A stretch of DNA of 64,000 nt, from positions 1 through 64,000 of the forward strand of contig NZ_AJQE01000289.1 in the NCBI RefSeq assembly GCF_000261685.1, read 5' to 3'. The DNA is from Bradyrhizobium genomosp. I (2014). GTDB taxonomy: Bacteria; Pseudomonadota; Alphaproteobacteria; Rhizobiales; Xanthobacteraceae. A program made the translations under genes and the position numbers. Shown piece after piece: positions 1-64,000 of this stretch. Each line of letters begins with the position of its first letter. The stretch's first letter is position 1. The notes below the pieces were generated by a model. It was given only the letters and a program-made list of their open reading frames with translations, did no database searches and was not told where the DNA came from.

Positions 1-460
1 CGTAAGGCACGCCCGATGCGATGAGATGATCGCGCTCGGCGGCTGAGAGCGACTTCGCGTTGCCGGGATAGAGCGGCGCACCGTCGGGATCGCGCGGCCA
101 CGGACCGTCAGCCTCACGCACGGAGACACTCTTTGCGATCTCGGCGCGGCTTTCGAAGGCGGGATAGACGAGCCCAAGCGCCGACAGCTTGTCCAGCGCG
201 GCGCGGTAGTCGGCGAGGTGCTCCGACTGCCGCCGCACCGGCGTCTCCCAGGCCATCCCGAGCCAGGCGAGATCCTCGTAGATCGCAGCCTCGAATTCCG
301 GCCGACACCGCGTCGCGTCGATGTCCTCGATCCGCAGCAACAGAAGCCCGCCGGTCTCTCGCGCCCGCTCGAAATTGAGCAGCGCCGAATAGGCGTGGCC
401 GAGATGGAGATGGCCGTTCGGGCTGGGGGCAAATCGGAAAACGGGTGGCATCGCTTTCAT
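1..460 (-). CDS. gluQ: Glutamyl-Q tRNA(Asp) synthetase, 5' part (runs off the left edge)
   Basis: The reverse strand from ATG 460 reads an uninterrupted 153 codons that leave the window at base 1. The start is typical of a class I glutamyl-tRNA synthetase catalytic core: FRFAPSPNGHLHLGH, with the HLGH nucleotide-binding signature at residues 19-22, followed by LLRIEDIDATRC. No anticodon-binding domain is visible. The short leader and this motif context match GluQ, which glutamylates queuosine in tRNA-Asp rather than charging tRNA-Glu. A second in-frame ATG lies at 451. The KMSKS-like motif would be beyond the edge. Full-length GltX is the main alternative. Confidence 0.85.
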   Translation of the reverse strand, partial: MKAMPPVFRFAPSPNGHLHLGHAYSALLNFERARETGGLLLLRIEDIDATRCRPEFEAAIYEDLAWLGMAWETPVRRQSEHLADYRAALDKLSALGLVYPAFESRAEIAKSVSVREADGPWPRDPDGAPLYPGNAKSLSAAERDHLIASGVPY

Positions 461-468
461 GGACCTCG

Positions 469-553
469 TCATTGCCGGGCTTGACCCGGCAATCAATCCT
501 CCACGACTCTGTTACGATAGGAGATGGATGCGCGGGTCAAGCCCGCGCATGAC
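469..553. repeat. Paired palindromic intergenic repeat
   Basis: Two hairpin units lie back to back between gluQ and the glycosylase gene. One is ATTGCCGGG/CCCGGCAAT (471-493) and the other ATGCGCGGG/CCCGCGCAT (528-550), each with a short CTTGA or TCAAG loop. They look like the REP-type elements common between Bradyrhizobium genes. The element lies in the shared upstream region of divergent genes. Confidence 0.7.
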
Positions 554-566
554 AAGTTGAGCGACC

Positions 567-1220
567 ATGACCATCCACCTCGAAACCCAATCCGATCTCG
601 AAGAAGCCGTCCAGGCGCTGATCAAGCGCGATCCGCGTCTTAAGCCCGTGCTCGAGATCGCGGGCATGCCGGCGCTGCGGCGGCGCGAGCCGGGCTTTGC
701 GGGCCTTGCCCACATCGTCTGCGGCCAGCAGCTCTCGACCGCGAGTGCCGCGGCGATCTGGGAACGGCTGTCGGCCGCGTTCGATCCATTCGACCATGAC
801 GCCGTGCGCCGCGCCCGCACCGACCGGCTGGGGCGGCTCGGCCTCTCCGCCGCCAAGATCAAGACGCTGAAGCATCTGGCGCGCGAAATCGCCGCCGAGC
901 GGCTGAACCTCGACGTGCTCGCGGAAGAAGATGCCGATGCCGCGCATCACACGCTGATCGCGCTACCCGGTATCGGCCCCTGGACCGCCGACGTCTACCT
1001 GCTGTTCTGCCTCGGCCACGGCGATGCCTGGCCGGCCGGCGACCTCGCCGTGCAGGAGGGCATCCGCATCGGGCTCGGTCTGAAGGCACGGCCGACGGAG
1101 AAGCAGATGGCGCCGCTCGCCGAACCCTGGCGCCCGCTGCGCGGCGCGGCCGCGCATCTGTGGTGGAGCTATTATCGTGCCGTGAAGAAACGCGAGGGCG
1201 TGCTCGCGGGATCGGGCTAA
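567..1220 (+). CDS. DNA-3-methyladenine glycosylase, AlkA/HhH-GPD type
   Basis: This 217-residue protein is a helix-hairpin-helix base-excision glycosylase. Such enzymes flip out and remove alkylated purines from DNA in the cytoplasm. A QQLS segment sits at residues 54-57, the hairpin LPGIGPWTA at 133-141, and the expected catalytic aspartate at D159 in WPAGDLAV. It lacks the iron-sulfur cysteines of the Nth/MutY branch, and its length fits the short AlkA2-like class. It is divergent from gluQ across the palindromic repeat. Confidence 0.88.
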   Translation: MTIHLETQSDLEEAVQALIKRDPRLKPVLEIAGMPALRRREPGFAGLAHIVCGQQLSTASAAAIWERLSAAFDPFDHDAVRRARTDRLGRLGLSAAKIKTLKHLAREIAAERLNLDVLAEEDADAAHHTLIALPGIGPWTADVYLLFCLGHGDAWPAGDLAVQEGIRIGLGLKARPTEKQMAPLAEPWRPLRGAAAHLWWSYYRAVKKREGVLAGSG

Positions 1221-1320
1221 AGCGCGATGCGATTAGGGTGAATCGTCATCGCGCTTTAGATTATTGTTTGAGCATGATCTTTTCGGAAAACCGCTACACA
1301 CTTTTCCGGATCATGCTCTA
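1221..1320. repeat. Bradyrhizobium-type dispersed palindromic element
   Basis: The gap between convergent genes carries an AGCGCGATGCGATTAG-type block, then a long inverted repeat: GAGCATGATC and CGGAAAA pair with TTTTCCG and GATCATGCTC (about 1270-1318). A related, rearranged copy lies at 24777-24846. It could also serve as a bidirectional transcription end. Confidence 0.7.
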
Positions 1321-2205
1321 ACCCCGCAGCCTCGCGCGGTCGGCCCGGGCACATTCGGCCACGAAGTCTACCACGGCGCGCACCGCCGGAAGCTCGACGA
1401 GATCGGGATGGGCCAGCAGCCATAGGTCCGCCACGCTGGCGAGCTTCTGCGGAGCGACGCGCACGAGATCGGAATAGGATTCGGCGACGAAGCACGAGAG
1501 CGCGGAGATTCCGATCCCGGCACGGGCCGCCGCCAGCATGTCCCCCTGGGACGAGCAGCGCATCACCACCCTCGCCTGCCGCGTGACGACGTCGCTCCAG
1601 CGCGCAAGCTGCGCATTGGATGCCTGGTCGGCAAAACCGATGACGCTGTGCTCCTTCCAATCACCACGCCGTTCAGGCAAGGGCCGCCCGGCGACATAGT
1701 CGCGTGAGGCATAGAATCCCGTGCCGAGACGACCGATCTTGCGACCGACCAGGTTTTCCTCGCCGCTGTCGAAGGGCCGCAGCACCACGTCCGCCTCACG
1801 CCGGCGCACGCTCGCCGGAAACGGATGGGTGATGATCTCCAGCTGAATATGATCGTGCGCACGCAGGAAGGCGGGCAAGCGCGGCATCAGCCAATGTGAG
1901 GCCAGCGTCGCGCCGATCGACAGCTTGACGATGCCGCGCGCCTTGTGTCCTCCCGCCGCGACCGCGGTCTCAGCCCGCAGCGCCGCGGCCGCCATTGCCT
2001 CGGCGTGCTCGCGCAACGTCCTTCCATCCGCGGTCAGCGCCAGGCCGTCGGCGGCGCGCGCCACCAATCGGGTGCCGAGCTGAGCTTCCAGCGCCGCGAT
2101 CTTGCGGCTGACGGTGGGATGGCTGGTGTGCAGCCGGCGGGCGGCGGCGGTGAAGCTGCCGGTATCGGCGACCGCGACGAAGGTCTTGCAAAGGTCCCAG
2201 TCCAT
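1318..2205 (-). CDS. LysR-family transcriptional regulator
   Basis: The start was set at the ATG at 2205 (MDWDLCKTFVAVADTGSF), because the in-frame upstream extension to 2244 lacks family similarity. The 295-residue product has the N-terminal winged helix-turn-helix (about residues 3-60, with TAAARRLHTSHPTVSRKIAAL) and a C-terminal effector-binding region. It is divergent from the nitronate monooxygenase gene with 179 bases between starts, the usual layout for a LysR regulator and its target. The effector is unknown. Confidence 0.9.
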   Translation of the reverse strand: MDWDLCKTFVAVADTGSFTAAARRLHTSHPTVSRKIAALEAQLGTRLVARAADGLALTADGRTLREHAEAMAAAALRAETAVAAGGHKARGIVKLSIGATLASHWLMPRLPAFLRAHDHIQLEIITHPFPASVRRREADVVLRPFDSGEENLVGRKIGRLGTGFYASRDYVAGRPLPERRGDWKEHSVIGFADQASNAQLARWSDVVTRQARVVMRCSSQGDMLAAARAGIGISALSCFVAESYSDLVRVAPQKLASVADLWLLAHPDLVELPAVRAVVDFVAECARADRARLRG

Positions 2206-2384
2206 CCGGACTCTCTGTTCATATCTGAATGACGATCCGTTCATTATTGAACGGCCGGAGCGCGCCGTCCAACCTTATAGTGGGATCAAATCCGCGACAC
2301 GGGCGGCAATCCACCCGCGCGACGATCAACAGGGAAACGCCTCGTCATCCGCCCGCCGGCGGGGCGGCGTTTCAGGAGGACATG

Positions 2385-3359
2385 ATGGCGCTGCCCACTC
2401 TCTTGAGGGATTCGCTCGAGCTGCCCGTGGTCGGCTCGCCGCTCTTCATCGTTTCCGGACCGGAGCTGGTGATCGCCCAGTGCAAGGCGGGCGTTGTCGG
2501 CTCGTTTCCCGCGCTCAATGCCCGTCCGGTCGAGATGCTGGACGAGTGGCTGAGCCGCATCGAGGACGAGCTCGGCGAATACAAATCGCGCAATCCCGGC
2601 AAGAGGGTCGCGCCCTACGCCGTCAACCAGATCTGCCATGCCTCCAACGACCGGCTGATGAAGGACATGGAGACCTGCGTAAAGCACAAGGCGCCCATCA
2701 TCATCACCTCGCTGCGGCCGCCGGCCGAGATCGTCGAGGCCGCGCACTCCTATGGCGGGCTGGTGTTCCACGACGTCATCAACGTCAAGCATGCGCGCAA
2801 AGCCGCCGAGCAGGGGGTCGACGGCCTGATCCTGGTCTGCGCCGGTGCGGGCGGACATGCCGGCACGCTGTCGCCCTTCGCACTGGTGCGCGAGGTCAAG
2901 CAATGGTTCGACGGCGCGATCCTGCTGTCGGGCGCGATCAGCGACGGCTTCGGCATCGCCTCCGCGCTGACGCTGGGCGCCGACCTTGCCTATATCGGCA
3001 CGCGCTTCATCGCGACGCAGGAGGCCAATGCCGACGCGGCCTACAAGTCGGCGCTGACACAGCACGCCGCGCACGACATCGTCTACACCAACCTGTTCAC
3101 CGGCGTGCACGGCAACTATCTCGGCCCCTCCATCGCCGCCGCCGGGTTGGACCCGGACAATCTCCCGGCCGCGGACAAATCGAAGATGAACTTCGGCTCC
3201 GGCGGCAACATGAAATCGAAAGCGTGGCGCGACATCTGGGGATCGGGCCAGGGCATCGGCCAGATCACCGATGTCCCTCCCGTCGCGGAGCTCGTCGATC
3301 GGATGAAGAGTGAATTCGATCAGGCCCGGCAGGATTTCCTGATGCGCGTGAGCGCCTGA
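2385..3359 (+). CDS. Nitronate monooxygenase (2-nitropropane dioxygenase family)
   Basis: This 324-residue TIM-barrel flavoprotein is expected to oxidise alkyl nitronates with FMN and oxygen. The GGHAG motif with the candidate catalytic histidine is at 156-160 (H158). FMN phosphate-binding segments appear as LSGAISDG (181-188) and GADLAYIGTRF (198-208). AGGAGGA at 2374-2380 suits ATG 2385 better than the adjacent ATG 2382. It heads a three-gene run on the plus strand with a solute-binding protein and an acyl-CoA ligase, so the natural substrate may be a nitro acid such as a 3-nitropropionate-like compound (inference). Confidence 0.88.
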   Translation: MALPTLLRDSLELPVVGSPLFIVSGPELVIAQCKAGVVGSFPALNARPVEMLDEWLSRIEDELGEYKSRNPGKRVAPYAVNQICHASNDRLMKDMETCVKHKAPIIITSLRPPAEIVEAAHSYGGLVFHDVINVKHARKAAEQGVDGLILVCAGAGGHAGTLSPFALVREVKQWFDGAILLSGAISDGFGIASALTLGADLAYIGTRFIATQEANADAAYKSALTQHAAHDIVYTNLFTGVHGNYLGPSIAAAGLDPDNLPAADKSKMNFGSGGNMKSKAWRDIWGSGQGIGQITDVPPVAELVDRMKSEFDQARQDFLMRVSA

Positions 3360-3391
3360 CGTTTCGGACTGGCAAAAAACGGGAGGATACA

Positions 3392-4576
3392 ATGAAGCTC
3401 GCAGCCGCAATGATCGGCCTGTCCCTGCTGACGCTCGCCAGCGGGAGCGCCCATGCCGAAGGAACGGGCGAGATCCGCATCGGGCAGACCCTGCCCTATA
3501 GCGGGCCGGCTTCCGGCTTCGGCGCGATCGGACGGGCGCAGGAAGCCTTCTTCGAGAAGATCAACGCCGATGGCGGCATCAACGGCCGCAAGGTCAAGTT
3601 CATCACGCTGGACGATGCCTACTCGCCGCCGAAGACGGTCGAGCAGACCCGCAAGCTGGTGGAGCAGGAGGAGGTGCTGATGATGTTCGGCTCGCTCGGC
3701 ACCGCCACCAACAGCGCCGTGCAGCGCTACCTCAACGGCAAGAAGGTGCCCCAGCTCTTCGTGCTTTCCGGCGCGACGAAATGGGCCGATCCGCAGAAAT
3801 ATCCGTGGACGATGCCCGGCATGGCCGCCTACGAATCCGAGGGCGTGGTCTATGCCAAGCATGTGCTGCGGACCAAGCCCGGCGCCAAGATCGCCATCCT
3901 GTCCCAGAACGACGATTTCGGCCGCGACTATGTCGCCGGCTTCAAGCGCGCGCTCGGCGACAAGGCCGCGAGCATGATCGTGGCGGAGCAGACCTATGAG
4001 ACCAGCGCGCCGACGATCAGCTCGCAGCTCTCGACCCTGAAGGCGTCGGGCGCGGACGTGCTGTTCGGCGTCGTGCTCGGCAAGTTCACCTCGCAGATGA
4101 TCAAGGGCGTGGCCGAGATCGGCTGGAAGCCCGAGCTGTTCTTCGTGCCGACGTCGGCCTCGTCGATCTCGTTCCTGGAGCCGGCGGGGCTCGACAACGC
4201 CGTCGGCCTGATCTCGTCGAGCAATCAGAAGGACACGATGGACCCGCAATGGGCCAGCGATCCCGGGGTGAAGGAGTACTTCGCCTTCATGAAGCAGTAC
4301 ATGCCGAACGCGGACCTCTCCAACTCCAACTATGCGGCCGGCTACCACTACGCGACGCTGCTGATGACCGTGCTGAGGGCGTGCAACGGTGATTTTAGCC
4401 GCGAGAACATCATGCGCCAGGCGGCCTCGCTGAAGGAGGTGAAGCTGCCGCTGCTGCTGCCGGGCATCGCAGTCTCCACCGGGCCAGACGACTATCTGCC
4501 GTTCCAGCAGCTTCGGCTCCGGCGCTTCAACGGCAAGAGCTGGGTGGGATTCGGCGACGTGCTGGACGATCGCTGA
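3392..4576 (+). CDS. Periplasmic branched-chain-type ABC solute-binding protein
   Basis: The 394-residue protein starts 32 bases after the nitronate monooxygenase stop, with GGGAGGA as ribosome site. It carries a Sec signal peptide ending near SGSAHAEG (residues 17-24). The remainder, beginning IRIGQTLPYSGPASGFGAIGRA, is a type I periplasmic-binding fold of the LivJ/Peripla_BP_6 family. No permease or ATPase of this family lies nearby, so it either uses a transporter encoded elsewhere or acts as a sensor. The ligand is unknown. Confidence 0.88.
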   Translation: MKLAAAMIGLSLLTLASGSAHAEGTGEIRIGQTLPYSGPASGFGAIGRAQEAFFEKINADGGINGRKVKFITLDDAYSPPKTVEQTRKLVEQEEVLMMFGSLGTATNSAVQRYLNGKKVPQLFVLSGATKWADPQKYPWTMPGMAAYESEGVVYAKHVLRTKPGAKIAILSQNDDFGRDYVAGFKRALGDKAASMIVAEQTYETSAPTISSQLSTLKASGADVLFGVVLGKFTSQMIKGVAEIGWKPELFFVPTSASSISFLEPAGLDNAVGLISSSNQKDTMDPQWASDPGVKEYFAFMKQYMPNADLSNSNYAAGYHYATLLMTVLRACNGDFSRENIMRQAASLKEVKLPLLLPGIAVSTGPDDYLPFQQLRLRRFNGKSWVGFGDVLDDR

Positions 4577-4600
4577 CTCGAGCGGGAACAAGGACAGACC

Positions 4601-6127
4601 ATGATCATCAGCGGCGAACGCCGGATCGGCCATGACGAGATCCAGGCGCGCATCAAACGAGCCGCGAGCGGACTTCGCGCCCTCGGCCTTGCCGAAGGCG
4701 CGCCGGTCGCCATGATGCTGCGCAACGACTTCGTCCTGTTCGAGGTGGTTGCGGCCTCGGCCGCACTGGGCAGCCCGGTGGTGCCGATCAACTGGCACCT
4801 CAAGGCCGAGGAGGTCCGTTACATCCTGATCGACAGCGGCGCCAGGATCCTGATCTGCCATGCCGATCTACTGCCGCAGATTCGCGCCGGCATTCCGGAC
4901 GATGTCCGCCTGCTTGTCGTCGCGACCCCGCCCGAGCTCGCCGCGACCTTCGCAATTTCCCCTGGGCTGACCGAAGTCCCGGCGGGACTGACCGATTGGG
5001 GCAGCTGGCGCGATGGCCATCCGGAAATGCAGGAGCCGCCGCGCCGGGCCGCAGCGATGATCTACACTTCGGGGACCACCGGCATGCCGAAAGGCGTGCG
5101 GCGCATGCCGATGCAGCCGGAACAGGCCGCTGCATCCGAGCGCGTCGGCGCGATCGCCTACGGCATCAAGCCGCGCGAGGACCAGGTCGTGCTGATCAAC
5201 GGACCGATGTATCATTCGGCGCCGCATTCCTACGGCATGATGGCGTTCCGCAACGGCTGCACCATCGTCCTCCAGGCGCGGTTCGACGCCGAGGAGCTGC
5301 TGGCGCTGATCGAACGCCACCGTGTGACGCACATCCACATGGTGCCGACCATGTTCGTCCGCCTGTTGCGCTTGCCCGAGGCCGCCAGGCAGCGTTACGA
5401 CCTGTCGTCGCTGCGCTTCGTCGTGCACGGCGCGGCGCCCTGCCCGCCCGAGGTGAAGCGGGCCATGATCGAGTGGTGGGGACCGGTCATCAACGAATAT
5501 TTCGGCTCGACCGAGACCGGCATCCCGGTGTGGCACTCGGCCGAGGAGGCGCTGAGGAAGCCTGGCACGGTCGGCCGCGCCATCGAAGGCGGCGTCGTCA
5601 AGATCTTCCGCGAGGACGGCAGCCTGTGCGGCGCTGGCGAGATCGGCGAGATCTACATGCGCCAGACGGCGGTGCCCGATTTCGACTACCACGGCAAGGC
5701 GCAGGCGCGCGCCGAGGCCGGGCGCGACGGTCTCGTCAGCGTCGGCGACGTCGGCTATCTCGACGAGGACGGCTATCTGTTCCTGTGCGACCGCAAGCGC
5801 GACATGGTGATCTCGGGCGGCGTCAACATCTATCCTGCCGAGATCGAGAACGTGCTGATCACCATGCCCGGCGTCCGCGATTGCGCCGTGTTCGGCATCC
5901 CGGACGCGGAATATGGCGAGCGCTTGTGCGCCTGCATCGAGCCCGATTTCGCCGAGCAGCTCTCCGCCGCCGCGGTGCAGGCCTTCCTGCGCGAGCGATT
6001 GGCCAACTTCAAGGTGCCGAAGGAGATCCAGTTCCTGGATGCGCTGCCCCGCGAGGCAACCGGGAAGATCTTCAAGCGCAAGCTCCGCGGTCCCTATTGG
6101 GCGGACCGCACGCCGGCTGGGCCTTAG
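4601..6127 (+). CDS. AMP-dependent acyl-CoA synthetase/ligase
   Basis: This is a 508-residue adenylate-forming enzyme that activates a carboxylic acid to acyl-AMP and then to the CoA thioester. Seen motifs are the P-loop YTSGTTGMPKGV (155-166), the EYFGSTETG core, GDVGYLDEDGYLFLCDR, and a C-terminal ATGKIFKRKLR holding the acyl-transfer lysine. The N-terminus is short and starts almost at the core, so part of the usual leader is missing, but the ATG at 4601 is the first in frame. It is in the same transcription direction as the two genes before it and may activate their product. Confidence 0.88.
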   Translation: MIISGERRIGHDEIQARIKRAASGLRALGLAEGAPVAMMLRNDFVLFEVVAASAALGSPVVPINWHLKAEEVRYILIDSGARILICHADLLPQIRAGIPDDVRLLVVATPPELAATFAISPGLTEVPAGLTDWGSWRDGHPEMQEPPRRAAAMIYTSGTTGMPKGVRRMPMQPEQAAASERVGAIAYGIKPREDQVVLINGPMYHSAPHSYGMMAFRNGCTIVLQARFDAEELLALIERHRVTHIHMVPTMFVRLLRLPEAARQRYDLSSLRFVVHGAAPCPPEVKRAMIEWWGPVINEYFGSTETGIPVWHSAEEALRKPGTVGRAIEGGVVKIFREDGSLCGAGEIGEIYMRQTAVPDFDYHGKAQARAEAGRDGLVSVGDVGYLDEDGYLFLCDRKRDMVISGGVNIYPAEIENVLITMPGVRDCAVFGIPDAEYGERLCACIEPDFAEQLSAAAVQAFLRERLANFKVPKEIQFLDALPREATGKIFKRKLRGPYWADRTPAGP

Positions 6128-6287
6128 CCGGCCGTCACCGAATCCGGGCTTGAAGCATCGCCCGGCATATTCCGTCCGAGCAGGGCCGCATGCCTGCCTC
6201 GCTCGGGTCGCCCGCTTTTGGCGGTCCGCGAAACCGTATAGCGTCAGCCTCAGAGGAAACGCCGCGAAGACGGCCATGAGGTCGCGC

Positions 6288-8063
6288 ATGCTGGACAAGA
6301 CCAAGGATATTTCCGTCTCCGCACAGGCCTGGCTCGATGAATTCGAGCGCGCCTTGGGCAAGCTTGATAGCGCCACCCTGAACCGCCTCTTCCTCGCCGA
6401 CGGTTTTTGGCGCGATGTGCTGGCGCTGAGCTGGAACCTGCAAACAATCGCTGGCAGCGACACGGTCGTGCAACAGCTGACGGCGTTCGCGCCCAAAGCG
6501 GCGCCGTCTCATTTCAGGATCGCGCCCAACCGCGCGCCGCCGCGCTGGGTGACACGCGCCGGTACCAACACTATCGAAGCGATCTTTGGTTTCGAGACCG
6601 CGATCGGCCGCGGCAGCGGCATCGTGCGGCTCGTCCCTGACACTGGCGATGGCGACCGTCTGAAGGCGTGGACGCTCCTGACCGCACTCGACGAGCTCAA
6701 GGGTTTCGAGGAGCAGCTCGGCACCTCGCGCCCGCGTGGCCAGGCCTATTCGCGCGATTTCCGCGGGCCGAACTGGCTCGATCTGCGCAACGCCTCGCGC
6801 GACTATGCGAATCGCGATCCGGCCGTGCTGGTGGTCGGCGGCGGCCAGGCCGGGCTCGCGATCGCAGCGCGGCTGAAGCAGTTGCAGGTCGACACGCTGA
6901 TCGTCGATCGCGAGGCACGCATCGGCGACAATTGGCGCAAGCGCTATCACGCGCTGACGCTACACAATCAGGTGCAGGTCAATCACCTGCCCTACATGCC
7001 GTTTCCGCCGAGCTGGCCGACCTATATCCCCAAGGACAAGCTCGCCAACTGGTTCGAGGCCTACGTCGATGCGATGGAGCTGAACTTCTGGACCGGCACC
7101 GAGTTCGAGGGCGGCGCCTACGACGATGCGACAGGACGCTGGACGGTGACGCTGCGGCGCTCCGACGGCAGCAAGCGGACCATGCATCCGCATCACGTGG
7201 TAATGGCAACCGGCGTCAGCGGCGTCGCCAACATTCCCTCCATCCCAACTCTCGACAATTTCAGGGGTACGCTGCTGCATTCCAGCCGCTACGAGGACGG
7301 CGAGACCTGGACCGGCAAGCGCGCGATCGTCATCGGCACCGGCAACAGCGGACACGACATTGCGCAGGATCTTCATTCCAGCGGCGCCGAGGTGACGCTG
7401 GTGCAGCGCTCGCCGACACTGGTCACCAATATCGAGCCGTCGGCACAACTCGCTTATGCGACCTATAATGAAGGCACGCTCGAGGACAACGACCTGATCG
7501 CGGCCTCGATGCCGACGCCGCTCGCGAAGAAGACGCATGTGATGCTGACGGAGCAGTCGAAGGCGCTCGACAAGGAGCTGCTCGACGGCCTCACCCGCAT
7601 CGGCTTCAAGCTCGATTTCGGCGAGGCCGGCACCGGCTGGCAATTCAAGTACCTCAGCCGCGGCGGCGGTTACTATTTCAATGTCGGCTGCTCCAACCTG
7701 ATCGTCGAGGGCAAGATCAAGCTCAGACAGTTCTCCGACATCGAGAGCTTCGTCACGAACGGCGCGCGGATGAAGGACGGCTCGACCATTGCAGCCGACC
7801 TCATCGTGCTCTCGACCGGCTACAAGCCGCAGGAATATCTGGTGCGTCAGCTGTTCGGCGATGCCGTCGCCGACCGGGTCGGTCCGATCTGGGGCTTCGG
7901 CGACGGCTTTGAGCTCCGCAACATGTATACGCGCACGAAGCAGCCCGGGCTCTGGTTCATCGCCGGCAGCCTCGCGCAATGCCGGATCAACTCGAAATAT
8001 CTCGCGCTCCAGATCAAGGCGGTCGAGGAAGGGATTTTGGAGCGGGGGATGCGCGCCGCTTGA
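6288..8063 (+). CDS. Flavin-containing monooxygenase with N-terminal NTF2/SnoaL-like domain
   Basis: ATG 6288 was chosen because GAGG lies six bases upstream; another ATG is at 6276. The 591-residue product has an N-terminal region of about 150 residues resembling SnoaL/NTF2-like folds. A class B flavoprotein monooxygenase follows, with FAD fingerprint GGGQAG at 184-189 and a second NADPH-binding fingerprint VIGTGNSGHD near the middle. Such enzymes oxygenate soft nucleophiles or ketones using NADPH and oxygen. No neighbouring gene pins down the substrate. Confidence 0.87.
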   Translation: MLDKTKDISVSAQAWLDEFERALGKLDSATLNRLFLADGFWRDVLALSWNLQTIAGSDTVVQQLTAFAPKAAPSHFRIAPNRAPPRWVTRAGTNTIEAIFGFETAIGRGSGIVRLVPDTGDGDRLKAWTLLTALDELKGFEEQLGTSRPRGQAYSRDFRGPNWLDLRNASRDYANRDPAVLVVGGGQAGLAIAARLKQLQVDTLIVDREARIGDNWRKRYHALTLHNQVQVNHLPYMPFPPSWPTYIPKDKLANWFEAYVDAMELNFWTGTEFEGGAYDDATGRWTVTLRRSDGSKRTMHPHHVVMATGVSGVANIPSIPTLDNFRGTLLHSSRYEDGETWTGKRAIVIGTGNSGHDIAQDLHSSGAEVTLVQRSPTLVTNIEPSAQLAYATYNEGTLEDNDLIAASMPTPLAKKTHVMLTEQSKALDKELLDGLTRIGFKLDFGEAGTGWQFKYLSRGGGYYFNVGCSNLIVEGKIKLRQFSDIESFVTNGARMKDGSTIAADLIVLSTGYKPQEYLVRQLFGDAVADRVGPIWGFGDGFELRNMYTRTKQPGLWFIAGSLAQCRINSKYLALQIKAVEEGILERGMRAA

Positions 8064-8070
8064 ACCTCAT

Positions 8071-8136
8071 CGTCATTGCGATCCAGACTGCCTCCGCAGA
8101 AAGATTCTGGATTGCTTCGCTGCGCTCGCAATGACA
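8071..8136. repeat. Palindromic intergenic repeat
   Basis: CGTCATTGCGATCCAGA at the left pairs imperfectly with TCTGGATTGCTTCG and CGCAATGAC at the right, giving a long hairpin directly after the monooxygenase stop. It resembles the dispersed repeats found between rhizobial genes. Confidence 0.65.
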
Positions 8137-8184
8137 GCGTGGAGCGAGCGTCGCACCCTGATAGGAATTTGAAGGAGACTACAG

Positions 8185-9161
8185 ATGCCGGCCATCCTCG
8201 GCAGCGGCGAGCACCGCTACCGCGTCGTCGACAACTTCGCCAAGCTGCCCGACGGCTGGCAGCTGACCGACGTCGCCTCGGTCGCGGTCGACAGCAAGGA
8301 CCGGATCTACGTCTTCAACCGCGGCGCCCATCCGATGGTGGTGCTGGACCGCGAGGGCAATTTCCTGCGCAGCTGGGGCGAAGGACTGTTCTCCCGTGCG
8401 CATGGCCTGCACATCGATGCGGACGACAACCTCTATTGCACAGATGACGGCGACCACACGGTGCGCAAATGCAGCACCGACGGCAAGGTGCTGCTCACGA
8501 TCGGCATCCCGGCAAAGCCGGCGCCGTTCATGAGCGGCGAGCCGTTCCATCGCTGCACCCACACCGCGCTGTCGCCGAAGGGCGAGATCTACGTCTCCGA
8601 CGGCTATGGCAATGCGCGCGTGCACAAGTTCACGCCCGACGGCAAGCTGATCAAAAGCTGGGGCGAGCCAGGCACCGATCCCGGTCAGTTCAACATCGTG
8701 CACAACATCGCGACCGACGCCGATGGCTGGGTCTATGTCGCCGACCGCGAGAACCACCGCGTCCAGGTGTTCAACGGCGAGGGCCAATACGAGACGCAGT
8801 GGAACAATCTGCACCGGCCCTGTGCGCTGTGCTGCTGCGACGGCGGAAGGAGCCCGACCTTTGTGATTGGCGAACTCGGCCCCGGACTCGCCATCAACCG
8901 AAATGTACCCAATCTCGGCCCGCGACTGTCGATCGTGGACGCCAAGGGAAATCGCATCGCGCGGCTTGGCGGCGCGGAGGGCCGGGCGTTGCCAGCGGCA
9001 AATTCCTCGCGCCGCATGGCATCGCGCTGGACTCGAAGGGCGACATCTATGTCGGCGAGGTCGGCGTCACCAATTGGGAGACCAGCTTTCCGGACGAGGA
9101 GATGCCGGCCGCGGTGCGCGCGACGCGGTGCCTGCAGAAGCTGGAGCGGGTACGGGAGTAG
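8185..9161 (+). pseudogene. NHL-repeat beta-propeller protein (amidating-lyase-like), frameshifted
   Basis: From ATG 8185 the frame encodes repeated NHL blades (for example GEIYVSDGYGNARVHKFTPDG and DGWVYVADRENHRVQVF). This is typical of the bacterial peptidyl-alpha-hydroxyglycine alpha-amidating lyase-like family. After RLGGAEG the sense continues only in another frame, as PGVASGKFLAPHGIALDS to KLERVRE and a stop at 9161. One base appears to be missing in the G/C run at about 8979-8985. The unshifted frame runs on to 9273 with no family character. It could be a real mutation or a sequence error. Confidence 0.75.
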
Positions 9162-9365
9162 CTGCCCCGGCAAGGCCATGACGCGCTGGGGCGGCTGGTT
9201 CCGAGCGCCCCAGGGATCGCGGCTTTTTGAGCACTTTTGCCACCCCGCCGCCGCATTGCTTGCTCTTGAATAAGTTGCTCAACGGGCTTCACAATCCCGT
9301 CACGCTGCATGTAGTATGTCAGGACATGCTGCTTCGCAGCGTATATTGGAGGCCGGGAGCGTTAC

Positions 9366-9923
9366 TTGAACGCACATGTCTCGCAAGGCAGTTGGCCGGT
9401 TTTGGTGCTGAATGCGGACTTCCGGCCGCTGAGTTACTACCCACTGTCGTTGTGGTCGTGGCAGGACGCGATCAAGGCGGTGTTCCTCGACCGCGTCAAC
9501 ATCGTCGCGCATTACGATCAGGCGGTTCGAAGTCCCACGCAGCAAATGCAGCTGCCGAGCGTCGTCTCGCTCAAATCCTTCGTCAAGCCGACCACCCATC
9601 CTGCCTTTACCCGTTTCAACGTCTTCCTGCGCGATCGCTTCGCCTGCCAATATTGCGGCTCCCCCGAAGACCTCACCTTCGATCACATCATCCCCCGCAG
9701 CAAGGGCGGCCAGACCACCTGGGAGAACGTGGTCGCGGCGTGCTCGCCGTGTAACCTGCGCAAGGGCAATCTCACCCCGGCGCAAGCCAGGATGTTTCCG
9801 CGCCAGAACGCGTTCGCACCCACCGTGCACCAGCTGCACCGCAACGGTCGGCTCTTCCCGCCGAACTACCTGCACGACAGCTGGCTCGACTATCTGTACT
9901 GGGATACGGAGCTGGATCCGTAG
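9366..9923 (+). CDS. HNH endonuclease
   Basis: This 185-residue protein begins at TTG 9366 with GGGAG six bases upstream. It holds a complete HNH module: paired cysteines CQYC (94-97) and CSPC (126-129) for zinc, with the DH of LTFDHIIPRSKGG at 106-107. Such stand-alone HNH proteins are widely conserved in alphaproteobacteria. No restriction or phage gene is adjacent, so its role is unclear. Confidence 0.85.
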   Translation: MNAHVSQGSWPVLVLNADFRPLSYYPLSLWSWQDAIKAVFLDRVNIVAHYDQAVRSPTQQMQLPSVVSLKSFVKPTTHPAFTRFNVFLRDRFACQYCGSPEDLTFDHIIPRSKGGQTTWENVVAACSPCNLRKGNLTPAQARMFPRQNAFAPTVHQLHRNGRLFPPNYLHDSWLDYLYWDTELDP

Positions 9924-9946
9924 GGGCGAGCCTGCGTGCGCTGCTG

Positions 9947-10828
9947 CTATCCCCGCTGCAAGGCGAGCGTCACGCCGCCGAGCGTGAGCGCCATCGCCGT
10001 CCATTCGCGATAGCCCAGCGGCTCCCCCAGAATGATGGCGGCGGAGATCACGCCGATCACGGGAACGATCAACATGCCGGTCGAGGCCGAGGTCGGTGGC
10101 AAACGGCGCAGCGTCTCGAACCAGGTGACGTAGCAGATGCCCATCGGCACCAGCGTCATATAGACGAAGCAGCCGAGCCCCAGCGGAGTAATCGCGGTGA
10201 TATCAGGATGCTCGAACGCCACGCCGAGGATCAGCATCGCGGCGCAGCCGGGCCCGACCTGCCAGGCGACGACGACCAGCGGCGGCATCGGCAGCGGCTT
10301 GCGGTTGAGCACGTTGCCGAGCGCGAACAGGATGGCGCAGAGCAGCGCCAGCACAATGCCCAGCAGCTTGTCGGCGCCGAACGCGAGGCCGTTTCCGCTC
10401 AGGAGCAGCGTGACGCCGGCAACGCCGAGCACGAGCCCAAGGACATCCCGTGGGCCCGGCCGCGTATGCAGCACCGGCCAGGCAAACAGCATCGCCCAGA
10501 TCGGCATCGTATAGGCGAGCAGAGCGCCCTCGCTCACCGTCACATATTTCATCGCGACCGTGCCGAGACCCATCCAGGCAAAGACGTTGGTGAAGGTCGC
10601 AAACAGCAGCCGCGGGACGGCCTCGCGCGGCACGGCGAACGACTCCTTGCGGCTCAGCGCCAGGGTGCCGAGAATGAGCGAGGCGCAAACCCCGGCAAGG
10701 CCACGCGCGAACAGGGGCGGCCATTGCTGGAGCAACAGCTTCATCAGCGGCCAGTTCAGCGCCCAGCCGAACGCCGTCACGCAAAGGCAGAGAGAGCCGA
10801 TCGTCCTGTCGCGTCGCGCCGAATCCAT
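9947..10828 (-). CDS. EamA/DMT-family inner-membrane transporter
   Basis: The 293-residue product is almost entirely hydrophobic, with about ten transmembrane helices in two EamA repeats. These run from IGSLCLCVTAFGWALNWPLM near the start to AIILGEPLGYREWTAMALTL near the end. Members export amino acids or other small metabolites. It converges on the HNH nuclease gene with only 23 bases between the stops, and no substrate can be assigned. Confidence 0.87.
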   Translation of the reverse strand: MDSARRDRTIGSLCLCVTAFGWALNWPLMKLLLQQWPPLFARGLAGVCASLILGTLALSRKESFAVPREAVPRLLFATFTNVFAWMGLGTVAMKYVTVSEGALLAYTMPIWAMLFAWPVLHTRPGPRDVLGLVLGVAGVTLLLSGNGLAFGADKLLGIVLALLCAILFALGNVLNRKPLPMPPLVVVAWQVGPGCAAMLILGVAFEHPDITAITPLGLGCFVYMTLVPMGICYVTWFETLRRLPPTSASTGMLIVPVIGVISAAIILGEPLGYREWTAMALTLGGVTLALQRG

Positions 10829-11002
10829 GGCTAGCGCTTAGCAGGCAAGCGCGGCCGGCTCCACCTCGGCTGGCGCATGCGGGTCATCACGGAGCAAGGA
10901 ACCCGAAGCGGCCGTGCCCGTTCAGAGTCAACGGCATGCGCGCTCGCATGCACGTTCCACCGAACGCGTTCGCCGGCCGCAAATCGAAACAGGGGAAGAC
11001 CC

Positions 11003-11224
11003 ATGCCCGCAACCGAGAGTGATCACGTCTACAAGATCCTGGACCTCGTCGGATCGTCGGAGACGTCGATCGAGGACGCGATCAAGAATGCGATCAGCCG
11101 TGCCGCCAAGACCGTTCGCGAGATGAAGTGGTTCGAGGTGGTGCAGACGCGCGGCCACATCGAGAACGGCGCCGTACGCCATTATCAGGTGACGCTGCGC
11201 GTCGGCTTTACGCTGGAGGGATGA
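11003..11224 (+). CDS. Dodecin-family flavin-binding protein
   Basis: ATG 11003, with a GGGGAAG ribosome site, opens a 73-residue protein matching dodecin along its whole length: [19 protein letters not shown], then [13 protein letters not shown]. The tryptophan at W43 is the one expected to stack against the flavin ring. Dodecins form dodecameric cages that store or sequester riboflavin, FMN or coenzyme A in the cytoplasm. It is a single-gene unit convergent with the peptide transporter operon. Confidence 0.9.
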
Positions 11225-11299
11225 CGCGGCGGGCGCATCGCGGCGATCCGGCACCGGCGCGCGAAAGGCCGGCCCGTTCGCGCATCACGTTGCGCCGCA

Positions 11300-12264
11300 T
11301 CAGGCCAGGTGACACGCTACAAAATGCCCCGCCGCGCCCTCCTTCAGCGCCGGTGCGCTTTCCGCGCAGCGCGGCTGGGCGATCGGGCAGCGGGTGTGGA
11401 AGTGACAACCCGACGGCGGCTTCATCGGGCTCGGCACGTCGCCCTTGAGGCGGATGCGCTCGCGCTTGAGCTTGGGATCGGGCACCGGCACCGCCGACAG
11501 CAGCGCCCTGGTGTACGGATGCTGCGGGTTGCGGTAGAGGTCGCTGGCTTTCGCCAGCTCGACGATGCGGCCGAGATACATCACCGCGACGCGATCCGAG
11601 ATGTGCTCGACCACGGAGAGGTCGTGCGCGACGAACAGATAGGTCAGGTTCAGCTCGGCCTGGAGGTCTTCCAGCAGGTTGATCACCTGGGCCTGGATCG
11701 ACACGTCGAGCGCGGAGACCGGCTCGTCGCAGACGATCAGCTTCGGCTCGACCGCGAGCGCGCGCGCGATCACGATGCGCTGGCGCTGGCCGCCGGAGAA
11801 TTCGTGCGGATAGCGCCGCATGTGCTCGGCCTTGAGCCCGACCTTGATCAGGAGGCCCGCAACGCGCTCCTCGCGCTCCTTCGCGGAGGTCGCGAGATTG
11901 TGGATGGTGAAGGCCTCGCCGAGGATAGCGCCGACCGTCATGCGCGGATTGAGCGAGGCGAACGGGTCCTGGAACACCAGCTGCATGTTCCGCCGCATCG
12001 CGCGCAGATCGTTGCCGCCGAGCTTGCGCACGTCCTGGCCGTCGAAGGTGACCTCGCCGTCGGTCGGCTCGATCAGGCGCAGCACGCAGCGTCCCGTCGT
12101 CGACTTGCCGCAGCCGGATTCGCCGACGAGACCGAGCGTCTCGCCGCGATTGACCGAGAACGACACCCCGTCGACCGCATAGACGGTGCCGACCTGGCGC
12201 GACAGCAAGCCGCCGAGCACGGGGAAATGTTTCTTCAGGCCGCTGACGCGGAGCAAGGGTTCGC

Positions 12265-12268
<4 letters not shown>
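11300..12268 (-). CDS. Peptide ABC transporter ATP-binding protein (OppF/DppF type)
   Basis: The 322-residue ATPase has Walker [10 protein letters not shown] at 49-57, the SGGQRQR signature, Walker [13 protein letters not shown], and the C-terminal oligopeptide-transporter tail containing [14 protein letters not shown]. That cysteine pattern is typical of OppF/DppF and may hold an iron-sulfur cluster. It is last in a minus-strand operon and overlaps the stop of the OppD-type gene by four bases, implying translational coupling. It energises di/oligopeptide or related uptake at the inner membrane. Confidence 0.93.
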
Positions 12269-13259
<991 letters not shown>

Positions 13260-13260
<1 letters not shown>

Positions 13261-14177
13261 CAGATCACCCGTCGCGCATCGAGCGCGTCACGCAGGCCGT
13301 CGCCGATGAAGTTGATGGCGACAACCGCGATGAAGATCGCGCCGCCCGGAAACAGCGCCCAGTGCGGGCCGATGTCGAGAAAATCCTTGGCGTCATAGAG
13401 CAGGCGGCCCCAGGTCGGGGTATCCGGCGGAAAGCCGAGGCCGAGGAAGGACAGCGTCGATTCCGCGATGATCGCGGCGGCGACGTCGATGGTGCCGGCG
13501 ATGATCACCGGGCCGACCGCATTGGGCAGGATGTGCCGCACCACCTGCCGCACCGGACTGGCGCCGAGCGCGCGCGCGGCTTCGACGAACTCCTTTTCGC
13601 GGATCGACAGGAACTGCGCGCGCACGAGGCGCGCGACCGGCATCCAGCGGAGCCCCCCGATCACCAGCACGATCAGGATGAAGATGCCGCCCTCGGGGCC
13701 GAACACCTGCTTCAGCCCGTCGCGGAAGAGATAGATCAGCAGCAGCAACAGCGGCAGTTGCGGCAGCGACAGGAACAGGTCCGTGAGCCACATCAGGCCG
13801 TGCCCGAGCGCGCCGCGCGACATGCCGGCGAGCGCGCCGATCAGCGTGCCGATGAACACCGAGACCAGCATGGCGGCGAGACCGACAGCGAGCGAGATGC
13901 GGCCGCCATAGATCATCCGCGCCAGAATGTCCTGGCCGAGATCGTCGGTCCCGAAAGGATGGGCGAGCGAGGGCCCTTGCAGGCCCGCGACGATGTCGAT
14001 GTCGTTGATCTTGATGCGCCAGACGAAGGGGCCAACGACCACCGCCAGAATCAGAATGAGGAGCAGGAAGGCACTGACGACGGCGAGCCGGTGGCGGCTG
14101 TAACGCCGCCACGTCTCGCGCCACGGCGAGTAGGCGCGCCGCTCAGCGGAAGGAGATGCGAGGGTCAAGCCAGCCAT
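13260..14177 (-). CDS. Peptide ABC transporter permease (OppC/DppC type)
   Basis: The 305-residue membrane protein has an N-terminal cytoplasmic leader, a first helix (LAVVSAFLLLILILAVVVGPF) and four to five more. It contains the EAA-type loop VEAARALGASPVRQVVRHIL that contacts the ATPase. The HPFGTDDLGQDILARMIYGGR segment is diagnostic of DppC/OppC. It overlaps the OppB-type gene by 35 bases. Confidence 0.93.
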
Positions 14178-15102
14178 AGAGCACGTCCGCGATGAGATTG
14201 AACAGCACGACCAGGCACGCGAAGACGAAGGTCACGGCCATCACCACCGGCGTGTCGTTGGACAGGATGGAGGAGATCAGGAGCGAGCCGATGCCGGGAA
14301 TGCGGAAGATCTGCTCGGTGACGATGGCGCCGCCGAACACCGCCGGCATCTGCAACGCAATCAGCGTCACGACCGGGATCATGGCGTTACGCATCACGTG
14401 CTTGACGATGACCGTGGCCTGGCCAAGCCCCTTGGCACGCGCCGTGGTAACGTAGTCGAGCCGGATGACGTCGAGCATTGCCGAGCGCACGAAGCGCGTC
14501 ATCGACGCCGCCTGGAACAGGCCGAGCACCGCCACCGGCATGATCGCCTGACGGATCATCTCCAAGACCCAGCGGATGCCCGTTGCATTGATGTCGGTGG
14601 TGTAGACGAACGGCAGCCAGTCCAGCGTGACCGAGAAGATCAGGATGAACAGGATCCCGGTGAAGAAGGTCGGCAGCGAGAAGCCAACGAAGGCGAGCGT
14701 GTTGGCGACCTGGTCGAATACAGAATAGGGCTTGGTCGCGGCATAGACGCCGACGGGAATCGCGACCAGCAGCGCCAGGATCTGGGCCGACCCGATCACG
14801 TAGAGCGTGGTCGGAAGGCGCTGGAGGATGAGCTTATCGACGTCCATCCGGCTGACGAACGAAAAACCCCAGTCGCCGTGCATCATGGCCGACAGCCAGT
14901 GCAGGTAACGAAGATAGATCGGATCATCCAGGCCAAACTTGGCCCGAAGTGCGGCTTGCACTTCGGGCGGGACGTTCGGATTGGTCGCAAGTTCGGAGAA
15001 CGGGTCGCCGGGAGCCAGCGCCAGCACGAAGAACAACACTGCCGAGATGCCGAGCAGGCTCGGAATCGCGATCAGCAAGCGGCGCAGGACATACTGACTC
15101 AT
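14143..15102 (-). CDS. Peptide ABC transporter permease (OppB/DppB type)
   Basis: The 319-residue permease has the N-terminal pattern of the family (YVLRRLLIAIPSLLGISAVLF, then LAPGDPF). A long periplasmic loop and the cytoplasmic EAA loop VTTARAKGLGQATVIVKHVM follow. It forms the translocation pore with the OppC-type subunit. It lies 29 bases downstream of the solute-binding protein gene in the same operon. Confidence 0.93.
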   Translation of the reverse strand: MSQYVLRRLLIAIPSLLGISAVLFFVLALAPGDPFSELATNPNVPPEVQAALRAKFGLDDPIYLRYLHWLSAMMHGDWGFSFVSRMDVDKLILQRLPTTLYVIGSAQILALLVAIPVGVYAATKPYSVFDQVANTLAFVGFSLPTFFTGILFILIFSVTLDWLPFVYTTDINATGIRWVLEMIRQAIMPVAVLGLFQAASMTRFVRSAMLDVIRLDYVTTARAKGLGQATVIVKHVMRNAMIPVVTLIALQMPAVFGGAIVTEQIFRIPGIGSLLISSILSNDTPVVMAVTFVFACLVVLFNLIADVLYGWLDPRISFR

Positions 15103-15131
15103 CAGGGAGAGATCCTCTCAGCGGCAGTCTC

Positions 15132-16922
15132 TCACGCCTCCCGATACCAGTCCTGGATGTTGTCCGTCTCGTTCGCCCAGCCGCTCAGCGCCGGCCGCAA
15201 CGTGTTGGCCGCGGCTTCCACCTTCAGGCGATGCATCACCGGGATGAACACGGTGTCCTGCCAAAGCAGATCGTTGCACTTGATGTAGAGTGCGGCCCGC
15301 TTGACGGGATCGGTCTCGGTCTCGGCCGCTGCAATGGCGGCATCATAGTCCTTGTTGACGTAACGCGGGAAATTCTGGCCCTGCCACTTGTTCTCCTTCG
15401 TCGCCACATTGGCGGAGATGTAGCGGCGCATGTGCAGGGCCGGATCCGGCTGCGTCATCGGGATCTGGAACTCCTCGATGTCGGCATAGAACTTGGGATA
15501 GGTGTCCGGGTTGGCAACGTCCGACGAGAAGAACACCGAGGCAACGACCGACTTGAGCTCCACATCGATGCCCGCCTTCTGGCAGGCCTGCTTGACGATC
15601 GCCTGGGTCTTCTGGCGCGGACCATTGGTCGAGGTCTGGTACAGAAGCTTGAACTTCTTTCCATCTTTCTCGCGGATGCCGTCCGATCCGACCTTCCATC
15701 CGGCCTCGTCGAGCATCTTCGACGCCTTCTCGATGTTGAACTCCCACGAGGTGTTCTTGGAAACGAATTTTTCGGGACCGTTGAGGTAGTTGGCGGTGGT
15801 GCGGCCTGCACGCCCGTAGATCGCCTTCTTGACGGACTCGCGGTCGACCAGCATGGAAAGCGCCTTGCGCACCTTCGGGTCCGAGAAGATCGGGTGCTTG
15901 GTCTTGATCGAGGACCGTTCGCCGTCGACCTCGGTGTTCGGATCGGTGAAGTTGATCGCAATGAACTCGATGTCGCCGCCGGTGGCATAGAGCGTCTTGC
16001 CCTTGCCGCCCTTCTCCAGACGCAGCAGCACGTCATCTTCGACCTGCATGTTCCAGGCGAAATCGAATTCGCCGGTCTGGATCACCGCCCGCGCCGCCGA
16101 GACGGCATCGCCGCCGCCCTTCATCTCGATCGTGTCGAAATGCGGACGGTTGGGCATATGGTAGTCGGGATTGAGCTGGCCGCGGACGACATCGCCCGGC
16201 TTGAACTCCACGAATTTATACGGGCCGGTGCCCACCGGGGCCAGATTGTTCGGCGCCTCGCGGGACTTCGAGCCCTTGTAGTCAGAGAACAGATGCTTGG
16301 GGAGAACGCAGCCATAGGCGCCGACGAAGGCATTTGCCCAGAACGGCGTGGGGGTCTTGAACAGGATCCGAATCGAAAGATCGTTCACCTTCTCGACCGT
16401 GATCTCACCATAGGTGCTGATGCTGACGGCGGCCGTGGCGGGGTCGCTGGCGTATTGCCAGGTGAATACGAAGTCGTCGGCCGTGAGCGGTTTGCCGTCG
16501 TGCCATTTGACTCCCGGCTTGATTTTCCAAGTCACCGACTTGGCATCGGCGGCCAGACCGCCGTTTGCAACCGAGGGAATTTCTGCGGCGAGAATCGGAT
16601 TGAGATTGCCGTCGGCGTCCCAGCTGGCGAGCGGCTCGTAGAACAGCCGCGACCCGTCCTGGTCCTTGGTGCCGGTGGCGAAATGCGGATTGAGCAGCGT
16701 CGGCCCCTGCCACCACAATAGCTTGAGAGGCCCGCCACCTCCGCGCTTGGTTGGCTTATAGACCGCGGGACTCTGCGCCATGGCGACGCCGCCGAGCGCG
16801 AGGATCTGGTTGGCCAGGGGAGCGGTGAGACCGACCGCGGCCATGCGTTTGATGAAGGCGCGGCGATCCATTCGCCCGTCCTTCACCTGGCCGATCATCG
16901 AACGCAGTTCTTTATCCAGCAT
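15132..16922 (-). CDS. Peptide/nickel-type ABC solute-binding protein (SBP_bac_5)
   Basis: ATG 16922 was chosen because GGGGGA lies upstream and an N-terminal export signal follows. Residues near 18-50 hold RRAFIKRMAAVGLTAPLANQ, a twin-arginine-like start with hydrophobic core, ending near GVAMAQ. The 596-residue product contains the family 5 solute-binding core (WKIKPGVKWHDGKPLTADDF). It binds an oligopeptide or similar ligand in the periplasm and delivers it to the permeases encoded next. Confidence 0.92.
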   Translation of the reverse strand: MLDKELRSMIGQVKDGRMDRRAFIKRMAAVGLTAPLANQILALGGVAMAQSPAVYKPTKRGGGGPLKLLWWQGPTLLNPHFATGTKDQDGSRLFYEPLASWDADGNLNPILAAEIPSVANGGLAADAKSVTWKIKPGVKWHDGKPLTADDFVFTWQYASDPATAAVSISTYGEITVEKVNDLSIRILFKTPTPFWANAFVGAYGCVLPKHLFSDYKGSKSREAPNNLAPVGTGPYKFVEFKPGDVVRGQLNPDYHMPNRPHFDTIEMKGGGDAVSAARAVIQTGEFDFAWNMQVEDDVLLRLEKGGKGKTLYATGGDIEFIAINFTDPNTEVDGERSSIKTKHPIFSDPKVRKALSMLVDRESVKKAIYGRAGRTTANYLNGPEKFVSKNTSWEFNIEKASKMLDEAGWKVGSDGIREKDGKKFKLLYQTSTNGPRQKTQAIVKQACQKAGIDVELKSVVASVFFSSDVANPDTYPKFYADIEEFQIPMTQPDPALHMRRYISANVATKENKWQGQNFPRYVNKDYDAAIAAAETETDPVKRAALYIKCNDLLWQDTVFIPVMHRLKVEAAANTLRPALSGWANETDNIQDWYREA

Positions 16923-17184
16923 GGTTGTCCCCCGTCTGGTTTCCCATCGTGATGAAGACGGCCGACAAAGACGGCCGCCCATTTGGCTGGCAGTAGATGG
17001 CACACCGAATGGGGGGCGCGTCAACTGGGACCGTATGTATGCAAACGGTCTTCTGGCTGTCTGTTGGGCAAAATTGCGTTCCGCAGCCCATCCGCTCGGC
17101 AATCCAGCATCAAAACATGCCCGATTGCACGCTGCACTGCGGAAAATTTGTTCGCCGCATCAGACGAAGTATCGAGGTGAAATT

Positions 17185-18603
17185 CTACGCCACGGACATG
17201 TCGAGCGGCGGCGCGACGTGATCCGGCAGCGGACAGACGTAAGGCGTCTTGGCCGTCCGCCTTTGAAGGTCCGCCTTGGCAGCCTTGATCAGTTCCGGTT
17301 CCGTCAACGCCTTGATGCCGAGACCGGCCATCGCCTTGGCCGCCTGCACCATGGCCTTGTGGGCGTGCGGGCTCTTGCCTTGCGCCACCACCTGCCAGGT
17401 GTGGAAGGGCGTGCCGATTGCAACCGTCGGCGCGTGAACCTGCACGGTCGGCACCACCCAGCTCACGTCGCCGACATCGGTCGAGCCGACCAGCGGGTTG
17501 CGCTTGGCATCGAGCGGCACCAGGAAGTCGGCCAGCGGCCGATCGGTCGGCTCCATGCCGATCGCATAATAGACCGACGAGATGTCCTTGTCGCTCAGCG
17601 TCGCACGGATCTGGCTTGCAAAGCTCTTGTCCGCATCGTCGAAATGCGGCGGTCCGAGTTCTTCCATCACCTGGTGCAGCGCCTGTTCCAGCGGCGCGTT
17701 CGGCAGGATGTTGGAGACCGCGGAGATGATCTTCATCTCGACCTTGGTCTCGGTCATCAACGCGGCGCCCTGAGCGATCTTGGACACGCGCTCGACCAGC
17801 TCGTTCATGCCGGGAAGATCACGGGCGCGGATCGAATAGCGCACGCGCGCGTGGGCCTGCACCACGTTGGGGGCGATGCCGCCGGTGTCGAGCAGCGCGT
17901 AATGCACGCGCGCGTCGCTCGGCATGTGCTCGCGCATGTAGTTCACGCCGACGTTCATCAATTCCACCGCGTCGAGTGCGGAGCGACCGAGATGCGGCGA
18001 GGCAGCCGCATGCGAGGTACGGCCGGTGAAGATGAAATCCGCGCGCGTGTTGGCGAGCGACGGCGTCACCGCGACTTCCCAGAAGCTGTGCGGATGCCAG
18101 GTGATGGCGATGTCGGCGTCCTCGAACGCGCCGGAGCGCACCATGAAGGCCTTTGCCGCGCCGCCTTCCTCCGCTGGGCAGCCGTAGTAGCGCACGCGGC
18201 CGGGCACCTTGGTCTCGGCCAGCCAGTCCTTCACAGCGGTCGCGGCGAGCAGCGCGGCGGAACCGAGCAGATTGTGACCGCAGCCATGGCCATGGCCGCC
18301 GGTCTCGATCGGGCGATGCTCGGCGACACCCGCCTCCTGGCTGAGGCCGGGCAGCGCGTCATATTCCCCCATGAAGGCGATGACCGGACCGCCCTCGCCC
18401 CATTCCCCCATCACCGCGGTCGGGATGCCGGCAACGTTCTCGGTGATACGGAATCCCTGATGGCGCAGCTCGGCGAGATGCTCGGCCGCGGACCGCGCCT
18501 CGGTGTAGCAGACCTCGGGCATGCCCCAGACCCTGTCGCTGAGGTCGATGAAACGTGTCTTGATCGTGTCGACGCCACGCCAGATGTCGCTGCGGTTGTC
18601 CAT
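17185..18603 (-). CDS. M20-family amidohydrolase, AbgB-like
   Basis: The 472-residue protein has the M20 metallopeptidase metal site (GEYDALPGLSQEAG and GGHGHGCGHNLLG) and the acid EEGGAAK near residue 160. Its best family match is the aminobenzoyl-glutamate hydrolase B branch, which hydrolyses N-acyl amino-acid or dipeptide-like amides. It is on the same strand and 262 bases upstream of the peptide-binding protein gene. A plausible pathway is uptake by the transporter followed by cytoplasmic hydrolysis here. That gap is long enough for a separate promoter. Confidence 0.9.
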   Translation of the reverse strand: MDNRSDIWRGVDTIKTRFIDLSDRVWGMPEVCYTEARSAAEHLAELRHQGFRITENVAGIPTAVMGEWGEGGPVIAFMGEYDALPGLSQEAGVAEHRPIETGGHGHGCGHNLLGSAALLAATAVKDWLAETKVPGRVRYYGCPAEEGGAAKAFMVRSGAFEDADIAITWHPHSFWEVAVTPSLANTRADFIFTGRTSHAAASPHLGRSALDAVELMNVGVNYMREHMPSDARVHYALLDTGGIAPNVVQAHARVRYSIRARDLPGMNELVERVSKIAQGAALMTETKVEMKIISAVSNILPNAPLEQALHQVMEELGPPHFDDADKSFASQIRATLSDKDISSVYYAIGMEPTDRPLADFLVPLDAKRNPLVGSTDVGDVSWVVPTVQVHAPTVAIGTPFHTWQVVAQGKSPHAHKAMVQAAKAMAGLGIKALTEPELIKAAKADLQRRTAKTPYVCPLPDHVAPPLDMSVA

Positions 18604-18880
18604 GCTTCGGTCCGTGATCCCTGGTCAAACGAAGCGGGAATGGTTAGCAGCTTCGGCATGCGGCGCCTAGCATCCGGCCGGACAGCAGCCATGCGGCCGG
18701 TGCCGGATCGCGCGCGCCCGCCTTCTGTGCACGAGGCGCCTTTCGAAGATTTCACGCGGCGTTCTCAGGAATAGTTGGGAACGAGGCTTTCAAGACGGCC
18801 TGCTCCGGCCTAAATTATGTGTGCTTCGCGCTTCGTTCCGCTGGCCATGCCGGAGCGATGCTCTCAGCCAGGAGAACTCC

Positions 18881-19852
18881 ATGCCCGCTCTGACCGAATG
18901 GAGAGTGCCGCCGGCGAACCAGCCGCGGGCGAGCGACTACGGCTTCGATCTCGACCGCGCGCTCGGCTCCGTCGTCGGCCTCCACGCCATCGTCCCGCCG
19001 GACGCCTTCAGCGCCGAGACGCTTGGCACCGAGCGCGCCGGCAATGGCGTCGTGATCGACGACGGGCTGGTGCTCACGATAGGTTATCTCATCACTGAGG
19101 CAGAGTCGGTCTGGCTGCACCGGGCCGACGGACGCGTCGTGGAGGGTCATGCACTCGGCTTCGATTCCGAAACCGGGTTCGGGCTGGTGCAGGCGCTCGG
19201 CCAGCTCGACGTCGCGCCGCTGCCGCTCGGCTCGTCGGCGGCGACCCGGATCGGCGACCGCGTCGTGGTCGGCGGCGCCGGCGGGCGCACGCGATCGGTC
19301 GCGAGCCAGATCGTGGCCAAGCAGGAATTCGCCGGCTACTGGGAATATCTGCTGGATGAGGCCGTGTTCACCTGTCCCGCTCACCCGAACTGGGGCGGCA
19401 CGGCGCTGCTCAACGAACGCGGAGAGTTGATCGGCATCGGCTCGCTCCAGCTCGAGCGCGAACGTGACGGCAAGGCCGAGCACGTCAACATGATCGTGCC
19501 CATCGACCTCTTGAAGCCGATCCTTGAGGACTTGCGCAAGTTCGGCCGCGTCAACAAGCCGGCACGGCCCTGGCTCGGGCTCTACTCCACCGAGATCGAT
19601 AACCGCGTGGTGGTGATCGGAATCTCCGCCAACGGCCCGGCCGCCCGCGCCGAGCTCAAGACCGGCGATGTCATCCTCGCCGTGGACGGCGACAAGGTCA
19701 CGAGCCAAACCGCCTTCTACAGGAAGATGTGGGAGCTCGGCGCCGCCGGCGTCGACGTGCCGCTCACCGTGCATCACGAAGGCGTCACCTTCGACGTCAC
19801 GGTGACCTCGACCGATCGCTTCAAGCTCCTGAAGGCGCCGAAGCTGCACTGA
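18881..19852 (+). CDS. Trypsin-fold S1C (DegP-like) protein with PDZ domain, catalytic triad lost
   Basis: ATG 18881 follows an AGGAGA site and gives 323 residues. The N-terminal half aligns with HtrA/DegP proteases and a PDZ domain follows at about 228-312 (RPWLGLYSTEIDNRVVVIGI). All three triad positions differ from the active-enzyme pattern. TAAH is TIGYLI (Y69), the D of DLAVLK is replaced in SETGFGLVQ (G99), and GNSGG is PNWGG (W171). No signal peptide is seen. It is probably a pseudoprotease acting as a binding or scaffold protein, and it sits directly before an esterase gene. Confidence 0.82.
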   Translation: MPALTEWRVPPANQPRASDYGFDLDRALGSVVGLHAIVPPDAFSAETLGTERAGNGVVIDDGLVLTIGYLITEAESVWLHRADGRVVEGHALGFDSETGFGLVQALGQLDVAPLPLGSSAATRIGDRVVVGGAGGRTRSVASQIVAKQEFAGYWEYLLDEAVFTCPAHPNWGGTALLNERGELIGIGSLQLERERDGKAEHVNMIVPIDLLKPILEDLRKFGRVNKPARPWLGLYSTEIDNRVVVIGISANGPAARAELKTGDVILAVDGDKVTSQTAFYRKMWELGAAGVDVPLTVHHEGVTFDVTVTSTDRFKLLKAPKLH

Positions 19853-19876
19853 TCCCAAGGCTTGAGGACGCGGGCG

Positions 19877-20947
19877 ATGACCGAGGCCGTGGTGGACGAC
19901 ATCGTGGCCGTGCTGCCGCCGCTGCTCGATGCGCTGGAAGCGCTCGGCTTCTTCCAGCGGCATCTGCACCCGCCGGCCTTCGCCTCGGTCATGAACGCGA
20001 TCGGCGCGCCCGACGAGGCGCTGCAAGCGGCACGAGCCGCGATCGGCGATTGGCCAGAACAGTTCGCCGGCCTGCGCGAGCGGCTCGATCGCGCCTGCGA
20101 CGAGACCCTCGCCGCCTTTGCCGGCATCCGCGAGGTCGAGCGCGGCAATGGCGATCTCGTCGCCGTCTTCCGTGCCCTGCGCCATGTCCCGCGCGCGCAG
20201 GAGGCGCTCTATCCACTGGCGGTGCAGTTTCCACCCGTGAGCAGCTTCTTTCTCAACGCCGCCAATCGCGAGAATCACGATCTGCTGTCGCGACTGGACG
20301 TCGGCGCGAGCGAGCACGCCGGCATCTTCCACGATCACAATGAGCCCGGCAGCCGCGGCGGCTTCTCGGTCTATGTACCGGAATATTACATGCCCGACCG
20401 GGCAATGCCGCTGGTGATGGCGCTGCATGGCGGCAGCGGCAACGGACGCGGTTTTCTGTGGAGCTGGCTGCGTGACGCGCGCAGTCTCGGCGCGATCCTT
20501 GTGGCGCCGACCGCGACCGGCCCGACCTGGGCGCTGATGGGCAACGACACCGACACGCCGAACCTCATGCGTATCCTCGATACGGTGCGCGACCGCTGGA
20601 GCATCGATGCCTCGCGCATGCTGCTGACCGGCATGAGCGACGGCGGCACCTTCTGCTACGTCACCGGGCTCGACGGCGCCTCGCCCTTCACCCACCTCGC
20701 GCCCGTTGCTGCGACCTTCCATCCGCTGATGGCGGAAATGGCGGACGCGAGGCGCCTGCAAGGCCTGCCGGTCTTCATGACTCACGGCAAGCTCGACTGG
20801 ATGTTTCCGGTGCAGACCGCACGGCAGACGCAGGCGGCGCTCGCCGCCGCCGGCGCCAAAGTCACCTATCGCGAGATCGACGACCTCAGCCACACCTATC
20901 CGCGCGAGATCAATGCGGAATTGCTGCAATGGCTGAATGGAGAATGA
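19877..20947 (+). CDS. Alpha/beta hydrolase, PHB-depolymerase/esterase-like
   Basis: The 356-residue protein has a 150-residue helical N-terminal extension followed by an alpha/beta hydrolase core. The nucleophile elbow is GMSDGG (S254), and the oxyanion region is MALHGGSGNG. The likely acid and base are D306 in GKLDWMF and H339 in DLSHTYP. This layout fits the LpqC/polyhydroxybutyrate-depolymerase-like esterases. It begins 24 bases after the pseudoprotease stop, so the two are likely co-transcribed. No signal peptide is evident and the substrate is unknown. Confidence 0.82.
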   Translation: MTEAVVDDIVAVLPPLLDALEALGFFQRHLHPPAFASVMNAIGAPDEALQAARAAIGDWPEQFAGLRERLDRACDETLAAFAGIREVERGNGDLVAVFRALRHVPRAQEALYPLAVQFPPVSSFFLNAANRENHDLLSRLDVGASEHAGIFHDHNEPGSRGGFSVYVPEYYMPDRAMPLVMALHGGSGNGRGFLWSWLRDARSLGAILVAPTATGPTWALMGNDTDTPNLMRILDTVRDRWSIDASRMLLTGMSDGGTFCYVTGLDGASPFTHLAPVAATFHPLMAEMADARRLQGLPVFMTHGKLDWMFPVQTARQTQAALAAAGAKVTYREIDDLSHTYPREINAELLQWLNGE

Positions 20948-21028
20948 ACGACCTCTCCTTAGATGCGCCGCATGGCCGCGGAACCATCACTTCGAGCCGA
21001 CGTTGTTGCCGGTCACCGGAGGTTCGCC

Positions 21029-21235
21029 ATGCAGACTTTTTTCGGAATGATCCTGGGCGCATTGCTGCTTGCGGGCGGCGTTTACGTCTATGATTCCATG
21101 CAGACGTCGTCGGTCGCCAATGGCGAGGTCGCGATCACCAATCGCACCATCGTGAACTGGGACGTTGCCAAGGCCGACTGGGATGCGCTGCGCGATCGCG
21201 CGCACAAGGACTGGGTCCGGATCTCGTCCAAGTAA
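21029..21235 (+). CDS. Small single-pass membrane protein
   Basis: The ATG at 21029 has CGGAGG six bases upstream, a better start than 20963. The 68-residue product has one N-terminal hydrophobic helix (FFGMILGALLLAGGVYVY) and a charged tail containing NRTIVNWDVAKADWDALRDRA. Small proteins of this pattern are frequent in Bradyrhizobium, but I know of no function. A strong terminator follows. Confidence 0.7.
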   Translation: MQTFFGMILGALLLAGGVYVYDSMQTSSVANGEVAITNRTIVNWDVAKADWDALRDRAHKDWVRISSK

Positions 21236-21253
21236 TATCGCCCGACCACATGA

Positions 21254-21288
21254 AAAATGCGCCGTCGCGGGTCCGCGGCGGCGCATTT
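21254..21288. terminator. Bidirectional intrinsic terminator hairpin
   Basis: AAATGCGCCG and CGCG pair across a short loop with CGCG and CGGCGCATTT, giving a GC-rich stem flanked by A and T residues on both sides. It lies between the convergent small membrane protein and DsbA-like genes, so it can serve both strands. Confidence 0.75.
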
Positions 21289-21315
21289 CGTTGCGCGCAA
21301 TGGAGGCCGCCCGCG

Positions 21316-21978
21316 TCAGTTCATCTTGGCCTTGCGGGCGTCGGCGATGACCTGCTCGAACTCGGTCATGCTGAGCACGCCAGGCACACGGTACTTGCCG
21401 ACGATGAAGGCCGGGGTGCCACGGAAACCGAAAGCTTCAGCCTGCTCGTTGTTGCGCTTGAGGATGGCGTCGATGTCCCTGGCGCGGCCCGTCAGATCGC
21501 GCTTCAGCCGCTCCATGTCGACTCCGGCAGCCGCGAGCAGCTCGTTGATGCGCGGCTCGGTCAGGCGCGAGCTGACGCCCATCATGGCGTCATGAGCCTG
21601 ATGGTACTTGCCCTGGAATTTCGCCGCCAGCGCGGTCCGCGCCGCCGTGACCGAAACCGGCCCGAGGATCGGCCAGTCCTTCATCACCAGCCGCACCTTG
21701 CCGTCGTCTTGGACGACTTGGCGCAGCTCAGGCTCGAGCTTTCGGCAATAGGGGCAATTGTAGTCGGACCATTCGACGATCGTGATATTGCCGTCGGGAT
21801 TGCCTGCGACGGGCGTGTCGGGGTCACGCAGCACCTTGGCTTCGGTCAGCACCTCGTCGTCGGTCGCCGCGCACGCCGAGGCGCCCCCGCCCACCGCGAG
21901 AGCGCCCGCTCCGATCAGCGTCAGCGCCGCACGTCGCGTCGGCACAAGGCCTTTGTTCCTGAATCCAGATCCAGCCAT
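21316..21978 (-). CDS. DsbA-family thioredoxin-fold protein, exported
   Basis: The 220-residue product starts with a twin-arginine-like signal (TRRAALTLIGAGALAVGGGASACA). It then has a thioredoxin fold with the redox pair C75-P-Y-C78 and a cis-proline GTPAFIVG near residue 190. DsbA/DsbG-like proteins of this type (Thioredoxin_4) oxidise or isomerise periplasmic disulfides. A DsbB homologue is encoded 5 kb away at 27049 and could reoxidise it. A cysteine in the signal-peptide end (SAC) could instead make it a lipoprotein. Confidence 0.87.
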   Translation of the reverse strand: MAGSGFRNKGLVPTRRAALTLIGAGALAVGGGASACAATDDEVLTEAKVLRDPDTPVAGNPDGNITIVEWSDYNCPYCRKLEPELRQVVQDDGKVRLVMKDWPILGPVSVTAARTALAAKFQGKYHQAHDAMMGVSSRLTEPRINELLAAAGVDMERLKRDLTGRARDIDAILKRNNEQAEAFGFRGTPAFIVGKYRVPGVLSMTEFEQVIADARKAKMN

Positions 21979-22065
21979 ATCTCGTCCCGTTTCGGTCCCA
22001 TCTCCATCGATACGGTTCGAGACCAGGAATAGTTACAACTCATATAGAGTGTCGCGGCGGCGATG

Positions 22066-22788
22066 TCATCGCACCAGCAGCGTGACCGCCAAGGGGACCA
22101 GGAACGAGGTCACCAAGGCGTTCAGGCTCATGGCGATGCCGGAGAAGACGCCGGCAATCTCGTCGACCTGGAACGCGCGCGCGGTGCCGATGCCGTGCGC
22201 GGCAAGGCCGGCGGCAAAGCCGCGAGCGCGGTAATCGGTGACGCCGGTGCGGTTCATCAGCGGCGTCACGATGATGGCGCCCATGATACCGGTGAGGATC
22301 ACCGCGACCGCCGTCAGCGAGGGGTCGGCGTGCAGGGATTCGGCGATGCCCATGGCAACGCCGGCCGTGACCGATTTCGGGGCCAGCGACAGCACCACGT
22401 CCCGCGGCAGCCCGGCGAGCTCGGCCAGCACCACCACCGACACCACGGCCGTGACCGAGCCCGCGACCAGCGCCACCAGCATCGGCACGATCGATGAGAC
22501 GACGCGCTTGCGGTTCTCATAGAGCGGCACGGCGAGCGCGACGGTCGCCGGCCCCAGCAGGAAGTGCACGAACTGCGCGCCGGCGAAGTAGGTCGTGTAG
22601 GACGTTCCGGTCAACAGCAGGAACGCGCCGATGATCCACATCGCATGCAGTACGGGATTGGCCAGCGGATGACGCCGCATCGCCAGGGAGACCGCATCCG
22701 TGGTTGCATAGACTAGCAGCGTCACGGTCAGCCAGAGCAGCGGCGACTGCGAGAGATAGACCCAGAGCGAGAACGGATTGTCCTTCAT
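22066..22788 (-). CDS. lrgB: LrgB-family membrane protein
   Basis: The 240-residue polytopic protein contains the family core with PKSVTAGVAMGIAESL and ILTGIMGAIIVTPLMNRTGV. LrgB/CidB proteins pair with small holin-like LrgA proteins. They have been linked in Gram-positives to murein hydrolase control and in others to pyruvate or glycolate export (PLGG1 family). The gene overlaps the preceding lrgA by four bases. The bacterial substrate here is not determined. Confidence 0.9.
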   Translation of the reverse strand: MKDNPFSLWVYLSQSPLLWLTVTLLVYATTDAVSLAMRRHPLANPVLHAMWIIGAFLLLTGTSYTTYFAGAQFVHFLLGPATVALAVPLYENRKRVVSSIVPMLVALVAGSVTAVVSVVVLAELAGLPRDVVLSLAPKSVTAGVAMGIAESLHADPSLTAVAVILTGIMGAIIVTPLMNRTGVTDYRARGFAAGLAAHGIGTARAFQVDEIAGVFSGIAMSLNALVTSFLVPLAVTLLVR

Positions 22789-23174
22789 CGCGCGTCCTGT
22801 TGCTTCAACAGGCGGCTGACGAGGCGAAAGGTCAGCACGGTCGCGAGCAGCGTGACGACCACCGACAACGCGAGCACGAGGATGATGGCGATGCCGTGAG
22901 ATGCGAGCAGATCGAGCTTCTGCACGACGCCAACGCCGGCCGGCACGAATAGCAATGAGAGATGGGCCAGCAAGCCCCTGCTCGCCGTCTCGACACCATC
23001 ATTGCGCAGCGGCCCGCGCGCGATCGGCGCAAAGCGGTCGCGCATCAACAGCAGGACCAAGAGCAGCAGGAGGCCTAGCACCGGTCCCGGCAACGGCAGG
23101 CCGAGACCGCGCACGACGGCTTCGCCGATCAATTGGCAGAGCAGGATGAGGCCGAGACTTGCAGGCATGACCAT
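22785..23174 (-). CDS. lrgA: LrgA/CidA-family holin-like protein
   Basis: The reading frame opens upstream at 23339, but the family similarity begins at the ATG 23174 (or 23168), giving about 129 residues. Four hydrophobic helices include LGLILLCQLIGEAVVRGLGLPLPGPVLG, the hallmark LrgA start. A charged stretch LLLMRDRFAPIARG links helices 2 and 3. The ATGA overlap with lrgB shows coupling. The ribosome site is weak, so the exact start is uncertain. Confidence 0.85.
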   Translation of the reverse strand: MVMPASLGLILLCQLIGEAVVRGLGLPLPGPVLGLLLLLVLLLMRDRFAPIARGPLRNDGVETASRGLLAHLSLLFVPAGVGVVQKLDLLASHGIAIILVLALSVVVTLLATVLTFRLVSRLLKQQDAR

Positions 23175-23212
23175 AGCATCAAGAGATGCACCGGCACGCT
23201 TGTCAATCGCTG

Positions 23213-23689
23213 CTATGCGTCGGACGCGCGGAGCACGTGCGCGGCCGCAATGCGTGGCAGCATCGCCATCAAGGTCCCGGTCATGGTCGCGATGAGCGAG
23301 GTCGTGCCGTCGTGCTCGGCAAACGCCTTTGCCTCGCAAAAGGTCAACGTGCGGCCGGGCTTGACGACTTCGGCCCTGAAGACGAAGCGCTCGCCCCTGG
23401 CCGGCGCAAGCAGCGTGGTCTTGAACTCGACGGTGAGGATGTCGGCCTCACGCGGCATCAAGGTAAAGGCGGCGACGCCGCAGGCATTGTCCAGGCCTGC
23501 GGTAACGATGCCGGCGTGGACGAAGCCGTTCTGCTGCGTGAAGGCGGCCGCATACGGCATCGCCAGTTCGACCTGGCCCGGCGCCAGATCGACGATCGAC
23601 AGGCCCAGCGTGCGCATCGCCGGTTGGGCGGCGAACATCGCGGTCGCCGCCGTGCGGTACTCGGGGTTTTTCGGCTCGAACGGGGCCAT
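23213..23689 (-). CDS. PaaI-family hotdog-fold thioesterase
   Basis: The 158-residue protein carries the hotdog thioesterase core, with QQNGFVHAGIVTAGLDNACG as the HGG-like active-site helix and LTVEFKTTLLAPARGE as the following strand pair. PaaI-type enzymes hydrolyse aromatic or medium-chain acyl-CoA esters in the cytoplasm. It follows a second thioesterase gene by three bases and is probably controlled by the divergent TetR regulator. Confidence 0.88.
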   Translation of the reverse strand: MAPFEPKNPEYRTAATAMFAAQPAMRTLGLSIVDLAPGQVELAMPYAAAFTQQNGFVHAGIVTAGLDNACGVAAFTLMPREADILTVEFKTTLLAPARGERFVFRAEVVKPGRTLTFCEAKAFAEHDGTTSLIATMTGTLMAMLPRIAAAHVLRASDA

Positions 23690-23692
23690 CGC

Positions 23693-24121
23693 TCATGCCT
23701 CCGCCGGCTCGAAAAGGTGCTTCACGACGATCTCTCTGATTGCATCGGCGAACGGTGTGGACTTCCGCAATTGGCGGTCCATGTGCACGCCGGTGATCTC
23801 GCACGTCGCTGCGAGTTCGCCGGTCTCGGCATTCGTCATGTCGTGGCGGAAGCGGATCGAGCTGTCGCCGATCTCGAGCAGATGGCTGCGGATCTCGACG
23901 ATGTCGCCGGCCAGCAGCTCGCGCCTGTAGGCAATGTTCTGCTGCACGGCGGCCATGCCGCGACCCGAGCTGCGCAGGTAACTCGGCGTCAGGCCGAGGC
24001 GGGCGAACAGATTCCAGTTGGCCTCGTCGAACTTGCCGACATACCACATGATGTTCATGTGCCCGACATGGTCGCATTGCCACGGATAGACCGTGCCGCG
24101 ATAGGTCACCTCCTGCGCCAT
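23693..24121 (-). CDS. Acyl-CoA thioesterase, 4HBT/YbgC type
   Basis: ATG 24121 was chosen because GGGAGGA sits upstream at the right distance; an earlier ATG lies at 24145. The 142-residue protein shows the 4-hydroxybenzoyl-CoA thioesterase pattern: YPWQCDHVGHMNIMWYVGKFDEA with the D-H-x-G-H-M-N active-site motif at about 15-21. It begins a two-gene unit with the PaaI-like gene. Its promoter region contains two palindromes that probably bind the neighbouring TetR repressor. Confidence 0.88.
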   Translation of the reverse strand: MAQEVTYRGTVYPWQCDHVGHMNIMWYVGKFDEANWNLFARLGLTPSYLRSSGRGMAAVQQNIAYRRELLAGDIVEIRSHLLEIGDSSIRFRHDMTNAETGELAATCEITGVHMDRQLRKSTPFADAIREIVVKHLFEPAEA

Positions 24122-24156
24122 CGCCTTTCCTCCCGCATTTTTCATCTTTGATGCTC

Positions 24157-24207
24157 GATACGGTAGCGTATCAAATCCGTGTCGCGCTAGCAATACGGCA
24201 CCGTATC
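24157..24207. promoter_or_regulatory. Two palindromic operators for the adjacent TetR regulator
   Basis: GATACGGTAGCGTATC (24157-24172) and ATACGGCACCGTATC (24193-24207) are near-identical dyads 36 bases apart, centred between the divergent thioesterase and TetR genes. Each has arms ATACG/CGTAT. This is the classical layout of a TetR operator pair controlling both promoters. Binding is inferred from symmetry and position. Confidence 0.75.
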
Positions 24208-24229
24208 AAGAACGGGTGAGGCTTCCTTC

Positions 24230-24778
24230 ATGAACAACCGCAAGGGCGATGTCTGGGTCGAGGCGGGATTTGCCGAGCTCGCCCGCGCGGGGGTGGAGGG
24301 GGTGCGGGTCGAGGTGCTCGCCAAGAACCTCGGCGTCACCAAGGGCGGCTTCTACCGCCGCTTTGCCGACCGAGCCGCGCTGCTCGTTGCCATGCTGGAA
24401 GGCTGGCGCGAGGGACGCGTCGCCGCAATCGTGCAGCAGACAAGTCTCGACGGACGAGAGCCCCGCGAGCGGCTGAGAGCGGTGATCCAGCTCTATTCCG
24501 AACGCCTCAATCCGGAAGGCATGGCAATCGAGCTCGCGATCCGGCAATGGGCTCGCTCGGACGAGAACGCCGCGGCGGCGGTGGCGAGCGTGGACGCGGC
24601 GCGGCTCAAGCACGTCGCCGAGCTCTATCGCGCGACCGGCCTTGCGGCCGAGCAGGCCGAGGCGCAGGCCTTCCTGTTCTACTGCTTCATCTTCGGCCAG
24701 AGCCTGTTGTTCGTCGAGAGCGGTCCGCGCAAGCGGGCGCAACTCGTGGCGAAATCGGCCGAGAAGCTGCTCGACTGA
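24230..24778 (+). CDS. TetR-family transcriptional regulator
   Basis: The 182-residue product has an N-terminal TetR helix-turn-helix (VEVLAKNLGVTKGGFYRRFADRAALLVAML, about residues 26-55), followed by an all-helical ligand-binding domain. It is divergent from the two thioesterase genes and separated by the paired palindromes at 24157-24207. Autoregulation and repression of the thioesterase unit, relieved by an acyl-CoA or fatty-acid-like ligand, is the natural inference. Confidence 0.9.
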   Translation: MNNRKGDVWVEAGFAELARAGVEGVRVEVLAKNLGVTKGGFYRRFADRAALLVAMLEGWREGRVAAIVQQTSLDGREPRERLRAVIQLYSERLNPEGMAIELAIRQWARSDENAAAAVASVDAARLKHVAELYRATGLAAEQAEAQAFLFYCFIFGQSLLFVESGPRKRAQLVAKSAEKLLD

Positions 24779-24846
24779 GCATGATCCGGACCCGAAGGGC
24801 CGCGTGAGCGCAAAGTATGCAGCGGATTTCCGGAAGATCATGCTCG
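24777..24846. repeat. Dispersed palindromic element (second copy)
   Basis: GAGCATGATCCGG at the left pairs with CCGGAAGATCATGCTC at the right across a 40-base interior. It shares the GAGCATGATC end sequence with the element at 1221-1320. It follows the TetR stop immediately. Confidence 0.65.
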
Positions 24847-24902
24847 AACAATTCAAGCGAAATGGCCGGAGCGCTGCTCCGGCCATCGCATCGATTCGAA
24901 GC

Positions 24903-25385
24903 TCAGGCCGCGCCCTTCAGCTTCTTGGTGCATTCGCTGTAATAGCCGCCGCCCTTCTGAATCCACTTCAAGCCGCCATTGCCGTTGGTGGCCTTGTTGG
25001 CATTGTACTGGTCGACGCAGGTGTGGAGGCGCGCCTTGCCGGGGGTCTCCTTGGCGTATTTCGGATCGACCGCGTTCGGATAGATCGCGGGTCCGGCCGG
25101 CAGCGTCGGCGCCGCAGCGGGGGCAGCCTCCTTTTTCGCCTGCTTCGGCTCGGCAGGAGCGGCGGGCGCAGCCGGAGCAGCCGCGGCGGCGGGCGTCGCA
25201 TCGGCACCGCACTGGGCCTTGCGGAAGTCGTTCCACTTCATGGTCCCGAGCGAGCCGTCCTTCTTGGCGGCCTGATATTTCGCGCTGCACTCCTGCGCGG
25301 TCAGTGCCTGCGCCGGCGCGCTCGCCAGCAATGCCGCGACACCGGACGCTGCAATCGCGCACAACAATCTTGTCTGAATGGTCAT
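24903..25385 (-). CDS. Exported low-complexity Ala/Pro-rich protein with paired cysteines
   Basis: The 160-residue protein begins with a clear signal peptide (LLCAIAASGVAALLASAPAQA). It holds a short cysteine motif QECSAKYQAAKKDGSLG, an Ala/Pro-rich linker of about 40 residues, and a C-terminal motif with HTCVDQYNANK and YYSECTKKLKG. The two cysteine-bearing segments suggest small periplasmic disulfide-stabilised domains. Homologous proteins are common in Bradyrhizobium, with no known function. Confidence 0.75.
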   Translation of the reverse strand: MTIQTRLLCAIAASGVAALLASAPAQALTAQECSAKYQAAKKDGSLGTMKWNDFRKAQCGADATPAAAAAPAAPAAPAEPKQAKKEAAPAAAPTLPAGPAIYPNAVDPKYAKETPGKARLHTCVDQYNANKATNGNGGLKWIQKGGGYYSECTKKLKGAA

Positions 25386-25586
25386 CCCTTGGTCTCCTCC
25401 TTGGTCTTCCCCGACGGAAGTGAAACGAGGATTGCTATCGTAGCGTGTCGGCCGCCTGCCACAAGGATGCGATGACTATCGGCGCGAAAATATAGTGATC
25501 CCACGGCTCAACTCATTCATGTCGCGTTCAGCAACGCGAGCCGACCTTCCCAGCCCTTCGCCATTCTCCCAAGCAGAGTGCAACAC

Positions 25587-25871
25587 ATGACCTTCACGTC
25601 TCGCCTCGCTGTCGTCGCCCTCGCCTCCCTGCTCGCTACCGGCACCGCCTTCGCGCAGACCGCCGCGCCGGCGGCCAAGGGCGATACCAAGGCCGATGCG
25701 GCTGCCACCACCGACAGGAAAGCACCGAAGGAGCGTTCGGCCGAGTCGCTCGAATGCTCCAAGCAGGCCGACGCCAAGGGCTTGCATGGCAAGGAGCGCA
25801 AGAAATTCCGCTCCGAATGCATCAAGACGGCGAAGGCCGGCAGCGCCGCTCCCGCCGCCGACAAGAAGTAA
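25587..25871 (+). CDS. Small exported PsiF-repeat-like protein
   Basis: The 94-residue product has a signal peptide (LAVVALASLLATGTAFAQ) and one PsiF-like motif, LECSKQADAKGLHGKERKKFRSECIK. This matches the conserved cysteine pair and KGxERKxF pattern of the phosphate-starvation-inducible PsiF repeat. Function is unknown in the family. ATG 25587 is preferred over an in-frame GTG at 25578. Confidence 0.78.
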   Translation: MTFTSRLAVVALASLLATGTAFAQTAAPAAKGDTKADAAATTDRKAPKERSAESLECSKQADAKGLHGKERKKFRSECIKTAKAGSAAPAADKK

Positions 25872-25959
25872 GTCCCTCACGATCCGCGTGAGAGGCGCGC
25901 GCATTGCGGCATGACCAGCCTGCAATTGTGCGCCTCCCGCCGATTTGCGATAAGGTGGT

Positions 25960-27045
25960 GTGAAGCAAATCACCGCCTCCCTGCCGTTCGAATGGCCGAG
26001 CCGTGCCAAGATCTTGAGCACGGTGGAGACGCTCGTCATTGGCACCGCCGGCGGCCTCGTGTTTCTCGTCGCCGGCCTTCCCGGCGGACTGATCTCGGGC
26101 GCGATGATCGCGGTCGGGATCGCCGCAATCGCCGGCCGCCAGTTGTCGCTGCCGCCGGTCCTGACCCAGACCGTGCTGGTGCTGCTCGGCATTTCGCTCG
26201 GCTCGGTCGTCTCGCGCCATTTGCTCCAGCAGGTCGGCGCCTATCCGCTCACCATCGGGCTGCTCGCGCTCGCCACCTTCTGCTCGACGTTCGGCTCGAG
26301 CTACTACCTCCAGCGCATTCATGGCTGGGACCGCACCTCGGCTTTCCTCGCCGGCAGCCCCGGCGCGCTGTCGCAGATCACCATCCTGGCGGTCGAGCGC
26401 GGCGCCGACCTGCCGGGCATCGCGGTGGTGCAGACCATGCGCGTCATCATCCTGACCGCCGCGCTGCCGATGGTGCTGGCCATCGCGGGCGTCGCCCCCT
26501 CTGCCGCGCCGTCGCTGACGACGACGATTGCCTCGCCGCTCGATCTCGTGGAGCTGGTCGCGGCCTCGCTGGCCATGGCGCTGTTCCTGCGGCTGATCAA
26601 GTTTCCGGCGAGCTGGATGTTCGGTGCCATGATCGCATCCAGCGTGCTGCATGGCGCCGGCTGGGTCGAGGGCGGCCTGCCGGACTGGGTGCGCGGCGTG
26701 GCGCTGGTCGGTATCGGCGCCCTGATCGGCAGCCGTTTCGCGCGGATGCGAATCAAGACGCTCGCCGGCCACCTCAGCGCGGCCCTGGGCTCGTTTGCCG
26801 TGGCCATCGCCGTCTCCGCCATCTTCGTCGGCATCGTGGCGCTGACCACGCAGGTGAAATTCTCCGACGTCGTCGTCGCCTTCGCGCCGGGCGCGATGGA
26901 TGCGATGCTGGCGCTGGCCTTGACGCTGCACATCGACCCGATCTTCGTCGGCGCCCATCACCTATCGCGTTTCGTCTTCGTGACGATCGCGACGCCGGGC
27001 ATCGTGCATCTGTTCGGACGCACGCAGGACGATGTGGATGATTAG
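25960..27045 (+). CDS. AbrB-family membrane protein (putative transporter)
   Basis: The 361-residue protein starts at GTG 25960 and consists of two similar five-helix halves. Each has a glycine-rich turn: AAGLPGGLISGAM-like near residue 45 and FPASWMFGAMIASSVLHGAG near 225. This duplication marks the AbrB (formerly putative ammonia monooxygenase) family of inner-membrane proteins. It should not be confused with AbrB DNA-binding proteins. Substrate unknown. It converges on dsbB with three bases between the stops. Confidence 0.85.
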   Translation: MKQITASLPFEWPSRAKILSTVETLVIGTAGGLVFLVAGLPGGLISGAMIAVGIAAIAGRQLSLPPVLTQTVLVLLGISLGSVVSRHLLQQVGAYPLTIGLLALATFCSTFGSSYYLQRIHGWDRTSAFLAGSPGALSQITILAVERGADLPGIAVVQTMRVIILTAALPMVLAIAGVAPSAAPSLTTTIASPLDLVELVAASLAMALFLRLIKFPASWMFGAMIASSVLHGAGWVEGGLPDWVRGVALVGIGALIGSRFARMRIKTLAGHLSAALGSFAVAIAVSAIFVGIVALTTQVKFSDVVVAFAPGAMDAMLALALTLHIDPIFVGAHHLSRFVFVTIATPGIVHLFGRTQDDVDD

Positions 27046-27048
27046 GCC

Positions 27049-27588
27049 TTAGCGCTTCGCCGTCCGCACAAATCCCCACGCGGCGATCGCGGCCATCAGC
27101 AGCGAGATCAGCAAATTGTAGCCGGCAAGCGACAGGCCGAGGAAGCGCCACTGCACCTCGTCGCAGCGCACCACCTTCACGGTGTCGAGCTTCGACAGCA
27201 GATCAGCGGCGCTGCCGAGATTGACGACGGGACCGGAGCAATCGGTCGGCCCTTTCCAGAAACCCCATTCGACGCCGGAATGGTAGGCGCCGAGTCCGGC
27301 ATTGGCGAGCGTCGCCAGCGCCAGGATCGCGAGCCCCGCCAGCAGCAGCGGCCGCGGTGCGCCGCTTCGAGCCGCAATCGCCGTCAGCGCACCGAGCGGA
27401 ATCGCGAGGTAATAGGCATAGCGCTGCTCCAGGCAGAGCGGACAGGGCAGGATCTCCAGCACGAGCTGGAAGAACCAGGCGCCAGCGATCGTGACCGCGG
27501 CGATCAGCGTGACCAGCAGCGAGGCAGTCAGCGCGGGGCTCGCACTGGCCTGCTTGAACGCAGGTATCGCGGCACTCTGGGTGGTCAC
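27049..27588 (-). CDS. dsbB: Disulfide bond formation protein B
   Basis: The 179-residue protein has four transmembrane helices. It has the first redox pair CPLC (about residues 49-52, in LEILPCPLCLEQRYAYY) and a periplasmic loop with the second cysteine pair (TDCSGP and VVRCDE). It reoxidises periplasmic DsbA-type proteins and passes electrons to quinone. It is the last chromosomal gene before the tRNA-Leu attachment site. Confidence 0.9.
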   Translation of the reverse strand: MTTQSAAIPAFKQASASPALTASLLVTLIAAVTIAGAWFFQLVLEILPCPLCLEQRYAYYLAIPLGALTAIAARSGAPRPLLLAGLAILALATLANAGLGAYHSGVEWGFWKGPTDCSGPVVNLGSAADLLSKLDTVKVVRCDEVQWRFLGLSLAGYNLLISLLMAAIAAWGFVRTAKR

Positions 27589-27741
27589 GGCAGCCTCTTT
27601 CCGGTGGGTCGCAGCTTTAGCCGTAGCCCCGGCCCATGCGGCTGTCGAGAACGGCCGGGATCACTTTGGCGCGGGTTGACCCCGTCCTGTCCATGGCTAT
27701 AGTCCGCCGGCTTCGCGACGCCGCCTCAAGGCCGACCGAGG

Positions 27742-27826
27742 GCCCCTGTGGCGGAACTGGTAGACGCGCTCGACTCAAAATCGAGTTCCGCAAGGAGTGC
27801 TGGTTCGATTCCGGCCAGGGGCACCA
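27742..27826 (+). tRNA. tRNA-Leu (anticodon CAA)
   Basis: The 85-base cloverleaf has acceptor stem GCCCCTG/CAGGGGC, D-arm GCGGAACTGGTAGACGCGC, and an anticodon stem CTCGA/TCGAG around loop CTCAAAA giving anticodon CAA. It also has a long variable arm and T-arm CTGGTTCGATTCCGG, and CCA is encoded at 27824-27826. It reads UUG leucine codons. The recombinase gene follows in the same orientation, so its 3' end is the likely integration site. Confidence 0.95.
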
Positions 27827-28036
27827 ACTAGGCTGTTCACGCCCGTTCTAAAGCCTCCGCAACCGTCCGCGCAGTGCTCGGAAGCCCTTGAAAAATAGGC
27901 TCTTCCGCGTACATCGGTGTCCGTCACCGTTTGTTCTCGTCCGATCTCAGCCGCCGGATTTGCTGGTATTTTTGCTGGTATCGGAGAACAAACGTTCACG
28001 GTGACCTTCGCTTTTCCGAACGAAGGAATTGAGCAG

Positions 28037-29407
28037 ATGGCCGGCAAGAACTACGGCGCGTACGCCAACCCCAAGCAGATCAAGACCGACATCGATTGCC
28101 GCGCCGCCCGACCTAAATTCGACAATGGCGCGTGGAGACCCGCCAAGATTTCCGACGTGACCGGCGGCTGGCTCTATCTCTTTGTCACGCCGGACGTGAG
28201 CAGGCCTGGCAACGCTGCCTCCAAGCTCTGGCGGATGGACTACCGTTTGCACGGCCGGCAGAAAACCTACTCCATCGGCCCCTACGGCAATGGCAAGGAT
28301 GGCACGTTCTCGCTCGCAGACGCGCGGCGCGAGCGCGACAAGGCCAAAGACTTGCTCAAGGATGGCAAAGACCCGAGCATCGAGAAGCAGCTGGACAAGC
28401 ACAGGCAGGCCGCCGCCCGACCTTTCGGGCAATGGGCCGATGAGTGGCTGGCGAAGAAGAAGGTCGAGAAAGTCAAACGCGGCAGGATTGTCGCGGTGCG
28501 AGACCCCAAGACCATCGAGGTGCTCGAACTGCGCGTTGGCTACGTCAAGGCGCGCTTCGGTAAACTCAGCAGACAGGACATCAAGCGTCCAGACGTGCTC
28601 GCTTTCATGCGTTCATATGAAGCCGACGGAAAGCTGGAAACCCGCGACCGCGTGCGCAGCATCGGTGAGCAAATCTGTGATTATGCTGATGTTGAAGGCG
28701 ACGGCTACAATCCATTCCGTAACCTGAATGGGCAGATGATTGCCAACATTTCGACCCCGCGTCCCGGTGTCACCGAACCACGTGATGTGACGCGCGTCTT
28801 CAAACTCATTAGCGCACCGTGGACCAGAGCGAGGTTTGGAGACGTTGTTGGCCTTGCCTTGCGCTTCGACGCACTGACCATTCCCCGCCCTGGCATGGTC
28901 AATGAAATGGAGTGGAGCGAGGTCGATTGGAATACACAACGCTGGACTGTTCCAGCCGCCAAGATGAAGACCGGTTGGGACCATGTCGTGCCCCTGTCAC
29001 GGCAGGCACTTGCAATCTTGCGCAGCGTTCATAAGCTGACCGGCCATCGCCGCTACGCGTTTTCCTGCTCGAAGGATGCGCCTCTATCAAACAACACGCT
29101 CAACAAACGCTTGCGGCTGCTTGGCATCGACACCAAGACTGATCATTGTGCCCACGGATTTCGGACCACCTTCTCGACTTTGTCTCACCACGAAGAGATC
29201 AAGGACGCGAAGGCATGGGATGGTGATGTCGTCGAGTTGCAGCTTGCGCATCTAGATAACTCCACTGTGGAAGGTCTGTACAAAAGGCACGGACCGCTCG
29301 CGCTGATCGGCTCGCGCACGAAGCTGATGCAGCATTGGGCTGATCGGATCGACGACTGGCTCGATCCCAAGAAGGTGACGCCGATAAAGCGCGACAGGCA
29401 AACCTGA
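28037..29407 (+). CDS. Tyrosine recombinase (P4-type island integrase)
   Basis: ATG 28037 has GAAGGA nine bases upstream; the frame is open back to 27917. The 456-residue product has an N-terminal DUF4102-like arm domain (MDYRLHGRQKTYSIGPYG), a core-binding domain at about 125-235 and a catalytic domain. Probable active-site residues are R284, K309 or K311, H373/R376 in HGFRTTFS, H405 in LQLAHLD and Y415 in VEGLYKRH. It lies 210 bases downstream of tRNA-Leu(CAA) and probably integrated the island there. It appears intact. Confidence 0.9.
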   Translation: MAGKNYGAYANPKQIKTDIDCRAARPKFDNGAWRPAKISDVTGGWLYLFVTPDVSRPGNAASKLWRMDYRLHGRQKTYSIGPYGNGKDGTFSLADARRERDKAKDLLKDGKDPSIEKQLDKHRQAAARPFGQWADEWLAKKKVEKVKRGRIVAVRDPKTIEVLELRVGYVKARFGKLSRQDIKRPDVLAFMRSYEADGKLETRDRVRSIGEQICDYADVEGDGYNPFRNLNGQMIANISTPRPGVTEPRDVTRVFKLISAPWTRARFGDVVGLALRFDALTIPRPGMVNEMEWSEVDWNTQRWTVPAAKMKTGWDHVVPLSRQALAILRSVHKLTGHRRYAFSCSKDAPLSNNTLNKRLRLLGIDTKTDHCAHGFRTTFSTLSHHEEIKDAKAWDGDVVELQLAHLDNSTVEGLYKRHGPLALIGSRTKLMQHWADRIDDWLDPKKVTPIKRDRQT

Positions 29408-29920
29408 ATCACTGTCTTCAAGCTTGGTTGTGCCTCTCGGCTCGAGTGCAGCCTTGGGGAATGTTGAAAGGCCCGCGCTGCCGGATCTGCAAAAACAACC
29501 TCTATTGCGGAAGATCGAGAACCGGATGCCTCAATCGTACCGTAAGGCGCGCGATGCGCCTCGTCAGAATTCAAGTTGTAGGTCAAATCGCGGAGGCGCA
29601 ACCACCGATACCGACATTCCGTTCAGGTGGCGATCTGACGAGGCGCTCCCTGCGTCCCGAACGCAGTGAGCATCTTTTAAGCTATTGATTTTTCTCCCTG
29701 TGACGGCCCTTCCGTTCTGTTTTGTTCACGCTCGTTTCACCCAATTCGTTGCGATTTCGTTGCGCCCAATTCTACGAGAACAAGGTTCGCTGAGGCGTTG
29801 GGAGCCCCAATCCGTTTGGCCGTCGGAGTAAGCCCGGCTACCAAGCGGGGCCGTCGGGACTCTGCCTCGCAAGCTGGCGGGCCCTAAAGTCAAGCCCCTG
29901 GAAATGGACCTTTCTTTCGT
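29408..29920. other. Gene-free stretch after the integrase
   Basis: I see no convincing gene here; several short open frames on the plus strand have no recognisable content. The stretch contains a perfect 13-base inverted repeat, GCGCCTCGTCAGA at 29556-29568 and TCTGACGAGGCGC at 29634-29646, enclosing 65 bases. It is locally richer in A and T than the neighbouring chromosome (around 29690-29780). It could hold regulatory or recombination sites. Confidence 0.5.
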
Positions 29921-30218
29921 TGGTTCGATCCAACTAGGCTGTTCAAGCCCGTTCTAAAGCGTCCGCAACCGTTCGCACGGCGCTCGGACGCCCTTGAAAC
30001 GTAGTAGGTTCCGCGTACACGGGCGTTCACCGCCGTCAGTTCTCATCCGATCTCAGCCGGCCGATGTGTTGGTATTTTTGTTGGTATCGTGTTGGTATCG
30101 GAAGAACAAACGTTCACGCTGGCTTTCGCGATTCCGAACGAGGGAATTGAGCAAATGGCCCGCAAGAATGGTGGTGCGCGCGCCGCCTCCTGATTAAAAC
30201 CGATGTCGACTGCCGAGA
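29921..30218 (+). repeat. Degenerate duplicate of the tRNA-Leu 3' edge and integrase leader
   Basis: TGGTTCGAT (T-loop) is followed directly by CCAACTAGGCTGTTCA, which continues as an imperfect copy of 27824 to about 28104. It includes the leader GCCCGTTCTAAAGC, the GGTATTTTTG block and the start of the integrase. Relative to the intact tRNA region, the bases between the T-loop and CCA are missing. I read this as a relic attachment site plus the leader of a second related integrase. Confidence 0.8.
30155..30218 (+). pseudogene. 5' remnant of a second integrase gene
   Basis: The sequence from ATG 30155 (MARKNGGARAAS, then stop) aligns with the first residues of the intact integrase (MAGKNYGAYAN). 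After a small deletion the DNA still matches the ACCGACATCGATTGCCG part of that gene up to about 30218, where similarity ends. Only about 20 codons remain, so the gene is dead. Confidence 0.75.
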
Positions 30219-30254
30219 GGGAGACCTCTGTTGCTCAACGTCGATCCGGGCGCA

Positions 30255-30563
30255 TCAATCTATCTCCAGATCCAGCAATCGCGCGAATTGCTGCCCGGCA
30301 TGCATGTCGCGTTCCTGCATCCAGCCTTGCGGATGCGGGCGCGGATAGGAAATCTTGACCACGTGCAGATTGTCGACGGGGATGCGTCTGACCAGATCGG
30401 GGTTGGTGCCGAACAGGCGCGCAAAAACCTGCGGTGAAAGTGCAGGCGTATCGCGATAGCGCCTGAAATTCTCCTCGCCATCGAAGAACAGATCGACGGT
30501 CACCCAGAACGGTCCGGCGTTCTTGGAGCGGACGTGACGGCAGATGTCGCTGAGCTTAGGCAT
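30255..30563 (-). CDS. DUF4387 family protein
   Basis: The 102-residue protein begins LSDICRHVRSKNAGPFWVTVDLFF, the conserved DUF4387 start. It has FGTNPDLVRRIPVDNLHVVKISYPR in the second half. This small domain is nearly always encoded directly after an AtuA/DUF1446 gene, or fused to it, as here (six bases apart). The pair is presumed to form one enzyme acting on an acyl-CoA-like substrate, but its reaction is not established. The stop is only about 40 bases from the integrase relic. Confidence 0.85.
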   Translation of the reverse strand: MPKLSDICRHVRSKNAGPFWVTVDLFFDGEENFRRYRDTPALSPQVFARLFGTNPDLVRRIPVDNLHVVKISYPRPHPQGWMQERDMHAGQQFARLLDLEID

Positions 30564-30569
30564 CGAGAG

Positions 30570-31964
30570 CTACCTTGTTCGCATGCGCGGCTCGATGCTC
30601 ACGCTGCGCACGAGCTCGAAGGCGTCGCTTGTGTGCACGACGTGGTTGAGAACGAATTCATAGAGCTGGCCGCGCGGAATTTCGGCCGGCGTGAACGGGA
30701 ATGCATAGCTCGGCATCTCGATGCCCGGGCGCAGAGGGGTGTGGAAGAAATAGGGGTTGCACGCCTTCGCCATCCGGTTCGCGAGATCCTGCGTCGGCGC
30801 GGTGACCACGAACATCACGCCGACATCGCGCGGCGGCACCGTGCCCCGCGGCACGGGCCGGCCGGACGTGCCGTTCCACCCATAGATGCGCAGCGACACG
30901 TCGAATCGAACGGCTTCCTCGCCGAATGTCTTCCTGATGCGCCCCGTCAGCGTCTTCTGCATGAGATCGTGGAACTCGTCGAGGTTGGCAAGTACATCAG
31001 GATCCTCGATGCCGATGAACATGATGGTCTGGAAATCGCCGCCGCGGGCCCCTTCGAGCTTCATGGTGTAGGGCTTCGGCGTCCAGCGTGAGCCGGTGAC
31101 GCGGGTGATGCGGTTGTCGACCCAGCGATAGTCCGCATCCCTGGCATCGAGCACGCCGCCGGGCTCCGTCAGCGTGAACGGGTCGCTGTTCTCGTACAAC
31201 AGGTGCGCGGACACTGTTTCCGGCGAGCATTGATTGTCGATGTCGAGCGGTTCGATCTCGAACGCGTCGCGGCCGACATGCATCAAGACGCCACCGAGGC
31301 TCGGGTTGACCGTGCACAGGCCGCCGCATTCGGCGATCTTGGCGGCGTGCCAGGCTTGCGCGACGCCGGCGCCGCGCATCAGGGGTACCGCGGCAAGCAC
31401 CGCCGTGTCGGTCGTGCGTCCGCCGAGCACGATGTCTGCGCCGGCCTCCAGCGCCGCGATGTAGGGCTCGGGTCCCATCAATGCGACGATATGCTCGCAG
31501 GATTTCAGGTCGGCATCGCTGACAGGCCCGAGCGGCGGCAGCGGCGTGATCTTTCCCTCGCCGTTCCTGCGGATCAGCTCGTCGGCCTTCTGCTCGCTGT
31601 AAAGGCAAACGATCTTCGGGCTGATGCCGAGTTCGGTGGCCACTTCGAGCGCAATGTCGCGCGTCCAGTCGACGCCGGAATCGGTGCCGCTGGTGCCGCA
31701 GGTGCCGACCAGCAACGGAATTTTCGCGCCATCTGCTTCCGCCATCAGGATCTGGAGGTCGCGCTTGACCGACTCGCGGTTCATCTTCGAGATGCCGCGC
31801 GCGAGATAGGCGGGTCCGCTGTCGGTCGATCCGGAATCGACCGCGATGGCGCTGGCGCCGCGGCGGAGGCCGTACTGGATCTGCGCGCGGCTGACGCCGC
31901 CGCCCAGCATTCCCGTCGGGACGATGATGCTGATCCTGTCGGAGATCTCTGCACTCTCGGTCAT
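30570..31964 (-). CDS. AtuA/DUF1446 acyclic-terpene-utilisation family protein
   Basis: The 464-residue product matches the DUF1446 family for its full length: GMLGGGVSRAQIQYGLRRGASAIAVDSGSTD at the start, VGTCGTSGTDSGVDW, and GADIVLGGRTTDTAVLAAVPL in the centre. AtuA is part of citronellol/geraniol degradation in Pseudomonas, but the family is broader and many members sit with tricarboxylate or organic-acid genes. Here the partners are DUF4387, an MFS carrier and a GntR regulator, so a carboxylate substrate is more likely than a terpene (inference). Confidence 0.83.
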   Translation of the reverse strand: MTESAEISDRISIIVPTGMLGGGVSRAQIQYGLRRGASAIAVDSGSTDSGPAYLARGISKMNRESVKRDLQILMAEADGAKIPLLVGTCGTSGTDSGVDWTRDIALEVATELGISPKIVCLYSEQKADELIRRNGEGKITPLPPLGPVSDADLKSCEHIVALMGPEPYIAALEAGADIVLGGRTTDTAVLAAVPLMRGAGVAQAWHAAKIAECGGLCTVNPSLGGVLMHVGRDAFEIEPLDIDNQCSPETVSAHLLYENSDPFTLTEPGGVLDARDADYRWVDNRITRVTGSRWTPKPYTMKLEGARGGDFQTIMFIGIEDPDVLANLDEFHDLMQKTLTGRIRKTFGEEAVRFDVSLRIYGWNGTSGRPVPRGTVPPRDVGVMFVVTAPTQDLANRMAKACNPYFFHTPLRPGIEMPSYAFPFTPAEIPRGQLYEFVLNHVVHTSDAFELVRSVSIEPRMRTR

Positions 31965-32000
31965 GAACCTGGTTACCCCTTAGCTGCGAACGATGGTGCG

Positions 32001-33425
32001 CTAGCGCGCGATGTCTTCAAGCGAACGTCCGCGTGTCAGCGGACCATAGATCCCGATCGATCCCATCACCACGATCATGCTGAACGAGATGAACACGAAG
32101 ACCCCGGATGCGCCGAACTCCTTTAGCAGGAATGCGATCATGAAGCTCGTGAACACCGTCGACAGGCGGCCGAACGAGTAGACGAAGCCGACCGCGCGGG
32201 CGCGCATCTCGGTTGGATAGAGCTCGGCCTGGTAGGGATGGTAGGCATACGACATCAGCGTATTGGTGCCGACGATCAGCGTGCCGCACACCATCAGCAG
32301 CGAGGGAATCGTCAGCATGGCAAACACCAGGCCGAGCACGGCGGTCGCGCCTGACGCGACGACGATCTGCCATTTGCGCTCGTAGCGTTCGGCGACAGTG
32401 AAGCCCCACAGCAGCGGCCAGAGCGGATAGGCCACCGCAATCACGGCCGAGTAGAGCAGGCTCTTGGTGATGGAGTGCCCTTGCGCCGCGAGCAATGTCG
32501 GAAGCCAGTTGGTGAAGCCGAAGAAGCCGATGGTCTGAAAGAAATTGAACGCCATCAGCATGATTGTGCGTCGCCGATAGGGCGCTTGCCAGATTTCCGC
32601 AAAGCTTGCGCGACGGGAGACTTCGACGATGTCAGGCGCAGGCGGCGGCAGCTTGTGGCCGAGATCGTGCTCGAGGCGCTGCTCCATCTCGCGGAGGATC
32701 CGCTCGGCGGCCTCGATGTTGCCGTGCTGCGCAAGCCAGCGCGGCGACTCCGGCAGGTTGACGCGCAACCACCACACCGCGAGCGCTCCGCCCGCGCCGA
32801 TCAGCACGACCCAACGCCAGCCCGCAACGCCAAAGGGATCGATCGGAATCAGAAAATAGGACACGAACGCGACCAGCGGAATCGCCAGATAGGCGATCGC
32901 GTGCATGATCGCCGCCGCCTTGCCGCGCATGTGCTTCGGCACGATCTCGACCAGGTAGGCGTCGATGGTGACGAGCTCGACGCCAAGTCCGATTCCGGCG
33001 ACCAGTCGGCAGGTGAGTATGCCGTTCACGGTCGATTGCAGCGCCATCACGAGCGTTGCGAGGCTGTAGCCGACCAGCGCCCACAGGAAGATCTTCTTGC
33101 GGCCGAAGCGATCGGCGACCGAGGCAAACGCGATCGCCCCGATGAACAGTCCAAGGAAGGTGGAGGACGCAAACGCCGCCTGGTCCGGCAGGCCGAACAG
33201 CCCCGCCGCTCCGGCTGAGAAGATGCCGGCGCGCACGAGTCCGGCCGGGACATAGGCGGTCTGATAGAGGTCGTACACTTCGAACATCCCCGCCAGCGAG
33301 ATCAGGGCCGCCAGCCGCCATATGTGCCTGTTCTCGGGCAGCCGATCGATGCGCGCGGTGATCGCAGCGGCCTGCGCATGCGGCAACGGATCGGCTGGCC
33401 GAGCGGCGAGAGCCGTGATGTTCAC
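32001..33425 (-). CDS. MFS transporter, metabolite:H+ symporter type
   Basis: The 474-residue protein has twelve predicted transmembrane helices, the MFS loop motif SVADRFGRKKIF between helices 2 and 3, and PESPRWLAQHGN after helix 6. This is typical of the sugar/aromatic-acid/carboxylate symporter group. It is the first gene of the minus-strand MFS-AtuA-DUF4387 unit and is divergent from a GntR regulator. It presumably imports the substrate of that unit. Confidence 0.9.
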   Translation of the reverse strand: MNITALAARPADPLPHAQAAAITARIDRLPENRHIWRLAALISLAGMFEVYDLYQTAYVPAGLVRAGIFSAGAAGLFGLPDQAAFASSTFLGLFIGAIAFASVADRFGRKKIFLWALVGYSLATLVMALQSTVNGILTCRLVAGIGLGVELVTIDAYLVEIVPKHMRGKAAAIMHAIAYLAIPLVAFVSYFLIPIDPFGVAGWRWVVLIGAGGALAVWWLRVNLPESPRWLAQHGNIEAAERILREMEQRLEHDLGHKLPPPAPDIVEVSRRASFAEIWQAPYRRRTIMLMAFNFFQTIGFFGFTNWLPTLLAAQGHSITKSLLYSAVIAVAYPLWPLLWGFTVAERYERKWQIVVASGATAVLGLVFAMLTIPSLLMVCGTLIVGTNTLMSYAYHPYQAELYPTEMRARAVGFVYSFGRLSTVFTSFMIAFLLKEFGASGVFVFISFSMIVVMGSIGIYGPLTRGRSLEDIAR

Positions 33426-33483
33426 CTTGGACCTCCCCTAAAGAACGACTTTTCTTCCAGCCAGATTGAATACAATGGCTATG

Positions 33484-33515
33484 ATTGTCAACAATCCTTT
33501 AGATTGACAACAAAT
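33484..33515. promoter_or_regulatory. Probable GntR/FadR-type operator pair
   Basis: ATTGTCAACAAT (33484-33495) fits the TNGT..ACNA dyad bound by FadR-subfamily GntR regulators. A related ATTGACAACAAAT follows at 33503-33515. Both lie between the divergent MFS and GntR genes. Binding is inferred from pattern and place. Confidence 0.65.
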
Positions 33516-33573
33516 CCTTGCCCGAGAACGCAATTCTGCTAGTCTGGGAGGAAGACAATTCCGGATCAGAATC

Positions 33574-34281
33574 ATGACGTTACCGGCAGCCAGCGGCCCT
33601 CTCGTGGACCAGATCGTCGCTCAGCTGGAACAGGCGATCCTCACCGGCGAGTTGGCGCAGGGGCAGAAGCTTTCGGAGCAGGCGCTGTCCGATCGGTTCG
33701 GCGTCAGCCGGGGGCCGCTGCGCGAAGCGATCCGCACCCTCGAGGGGCGCCATCTGGTCGAACGCACGCCGTTCTCCGGCGTCCGCGTCGTGCAGCTGTC
33801 GCTCGACGATATGGAGCAACTGCTGACGACGCGTGAAGCGCTCGAGGGCATGGCGAGCCGGCAGGCCGCCGAGAACATGACCTTGCATGAGACACGGCGG
33901 CTGCGCGCCTGTCTTTCCGCGTTCGAAGACAGCTTTCGCCGCGAAGGCATCGGCGGCGTGTTCCGTGCCGGCACCGTCCACAACGATCTGCACATGCTGA
34001 TCGTGCGCGGCAGCCGAAACCGCTGGCTCACCGACATCATCTGCAACGAGCTTTATCCGCTGCTCCGGATCTGCAGGTTTCAGAGCACCGTGGTGACCGC
34101 GCGAACCAAGCGGCGCGTCGAGGCTGTGCACCGCGAACATGAAGCGATAATCGTCGCGATCGAACGCCGCGATGCCGATGCAGCCGAATCCGCGATGCGG
34201 GCGCATCTCATCGCGTCCCGAAGCAATCTAATGACGGAGTTGCGGGGGAAGGCAGGCGCGACAGCTGTGGCCGAAGGTTGA
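33574..34281 (+). CDS. GntR-family regulator, FadR/FCD subfamily
   Basis: The 235-residue protein has the GntR winged helix (KLSEQALSDRFGVSRGPLREAIRTLEGRHLV, residues 32-62). A C-terminal all-helical FCD domain follows, whose histidines (for example in GTVHNDLHMLIV and EAVHREHEAI) usually hold a metal and carboxylate effector. It is divergent from the MFS-AtuA-DUF4387 operon and probably represses it. Confidence 0.9.
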   Translation: MTLPAASGPLVDQIVAQLEQAILTGELAQGQKLSEQALSDRFGVSRGPLREAIRTLEGRHLVERTPFSGVRVVQLSLDDMEQLLTTREALEGMASRQAAENMTLHETRRLRACLSAFEDSFRREGIGGVFRAGTVHNDLHMLIVRGSRNRWLTDIICNELYPLLRICRFQSTVVTARTKRRVEAVHREHEAIIVAIERRDADAAESAMRAHLIASRSNLMTELRGKAGATAVAEG

Positions 34282-34448
34282 TCCGGTCGGCGACAGACGT
34301 GGTAGGTTAACTGGTGCACCGCGGAGAAATGGGCCAGTGGTCCAGTTCACTGGCCGTATGGGGGTTGCATTTCGCCTACGTGTCAAACGCCATCTGGAAC
34401 TGCCCAGCGCCTCGCCCGAGGACAGCATCAGGTCGGTCGTGCGAACCG

Positions 34449-34601
34449 GGCGCTAGACTGACCGAGCCCGATATTAGACAATTCTGCCGATCCCATATCG
34501 CTGCATACACTTGCCCCAAAAGAGTATGGGTTGACGAAAAACCGCCAACGCTTTCCGAAAAATCGACTGATGCGATTCAACAAATCCGACGCCGTGGCAG
34601 A
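34449..34601 (+). pseudogene. C-terminal relic of an acyl-CoA synthetase
   Basis: Within the gene-poor 34282-34766 stretch, one frame reads GARLTEPDIRQFCRSHIAAY then TCPKRVWVDEKPP. This is plainly the last segment of an AMP-forming acyl-CoA ligase, where a pattern such as FCRxRLAxYKCPKxV is typical. The catalytic core is absent and the tail lacks the usual GK lysine motif. It points to a lost ligase of the AtuA cluster. I see nothing else in the rest of this stretch. Confidence 0.65.
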
Positions 34602-34766
34602 TGAAGGTGTGGCAGCGGCCGGTGTGCAAGTGTGGTCGAGGAAAGGGCATGCAGCCAACTTACTGGACGGCCGTCGGGAGTAAAGCGCGACAAACGAGCT
34701 GGCACAGTACTCATTAAGGGCTGCCGCCGAATGTCCGGGCTCGTCAGCGGCTAGAAATCCATTTAG

Positions 34767-35528
34767 TCACTTGCCGCCGGTGACATCGAGGAACGTTCCC
34801 GTGACGAACGAAGCCTCGGTGCCGGCCAACCACAGGATTGCCCGCGCGACCTCTTCAGGCTGACCGCCTCGTCCCATCGGGATCGAGTCCTTGACGCGAT
34901 CTACCCGCCCCGGCTCCCCGCCGCTTGCATGCATCTCGGTGTAGATGTGGCCGGGACGAATGCAATTGACGCGGATTCCATCGCGGGCGACTTCTTTGGC
35001 GAAACCAGTCGTGAATGTCTCCAACGCGCCCTTCGACGCGGCGTAGTCGACATACTCGCCCGGGCTGCCGAGCCGGGCCGACGCCGATGAGACGTTGATC
35101 ACTGAGCCGCCCCGCCCGTTGTGACGATAGGACATCCGCTTTGCGGCCTGTTGAGCGCAGAGAATGGGGCCGATCGCGTTGACGGCGAAGATCCGCTGCA
35201 TCCGCGCGAAACCGAGATCCTCCACTCGGGACTGCTGCGCAAGAACCGCAGCGTTGTTCACCAGGACATCGATACGGCCGAACTCCCGGTCGATAGCCGC
35301 GAAGAGCTGTGCCACCTGCTCGGGATCCGCGCTATCTGCACGCACGGGCAGCGCCCGACGCCCCGCGGCTTGCACATCAGCCGCCACTGCATGGGCGGCA
35401 GCTTCTTTGGAGACGAAGCTGATCGCGACATCGTACCCCTGCGCGGCCGCGAGCCGTGCAGTCGCCGCGCCGACGCCACGACTTCCACCTGTTATCAGAA
35501 TGAGCGGCGCCTGCGAGATGGTATCCAT
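34767..35528 (-). CDS. Short-chain dehydrogenase/reductase (classical SDR)
   Basis: The frame is open to 35729, but the SDR fold begins at ATG 35528, giving 253 residues. Seen are the dinucleotide site TGGSRGVG (13-20), NNAAV (91-95) and the catalytic Y162-x3-K166 in DYAASKGAL. It is a soluble NAD(P)-dependent oxidoreductase of the 3-oxoacyl-ACP-reductase/glucose-dehydrogenase branch. It stands alone, flanked by gene-free DNA on both sides. Substrate unknown. Confidence 0.88.
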   Translation of the reverse strand: MDTISQAPLILITGGSRGVGAATARLAAAQGYDVAISFVSKEAAAHAVAADVQAAGRRALPVRADSADPEQVAQLFAAIDREFGRIDVLVNNAAVLAQQSRVEDLGFARMQRIFAVNAIGPILCAQQAAKRMSYRHNGRGGSVINVSSASARLGSPGEYVDYAASKGALETFTTGFAKEVARDGIRVNCIRPGHIYTEMHASGGEPGRVDRVKDSIPMGRGGQPEEVARAILWLAGTEASFVTGTFLDVTGGK

Positions 35529-35962
35529 TGAGCGAACCTCATGTGGTGATGGGATGATGATCCGGACGGTGACCGGCTGAACAAGGGCGGCACGGCGGCT
35601 TTGGCCGTTCCGCCGCGCCCCGCCACGCCGCAGGAGGCGCCTAGCCGTCACCTCAATCCGGCCGCTTAACACTGACGGCTGCGAAGGCCGCCAAGAATAT
35701 CGGTGTCGGCTGGCAGACGTTAGATACAATACAGAAGGGCAGCGGCGGAGAGAGTGTCGGTCAACCCTTATTCAAAGCAATCTCGGCCCTCCTAGCCAAA
35801 ACCCACCGTTTAAGTATGGCCGATGAATGGGGCTTCTAAGAACCCATTATGTGGTGTTCCACAATTGCGGGGCGCAAGCGGTTCGACGGGCGTCACTTGC
35901 TAATCCCCTCTGTGTTTTCCGAGATTCTAGTTTTTGCGAAATGTTCTTGAGCCTATATCGGG
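35529..35962. other. Gene-free stretch between two SDR genes
   Basis: No reading frame with recognisable content and no clear hairpin terminator is visible in these 434 bases. The left part is G/C-rich; the part near 35700-35950 is more A/T-rich, as in promoter-bearing intergenic DNA. Confidence 0.45.
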
Positions 35963-36748
35963 CTAGAGGCTCTGGATAAGACCACCGTCGATCCGAATGA
36001 GCGATCCCGTGACGTAAGATGCAAGCGGGCTCGACAGAAATGTTACAACGTCTGCGTACTCTCGCGGGTCGCCGTAGCGGCCCAACGGTATGGAAGCTGT
36101 ACTCTCGGTCGCCACCTCGATTGGTTCGCGGCCTTCCCGCTTCGCTCGCTGTTCATCTAGGAAGGTGATCCGAGGCGTCGCGATCCTGCCCGGCACGGTG
36201 ACATTGACCGTCACTCCATCTCGGCCCACTTCCCTTGCCAGGGTCTTGGACCAGCCAACAAGCGAAAGTCTCAAGGCATTTGACACTGCCAAGTTGGGAA
36301 TGGGCGCCACCACTCCAGATGATGCCGAAGTGATGATCCGGCCCCAACCACGCTTGCGCATCCCGGGCAGCACGCGATCGGTAACTGCAATGACAGACAG
36401 CACCATCGACTTAAAGCTCGTACTCCAGGTCGCGGAATCCTGCCCTGCCGCGGGCGACGGCGCCGGACCGCCGGTATTGTTGATAAGGATATCAATATCG
36501 CCCAAGTCGCGCTCGATCCGACCGATATAACGATCAATAACGTCGAGGTCGGCCAGATCCCAGGCGAGAGCCAACCCGCCGCGCCCCGCCTGCTGGACAG
36601 TTCTTGCGGTAAGCTCCGCCGCGCTAATGTCCAAGTCGGCCGCAGCTACATGCACGCCTTCTCGTGCGAGGCTCGCCGCTATCGCGGAGCCGAGACCGCC
36701 GCCAGCGCCTAGCACGAGCGCCGTTTTGCCAGTTAGACCTAGGTCCAT
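35963..36748 (-). CDS. Atypical SDR oxidoreductase lacking the YxxxK pair
   Basis: The 261-residue protein has the SDR cofactor site GAGGGLGSAIA (14-24), the NNTGGP variant (90-95) and the C-terminal VTGSLIRIDGGL. In place of the catalytic YxxxK it reads SNALR (156-160, in PIPNLAVSNALRLSL). A subgroup of FabG-like proteins shares this feature, so it may use another residue or bind rather than reduce. It is 30 bases downstream of the amino-acid dehydrogenase gene and likely in its operon. Confidence 0.83.
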   Translation of the reverse strand: MDLGLTGKTALVLGAGGGLGSAIAASLAREGVHVAAADLDISAAELTARTVQQAGRGGLALAWDLADLDVIDRYIGRIERDLGDIDILINNTGGPAPSPAAGQDSATWSTSFKSMVLSVIAVTDRVLPGMRKRGWGRIITSASSGVVAPIPNLAVSNALRLSLVGWSKTLAREVGRDGVTVNVTVPGRIATPRITFLDEQRAKREGREPIEVATESTASIPLGRYGDPREYADVVTFLSSPLASYVTGSLIRIDGGLIQSL

Positions 36749-36778
36749 TGAAAACTTCCTTTGATGCAGTTGGCTCGA

Positions 36779-38038
36779 CTACGGAAACAGTCCGCGCATC
36801 TGTTTGCCAGCGCGCAGTCTTCCCACACCGATGGCCATGGCAGCCATTCGCATGGAAACGCGATCTGCCGCGGCCCGTCGCGTGACTAGATGGAAGGCGT
36901 GCAGCAGAAGCTGCTCCAACCGATCATTGACTTCCGATTCCGTCCAGAACAGGCGCTGGAGATCTTGTACCCATTCAAAGTAGCTGACGATCACGCCGCC
37001 CGCGTTGCACAAGATGTCGGGAATCACAAACACATCGCCACGATCGCTGAGCACGGTATCCGCCTCAGGTGTGGTCGGACCGTTAGCTCCTTCTGCCAGA
37101 ATGCGGCAGCGGAGGCGGCCAGCGTTAGCCCCGGTGATCACCTGCTCGGTAGCGGCAGGGACCAGAACGTCGCACGGCTGTTCCAACAAACTCGCGGGGT
37201 CGATGACCGCCTCGTTGCTCCAGCCGGCTAGCACACCGTGTCGAGCGAGGTGCTGCTCAATGCCGTCCAATGGCAGGCCGGCCGGATCGTAGTAAGCCGC
37301 GGTGTGATCGCTCACGCCCGCAATGCTCATGCCATAGCGTCGCGCCAGTGTGTATGCGGAAACGCTTCCGACATTACCGAAGCCCTGCACGATGGCCGTG
37401 GCTTTCGAAGGTTGGATGCCAACGACCTTGCATGCCTCGTTTACCAGGAAGGAGACCCCGCGACCGGTAGCTTCGCGCCGTCCCTCCGTGCCGCCGAGGG
37501 CAACGGGTTTACCGGTGACGATCTCGTTAACGGCGTGGCCTTGGTGCATGGAATAGGTGTCCATGAACCAGGCCATAACCTGCTCGTTGGTGCCCATATC
37601 TGGTGCCATGACGTCCGTCTGCGGACTGACGAAGGGAATCATCTCCTGCATATAGCGACGAGAGATGGCCTCCAGTTCCCTTCGTGAGAGAGACGCCGGA
37701 TTGCATGCCACGCCGCCCTTGGCACCACCATAGGGAAGGCCTGCAAGAGCACATTTCCAACTCATCCAGACAGCGAGCGCCGCAACTTCACCCACATCCA
37801 AGGTTGGGGAAAAGCGCGTCCCACCTTTCGTGGGACCAAGGGTGAGGTGATGCTGAACCCGGTAGCCTTGAAAAACCTCGGTGAGTCCATCATCCATGTG
37901 GACAGGAATAGATACCGAAATCGCTCGCTTAGGATAGAGAAGTCGTTTCCGATCTTCGATCGGTATTTCCAAGTGATCGGCAGTGGCCTCGAACTGGGTT
38001 CGGGCCATTTCGAATACGGGCCCTGTGTAGATCGTCAT
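36779..38038 (-). CDS. Glu/Leu/Phe/Val dehydrogenase
   Basis: The 419-residue enzyme has the family active-site segment GLPYGGAKGGV with catalytic lysine K107. It also has the substrate-binding LGPTKGGTRF (68-76) and a C-terminal Rossmann domain with GFGNVGS. It catalyses reversible NAD(P)-dependent oxidative deamination of an amino acid to its 2-oxo acid. Next to an aminotransferase and amino-acid transporter, it could regenerate 2-oxoglutarate for transamination (inference). Confidence 0.9.
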   Translation of the reverse strand: MTIYTGPVFEMARTQFEATADHLEIPIEDRKRLLYPKRAISVSIPVHMDDGLTEVFQGYRVQHHLTLGPTKGGTRFSPTLDVGEVAALAVWMSWKCALAGLPYGGAKGGVACNPASLSRRELEAISRRYMQEMIPFVSPQTDVMAPDMGTNEQVMAWFMDTYSMHQGHAVNEIVTGKPVALGGTEGRREATGRGVSFLVNEACKVVGIQPSKATAIVQGFGNVGSVSAYTLARRYGMSIAGVSDHTAAYYDPAGLPLDGIEQHLARHGVLAGWSNEAVIDPASLLEQPCDVLVPAATEQVITGANAGRLRCRILAEGANGPTTPEADTVLSDRGDVFVIPDILCNAGGVIVSYFEWVQDLQRLFWTESEVNDRLEQLLLHAFHLVTRRAAADRVSMRMAAMAIGVGRLRAGKQMRGLFP

Positions 38039-38237
38039 TTCCGTTTCTCTCCGTCGGCACTCAGGTTGAGGCCGCTCCTTGTCAAGGCGAATGTCCGCCT
38101 CGGCGGTTCAGATAAGTTCACGCAACTACCCAGGTGCCTCAGCGCAGGTGCTCAATCACCAGAATCGGAACAAGCCGCCATCTGCGTCAGAGCCGGCGCT
38201 GCAGTGGTTGTCGGCACGTTTGTTGGCAGCCATGGAT

Positions 38238-38945
38238 TCAGGCCTTGCCAGCGAACTTGAGGTAGCGCGCCCTCGTCTGCTCGTTCATCGGATAGAGCCC
38301 ACTCAGTGGAGTGCCCCGATTCACCTCTGCCAGGATCCATTCTTCCGCCCGTTCTTGCTCGACTGCTTCGTCCACGATATCGGCGGCAAGAGCGGAAGGA
38401 ATCACGATGGCGCCGTCTCCATCCGCTACAATGAGATCGCCCGGAAATACCGCGACGCCGCCACAACCGATAGGCTGGTCCCAATGCACGAAGGTCAGGG
38501 ACGATACGGCGGGCGGCGCAGCGACACCTTGGCACCACACCTGAAGCGCCGTCTTGCCGACGCCTTCCGCATCCCTCATCACTCCGTCAGAGACGAGCGC
38601 GGCTACACCGCGCTGGACCATACGGGCACAGAGGATGTCGCCGAAAATTCCCGCATCCGTACAGCCCATGGCGTCCACGACCGCGACACAGCCGTTCGGC
38701 ATTGCCTCAACGGCAGTGCGCGTCGAGATCGGCGCGGACCAAGCCTCAGGGGTCGCGAGATCTTCCCGGAACGGGATGAACCGAAGCGTAAATGCGGGAC
38801 CGACGATTCGCTTTTGATTGGACCGTAGTGGGCGCGTCCCACGCATCCATACGTTTCGATGGCCGCGCTTCAAAAGCACGGTAGTTAGCGTTGCCGTTGT
38901 GACGTCCCGCAGCCGCGAGACGAGATCGGTTCGAGTGTCGGTCAT
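38238..38945 (-). CDS. RraA-family aldolase/decarboxylase
   Basis: ATG 38945 gives 235 residues; the longer frame to 39104 enters the upstream ABC gene. The RraA/HMG-aldolase core is present: VAVVDAMGCTDAGIFGDILCARMVQRGVAALVSDGVMRD, with the expected G-D-x20-R-D metal/substrate pattern. GGVAVFPGDLIVADGDGAIVIP follows. Relatives cleave 4-hydroxy-4-methyl-2-oxoglutarate or 4-carboxy-4-hydroxy-2-oxoadipate to pyruvate, or decarboxylate oxaloacetate. It starts 23 bases after the ABC ATPase stop and is thus in the transporter operon. Confidence 0.85.
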   Translation of the reverse strand: MTDTRTDLVSRLRDVTTATLTTVLLKRGHRNVWMRGTRPLRSNQKRIVGPAFTLRFIPFREDLATPEAWSAPISTRTAVEAMPNGCVAVVDAMGCTDAGIFGDILCARMVQRGVAALVSDGVMRDAEGVGKTALQVWCQGVAAPPAVSSLTFVHWDQPIGCGGVAVFPGDLIVADGDGAIVIPSALAADIVDEAVEQERAEEWILAEVNRGTPLSGLYPMNEQTRARYLKFAGKA

Positions 38946-38967
38946 GTCGCATCCAGGTTGTGTTAAG

Positions 38968-39693
38968 TCACGCCGCACGGATGGCGGCGAGGAAGTTCCG
39001 CGTTCGCGGGTGTGATGGAGCGGTGAAGAACTCTGTCGGCGACGCTCGCTCGAGAACTTTTCCTTCAGCCATGAACCAAACCTTGTCCGCAACCTCGCGG
39101 GCAAAACCCATCTCGTGAGTGACGCAGACCATGGTCATACCGTCCCGAGCCAAGCCTTTCATCACAGCCAGAACCTCGCCGACCATCTCGGGATCTAGCG
39201 CGCTCGTCGGTTCGTCGAACAACATGACGGGCGGCTCCATAGCGAGCGCACGGGCGATCGCGACGCGTTGCTGCTGGCCACCAGACAGTTGGGAGGGGTA
39301 CCGGTCTGCCAACGACCCTAGCCCGACTCTATTCAAAAGGTGGAGAGCTCTCTCTCGCGCCTCGCGCTTAGGCCATTTTCCAAGCAATACGGGCGCGAGT
39401 GTCACATTGCGGAGCGCCGAGATGTGCGGGAATAAGTTGAACTGCTGGAAAACGAAGCCGATCCTCGCGCGCAACCGGTTTTGACATTCATCGCGGACAT
39501 CGACACCTTCTACCTTAATCGTGCCCTTGTCGATCGCTTCAAGGCGATTCACCGTGCGGATCAGTGTCGACTTGCCTGAGCCGGAAGGGCCGCACAGAAC
39601 CACGACTTCACTGCGCGCGACTTCACCATCGATCCCGCGTAGAGCCAGGTAACCCCCATAGCGCTTCTCAACGCCGCTGAACTGGATCATCAA
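38968..39693 (-). CDS. Polar amino-acid ABC transporter ATP-binding protein
   Basis: The 241-residue PAAT-family ATPase has Walker [10 protein letters not shown] (34-42), [12 protein letters not shown]-loop, signature LSGGQQQR and Walker [13 protein letters not shown]. It is close in sequence to the ATPase half of the unusual fusion protein at 44639-46375, which suggests that both could serve the same permeases. The gene overlaps the permease gene before it by four bases (ATGA). Confidence 0.93.
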
Positions 39694-40418
39694 ATAGCCT
39701 CCGCGATTGCCACGACCGCCGCACTGCCCGTCGACCCGGACCGGATCCGAGCGATTTTGCTTTCGAGAAACTGCGATAGTCGGCTGAGCGCGAAACAGAG
39801 AACAAAATAGGCGGCCGCCAGCAGTGCATATACTTCCAGTGGCTGGGTAAGCAGTTGGGCGTTGATCTGGTTTGCTGAAAACGTCAGTTCGTGGACACCA
39901 ACAAGCGAAGCTAAGGAAGTGTCCTTCACCAAAATGATGAATTGGTTGACCATACTGGGCAGGCAGCTCACCAGCACCTGCGGGAGTACGACATAGGTCG
40001 AGGTGCTCCAGTATCCGAGGCCGAGCGAACGGGAGGCCTCGACCTGCCCTCGAGGCAGCGCCTCAAGCGCCCCACGGATAGCTTCACCGAGATAAGCGCC
40101 TTCATAAGCAACCAGGGCGCAGATGACCGTAACGGTCGCCGACGTTCCGACTCCAGTGACGAGAGGCACCACAAAATAAGCCCAGAAGATCAACAGCAAA
40201 AGGGGCACGCCCCGGACGAAATAGACATATACGGCAGCCAGACGGCGAACGGCCGCGATCGGTGATGTCCGCGCCATTGCTACCCCGACTGCGAAGGGGA
40301 AGGCGCACAGCAGCGCCACCGCGGACATCACGACCGTAAGGGCGATTCCGCCAAGCGGTCCGTGCGGAAACTGGCCTATGAGGAGCGAGGTGCCGAAGCG
40401 GGAGAGAATGTCGATCAT
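39690..40418 (-). CDS. Amino-acid ABC transporter permease (HisM/GlnP type)
   Basis: The 242-residue inner-membrane protein has the family EAA loop [21 protein letters not shown] and about five transmembrane helices. It overlaps both neighbouring genes by four bases, forming a coupled permease-permease-ATPase set. It pairs with the second permease to form the pore. Confidence 0.92.
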
Positions 40419-41107
40419 CTGCTATCGGCTCCCGTTGCAACGAGGCGCCGCTGCATCCGCTCACCTCCGAACATGATCGCAAGGGTGCAGCAAAGATACA
40501 TAATGGTCGGCACGAGGAATGCGGCAAAAGTCGCGTATGTTTGGCCGTCGATGCGCCGAGCGACGTACATCAGTTCTCCCACACCGATTGCCATCGCCAG
40601 TGTGGTCGCCTTGAAGAGACTTAAGGTCTGGCTGACGAGCGCGGGAAAGCAAGCCCGAACAGCCTGCGGTAGCAGGACAAGTCGAAGCGCTTGGAACCGG
40701 GATAGGCCGAGAGCTTCGGTGGCTTCGAACTGTCCCTTCGGCAAGGTGCGGAAGCCGCTGCGAAGATCCTCGGAAATGTAAGCTGCCGCGTTCAGGCTGA
40801 GCGCCACAATGGCGAACACGAATCCATCCAGATTCTGCTCGATCCAACCCCGCAATATTGCAGGTAGGACCTGCGGGACCGCGAAATACCAAACCAGCAA
40901 CTGGACCAGGCTGGGCACGTTACGGTGATATTCGACAAAGCCGATGACTAGAGGCGCGGCCCAGCGATTCGATTGGCGCAAGGCTGTGAGCGCCGCGCCG
41001 AACCCGAACCCGAGGATCGCCGCGAACACAAAGAGCTCTGCCGTCAAGCGCAAGCCGGTGGCGAAGAGGCGCCAAATATCCGCCTGCTCGAGGATCGCGA
41101 ACGTCAT
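40415..41107 (-). CDS. Amino-acid ABC transporter permease (HisM/GlnP type)
   Basis: The 230-residue permease has LRSGFRTLPKGQFEATEALGLSRFQALRLV as the EAA loop and the PQVLPAILRGWIEQNLDGFVFA segment typical of the HisMQ family. It is the first of the two permease genes, 21 bases after the solute-binding protein gene. Together they import an amino acid across the inner membrane. Confidence 0.92.
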   Translation of the reverse strand: MTFAILEQADIWRLFATGLRLTAELFVFAAILGFGFGAALTALRQSNRWAAPLVIGFVEYHRNVPSLVQLLVWYFAVPQVLPAILRGWIEQNLDGFVFAIVALSLNAAAYISEDLRSGFRTLPKGQFEATEALGLSRFQALRLVLLPQAVRACFPALVSQTLSLFKATTLAMAIGVGELMYVARRIDGQTYATFAAFLVPTIMYLCCTLAIMFGGERMQRRLVATGADSR

Positions 41108-41128
41108 TAGGCTAATCCCTGCGCAGGC

Positions 41129-41947
41129 TTAGGGCTGGTTCTCGAATTCAGCGAGCGGCGTCAGCTTCTTCTCACGCGTCAATTTGTACTCCGTGCCGTC
41201 GCCGAACCACTTGTCCCAGATCGTCTGCAACTGGCCAGATTTTTCCATTTCGCCCAATCCGGCATTCACGGCATCAAGAAGCGCTGTTTCCCCCAGCTTG
41301 ATGCCGATGCAATCCGGCTCCCAGTGCAGCACTTCAGCGAGAAAGCGGACCTTGCGTTCCGAGCGATTTCGGAACCCGATGCCGGCGCCTTGTGAAATCG
41401 CCATTGCTTGCACCTTATGCTGCTGCAGGGCCAGATAAGCGAGAGGGCCATCGTCGAAGGTGACGATCTCGGACTCTGGCAGTTTCTGACGAGCGAAAAG
41501 CTCCGGCGTAGACCCGCGGATCGCGCTAACCTTCTTGCCGCGGAGATCGTTGAAGCCCTCGATACCGGAATCGGATAGTACAAGGACGGGTATCGGCACC
41601 TGAATATAGGCGGCGGAAAAAGCTATCTGCTTCGCACGTTCCGAGGTATAGCCCATAGCAGCAGCTACAACATCAACGCGGTCTGTTTGCAGTGAAGGAA
41701 CGCGCGCGGCAACGGACAGCGTGTTCAGTTCAAGTTTGACGTGCAGGCTGTCGGCCACGCCTTTGCAGACATCGACATCAAAACCGACGAGTGTGCGCGT
41801 CTTTGGATCCTCAAACCCGAGCGGCACAAGATCCCCGAACACCCCGCACACGAGCGTGCCGCGTGCCCTTATATCATCAAGGCGTGCGGCGTGAGCGACT
41901 TCTATGCAGCCGACGGCGATGATCAGTCCTGCGAATACGGCTTTCAT
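41129..41947 (-). CDS. Periplasmic amino-acid-binding protein (SBP_bac_3)
   Basis: ATG 41947 with GAGGAG upstream gives 272 residues with a signal peptide (AVFAGLIIAVGCIEVAHA). The family 3 fold is recognisable from RGTLVCGVFGDLVPLGFEDPKT through GFDVDVCKGVADSL to the closing LQTIWDKWFGDG. It captures a polar or acidic amino acid and delivers it to the permeases next in the operon. The aminotransferase gene lies directly upstream, 35 bases away. Confidence 0.92.
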   Translation of the reverse strand: MKAVFAGLIIAVGCIEVAHAARLDDIRARGTLVCGVFGDLVPLGFEDPKTRTLVGFDVDVCKGVADSLHVKLELNTLSVAARVPSLQTDRVDVVAAAMGYTSERAKQIAFSAAYIQVPIPVLVLSDSGIEGFNDLRGKKVSAIRGSTPELFARQKLPESEIVTFDDGPLAYLALQQHKVQAMAISQGAGIGFRNRSERKVRFLAEVLHWEPDCIGIKLGETALLDAVNAGLGEMEKSGQLQTIWDKWFGDGTEYKLTREKKLTPLAEFENQP

Positions 41948-41982
41948 CGTGCATCTCCTCTGTGACATTATTGGGAATGCGG

Positions 41983-43179
41983 TCAGCGCAGAACCGCGCA
42001 AGCTTGCAGAACCCGGTCGATCGCCTTCTCAACGGTCTCGGTTTTGGGGGTGAAGGAGAGTCGGAATGCCGGCGGCGAGCCGTAGGCTGCCCCCTGCACG
42101 CCAGCGACTCCGTATTCGAGCAGATGGATGACGAAGTCACTATCGGTTTGGATGGTGGATCCGTGCGGCGTTCTCTTTCCCATCTGTGCTTCGCAAGAGA
42201 CGTACACGTAGAATGCACCCTGCGGGGATGGGCAACGCAGCCCGTGTCGTCCGTCGAGGCGAGACACCAACAGGTCGCGCCTTATTCGGTACTCAGCGAT
42301 CCAATTCGGAAGAAAGTCGAGCGGACCGTTCAACGCGGCCAGAGCCGCTGCCTGGCTGACCGAGGCAGGATTGCCGCTGTTTTGTGATTGCATCTTCTCC
42401 ATTGCCCTGATCAAGGACTTGGGACCCGCGCAATAGCCGATGCGCCAGCCAGTCATGGCGTATGTCTTCGAGACACCGTTGATGGTCAGCGTGCGATCGG
42501 CAAGATCGGGGTTGGCTTTGGCGAAAGTTGTGAAGGGCGCCTCGTCATAGCGCAGATGCTCGTAGATATCGTCTGTGAGGACGTGGATCTGCGGGTTGGC
42601 TTCGATGACCGCGCCAATCGCCTGCAACTCGTCCTCGTCGTAGGTGGCGCCGGTTGGATTATTGGGCGAGTTCAGGATTAGCCATTTGGTTCGTGGCGTG
42701 ATGGCTTCCTGCAATTGTGTAGGCGTAACCTTGAAGCCTGCCCGATAGTTTGTCTCGATGAATACCGGCTTTGCGCCGTTTAGGCGCACGATGTCCGGAT
42801 AGGAGACCCAGTACGGAGCTGGCACGATGACTTCGTCGCCGGGCTGCACTGAGCAAGTGAGCGCGTTGAAGATGACCTGCTTGGCTCCCGCCCCGACGGA
42901 GACCTCAGAGGGATCGACGCGCAGGCCGTTCTCACGCCAGAACTTCGCGCAGATGGCCTCCTTGAGGGCCCGGGTGCCATCTACGGCCGTGTAGCGCGTC
43001 TGGCCGTCCAACATGGCGCGGTGCGCAGCTTCAACAATATGAGGAGGGGTTGCGAACTCGGGCTCGCCGCCAGCCATATTGCAAACGTCGCGGCCGCTCG
43101 AAATGAGGTCGCGCGCGCGGCTCAGCGCGCCGATGCTGGGCGATGGCTGGATGAGGTTCAACCTATCGGCGAGTAACAC
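41983..43179 (-). CDS. Class I/II PLP-dependent aminotransferase (aspartate aminotransferase-like)
   Basis: GTG 43179 was chosen because GGGAGG lies seven bases upstream and the family N-terminus (LLADRLNLIQPSPSI) starts there; an upstream ATG at 43242 adds an unrelated leader. The 398-residue product has the PLP lysine K238 in GVSKTYAMTGWRIGY, SPNNPTG at 171-177 and the conserved R in AFRLSF. It transfers an amino group from the imported amino acid to a 2-oxo acid. It heads the operon and is divergent from a LysR gene. Confidence 0.9.
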   Translation of the reverse strand: MLLADRLNLIQPSPSIGALSRARDLISSGRDVCNMAGGEPEFATPPHIVEAAHRAMLDGQTRYTAVDGTRALKEAICAKFWRENGLRVDPSEVSVGAGAKQVIFNALTCSVQPGDEVIVPAPYWVSYPDIVRLNGAKPVFIETNYRAGFKVTPTQLQEAITPRTKWLILNSPNNPTGATYDEDELQAIGAVIEANPQIHVLTDDIYEHLRYDEAPFTTFAKANPDLADRTLTINGVSKTYAMTGWRIGYCAGPKSLIRAMEKMQSQNSGNPASVSQAAALAALNGPLDFLPNWIAEYRIRRDLLVSRLDGRHGLRCPSPQGAFYVYVSCEAQMGKRTPHGSTIQTDSDFVIHLLEYGVAGVQGAAYGSPPAFRLSFTPKTETVEKAIDRVLQACAVLR

Positions 43180-43250
43180 GAGGATTCCTCCCTTCTCTCT
43201 TGAAACGGGACATTGATGCGAGCGGGTTTGAAACTGACTCATTTCGTTGT

Positions 43251-43265
43251 ATTCGTAAAAGGAAT
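43251..43265. promoter_or_regulatory. Candidate LysR-type (T-N11-A) binding box
   Basis: ATTCGTAAAAGGAAT has the interrupted dyad ATTC-N7-GAAT and satisfies the T-N11-A rule. It lies between the divergent aminotransferase and LysR genes. Short motifs of this kind occur by chance, so confidence is moderate. Confidence 0.5.
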
Positions 43266-43335
43266 TTACCGATCATGAGAGTTTCCATTTCGGCATGTGA
43301 CGCCAGGCCAAGGGTCCAATCGTCGGGAGGTCAGA

Positions 43336-44238
43336 ATGTTCTCGCTAAGACAAATCGAAGGGTTCTACTGGTCTGCCGAATTGTCCGGGCTCGAGCGAGC
43401 AGCGCGTCATCTCAACACCACGCAGTCCGCGATATCCAAACGGATCCAAGAACTCGAGGAAGCGTTAGGAGTGAAGTTGTTTGAGCGCAACGGACGACGG
43501 ATGCGCCTCACGCAAACCGGAGAACGCTTGCTACTGCTCGCGCGCGAAATGCTCGTACTACGAACGCGCGTCATCGACCTGGGGAAGACATCAGTCGTCG
43601 CTCCGAAGGTACTTCGCGTTGGTGTGACCGAACTCACGGCCATGACTTGGCTACACGCACTCACTGAGCGGGCAAAAACGCTCTCGACGTCCGTTGTTAT
43701 CGAACCTGTCGTTGGCGCGAGCGCGGAGCTCGTGGCCGCCGTGGAGCATGACCGGTTAGATATGGCGGTCGTTCCTGATGCCTTCCACAATCCGACGCTC
43801 CAGGTTCAGTCGCTGGGTGCCGTCGACTACGCATGGATGTGTCGGCCGGGTTACGTCGAAGTGGCCCGCACACTCTCGCTTAAAGAACTTATGAACTATA
43901 CGATCATCGACCAGGCGCACGCTTCAGGACTCGGCGACATCATTCGTCGCTGGCTTTCCGAGCGGCGAATTGAGATCACGAATTCCCTGCCAAGCAGCAG
44001 CCTGTCAGCAATTGCGGCTCTTACGGTGGCAGGACACGGCGTCAGCTATCTACCGAGACACATGTTCGAGCCGATGATTGCGACCGGACGGCTATGCGTT
44101 ATTGATACCAAGCCGCGACTCCCTCGAGTACCGTATGTCGTACTCGGAAAACGAGTTCGCGACGACGACATCCAAGCATCCGTCATGTCGCTCGTCAGCG
44201 AGACAGCCGATTTCGCGGCTGGGTGCGTCCTCTTTTGA
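43336..44238 (+). CDS. LysR-family regulator, divergent from the amino-acid operon
   Basis: ATG 43336 follows GGGAGG at the proper distance and gives 300 residues. The winged HTH is RQIEGFYWSAELSGLERAARHLNTTQSAISKRIQELEE (5-42), followed by a LysR substrate-binding domain. It is divergent from the aminotransferase-transporter-aldolase operon and probably activates it in response to the amino acid or its oxo acid. Confidence 0.9.
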   Translation: MFSLRQIEGFYWSAELSGLERAARHLNTTQSAISKRIQELEEALGVKLFERNGRRMRLTQTGERLLLLAREMLVLRTRVIDLGKTSVVAPKVLRVGVTELTAMTWLHALTERAKTLSTSVVIEPVVGASAELVAAVEHDRLDMAVVPDAFHNPTLQVQSLGAVDYAWMCRPGYVEVARTLSLKELMNYTIIDQAHASGLGDIIRRWLSERRIEITNSLPSSSLSAIAALTVAGHGVSYLPRHMFEPMIATGRLCVIDTKPRLPRVPYVVLGKRVRDDDIQASVMSLVSETADFAAGCVLF

Positions 44239-44638
44239 CCGACGGAAGACGACACGCCCCGGGCTCCAAGGCCAGACGGTCATCGATGTAACTGGCTGGA
44301 TACGGGCAGCGGAGCAGTATCGAATGGTTGTTGGACGACTGCCCTGTCGCTACGTGTTGATCTGCGTTCACGAGGTTGAATACCGCCACCATTGGCGGAA
44401 AAAAACCGCCGCCCAGAGCGCGGCGTCGCTGAATCGCAGCCAGTCAGGGAGGAACGGGCGATTTATCTTGTTGAGCGATGAACCGTTGCTTTTATTGGAC
44501 AGCCTCATCGCGACCCATCAACCTGATGACTCGTTGTTGGCCCATCGACTATGCGGAGCGGGATTTAGCTGATCTTTTGGCGGTTGAGTTCGCTAACTGA
44601 CTTGTCGAAGCGTAACGGCGCGTCTTCGCGTACGGGGC
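44239..44638. other. Gene-free stretch between convergent genes
   Basis: I find no recognisable gene. An open frame continues from the LysR shadow to 44572 but lacks family content. A mutually exclusive hairpin set occurs around 44383-44410 (CCGCCA/TGGCGG, then GGCGG/CCGCC across seven A residues), of unknown role. Confidence 0.4.
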
Positions 44639-46375
44639 TCAACGCGGCCATTCAAGGGAGTCGACCGCGTTCGGGCGGTCTTCCGTTAGAGTTTGGATGA
44701 AGGCGTCGATCTGCCCATTGAGACTGGCGAACAGCTTGTCCAAGGCAAGACCATCCGACAGGACCTCACCAGTTGTGCGACCGGCGTCAGCGGTATGTGC
44801 AGCGACGTTGGCGAGGCTTTTAGTGACTGATCTGGTTGCATTAACTGCAGCGGTGGCCCTCTCTGCGATCACTCTTGTTGTGGCGCTTTGTTGCTCAACT
44901 GCTGTCGCTATGGCCCCGACGCTCTCTTCGGTATGCTGCGTCAAGTCTGACACCGACTGCATCTTTTCAATAGCGCGTTTCGCAGCTTCCTGGATACCGT
45001 CGGTTTGTTGCTTGATTGCTTCGATTGCGGCGGCGGTCTGCTTAGCGAGTTCCTTGACCTCGGAGGCAACTACCCCAAAGCCTTTCCCGAGGTTGCCGGC
45101 TCGCGATGCCTCAATTGTCGCGTTTAGCGCAAGCAAATCTGTTTGAGCAGCGATCTTATGAATGAGGGACAGAATATCTCCGATACTCCTTATCCGAGAG
45201 TCTAACGTATTGATCGCCGCATTCGTTTGCTGACACGTCCTATTTGCGGCCGCGGCAAATTGGGCCGTTTCATTTGCGTGCAGAGAGATAGATGCAATCG
45301 AAGCCGACAGTTCCGCGGTCGCAGATGAAACAACCTCGACACTTTCGACGGTTTCATCGGTTCTATTCACCATCTGCTGTCGTTGCTGATCCACATCGTC
45401 CATCTGGCTTTTCATCGTCTCAATGCGCTTCAATATCTGCGTGGCGGCATCAGAAGCCTCCTCCGTTACGCGCCCCACGGTTTTGCGGAAGCGATGCAAC
45501 GTTGTCTCGAGCAGCCGCCTGCGCGCTTCGTCCTTCTCCTTGTTCACCTGGCCGACAAATGCCCGGACCCGGCTGTGCCTGGGATTGCTGAAGAACTCCG
45601 CCGGAGGATTGACCTCAATGATTTCGCCCGACTCCATGAAAACAATGCGATCTGCAACCTCACGCGCGAAGCTCATTTCGTGGGTCACACAGAGCATTGT
45701 TACGCCCCCGGATTTCGCTAAAGAGACCATCACGTCGAGCACCTCCTTGGTCATTTCCGGATCAAGCGCAGATGTGGGTTCATCGAATAGCAGAACCTTG
45801 GGTTTCATAACGAGAGATCGCGCTATCGCAGCCCGCTGCTGCTGTCCTCCAGACAGCGACCCCGGGTATTTGCCCGCTTGCTCCGAGATACGCACTTTTT
45901 CGAGATAAGACATTGCTAAATCGTCCGCGTCTGACTTCGATATCCGGCGAACTTTCAACAAAGGAAGGGTGCAGTTCTGAAGAACAGTCAGATGTGGGAA
46001 CAGATTGAACTGCTGGAACACCATTCCGACTTCACGACGCACTTTATCCACTTGGCCTTGTTCGTCGGTAAGTTCGATTCCCTCAACGATAATTTTTCCC
46101 TGCTGATGTCTCTCGAGCCCGTTAATGCAACGAATAAGTGTTGATTTTCCCGAACCTGACGGACCGGCGATTGCGACTCGCTCGCCTTCCGAGACGCACA
46201 GATCCACTTTACGCAATACCTGGAGAGTTCCAAACCATTTGCTGACGTCAGTCAGCCGAAGCGAGAAACGTTTCTTAACGTCGCCTGGATTATCGATCAT
46301 TTCCATCCCTGCGGCCGACATCTGCAAATTCGATCGGCCCGCAGGCAACTTGTCGTCCGTCGAAATAGCCGTCAA
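44639..46375 (-). CDS. Fusion of an amino-acid ABC ATPase with a cytoplasmic chemoreceptor signalling domain
   Basis: A single 578-codon frame holds a complete PAAT-type ATPase and then an MCP domain. ATPase motifs are Walker [10 protein letters not shown] at 71-79, Q-loop Q121, signature LSGGQQQR from 174, Walker B LLFDEP at 195-200 and H-loop H232. A charged helical linker (about 278-340) follows. The MCP hairpin tip is [20 protein letters not shown] at 408-427, then KGFGVVASEVKELA. There is no transmembrane segment, HAMP domain or CheR-binding pentapeptide (it ends SLEWPR). The continuity and key residues suggest both halves work. I infer a transporter-linked chemosensory input; the ATPase could dock on the permeases encoded at 39690-41107. 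Confidence 0.9.
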   Translation of the reverse strand: MTAISTDDKLPAGRSNLQMSAAGMEMIDNPGDVKKRFSLRLTDVSKWFGTLQVLRKVDLCVSEGERVAIAGPSGSGKSTLIRCINGLERHQQGKIIVEGIELTDEQGQVDKVRREVGMVFQQFNLFPHLTVLQNCTLPLLKVRRISKSDADDLAMSYLEKVRISEQAGKYPGSLSGGQQQRAAIARSLVMKPKVLLFDEPTSALDPEMTKEVLDVMVSLAKSGGVTMLCVTHEMSFAREVADRIVFMESGEIIEVNPPAEFFSNPRHSRVRAFVGQVNKEKDEARRRLLETTLHRFRKTVGRVTEEASDAATQILKRIETMKSQMDDVDQQRQQMVNRTDETVESVEVVSSATAELSASIASISLHANETAQFAAAANRTCQQTNAAINTLDSRIRSIGDILSLIHKIAAQTDLLALNATIEASRAGNLGKGFGVVASEVKELAKQTAAAIEAIKQQTDGIQEAAKRAIEKMQSVSDLTQHTEESVGAIATAVEQQSATTRVIAERATAAVNATRSVTKSLANVAAHTADAGRTTGEVLSDGLALDKLFASLNGQIDAFIQTLTEDRPNAVDSLEWPR

Positions 46376-46706
46376 TTGAATTTATAGAATGCGACACTAT
46401 CGTTTTCGTTGCTGACATTGCCTGCGCGATTGAGCTCCTCGAATAGCGCATCTCGATTTGCCTCGGATCACCTATCGTCGCCGCCTAGTGACGCGCTAGC
46501 AAGGATCATTCAATTGGAGTGAAGCAAGCCCGACCAACTCCTCGCCGAATCTTCATCAGTCAGTTGAATTTAATTCCTCGTTTCGCTTGCCACGCCATGT
46601 TGCTTCCGACGGGCTAAGGGAGCAAAATAATTGCGTATTCAGAGAGATTTAGATGCGGGTGCTGGATCTCTCGCCAAACTCAAAATAGGCACGAGCCCAA
46701 TATTAC
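46376..46706. other. A/T-richer intergenic region between the fusion gene and luxR
   Basis: These 331 bases separate divergent genes and should contain both promoters. I see no reading frame and no convincing lux-type dyad here. Base composition is clearly more A/T-rich than the left half of the window, as in transferred DNA. Confidence 0.45.
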
Positions 46707-47468
46707 ATGCCGATTCTGGGACATACGGTAGATCGCGGATTGCATCGCGTATTTCAGAACTTTATCGACCGCTTGTCGGCGGCAGACGATCTTGGGGATT
46801 TTTCTAGAGTCATCGCGGACACCGCGACCGCTTTGGATCTATCCTGTTTCGCCTATCTCGCTCTCCAACCCTCAAGGGATGACAAGCCGCGTCTAATCTC
46901 AACATATCCTTCGCGATGGACGACACATTACTTGCGCAATAAATACCAAACTGTCGACCCCGTTATTGGAGAGGCGCTTCAGAGTCCCGAGCCGTTCCGA
47001 TGGGGAATTGATTTGTCATCGAGATCCGCCTCGATGGCGGAGCGACAACTTCTCGATGAAGCCGCCCAATTCGGAATCCGATTTGGCTTTACTGTTCCCA
47101 TTCACGATGGGCACGGTCCAGTCGCCGCACTAACGTTTGCCGCTGACGAGAGACGGCCGCAATTCGAACAGTTCATTGATTCGCACGCGCGCGTTCTTCA
47201 GCTTATGGCAATGTACTTCCATGCCCACGTCCGCCGCAAGTTCGCGAACGAGCGAAGTGTCGGTGGAGTACGCATGTCTCCTCGCGAGCTTGAATGCTTG
47301 GAATGGGCTTCGCGAGGGAAAAGCGCTTGGGAGATTGGATGCATCCTCGGCATTTCGCGCAACACCGTTGCATACTATTTAGAGAACGCAAAAGAAAAGC
47401 TTGGAGTTCGGACTGTTGTGCAAGCGGTGACGCGCCTAGCCGCTGCAAATAAAGAAGAGCGAAATTAG
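46707..47468 (+). CDS. LuxR-family autoinducer-binding regulator
   Basis: The 253-residue protein has an N-terminal acyl-homoserine-lactone-binding domain with the conserved W71, Y75, D84, P85 and W99 (YPSRWTTHY to FRWGID). A C-terminal LuxR HTH follows at about 190-240 (MSPRELECLEWASRGKSAWEIGCILGISRNTVAYYLENAKEKLGV). It is 84 bases upstream of a luxI gene on the same strand. By analogy with rhizobial symbiosis islands and Ti plasmids, it probably controls transfer genes in a density-dependent way. Confidence 0.93.
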   Translation: MPILGHTVDRGLHRVFQNFIDRLSAADDLGDFSRVIADTATALDLSCFAYLALQPSRDDKPRLISTYPSRWTTHYLRNKYQTVDPVIGEALQSPEPFRWGIDLSSRSASMAERQLLDEAAQFGIRFGFTVPIHDGHGPVAALTFAADERRPQFEQFIDSHARVLQLMAMYFHAHVRRKFANERSVGGVRMSPRELECLEWASRGKSAWEIGCILGISRNTVAYYLENAKEKLGVRTVVQAVTRLAAANKEERN

Positions 47469-47475
47469 GACACGC

Positions 47476-47494
47476 ACCCCCTACAACTACAGGT
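47476..47494 (+). promoter_or_regulatory. Lux-box-like element upstream of the autoinducer synthase
   Basis: ACCCCCTACAACTACAGGT lies 59 bases before the luxI ATG. Its right half (CTACAGGT) and left edge (ACC) match the lux box pattern, but the left half is degenerate. It is a plausible site for the adjacent LuxR protein. Confidence 0.4.
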
Positions 47495-47552
47495 GATGAA
47501 TTAGATCAAAAATCCCGATCAAAGGAGGTGGCACCACTTTCCTGGAGGGACC

Positions 47553-48185
47553 ATGATTCAGCTCATCACACAATCTTCTTATGGGGAATTTTCCGACACT
47601 CTCGTTGAGATGTATCGCCTGCGGCATCGTGTTTTCAAGCTCCGCATGGGATGGGACGTTCAAACTAGCGGCGACATGGAGATCGACGATTTCGATGCAC
47701 TGCACCCCGCCTACCTAGCGCAACTATGTGAAAGCGGCCAAGTGCAAGGTTCCGTTCGCCTGCTTCCCACGCTTGGCCCGACCATGCTTCGCGACACCTT
47801 TCCCGCGCTTCTTGAAGGCCAACCCGCGCCGTCAACTCCTCAGGTTTGGGAAAGTAGTAGATTCGCAATCGATGTTGCTGCCGACGCTCCAAAAGGGGAT
47901 CACCGCATCACTCGTGCCGCTTACGAGCTGTTTGCGGGAATGGTCGAGTTCGGGCTTTCACGGCAGCTCACCGATATCGTTACCGTCACCGATGTCCGAA
48001 TGGAAAGAATCCTTCGACGCGCCGGCTGGCCCCTGCGACGCATTGGCAATCCTTCCACGGTTGGCAATACTTTGGCCGTGGCGGGTTACCTTGCAATTTC
48101 GAGTGAGATTCTCTCCAACCTTCGCAAGGCTGGCGGCCTTTCGATGCCGGCTCTTTGGACGCCAGTAATTTTCGCGGCCGCCTAG
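47553..48185 (+). CDS. Acyl-homoserine-lactone synthase (LuxI family)
   Basis: The 210-residue enzyme shows all invariant family residues: R24, F28 and W34 near the start, D45/D48, R69, F83, and E100 with R103 in VWESSRFAID. It makes an acyl-homoserine lactone from S-adenosylmethionine and an acyl-ACP or acyl-CoA. The acyl group cannot be read from sequence. GGAGGG precedes the ATG. It is probably under positive feedback from the upstream LuxR protein. Confidence 0.94.
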   Translation: MIQLITQSSYGEFSDTLVEMYRLRHRVFKLRMGWDVQTSGDMEIDDFDALHPAYLAQLCESGQVQGSVRLLPTLGPTMLRDTFPALLEGQPAPSTPQVWESSRFAIDVAADAPKGDHRITRAAYELFAGMVEFGLSRQLTDIVTVTDVRMERILRRAGWPLRRIGNPSTVGNTLAVAGYLAISSEILSNLRKAGGLSMPALWTPVIFAAA

Positions 48186-48266
48186 AACGATCAACACCAA
48201 CAGACGAGATGGCGTCCCGCGAAAAGCGGGAGGCCATGTCTTGCGGCTTGCTACCGAGTAACGAAC

Positions 48267-49226
48267 GTGGCCGAAATTAGCAATAGATACGATCATCGCC
48301 ACGCGGCAAAGGCTGTTGACCTGCAGCAGCTTCGACTTACGGTTGCCGCTTCTGACTACGGAAGCTTTCGACGAGCGGCAGAAGCGCTTTCGATCAAGCA
48401 CACGGCCTTCAGCCGTGCTATAGGTCAGCTCGAGTACTTGGTAGGGACCTCGCTGTTCGAGCGGTCAAGCGGTGGAATCAAGCCTACTCTGGCTGGCCGA
48501 GCGGTTTTGCGAATCGCACGGTTGATCCTAGAACAAGTTGACATGCTTGTTGACGCAGGGAGGTCCGGTAGTCGCGGCGATACTGGCCATCTCGTTATCG
48601 GCTTCTTCACATCTATGTCTACCGGCAATTTGCGAGCTACGATAGCAGAACTCAAAAAGCTGCTCCCACGGCTCGAACTAGTAACGATGGAACGCTCTCG
48701 CTTCCGTCTGATTACCGCTCTCCGTAACGGAACAGCTGACGTGGTCGTTAGTCCTGGACGCATACCTTCGAAGGACATCAAATCACTGCTGCTCTGGAGC
48801 GAACGCATCCTGATCTCGCTGCCTCAGGATCACTGCCTGGCGTCACGTGAGATCGTCTATTGGACAGATTTGCGTAACGAAAACATTCTTCTGAGCAAGT
48901 ATGATCCGGGGCCAGAGCTTGAGGATCTCTTGATTTCGAAGCTCGTGCTACCTGACGACCGCCCAAGGGTAGAGCGCCACGATGTAAGCCGTGGCATCAT
49001 CAAGAGTCTGACGAGTATGGGCATGGGGCTCAGTCTGGTGATGGAATCGGATATTGGTGCAAGCTTCGCTGGCCTTGTGTACCGGGAGTTGCAGGACGGA
49101 GCGGGACCAAGCCGGGTGGACTTCCATGCGCATTGGCGCGACGACAATGAAAATCCGGCTCTGAAGCGATTCCTCAGCCTGTTAGCAGAACGCTATCCCT
49201 CACCCACGCCGGCTCTTGGAGAATGA
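48267..49226 (+). CDS. LysR-family regulator of the conjugative element
   Basis: The 319-residue protein starts at GTG 48267. The HTH (LQQLRLTVAASDYGSFRRAAEALSIKHTAFSRAIGQLEYLVG, about 19-60) is followed by a divergent effector domain. Genes of this type are often found beside trb operons in rhizobial islands. Its 3' end overlaps the oppositely oriented DUF2274 gene by 34 bases, so transcripts of the two converge. Confidence 0.88.
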   Translation: MAEISNRYDHRHAAKAVDLQQLRLTVAASDYGSFRRAAEALSIKHTAFSRAIGQLEYLVGTSLFERSSGGIKPTLAGRAVLRIARLILEQVDMLVDAGRSGSRGDTGHLVIGFFTSMSTGNLRATIAELKKLLPRLELVTMERSRFRLITALRNGTADVVVSPGRIPSKDIKSLLLWSERILISLPQDHCLASREIVYWTDLRNENILLSKYDPGPELEDLLISKLVLPDDRPRVERHDVSRGIIKSLTSMGMGLSLVMESDIGASFAGLVYRELQDGAGPSRVDFHAHWRDDNENPALKRFLSLLAERYPSPTPALGE

Positions 49227-49438
49227 TTGGTTCGTCTCGCCTTTGCAAACCCGCGGTCTGTGGCCATAAAGCGCGCTAGCATTGGGGCGACTAGCTTCCC
49301 CGGATCAACGCGCTGTCCATTTTCGCGAGCCAGGGCCTCTGCGTAGGCGATGAGATCCCTATGAACGGATGCTGGAAGCTCGGCGGTAATCTTGACCGGC
49401 TTGTCGTCAAGCAATTCTCCTATTCTAAGCTTAGGCAT
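49193..49438 (-). CDS. DUF2274 family protein, trb-operon associated
   Basis: ATG 49438 gives an 81-residue protein beginning MPKLRIGELLDDKPVKITAELPASVHRDL, the hallmark of DUF2274. This small, probably ribbon-helix-helix-like protein is typically encoded directly after trbI in alphaproteobacterial conjugation operons, as here (four bases apart). Its role is unknown, possibly regulatory. The 3' end overlaps the LysR gene. Confidence 0.88.
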   Translation of the reverse strand: MPKLRIGELLDDKPVKITAELPASVHRDLIAYAEALARENGQRVDPGKLVAPMLARFMATDRGFAKARRTNHSPRAGVGEG

Positions 49439-49442
49439 CTCG

Positions 49443-50654
49443 TTATCCTCCGTAAGGCGCAAGGATGAGGTCTCGATTGACAAGTACGCGAACCGGGAAA
49501 CCTGGTCGCACGGTGAGAGTGGGCTGGATGTTAAGGCTGCGCCGAACTATCTGCTGCCCGGTCTGGTTCAGTGAATCCGAGGCGCCGTGTCGCAGTGCCT
49601 GGATGATTGCGCTATCGTTGCTGTTGGTGTCCGAACCCGCACCCAGTTCGGTCCCGACGGCGAGAAACGTCGATAATGCCGCGGCCTTGAAGAGTTCGCC
49701 CCAGTGGTTGTCGACTTGGTCTTCGAGGCCTGCATATCCGGCAGCGTCCGCGCCTGGCTGCCGCTCGAGAACGATGGAACGTCCATTCGGCATAATCAGG
49801 CGGGTCCAGACGAGCAGAACGCGCGACTGACCGAAAGTGACCTGGCTATCGTAAACCCCGATCAGACGCGCTCCTTGGGGCACTAACAAGAACCGGCCGG
49901 AGGGCGTGTCGTATACGTTTTCAGTCACCTGCGCGGTGATTTGCCCGGGCAGATCGGATCTAATCCCTGTGATCAGAGCTCCAGGAATCACGGTACCAGC
50001 CTGCACGACATAGGGTGAAGCCGGCGTGGTGATGCGGTCAGAACTGACCGTGCGGCGGTCCACAGAAGCGTTGACGAAGGCAAGCTTGCGGTCTTGACCG
50101 TTTTGCGCCGCTCCATCGTCGCCCGGACTTGTTGCGTTCGGCGACATAAGACGGTCGCTTTCAACAGCCGCGGCCGCGGGCGGACGCACTTCCTTTCCAT
50201 TGGTCGAAGCGAACAAATGGCTGATGCGTGCAGCTTCGGTTTCTTGTTCTCGACGCTGCTGTTCCGGATCTCCGCCGATCGCCGGCGGCTGGCCCTGGGC
50301 CGCGAGGATGGGGCGACCGAGGTCACCGGGCAGCGGCGGACCAAGCTGCGGGATCGGCTGATGGGGAACGCCAGAATAGTCCTTTGGCAGCATCGTGATG
50401 CCGTCAGCAACATTGTGATGGTCGGTGCTGTAAAGCTCATCGGCCGCCTGATTTCGGGGGCGATTGCTCTGCAGCGACCACAGCACCGCCCCACCGATGA
50501 CGAGCAATGCGACCGCGCTCCCGCCCGCCAAGACCTTCCGTGACAATCTTGTCACGCGCGGATGCTCTGCTCTCAAGCGGAAACTTTCGGACTTTTCCCC
50601 TTGTGTCTCCGAGGGAGCCGCTTGCTCGTCATTGTTTGCATTCCGCGTGTTCAT
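49443..50654 (-). CDS. trbI: Conjugal transfer protein TrbI (VirB10 family)
   Basis: The 403-residue protein has a cytoplasmic N-terminus, one membrane helix (about 41-62, VLAGGSAVALLVIGGAVLW), a proline-rich linker and the C-terminal VirB10/TraB beta-barrel (VVQAGTVIPGALITGIRSDLPG). It forms the inner/outer membrane-spanning part of the type IV secretion core. It overlaps trbG by four bases. It appears complete. Confidence 0.94.
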   Translation of the reverse strand: MNTRNANNDEQAAPSETQGEKSESFRLRAEHPRVTRLSRKVLAGGSAVALLVIGGAVLWSLQSNRPRNQAADELYSTDHHNVADGITMLPKDYSGVPHQPIPQLGPPLPGDLGRPILAAQGQPPAIGGDPEQQRREQETEAARISHLFASTNGKEVRPPAAAAVESDRLMSPNATSPGDDGAAQNGQDRKLAFVNASVDRRTVSSDRITTPASPYVVQAGTVIPGALITGIRSDLPGQITAQVTENVYDTPSGRFLLVPQGARLIGVYDSQVTFGQSRVLLVWTRLIMPNGRSIVLERQPGADAAGYAGLEDQVDNHWGELFKAAALSTFLAVGTELGAGSDTNSNDSAIIQALRHGASDSLNQTGQQIVRRSLNIQPTLTVRPGFPVRVLVNRDLILAPYGG

Positions 50655-51682
50655 GACGACGGTCTCCCGTCAGTCCTGACAATCCTGACCTTCTGTTGAT
50701 GTTCGCCGCCAAGCCGCAGTTCCGCGGCAGCAAACAGCCGATCGACGATCAATACGTTGGCGTAAGCACGATAGTTGACGAGTTCGGTCTTGCCGTCTGG
50801 ACCAATGACGAAGAGCGGAGGCATCTCGCCTTGCACAATCCCCGCCGGGAATTCGATGTAGACCTTGCGGCCATCGTCATATGCGGCGAGCGGCCGCCAG
50901 GGAGGACTGTCCCCTTCGATGGCATAGCGGGAGATGCGTTGCGCCGGCTCCGGAATAACGGGCTTCAGGGCGACCGAGCGCGATCGTTCGCGCACGGTTT
51001 CTGGATAGTACCAGGCAACAGAGGGCATGTATGGCCGCTCGCGGGAGCGGAGCTCGATCAGGTAGGTGCGCCGGTCAGTATTGACCACCAGGTTGGTCTC
51101 GATCGACGCTCGGGTCGGCTTGACCAGGATATGGACCCGCCGTGTGTCGCCGCTCCCGCTCTCGGTATCGCCCACAACCCAGCGTACGGTATCTCCGGCC
51201 GCGATCGGCCCCGATCCCGTCAACTGTTCTCCCTCCTCGAGCGCGATATCCGTGATCTGCCCTGGTGCTGCGTAAATCTGATAGAGCGCTCCGGGACTGT
51301 AGGCGTAGATTTGCGCCGCGTTGAAATACCCCCGCTTGCGTGGTTCGACCCGAGCCGCGCTGTTTGCCGTCTCAACACGGCTCACGGGTTCAGCGTCTTC
51401 TTTCCCTCCCGACTTGCCCCCGAGCGCGGGTTTCCAGAGAGGTGGAACGTGCAGCGGTCTCGGTTTGTCGTCGGGAGCCACTGGGCGCGCCAACGGAGGC
51501 ACTTCCGCGTCATAGCTGATCTCCGGCGGAAGGTAGGTCGCGCAGCCACCGAGCGCAGAAGAACAAAGCAGAAGAGCAGACAGGAATGCACGCTTCGAGG
51601 TCACGAACTCGGGCCAAGCCGAATTGAGCCTGGATTCTGCGAAGTGATTCATCGAATGAACGCCAGACTTCGTCTTGGTCAC
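50651..51682 (-). CDS. trbG: Conjugal transfer protein TrbG (VirB9 family)
   Basis: GTG 51682 is preferred: AGGAG lies eight bases upstream and it overlaps the trbF stop. The alternative is ATG 51652. The 343-residue product has a lipobox SALGGC with C47, so it is probably an outer-membrane-associated lipoprotein-like component. A VirB9 core follows (VHILVKPTRASIETNLVVNTDRRTY). It joins TrbI in the secretion core complex. Confidence 0.92.
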   Translation of the reverse strand: MTKTKSGVHSMNHFAESRLNSAWPEFVTSKRAFLSALLLCSSALGGCATYLPPEISYDAEVPPLARPVAPDDKPRPLHVPPLWKPALGGKSGGKEDAEPVSRVETANSAARVEPRKRGYFNAAQIYAYSPGALYQIYAAPGQITDIALEEGEQLTGSGPIAAGDTVRWVVGDTESGSGDTRRVHILVKPTRASIETNLVVNTDRRTYLIELRSRERPYMPSVAWYYPETVRERSRSVALKPVIPEPAQRISRYAIEGDSPPWRPLAAYDDGRKVYIEFPAGIVQGEMPPLFVIGPDGKTELVNYRAYANVLIVDRLFAAAELRLGGEHQQKVRIVRTDGRPSS

Positions 51683-52362
51683 TGACTCAACTCCTTTGAC
51701 CAGTTGATGGCGCGAACGTAGACGCCAAGAGGATTCTTGCGCAGACGCTCGGCATCTCGCGGCGTTTCGATCACGATGGTGAGAATGGCCGTCCAGCGCT
51801 CGGTCGAGTTCAACGAACCGTTGTCGTAGACACGCTCGGTCCACGCGACCCGAAAGCTTTCCGACGACGCGCGAATGACGCTCGAGACATCGACGGAGAT
51901 TTGGAGCTTGCCCAACTTGGCGAACGGGTCGTTGTTGCGCGCATAATCGTTGAGCGCGGCTGCGCCGCGATCAGTAGTAAAGTCATAGGCCCGGAGCCAA
52001 TTCTGGCGCAGAATGATGCCGTCAGCGGGTAGACCCCTGACATCTTCGATAAAGCGTGCCAGATGGTAGGCGATCTGCGCATCTGTCGGCTGATAGTCGA
52101 TGTTGGCCGGTGCAACTCTTTGGGCCTGGCCAAGATGATCGACTTCGACAACCCAGGGCGTGATCGATCCTTGGCTCGATTGCCAGACAAGGCTGCCTGC
52201 GAGTCCAGCCGATAGCATCAAGCAGCCGAACGCCATCAGGCGCCAGTTTTTGGCCTGCACGCGTGCAGATCCAATGCGTTCGTCCCAAACCTGCGCTGCT
52301 TTCTGATACGGTGTGACCGGTTCGGGCATGCGCCCGTAATGAACGGAAGTTCGTCTAAACAT
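51679..52362 (-). CDS. trbF: Conjugal transfer protein TrbF (VirB8-like)
   Basis: ATG 52362 (MFRRTSVHYGRMPEPVTPYQKA) is the usual TrbF start; the upstream frame to 52425 lacks similarity. The 227-residue product has one N-terminal transmembrane helix (about 41-60) and a periplasmic VirB8-like domain. It is an assembly factor of the mating-pair-formation channel. It is followed by trbG with a four-base overlap. Confidence 0.93.
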   Translation of the reverse strand: MFRRTSVHYGRMPEPVTPYQKAAQVWDERIGSARVQAKNWRLMAFGCLMLSAGLAGSLVWQSSQGSITPWVVEVDHLGQAQRVAPANIDYQPTDAQIAYHLARFIEDVRGLPADGIILRQNWLRAYDFTTDRGAAALNDYARNNDPFAKLGKLQISVDVSSVIRASSESFRVAWTERVYDNGSLNSTERWTAILTIVIETPRDAERLRKNPLGVYVRAINWSKELSQ

Positions 52363-52454
52363 CGATGGTTGCCCCTGGTATCGAGTGATCGCTTTCAAGT
52401 CGTGGGATGGAAAGATTTGAGGCACGCTGTGCCGCAGAGGTGGACCGGTCCGTC

Positions 52455-53470
52455 TCAGCGCTCTCCTTCGGACAAATCAACGGAGGAACCGCTACCACCA
52501 TGATCGCCCGAGCGGACGGCCTGGCCAGCAGCCGAGGCACCATGCCGAATGGTCTCGGCGCGCTTCATGCGGCGAGCCCAATCAGGCTGCCCTTCGGCCG
52601 CCGCACTCGCGCCCTGATCGCCCGCTGAGCTACGTCCGTTGGCAGCCGCAGCTCGACGCAATGGACTGGTCGCAGCCGAAGCGCCCGCCTCCGCGACGCC
52701 AGCTAGGCCGCCGCTTCGATAGGCGGCTGATGCTCCGCTTATGACAGCGCCGCCACCGCGCGCGGCGCCTGTAATCCCACCACCAGCGAGACCGGCACCG
52801 CCAGCGGCAAGTCCCGCGCCAGCCGCAACAATGCCGCCGGCAGCAAGGCCTGTTCCAATCGCGGCTCCGGCGCCGAGTTGAGGTCCGCCCGACACCAGGC
52901 CGTTTGCGATACCTGGACCGAAGATCCCGAGACCCAGCAAGGAAAGCGCCGCGAGCACCAGCGTCATCGCGTCTTCGATGGTCGGCTGGTTGCCGCCGAA
53001 GCCAGCGGTGAACTGCGAGAACAAGGTCGATCCGATGCCGACGATAACGGCCAGAACGAGAACTTTGATTCCAGAGGATATGACATTGCCCAAGACCCGC
53101 TCTGCCGCGAAAGCCGTCTTGCCAAACAAGCCAAAGGGAATGAGCACGAAGCCGGCCAGCGTCGTAAGCTTGAACTCGATCAGGGTGACGAAGAGCTGGA
53201 TCGCCAGAATGAAGAAGGCGAGCAGCACCACGACCCAAGCGAACAGGAGAACGACGATTTGGACGAAATTCTCGAAAAAGCTGATGTAGCCCATCAGGTT
53301 GGAGATCGACTCAAGCAATGGTCGGCCGGCATCAAGTCCTACCTGAGCGATCTTTCCCGGCCGCAGGAAATCCGATGCAGACAGGCTTGCGCCGGATGCT
53401 TTCAGCCCGAGACCGGCAAAGCTCTCGAAGACGATGCGCGCCAGGCTGTTCCAGTTCCCGATGAGATAGC
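52455..53470 (-). pseudogene. trbL: trbL, 5'-truncated (VirB6-like conjugation protein)
   Basis: From YLIGNWNSLARIVFESFAGLG (about 53470) down to the stop at 52455, the sequence is a good TrbL, with helices such as FVQIVVLLFAWVVVLLAFFIL and a long Ala/Gly-rich C-terminus. The first 70-90 residues of TrbL, including its first helices, are absent. Upstream DNA belongs to a methyltransferase/helicase gene. A short in-frame leader from 53510 is foreign. The product, if made, would not be a normal VirB6-like channel protein. Confidence 0.87.
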
Positions 53471-54784
53471 CATCGCAGCAGACTGCACGAGCTTGGTCGG
53501 ATGCGCGCACGATCCAGGAATACGGATCGACTGCAATCCGTACTCCTCATAGAGCGCGTCGGTTAGCCGGGCGCCTTCCGGCGGCGACCATTCGACCGTC
53601 TCGTAAGTTAGTTCGACGCCCTTTGGCGCTGCACTTTCCGAAGTAGACGACGGACGTGATGCGGAAGCGCCCGCTGATCGAGACATTGCACGCCGCCCGA
53701 CGACGTCGGCTACGACCGGCGCGGCGAGGGGCAGCCTTGGAGGCACATGCTGGTTCACCCAGCCAAGCAACTTAGCGACATCGCCGGCCATGCCTGGCGA
53801 GGCAGGAAAAGCCTTCGGATCGGCGGCGGGCAACTTATCGATGACGAGCAGCCGCGTGTCCGTCTGGGTGCCGTGCTTGGCGTAGACGGCGCCGTCGATC
53901 GCGGCGGAAAATACGACCCGTCCGCGCTCCTGGAGGCGAACAAAGGAGCCAGTCCACGCCGGGTTATCCGGCGCAAGGCCCGCGCCAGCGATGGCCACGA
54001 GGCGTCCACCGTCGCAAAGGCGCGCGAGCGCCGAAGCGATGTGCCGGAAAGCCGCGTCCGCCATCCGTCGATCGACATTCGCCACCGCGGAGAACGGCGG
54101 GTTCATCAGAACGACGCTCGGTACGACCCCCGCGTCGAGATGATCATCAATTTGTGCGGCGTCGAACCGCGTGACCTTAACGTTGGCGAACAGATGATCG
54201 AGCAGCGCCGCGCGGCCTACGGCCAACTCGTTCAACATCAGAGAGCCGCCGGCGAGCTCGGCCAGGATGGCGAGCAAGCCCGTCCCAGCGGATGGCTCCA
54301 GAACGCGGTCGGCAGGCGTAATGCCGGCTGCCGTGCATGCGGCCAGCCCAAGCGGGATCGGCGTCGAGAATTGCTGGAACACCTGACTGTCCTCGGAACG
54401 CCGCGTATGGGTCGGCAGACAGCTCGCGATTTGCGCGAGCATTGGCAGCATTGAGGCCGCCGAGCCAGCCTTGGTGCGCATGGCCGGACCGAACTTGCGC
54501 AGGAAGAGAACGGTTGCCGCCTCGCAGACGTCATAGGCGGTCTTCCAGTTCCAGGCGCCGGCCGCGTCCGAGGCACCGAAGGCAGCCTCCATGGCGCTAC
54601 GCAGAACGGCGGCATCGATGGGACGTCCGCGTTCGAGATCAGTCAAGATCTGTCGGGCGGCCTCAATGGCAGCAGAGGTGAGAGTGGCAGCGGCACGCAT
54701 CGAGAGCGGCGCGGCGGCAGCGCCGCCCGCGAGAGATTCGGTCATGACAGGATTTCTCGGGAGAGCAGGAACGGGTCGAACCAT
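53471..54784 (-). pseudogene. N-terminal part of a strawberry-notch-type methyltransferase/helicase gene, 3'-truncated
   Basis: ATG 54784 (AGGAG upstream) opens a frame with a class I methyltransferase domain: motif I VLEPSAGTGLLA (161-172) and DNA N6-adenine-type motif NPPF (228-231). It proceeds to the linker HPTKLVQSAAMA. There the family normally continues into a large DEAD/DEAH helicase domain. Instead the DNA changes to trbL in another frame, with a stop at 53402. About two thirds of the expected 1400-residue protein is missing. The methyltransferase alone could still fold. Confidence 0.85.
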
Positions 54785-54925
54785 CAGGCGCTCTCCTTTG
54801 ACCCAACGGCTCAAACCCTTCCCGGCCCGACTCTCCCTCTGAGCGCTCGCCCACAAAAATGGGGACCGGCGCCGCACACCGGTCCCCAAGCAACTGTAGG
54901 ACGGCCGGAGCCGTTCCGCTCCATG

Positions 54926-57043
54926 TCACTCAGCCGCGTCAAGCTGTTGCGGATCGTCGTCGCCCGCGTTCTCCCGATCCTCATCGTCGGCCAGGAATTC
55001 GGGCAGCATTCCCGCTTCGCTCTCCTGCGCCACTGGCGCCGCATCGGAATCGACGAGGCGCAGCGGCTCCGGCAGCCAGCCCGAGCCATCGAGTAGACGC
55101 TCGGCCTCCTTTGCCATCTCAGCCTTCTTCAGATGGTCGATCAGTTGTGCCGACGACTCGCTCTTGGCTTCCCGCACCGCCTCCAGAATTCGCGGCTTGG
55201 TGACCCGGCCGAGATAGTTGTCGACGGTCGGTCGCCAGCCAGCCTGCACCATGTCGAGCCCGACCGAGCGGGCCAGCACATCAGCCTGGTCGAGTCGCGT
55301 GCGGACACCGTGAGCGGAGACGCGCCCCTGATTGTAGCGATTGGCGGGCTCATAGACGGCGTTGACGGCAAATGATGCACAATGGGCGAACAGCGACGCC
55401 TGTGCACCACCATCGAGAGCCGTCAGCGCATCCCAAAGATCGTTCTCGCTCTTCGGCAACCGCGCCTTCCAGGCCTCATGCCGCGCCTCGACAGCCTTGG
55501 CGGAGACGCTTTCTCTCAGCCCCGGAGCTTGAGTTGGAAAGTTCGGCGTGCGAAGGCCGATCTCGAGACAGCTTCCGGATGACGCGAACCGATAAAAAGC
55601 CGTCAGCACGAAGTTATGCAGCACTGCCTGGAACGCGACCGCTGGATTTTCTGCCAGCGCATCCCGCAATGCCAGCGTACGATGCGCCGTCAGCTCGGTG
55701 ATCAGCCGATCCGGCAGAGGTTTCGCCGTGTCCTCATCATCCTCTTCGGTATCAGAAGCGCCACCTGCGACTGCGATGATCGCGCGCTGAACTGAAGTGC
55801 CAGGCTCCTGCCCTTCAGTCGACGACACGTCGGCGTCCTGCCCGACATCAGGATCAGTTTCCTGCACATCGTCCTCCGGCCGGACGTAACCCCGGTCCAC
55901 GGAGAGGCGTCCTTCGGAATCGATGCTGATGAAGACACCAGCTCGGGCGATCTCGGTCGGTTCGTAAAGCATCGGCCGGTCTTCGAATGCCGCCAGTGCC
56001 GACTCGATTTCGCCAAGACGCTGATCGACCTCCTCGGGCAATTCGTCGGCATCCTGGTAGTCGGTTTCCAGCTTGGCCCGCTCGGCATTCAGCGCATCGA
56101 TGGTGGCCTGCTCCTCAGGTGAGAGATCGACAGGTCTGCCTTCGATTTCTCGTAGGCCTTGCGTGTGACCGTAGGAGAAGTCTACGGCGACTGAGATCCA
56201 CTTCCAGCCTTCGGCAGCAATCGTCTCAGCTTCAGCTTTGAGCTTTTCGGTTACGAGGCGGTCGAGCAAAACGACGTCCTGAAGCCAGCCGCCGTCGTCG
56301 TGCTCGAACAAATCCCGCAGAACGCCGCCACCCGCGTGCTGATAAGTATCGAGGCCCACAAACTGCGCCCGGCGATCGGACCCGCGCACGGTGTTCTCAG
56401 TGAGCAGCCGACGGATCTGGTAAGGCTCGTCATAACCGGAACGGCTGACGTTCTCCCAGACTTGCTCCTGACGGGCGTGATCGGCTGTGACCGAGAACGC
56501 CATGAGCTGCTCGAGCGTCATGCCGTCTTCGGCGTAGACCTCATGCAGCTTCGGCGACACCGACGCCAGCCGCAGCCGCTGCTTCACGATCGCAGGGTTC
56601 ACGAAGTGCCGCGCGGCGATGTCTTCCTCAGTCATGCCGAGATCGCGGAGGGTCTGGAAGGCCCGAAACTGATCGAGCGGGTGCAAACCGACCCGCTCAT
56701 CGTTCTCCGCCACCGAATCGTCCGCGGCGATGCCCCCTTCACGCACAACGCACGGCACCGCCTGCGTCTTTGACATCCGTTTTTGTTTCACCAAGAGCTC
56801 GAGGGCGCGATAGCGCCTGCCGCCCGCCGGCACCTCGAACATACCGGTCTCGTTGCCATCCGCATCAACGACGGCCCGGACACTTAGACTTTGCAGGAGG
56901 GTACGCTGTGCGATGCTCTCGGCTAGCTGCTCGATCGAGACACCGGCCTTGACCCGGCGAACGTTCGACTGGCTGAGCACCAGCTTGTTGAACGGAATGT
57001 CCCGGGAAGGCGACAGCGTGATCTTTTGTACGGCTTTCGTCAT
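54926..57043 (-). CDS. ParB N-terminal domain protein of the conjugative element
   Basis: ATG 57043 (MTKAVQKITLSPSRDIPFNKL) gives 705 residues. The ParB/Srx nuclease-like domain spans about 15-110 with GGRRYRA at 74-80, followed by an HTH region (MTEEDIAARHFVNPAIVKQRL). A long acidic, coiled-coil-rich region and a helical C-terminus follow. Such large ParB-like proteins are typical of rhizobial islands and plasmids beside ArdC and strawberry-notch genes, and may aid element maintenance. No ParA is adjacent. Confidence 0.87.
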   Translation of the reverse strand: MTKAVQKITLSPSRDIPFNKLVLSQSNVRRVKAGVSIEQLAESIAQRTLLQSLSVRAVVDADGNETGMFEVPAGGRRYRALELLVKQKRMSKTQAVPCVVREGGIAADDSVAENDERVGLHPLDQFRAFQTLRDLGMTEEDIAARHFVNPAIVKQRLRLASVSPKLHEVYAEDGMTLEQLMAFSVTADHARQEQVWENVSRSGYDEPYQIRRLLTENTVRGSDRRAQFVGLDTYQHAGGGVLRDLFEHDDGGWLQDVVLLDRLVTEKLKAEAETIAAEGWKWISVAVDFSYGHTQGLREIEGRPVDLSPEEQATIDALNAERAKLETDYQDADELPEEVDQRLGEIESALAAFEDRPMLYEPTEIARAGVFISIDSEGRLSVDRGYVRPEDDVQETDPDVGQDADVSSTEGQEPGTSVQRAIIAVAGGASDTEEDDEDTAKPLPDRLITELTAHRTLALRDALAENPAVAFQAVLHNFVLTAFYRFASSGSCLEIGLRTPNFPTQAPGLRESVSAKAVEARHEAWKARLPKSENDLWDALTALDGGAQASLFAHCASFAVNAVYEPANRYNQGRVSAHGVRTRLDQADVLARSVGLDMVQAGWRPTVDNYLGRVTKPRILEAVREAKSESSAQLIDHLKKAEMAKEAERLLDGSGWLPEPLRLVDSDAAPVAQESEAGMLPEFLADDEDRENAGDDDPQQLDAAE

Positions 57044-57140
57044 TTCGGCTCTCCACGACGGGCGGCCGTGAGACTCTCTCTCGGCTTCCAACCCGTCGCG
57101 AACAGCCTTCCCTCCTCTCGCTCTCGCGCGAGGCCGAGCA

Positions 57141-58103
57141 TCACGCCGCCTCGTGATCGGCGACAACCGTCTCCAGCCAAGCGGGCTCGATGGACCCGGG
57201 AACGAAGCCGAGCAGATAGTCCGCGGCCTTGCTCGCCTGCGAGGCGGCACGCACGAGAGCTCGATTGTCTTCGCGCAGAACCTCAAGCCAGTAGCCGATA
57301 TAGTCGGCATGTCGCACAGTCGGGACGATCCCGAGTGATGCGCAACTGAACGCGGAACTCAACTCGGCGACCAATTCTTCGAAGGCATATTTCTTCGTAC
57401 CGTAGGATCCGCTCTGGTCGCGGTTGAGGCGCGAGGGATGCCCGGTCGCATGACCGAGCTCATGCAACGCCGTGCGGTGCCAGTTGATGGGTTCGAAGTA
57501 GGCCTGCGGCGGTGGGACCTGAACATAGTCTTCGGCTGTTGCGTAGAATGCGCGATCTCCACCGATCCGAAATGGAATTCCGCTGGCCTTGATCAGGGCG
57601 TCCACCGTGGGTCCGATGAGGCCAGCCGACGGTGGCGGTGCAGCGGTGGCAATCGCGTCAGGCAGATCTGCGCACTGATCGACGTTGAAAACGGTAAATC
57701 GTTTGAGGAATGGAATTGCCTGGGCGTCTTCGCCGGTCTCAGCGGCGCGTCGCTTTGCGTCATTCGGCACGAAACGATCAGCGTAGACAACCGTGGTACC
57801 GCGCTCTCCTTTGCGAACGTGACCGCCAAGCGAGAGCGCCTGGCGGAAAGTGAGCCAGCTTTGCCCGGTGAATCCGCGTTCGATCACGGCTCCCCAGAGA
57901 ATGAGGATGTTCACGCCACTGTATTGCCGATTGGTCGAGGCATTTTTCGGCATGGCTAGCGGCGCTTTCGCCGCGGCCGTACCCCAAGGCTGGACCCAGG
58001 GCATGCGGCCGGCCTCGAGCTCGGCAATGATCTTGTCGGTGATTTCGGTATAGAGGTTCGCCCGGTCCTGGCCGGCGCGCGCGCAAGCAGTAGGGTTTGA
58101 CAT
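57141..58103 (-). CDS. ArdC-like ssDNA-binding, zincin-type antirestriction protein
   Basis: The 320-residue protein has the ArdC N-terminal ssDNA-binding domain (LYTEITDKIIAELEAGRMPWVQPW, 18-40, then NILILW). Its C-terminal metallopeptidase-like domain has HELGH at 214-218 and downstream FEELVAELSSAF. ArdC proteins protect incoming single-stranded conjugative DNA from the recipient's restriction systems. The gene is 97 bases upstream of the ParB-like gene on the same strand. Confidence 0.9.
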   Translation of the reverse strand: MSNPTACARAGQDRANLYTEITDKIIAELEAGRMPWVQPWGTAAAKAPLAMPKNASTNRQYSGVNILILWGAVIERGFTGQSWLTFRQALSLGGHVRKGERGTTVVYADRFVPNDAKRRAAETGEDAQAIPFLKRFTVFNVDQCADLPDAIATAAPPPSAGLIGPTVDALIKASGIPFRIGGDRAFYATAEDYVQVPPPQAYFEPINWHRTALHELGHATGHPSRLNRDQSGSYGTKKYAFEELVAELSSAFSCASLGIVPTVRHADYIGYWLEVLREDNRALVRAASQASKAADYLLGFVPGSIEPAWLETVVADHEAA

Positions 58104-58538
58104 CGCGGGTCTCCGCGACGGGAGCCACGAGCCTCTCTCGCAGCTTGTAACCCGTCACGGAAAAACCCAGCCTGCACTCTTACTCTCAGCCACTAGCGCC
58201 ATCTACTTGGGGCCCAGGCCGAGCAGGCGTGCGCCCAAGGGCGCATCGCCTCAACGGAAAATGGCACCCGGAGAGCGTGAGCATAGCGACCCGAAGGGGC
58301 ACCGCGGGTCCGAGTGCAGCGACGAGACCGGTTAAAAGGGCACCCGGGAACGGGGCAGTGATAGCGATCGCCGCAGGCGAGCCCCTTTCCCGAGTGCCCC
58401 CGGCGAGGAGCTCCGCATCTCTTTGCGCGAGGGATCGAAGCCGCACGGCGGCCGAGACGCAAAGCGGCTCGGTTCACGAGAGCCCGGTGCGGCGGGAGCC
58501 GCACGCGCGAAACTGGAAAAATCCGCCAGTCCGAGGAT
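58104..58538. other. Hairpin-rich non-coding region (possible oriT or structured RNA)
   Basis: No gene is recognisable, although G/C bias leaves frames open. A large imperfect inverted repeat has arms at 58338-58356 (GGGCACCCGGGAACGGGGC) and 58381-58399 with two mismatches in 19, enclosing a 24-base loop containing GCGATCGC. A second perfect hairpin, GTGCGGC-GGGA-GCCGCAC, is at 58487-58504. A third pairs CTTTGCG with CGCAAAG. Position within the transfer-gene remnant suggests a transfer origin, an island regulatory RNA, or terminators (inference). Confidence 0.5.
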
Positions 58539-58721
58539 CTAGATTTCCTCACGCGCATGCGTCTGCGCGTCATAGATCCTGATCTGAAGCATGGGAAAAC
58601 GCTTCTTTAGTTCTACTCCACCTGCCCTGGCGCCGTCTCTGGTTGCAAATTCGGCTTTGAATCGGCCATCTACTTCAAGCGCGTAACCAGAGGCCGGCAG
58701 TTCACGGGTAGCTGCAACCAT
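58539..58721 (-). CDS. Small conserved-looking hypothetical protein
   Basis: The 60-residue frame encodes a mixed alpha/beta sequence (GYALEVDGRFKAEFATRDGARAGGVELKKRFPMLQIRIYD) with normal protein composition, unlike the shadow frames around it. The pattern of a short strand pair, helix and strand suggests a small folded domain. I do not recognise a family. It stands alone next to the hairpin-rich region. Confidence 0.55.
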   Translation of the reverse strand: MVAATRELPASGYALEVDGRFKAEFATRDGARAGGVELKKRFPMLQIRIYDAQTHAREEI

Positions 58722-58859
58722 TTCATTCCCATTGTGTAGTAAGGTGGCTCGAAATGATGGGTAGCGTGAGTCGGCTGAGCCACGCTAGACCGGAGTCACC
58801 CGCAAAAAAGCGGTGACGGTCATCGCACGCGGTAGATTGCCGTCTCGCATTGGATCCCA

Positions 58860-59384
58860 TCAAGGATGGGCATTTTCATCGTCCGAACAGGAAGTCGGGT
58901 TTCCGCTGGCGCGGATGCATGCACGATAGAGCCACGGCTCGACGTAGCTGCCCTTCCAGAGCCCTTCGCCCGCCCGCTCCGCTTCGCGCTGAGCTTCGTG
59001 ATATCTGCCCTTTAAATATTGAGGCCAATCCAGCGCGAGACCGTTGCGCACAAGCCATTCCCCGAGATCCTTGCCCGCAACCGAACAGGTCGCGACCGTG
59101 CGGCCATACCGGTCGAGGCTGAGGGGGACACAGTTGACGGGGTGTCGGGCAATGTAAGCGTCGAGGTCGTTCGCGGCCTTTGAACCACAGCGGTACTGTA
59201 AACTATCCTCACCGCGACATAGCTGAGTGCTTTCCGGAGCATCCACACCCCAAAGGCGGACCCGTCTTCCGTGAATCTCCATCGTGTCGCCGTCAATGAC
59301 GCTGGCCTGACCGACAAAACTGTCAGCAAGCGCCATGTTCGATAACAGCAGGAGCATCAATGCAAGGACACGGCGTTTGATCAT
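58860..59384 (-). CDS. Secreted staphylococcal-nuclease-like (thermonuclease) protein
   Basis: The 174-residue protein has a signal peptide (RRVLALMLLLLSNMALADS) and an SNase fold: VIDGDTMEIHGRRVRLWGVDAPE carries the first active-site residues, and LDRYGRTVATCSV the second arginine. NGLALDWPQYLKGRYHEAQREAERAGEGLW closes the domain. Several cysteines suggest periplasmic disulfides. Such nucleases are frequent on rhizobial islands and plasmids, and may process DNA or scavenge nucleotides. Confidence 0.88.
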   Translation of the reverse strand: MIKRRVLALMLLLLSNMALADSFVGQASVIDGDTMEIHGRRVRLWGVDAPESTQLCRGEDSLQYRCGSKAANDLDAYIARHPVNCVPLSLDRYGRTVATCSVAGKDLGEWLVRNGLALDWPQYLKGRYHEAQREAERAGEGLWKGSYVEPWLYRACIRASGNPTSCSDDENAHP

Positions 59385-59402
59385 GGCGTTGGGTACCAGC
59401 TA

Positions 59403-59650
59403 TTAGCGCAGATTGCGGGGATTGAATCTCGACCAGTTTTCGAGCGCCTTCAGCACCGGCAGGCTCTCCGGCCGCTCGGGATAGTGAAGCTCAGCGCCAC
59501 GCAGCCAGCCCCTTCCTGGAAGCGGTCCCACAACAGGATGGCATCCATCTGCCAGGTAAACTCATAGACCGTCCGAACGCCGTCGCTCTTTATGACTTGG
59601 CCTATCCAATCTAGCCTTAGTTCGATGGTGGCGGCACCGAGAAGTCGCAA
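59403..59650 (-). pseudogene. Frameshifted small hypothetical gene
   Basis: From a TTG at 59650 one frame reads LGAATIELRLDWIGQVIKSD to MDAILLWDRFQEG. The sensible continuation WLRGAELHYPERPESLPVLKAL to NPRNLR and a stop lies one frame over, ending at 59403. The break falls in the G-rich CAGGAAGGGGCTGG near 59510. I do not recognise a family. The unshifted frame stops at 59450. Confidence 0.55.
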
Positions 59651-59793
59651 AGACTAGGCCTGGAGTCAAAGCAAGCACACCGCTCCGCTAACGCGAGTAT
59701 CTCAGCACGTGCCTTTTCGTCCTTGAGCTTCATGAAGATCGCAATGAGGCGAAGTGAGTCGTCGATGATATGCTCCTTCGAGTTTTTCGTCAT
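59617..59793 (-). CDS. 58-residue ORF coupled to the chemoreceptor gene
   Basis: ATG 59793 begins six bases after the chemoreceptor stop. It encodes MTKNSKEHIIDDSLRLIAIF to a stop at 59617. The middle (LRLIAIFMKLKDEKARAEILALAE) resembles the helical tail often found at the end of XRE-type regulators in this group, but no HTH is present. It could be a small regulatory protein or a fragment of one. Its 3' end overlaps the frameshifted gene by 34 bases. Confidence 0.5.
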   Translation of the reverse strand: MTKNSKEHIIDDSLRLIAIFMKLKDEKARAEILALAERCACFDSRPSLCDFSVPPPSN

Positions 59794-59799
59794 AGGCTC

Positions 59800-61908
59800 T
59801 CACCCAGCTCGGATATGGGCGAGGAATGCGGCAACCTGGCTTTCCAGTGACGCGGAATGGCGCGCTAGAACAGCGGCAGCTTCAGCCATGGAGGACGCTT
59901 CGAGGCCCGCCTCTACAGCCGCGTCACTAACTTCAGAAATAGTTTCCGAGACGGCCTGCGTTCGGCGGGCTGCACCGTCAACGTTGCCAGCAATTTCACG
60001 AGTCGCTGCTTCTTGCTGTTTGACGGAGGCCGAAACGTTGGTCGTGATGTCATCGATCTTGGCAATCATCGAACCTACCCCGCTGATTGCCACTTCGGCG
60101 CGGCTCGTTGCGCCTTGAATGGCGGTGACCTGGCCACCGATTTCTTCGGTTGCCTGCGCAGTTTGCTCCGCAAGTGCCTTCACTTCCGAGGCCACAATGC
60201 TAAAACCTTTGCCGGCATCTCCCGCACGAGACGCCTCGATGGTGGCGTTCAGTGCCAAGAGATTGGTCTGGTTTGCGATCTGATCAATAAGAGCGACCAC
60301 TTGGCCGATCTTCTCGGCGGTTTTCGCCAATGCGCGCATCTCGACATTCACACGCTCGGCTTCTTCTACGGCCTTCCCGGTCTCGTGACTGGCCGCTGTA
60401 ACTTGGCGTCCAATTTCGGAAACCGAATTTGCCATTTGCTCGGTCGCAGCGGCAACCGCCGAGACGCGTTCTGATGCACCCGTCGCCTCGGCCCCAACGT
60501 TGGTTGCGCGCTCTCGCGCAACGGATGTTCGGTTCATAAGAGTGTCGGCGGCTCTGGTCATTTGCGCCGCGGACTGTGAAACCGCAGAAACGACACTCCC
60601 CACTGTTTCCTCAAATTGTTGCGCGAGCGCCATCAGAGTCGCACGTCGAGTTCCTTCGGCTTCGTCGCGAATTCGGTCCTGCTCCTGTCGCAGCGTCTTG
60701 GTCTCGTTTAGGCTTTTTTTGAAGACCTGAACTGTGCGCGCCATATCGCCGATCTCGTCTCCGCGATCGGTTCCCGTAACCTCACTGTTCAGATCGCCAT
60801 CCACCAAACGCACCATGACCCGACGCAGGCCTTCGAGGGGACGGGTAATTTCGTTTCGAACAATCAGCCAAGTCAGCAACAGCCCCAGAAGCGCGCCACC
60901 GCAAGCCAGCAGTATTAGCATCCGGCGATTGGACGCGTAGTCCACCTGGGCTTGAGCAAGGTCGGCATGCATCGCCTCCCTGGTCTCATCCAACCAGGAA
61001 CGAGCGGCTGCTTCAGCCGCATCGAGGGCGACCTTGCCTCGCGTGTTGCCCATCTGCTGTGCGCGTCCATCGCCATTTTCACGGGCCAGACGCTGAATCT
61101 CCTTGTCGACACTCAACCAATGCTCGAAGCCGTCGTCGACATCATTGAGTTGGTCTACAAGTTGCGGAGGAGCGAGTTGAGAGCTTGCGAACTGACGGAT
61201 CGAGTTCCGCAAGCCGGTGATCCGCTCTGAGACTTCGTCCAATGCTTTGCTTAGTCTTTCAAGACGGTTGTCGTCGATCTCGGCAACCGTGTCCTTCTCG
61301 AGCGCATAAAAGCGATTCAGTTCAGTCAGGAGTTGCTGGCCGGCTCGGACCATGCGCTGCGCGAAGGCGTTACGCTCAGCCTCGGCTACCTTGGTGATGT
61401 CCGCAACCATGCTGGTGACCAGCTTTTCGAGTTTGTCGAAGCTTTCGCCACCTTCGGTCGCCGACAGCTGGAACGCTCTTGATTTCGAGTTGAGCTTTGC
61501 CAATTGGCTCATTTCGTCAGCGACGCCGATATAGGCCACGGTCAGCTCGAGGAATTTGTCCAAGCGTTGAGACTGACCTGCCGTCGGCGTCTGCTGCAGC
61601 GCCGTTTTTATATCGGCAAGTTCGGCCTTTCTGGCCTCGATCTCGGCGATGGCCGCCGTCTTCCCGGCATCTGTACGCTCGATCACGAGGTCGCGCGCGG
61701 CACGGGATATCTTGACCAAGGTGACAATTGCATCTTGCGCCAGACCAGTCTGGCGAATTGGGCCCGCTGCCAGCACCTCGAGCCTGGCGTTCTGAGCGGC
61801 GAGCTGCTTGAGCGAAAAGACGATGACGGCAACGATTGTTAGCGCCAGAAGACCGATAGCGACACCTAACTTGAGCGACAGACGCAGATTGCGGAAGATG
61901 GCTGACAT
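59800..61908 (-). CDS. Membrane-bound methyl-accepting chemotaxis protein
   Basis: The 702-residue receptor has a first transmembrane helix (about 13-35), a large periplasmic helical sensor domain, and a second helix (about 328-350, [20 protein letters not shown]). A HAMP domain follows ([22 protein letters not shown]), then a signalling domain with hairpin tip [20 protein letters not shown]. It should report a periplasmic ligand to CheA/CheW. No chemotaxis kinase genes are present in this window. The coupled small ORF follows it. Confidence 0.92.
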
Positions 61909-62060
61909 GAGACGGCCTTTGTTGTCTGATCCGACACGCTTCGAAAGCGAGAAGTAGTGGTCGAGGACTCGCCGGGCGTTCTTGCCTCGATTGTCCGAGC
62001 GGCAACTCGGTTGAGATCTACCAACCCTTTCCTGCTTCCGTTTCGCGTTCCGTGGGCGGG

Positions 62061-63305
62061 TCAGCGAATGAGAATGGCTCGAAAGTCGTTGACGTTGGTA
62101 AGTGTCGGTCCGGTCACGACGAGGCGATTCATCCGCGCAAACGCGCCATAGGCGTCGTTGCCGTCGAGGTGGGCTTGGAGATCAATTCCGAGGTCTCGCG
62201 CGGTTGGAACGAGCGTGGCATCGAACCAGGCACCCGCATTGTCCTCGGACCCATCGATGCCGTCCGTATCCACAGCAATTGCAGATACGCCCGCGCCATC
62301 CAGAGCCAGAGCCAGCGAGAGCAGGAATTCGGTGTTTCGTCCTCCGCGCCCCGCCTGCCGCACCGTCACGGTGGTTTCGCCTCCCGACAGGATCACGCAT
62401 GGACGACTGACGGGCATCCCATGCCTGAGCACGGCACGCGCGATCCCGGCCATGACGATGCCGGCCTCACGTGCTTCACCTTCGATGGCGTCCCCCAGGA
62501 CGAGCGGCTCAATTCCCAAACGGCGCGCGGTCGACGCAGCAGCATCGAGAGCCGATTTGGCGGTTGTGATGACGTGCACGGCGCCCGGAGCTATCTCCGG
62601 AGCACGGTTTGTCTCGACAATTTTCATGACATGGGGCGGCACCTCTATGCCGTACCGGTCAAGGATCGCGCGCGGCCCCGTTGATCTGGATGATGCTGGA
62701 ATGGTCGGACCCGACCCAACCGTTGCGGGATCGTCTCCGGGCACGTCAGAGATGACGTATGTCACCACAGGTGCACGACTGACGGCAGCGAGACGACCGC
62801 CTTTGATGGCAGAGAGCGCCTTCCTGACCTCGTTCATGGCACTGATAGGTGCACCGGAGCGGAGTAGCGCCGACGTGATCGCGCGCTTCTCATCCAAACT
62901 GAGGCCTGGCGCGGGCAGGCTCAGCAGCGATGACGCCCCTCCCGAAATCAAGGCCACGACGAGATCGTCGCGACCGGCCGTTTTTACCAGGTCAAATATT
63001 CTCTGTGCCGCCTGGAGTCCGGCGGTGTCCGGCACGGGGTGAGACGCCTCCACGACCTCGATCGATCGCGTCCTGGCGGAATGACCGTAGCGGGTGATGA
63101 CAAGACCTTCGATCGGGTGTGGCCATGCACTTTCGAACGCCTGGGCCATGCTCGCGGCAGCCTTGCCAGCCCCGACAACGATCGTGCGGCCTCTTGGCCG
63201 ATTGGGCAGCCGGCCAGCGAACTGGCCCATTGGACGCGCGGCGTCGAGCGCGTCCTGCATGAGCGCATCAAGGATTGCGTGATCGCTCCCGGTCCTGGTC
63301 ACCAT
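62061..63305 (-). CDS. Glycerate 2-kinase (MOFRL/GckA family)
   Basis: ATG 63305 gives 414 residues; the frame extends to 63461 without similarity. The DUF4147 N-terminal domain ([16 protein letters not shown], then [11 protein letters not shown] and [17 protein letters not shown]) and C-terminal MOFRL domain ([21 protein letters not shown] and [16 protein letters not shown]) are both present. The enzyme phosphorylates D-glycerate to 2-phosphoglycerate. It follows a hydroxypyruvate-isomerase-like gene by 34 bases, fitting a glyoxylate/hydroxypyruvate or sugar-acid pathway. Confidence 0.9.
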
Positions 63306-63339
63306 CTGCCCCCTCTGACGTCTCGCGAATCCCTCGACC

Positions 63340-64000
63340 TCAGATCGCTGCAAAACCCCTGGCACAAGCAGCCAGCACGTCGTCCTCGGGAGTGGACCAC
63401 CACCGCGGTGAAAACACTTCCACCTCGGCGAAGCCCTGATAGCCAGTCTGTTCGACCTCACGACGGATACTGCCGACGTCGATAACCCCGTCGCCCGTCA
63501 TCCCCCGATCGAGAAGCAGATCGTTGGTCGGAACCAGCCAATCGCAAACATGGAACGCCATGATGCGTCCAGAATGGCCTGCGGCGGCGATGTCCTCGCT
63601 CAAACGCCAGTCCCACCAGACATGATAGACATCGATGGCCACGCCGACCCCACCTTCGCGCGATGGATCCAGTCGGTCGCAGAGCGCCAGGGCCTCACCC
63701 AGGCTTGTGATACAGGAGCGATCGCCGGCATACATGGGATGAAGCGGTTCAACGGCGAGCCCAACTCCTGCCTCTCGCGCATGCGGCAACAGCATTGCAA
63801 GACCTTCGGCGACCTGCGCCCGCGCAGCTGCGATGTCCTTGCTTCCTTCCGGCAGGCTTCCGACAACCAGCACGAAGCAAGGCGCGCCCAATGCGGCGGC
63901 TTCATCGATTGCGCGAAAGTTATCCGTAACGTTTGCCTCGAACGCTTGCCGGCTGGCTCCCGGAAAGTACGCTCCGCGGCAGTAGCCGCTCAAGGAAAGC
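63340..64000 (-). CDS. Sugar phosphate isomerase/epimerase-like TIM-barrel protein (5' end beyond window)
   Basis: The frame enters from the right edge and ends at 63340, giving about 220 visible residues. It shows the AP-endonuclease-2/xylose-isomerase-like barrel: GVGLAVEPLHPMYAGD with the metal-binding glutamate, VGVAIDVYHVWWD, IMAFHVCDW, and GFAEVEVFS. These residues bind a divalent metal in hydroxypyruvate isomerase and related epimerases. The N-terminal 60-80 residues lie outside. It is likely co-transcribed with the glycerate kinase gene. Confidence 0.85.
   Translation of the reverse strand, partial: LSLSGYCRGAYFPGASRQAFEANVTDNFRAIDEAAALGAPCFVLVVGSLPEGSKDIAAARAQVAEGLAMLLPHAREAGVGLAVEPLHPMYAGDRSCITSLGEALALCDRLDPSREGGVGVAIDVYHVWWDWRLSEDIAAAGHSGRIMAFHVCDWLVPTNDLLLDRGMTGDGVIDVGSIRREVEQTGYQGFAEVEVFSPRWWSTPEDDVLAACARGFAAI

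Follow-up and report, generated by a model that had tools for sequence, protein, structure and literature searches.

ABC ATPases work as ATP-driven dimers and chemoreceptors function as dimers too, and transport machinery that reports to a signaling protein is represented by the Amt-histidine kinases, whose output is a histidine kinase. Soluble chemoreceptors with cytoplasmic input modules are themselves known. According to one survey (PMC11109136), transport machinery likewise reports to a signaling protein with histidine kinase output in BceAB-S and CbrA, and MCP domains occur fused to an ECF S-component-like 5TMR membrane fold. The gene described here resembles these 5TMR-MCP proteins (PMC11109136) in joining a transporter-related fold to an MCP domain, but the fold there is a membrane fold and not an ATPase motor; unlike in BceAB-S, where the parts are separate proteins, both parts are encoded in a single chain. 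An initial sequence-only reading had stated that known transporter-linked taxis uses separate proteins, which the reported 5TMR-MCP fusions make somewhat too broad; what stands is that our literature search found no fusion of an ABC ATPase with an MCP domain. The gene was found in a 64,000-nucleotide stretch of a Bradyrhizobium genome, hereafter the window.

A gene fusion in one open reading frame

The features of the gene are as follows, with residues numbered on the fusion protein.

44639-46375, minus strand: fusion gene (ABC ATPase plus MCP signaling domain), 578 amino acids; one open frame, with Pfam ABC_tran and MCPsignal above their cut-offs
46265-46375, minus: N-terminal extension, residues 1-37; start codon uncertain
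45545-46264, minus: ABC ATPase part of polar amino acid importer type, residues 38-277; GlnQ/EhuA-type models match best
46142-46165, minus: Walker A, residues 71-78 (motif reading)
45842-45856, minus: ABC signature LSGGQ, residues 174-178 (motif reading)
45773-45793, minus: Walker B and catalytic glutamate, residues 195-201 (motif reading)
45521-45556, minus: join, approximately residues 274-285 (match ends and AlphaFold)
44687-45520, minus: complete receptor cytoplasmic hairpin, residues 286-563 (alignment to receptor segments and Pfam)
45095-45154, minus: receptor tip, residues 408-427 (alignment and motif reading)
44407-44425, minus: terminator-like hairpin and T run, 214 bp past the stop; weak, with 3 such sites in 3 kb against 3.2 expected by chance

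The 578 codons contain no internal stop, none lying between the halves, and the protein matches Pfam ABC_tran at residues 54-202 (133 bits, E 1.4e-38, model positions 1-137 of 137) and MCPsignal at residues 367-525 (94.2 bits, E 1.1e-26, model positions 4-169 of 172). This is a real protein-coding gene fusion, and the single uninterrupted frame with both Pfam domains bears out the original proposal that ATPase and chemoreceptor domain share one protein. Pfam returned no HAMP match in the protein and hydropathy revealed no membrane helix: the 19-residue maximum is 1.58 in the whole protein and 1.08 in the part starting at residue 268, as against 2.71 in a membrane receptor of the same window. 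The hairpin, present at full length, was thus correctly described as lacking both membrane segment and HAMP. Translation may begin at a TTG at 46375 (the start as listed) or at an in-frame ATG at residue 19, 24 or 26, none of which is preceded by an obvious ribosome site by eye; residues 1-29 are modeled with low confidence by AlphaFold (mean pLDDT of the whole protein 77.9, pTM 0.53). The promoter scan gave no sigma-70-like promoter for the gene (2.0 expected by chance).

An assembly or sequencing artefact joining two genes is highly improbable. The genome is a draft in 508 contigs and is the only one found to carry the fusion, but the gene is internal to a contig of 77,010 bases and a 501-bp junction probe had one full match in the genome, with only two partial ATPase matches elsewhere (70-71%). 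The genome contains no near copy of either half; the best among the matches listed are 64% for the ATPase (contig C342) and 39% for the receptor. The single-copy junction, together with a GC3 of 0.59 in both halves, makes an assembly chimera unlikely. On one flank of the fusion gene, the genes for the neighboring importer and the aminotransferase have GC3 values of 0.65-0.72; on the opposite flank, LuxR, LuxI and the second LysR gene have 0.54-0.57. Compared with plasmids, the receptor half reached up to 46% identity over 55% of its length.

The two halves and their join

The ATPase half is intact. Besides the motifs listed above, a Q-loop (residues 120-123), D-loop (202-206) and H-loop (230-233) are present, where the motif names, including that of the receptor tip, are our own assignments to positions in the fusion protein. 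With ABC_tran complete and the motif set present, the earlier description of an intact PAAT-type ATPase with all nucleotide-binding motifs was confirmed. All 37 columns invariant among 35 compared ATPases are kept, as are 84 of the 86 columns conserved at 90%, and AlphaFold models residues 41 to 270 in blocks at 90-98 pLDDT. The best PDB relative is TTHA1159 (4u00), 57% identical with a TM-score of 0.97 normalised by that chain, and it is closely matched in the stretch holding the Q-loop and FNLFPH, which we take to be the part meeting the permease in importers. In sequence and fold the half groups with amino-acid importer ATPases; the best NCBIfam model is GlnQ at 295 of 379 bits, and the score lies below the cut-off of every model among the best 25 of 198 matched. 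Its sister in trees is the ATPase of a Mesorhizobium plasmid importer operon (support 98/90 with 40 rows and 85/87 with 29 rows), although many branches were unresolved in both trees and bootstrap values had not settled. What the protein shares with the PAAT importer ATPases (GlnQ, EhuA, ArtP, HisP and TTHA1159) is the whole ATPase part, whereas it differs from them in bearing a receptor tail of about 300 residues and in having no permease gene directly beside it.

The two halves meet with little or no extra sequence between them. When the whole protein was compared with the fetched loci, ATPase matches of at least 55% identity ended at residue 277 in 85 of 88 cases and at 278 in the other 3, and receptor matches started at residues 274-291 in 27 of 32 cases and earlier, at 227-269, in the remaining 5 (L022 and L046, both counted among the 32, cover one and the same place). 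HAMP extends to residue 401 in the window's membrane receptor, where fusion residue 286 aligns near residue 422, as judged from match coordinates. The "helical linker" of the sequence-only reading is instead the receptor's own segment downstream of HAMP, since the boundaries of the ATPase and receptor matches meet. AlphaFold places the join within a single continuous helix, residues 268-338, with blocks across 271-330 at pLDDT 83-93 and then 56.

Across 195-278 residues, 20 of 31 receptor segments aligned to the receptor half with neither sequence gapped, so the half keeps its length and register; identities across the 31 were 23 to 39%, in a comparison whose query began at residue 286 and which left out rows with a stop, rows spanning less than about 180 residues and near copies. 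An MCPsignal domain with an antiparallel hairpin and a conserved tip was found, the tip being presumably the CheA/CheW contact region. The hairpin is that of alphaproteobacterial membrane chemoreceptors (sensor-HAMP-MCP), with the ATPase in place of sensor, membrane helices and HAMP. One such receptor, of ordinary membrane type (4HB, HAMP, MCP), is encoded in the window itself at 59800-61908, beyond an ArdC and a ParB-like gene.

The receptor half has diverged in sequence. It scored lowest of 26 rows, keeping 50 of the 68 columns conserved at 90%, and the substitutions at conserved positions include E354A, E362S, E502V and N413D. The last of these lies within the otherwise mostly kept tip, and residue 428 is N where most rows have E. 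E355 and an EQQ stretch are retained and the methylation-helix region has its full length; some of the changed and kept glutamates are presumably methylation sites. AlphaFold confidence over residues 341-560 is only pLDDT 44-77. Within its own genome (22 rows, taking in 21 of the 23 other MCP matches) the half ranked fourth or fifth from the bottom, according to the threshold chosen, and it is an outlier no more so than the che-cluster receptors, since these (L167-L169) scored lower.

These observations bear on the reading that the fusion is neutral or decaying, a short-lived chance joining on a mobile element with no role in chemotaxis, whose ATPase half may still serve an importer. Occurrence in a single genome and the 18 altered receptor columns speak for it, and so does a degenerate MCP on the same contig outside the window (C289:74594-75163), a receptor-like stretch with three internal stops. 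The receptor half, on the other hand, carries no stop or frameshift despite only 30-39% identity to 15 receptors, its tip is mostly kept, and three receptors from this genome's che cluster have even lower scores. On balance we regard neutrality or decay as fairly unlikely.

Distribution, unfused relatives and mobile setting

A second fusion was not found in the sets searched. The whole protein (E <= 1e-130) matched one of 195 genus genomes, the source genome itself, and residues 190-578 (E <= 1e-47) again matched the source genome alone, whether among 397 genomes of the order set, 265 of the genus or 289 each of the class and phylum sets, these sets overlapping one another. Residues 245-578 (E <= 1e-40) matched 23 of 391 family genomes, the 22 others at 34-38% identity, and the fetched loci of those 22 held no open reading frame with both halves. 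The three E limits are such that distant, independently formed fusions would be missed. Among open reading frames of at least 150 amino acids in 178 loci, both halves coincided only in five copies of the source locus; seven loci from IMG/VR all contained the ATPase only; no record among the 5000 best-scoring plasmids covered 80% of the fusion protein; and the contig-wide scan of genomes, which took the best 80 of 594 confirmed stretches and was not exhaustive, is to be read with that scope. A Thalassospira locus (L125) initially taken as a long fusion match proved to be two separate ABC genes. The literature, genome and plasmid searches yielded no other example of the fused architecture, in line with the sequence-only reading, which knew of no described one. 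Within the searches made, the ABC ATPase-MCP architecture is new, and since no other genome searched holds a second copy there is no comparative sign of selection on it.

Unfused counterparts do lie side by side elsewhere. Plasmid pTM3 of Tistrella mobilis (L022) encodes, on the same strand, a permease, a PAAT ATPase at 3025-3777 and then a PAS-PAS-MCP protein at 3964-5484. That protein is a soluble chemoreceptor which, like the fusion, has a cytoplasmic input on an MCP hairpin and has a PAAT ATPase gene directly upstream, but there the genes are two and the input is PAS. On plasmids of Azospirillum lipoferum 4B and A. oryzae a binding protein, two permeases, an ATPase, a response regulator and a HAMP-MCP are found as annotated, while the stretch examined in A. 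ramasamyi contains a response regulator and a binding protein without a receptor. On plasmid p5 of Rhizobium leguminosarum GLR17, a PAAT operon is preceded by a membrane receptor gene. A receptor followed the ATPase in 3 of 10 plasmid records inspected, which is no unbiased count because Tistrella and R. leguminosarum were picked for matching both halves. Such neighboring genes show how a fusion could arise. On A. lipoferum AZO_p4 (9000-20000) the importer genes run on one strand into the response regulator, the HAMP-MCP and another binding protein, perhaps forming a transport-taxis operon of separate proteins.

The surroundings of the fusion gene contain the following.

27742-29407, plus strand: tRNA-Leu(CAA) at 27742-27826 and tyrosine integrase at 27917-29407; likely element end
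38968-42001, minus: amino-acid importer, with ATPase 38968-39693, permeases 39690-40418 and 40415-41107, and binding protein 41129-42001 (profile matches)
41983-43242, minus: aspartate-transaminase-like aminotransferase (below equivalog cut-off)
43297-44238, plus: LysR-type regulator, convergent with the fusion gene (Pfam)
46707-48185, plus: LuxR/TraR-like regulator at 46707-47468 and TraI-like AHL synthase at 47553-48185 (profile matches)

The tRNA-Leu(CAA), the tyrosine integrase, the TraR-, TraI- and TrbI-like genes, the ParB-like gene (below its Pfam cut-off) and ArdC suggest that the fusion gene is cargo of an integrative conjugative element of tra/trb type. The cargo around it comprises the amino-acid importer, the aminotransferase, a glutamate-dehydrogenase-like gene and regulators. 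Within the TraR-like gene lies the point where DNA common to genus relatives starts, 46741 in the best-matching rows and 46808-47188 in 11 loci, so that the fusion gene sits immediately beyond this common backbone. Two relatives were followed for 18-19 kb upstream of their TraR-like gene and lack the fusion there. The TraR/TraI-like quorum-sensing pair at the edge of the shared DNA is approximately 77-83% identical in the 11 loci compared. A 16-bp direct repeat begins in the last bases of the tRNA-Leu(CAA) (27824-27839) and recurs past the integrase gene (29930-29945); it is att-like, perhaps reflecting a nested or multi-part integrative element.

Proposed function and candidate partners

We propose that the protein is a soluble chemoreceptor that takes its input from a nucleotide-binding domain docking on an importer, a reading to which we give a probability of roughly 0.45. 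An importer ATPase has replaced what in ordinary alphaproteobacterial chemoreceptors are the sensor, the membrane part and HAMP. Two ATPase halves would dimerize in the manner of other ABC importers, probably beneath a permease for polar amino acids. By closing and opening with ATP they would alter how far apart or how twisted the two helices entering the receptor hairpin are, as HAMP does, and the hairpin would then tune the CheA/CheW pathway of the host, so that uptake, or the importer's nucleotide state, would become a chemotactic signal. The intact frame, the complete motifs, the mostly gapless hairpin, the predicted continuous helix and the genomic CheA/CheW cluster are consistent with this mechanism, and the anatomy is best read with the ATPase as sensor; expression, dimer geometry, permease docking, coupling to CheA and any effect on swimming are inferred. 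Against it stand occurrence in one genome, divergence and low model confidence in the receptor half, the lack of a sigma-70-like site in the scan and the fact that the nearby permeases have their own ATPase. The bolder form, in which importer motor and chemoreceptor are one, with a pair of ATPase-MCP chains forming the importer's nucleotide-binding dimer and one receptor dimer and each transport cycle being read into CheA without contact between binding protein and receptor, is possible though rather doubtful.

The fusion is a single gene between the LysR and TraR-like genes, not encoded with permeases and a binding protein. The sequence-only reading had it borrowing the permeases 4-5 kb away, whose ATPase was described as closely similar; this proved weak, as that ATPase is only 51% identical to the fused one, which has its sister in the Mesorhizobium plasmid importer. 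For the same reason, derivation of the fused ATPase from the neighboring importer was rejected, no sister relation appearing in the trees. The genome contains 13 PAAT permease matches on 8 contigs. No ATPase was found with those on C264 or C453, either in the 8,000 of 9,420 bases of C264 and all 3,153 of C453 that were inspected or, among the matches listed, in the genome ATPase search (150 of 279 candidates scored). C453 is uninformative, since it ends 126 bp past its second permease. The pair at C264:383-2748 (L179), presumably AapQ/AapM-like, is 47% and, over 213 residues, 54% identical to the C342 pair; downstream of it an opposite-strand open reading frame stands in place of the ATPase gene that directly follows in 5 of 5 annotated relatives. 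As a partner this orphan pair is possible but unsupported, since the fused ATPase falls outside the clade formed by the ATPases of its relatives. The window pair and the AapQM-like C264 pair are the candidates, neither backed by the ATPase tree.

The absence of a permease gene directly beside the fusion gene, the separate ATPase of the neighboring permeases and the intact ATPase motifs would also suit a permease-free sensor of energy or nucleotides, dimerizing on ATP in the cytoplasm and reporting ATP/ADP to CheA like soluble energy-taxis receptors with other inputs. The stretch close to TTHA1159, with its presumed permease-contacting role, would be needless in such a protein, and we consider this reading unlikely. 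Very unlikely is a working importer ATPase whose tail only anchors the importer to the polar receptor array: the intact ATPase motifs and the hairpin with most of its tip would fit, yet an anchor has no need of a whole hairpin, and this one is present at full length, with some conserved glutamates changed.

Within the searches made, the novelty lies in the input module of what is most likely a soluble chemoreceptor. Under the docking reading preferred here, the protein would bear on a difficulty, that sensing of flux and of ligand are hard to separate where binding, transport and metabolism are coupled; a receptor with an importer motor as its only input could be probed with point mutants that bind ATP but do not hydrolyze it. 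A functional fusion would also give the receptor hairpin an input module of a new kind. A non-functional one would still exemplify how mobile elements make new signaling proteins by joining kinds of genes that are adjacent elsewhere.

CheW domains occur at four places in the genome, all in one cluster, in which both CheA and CheW were confirmed. In this only che cluster found (L147, C29:10000-28000), three receptor matches are regularly spaced and two CheW matches have the same score, a pattern suggestive of a repeated unit.
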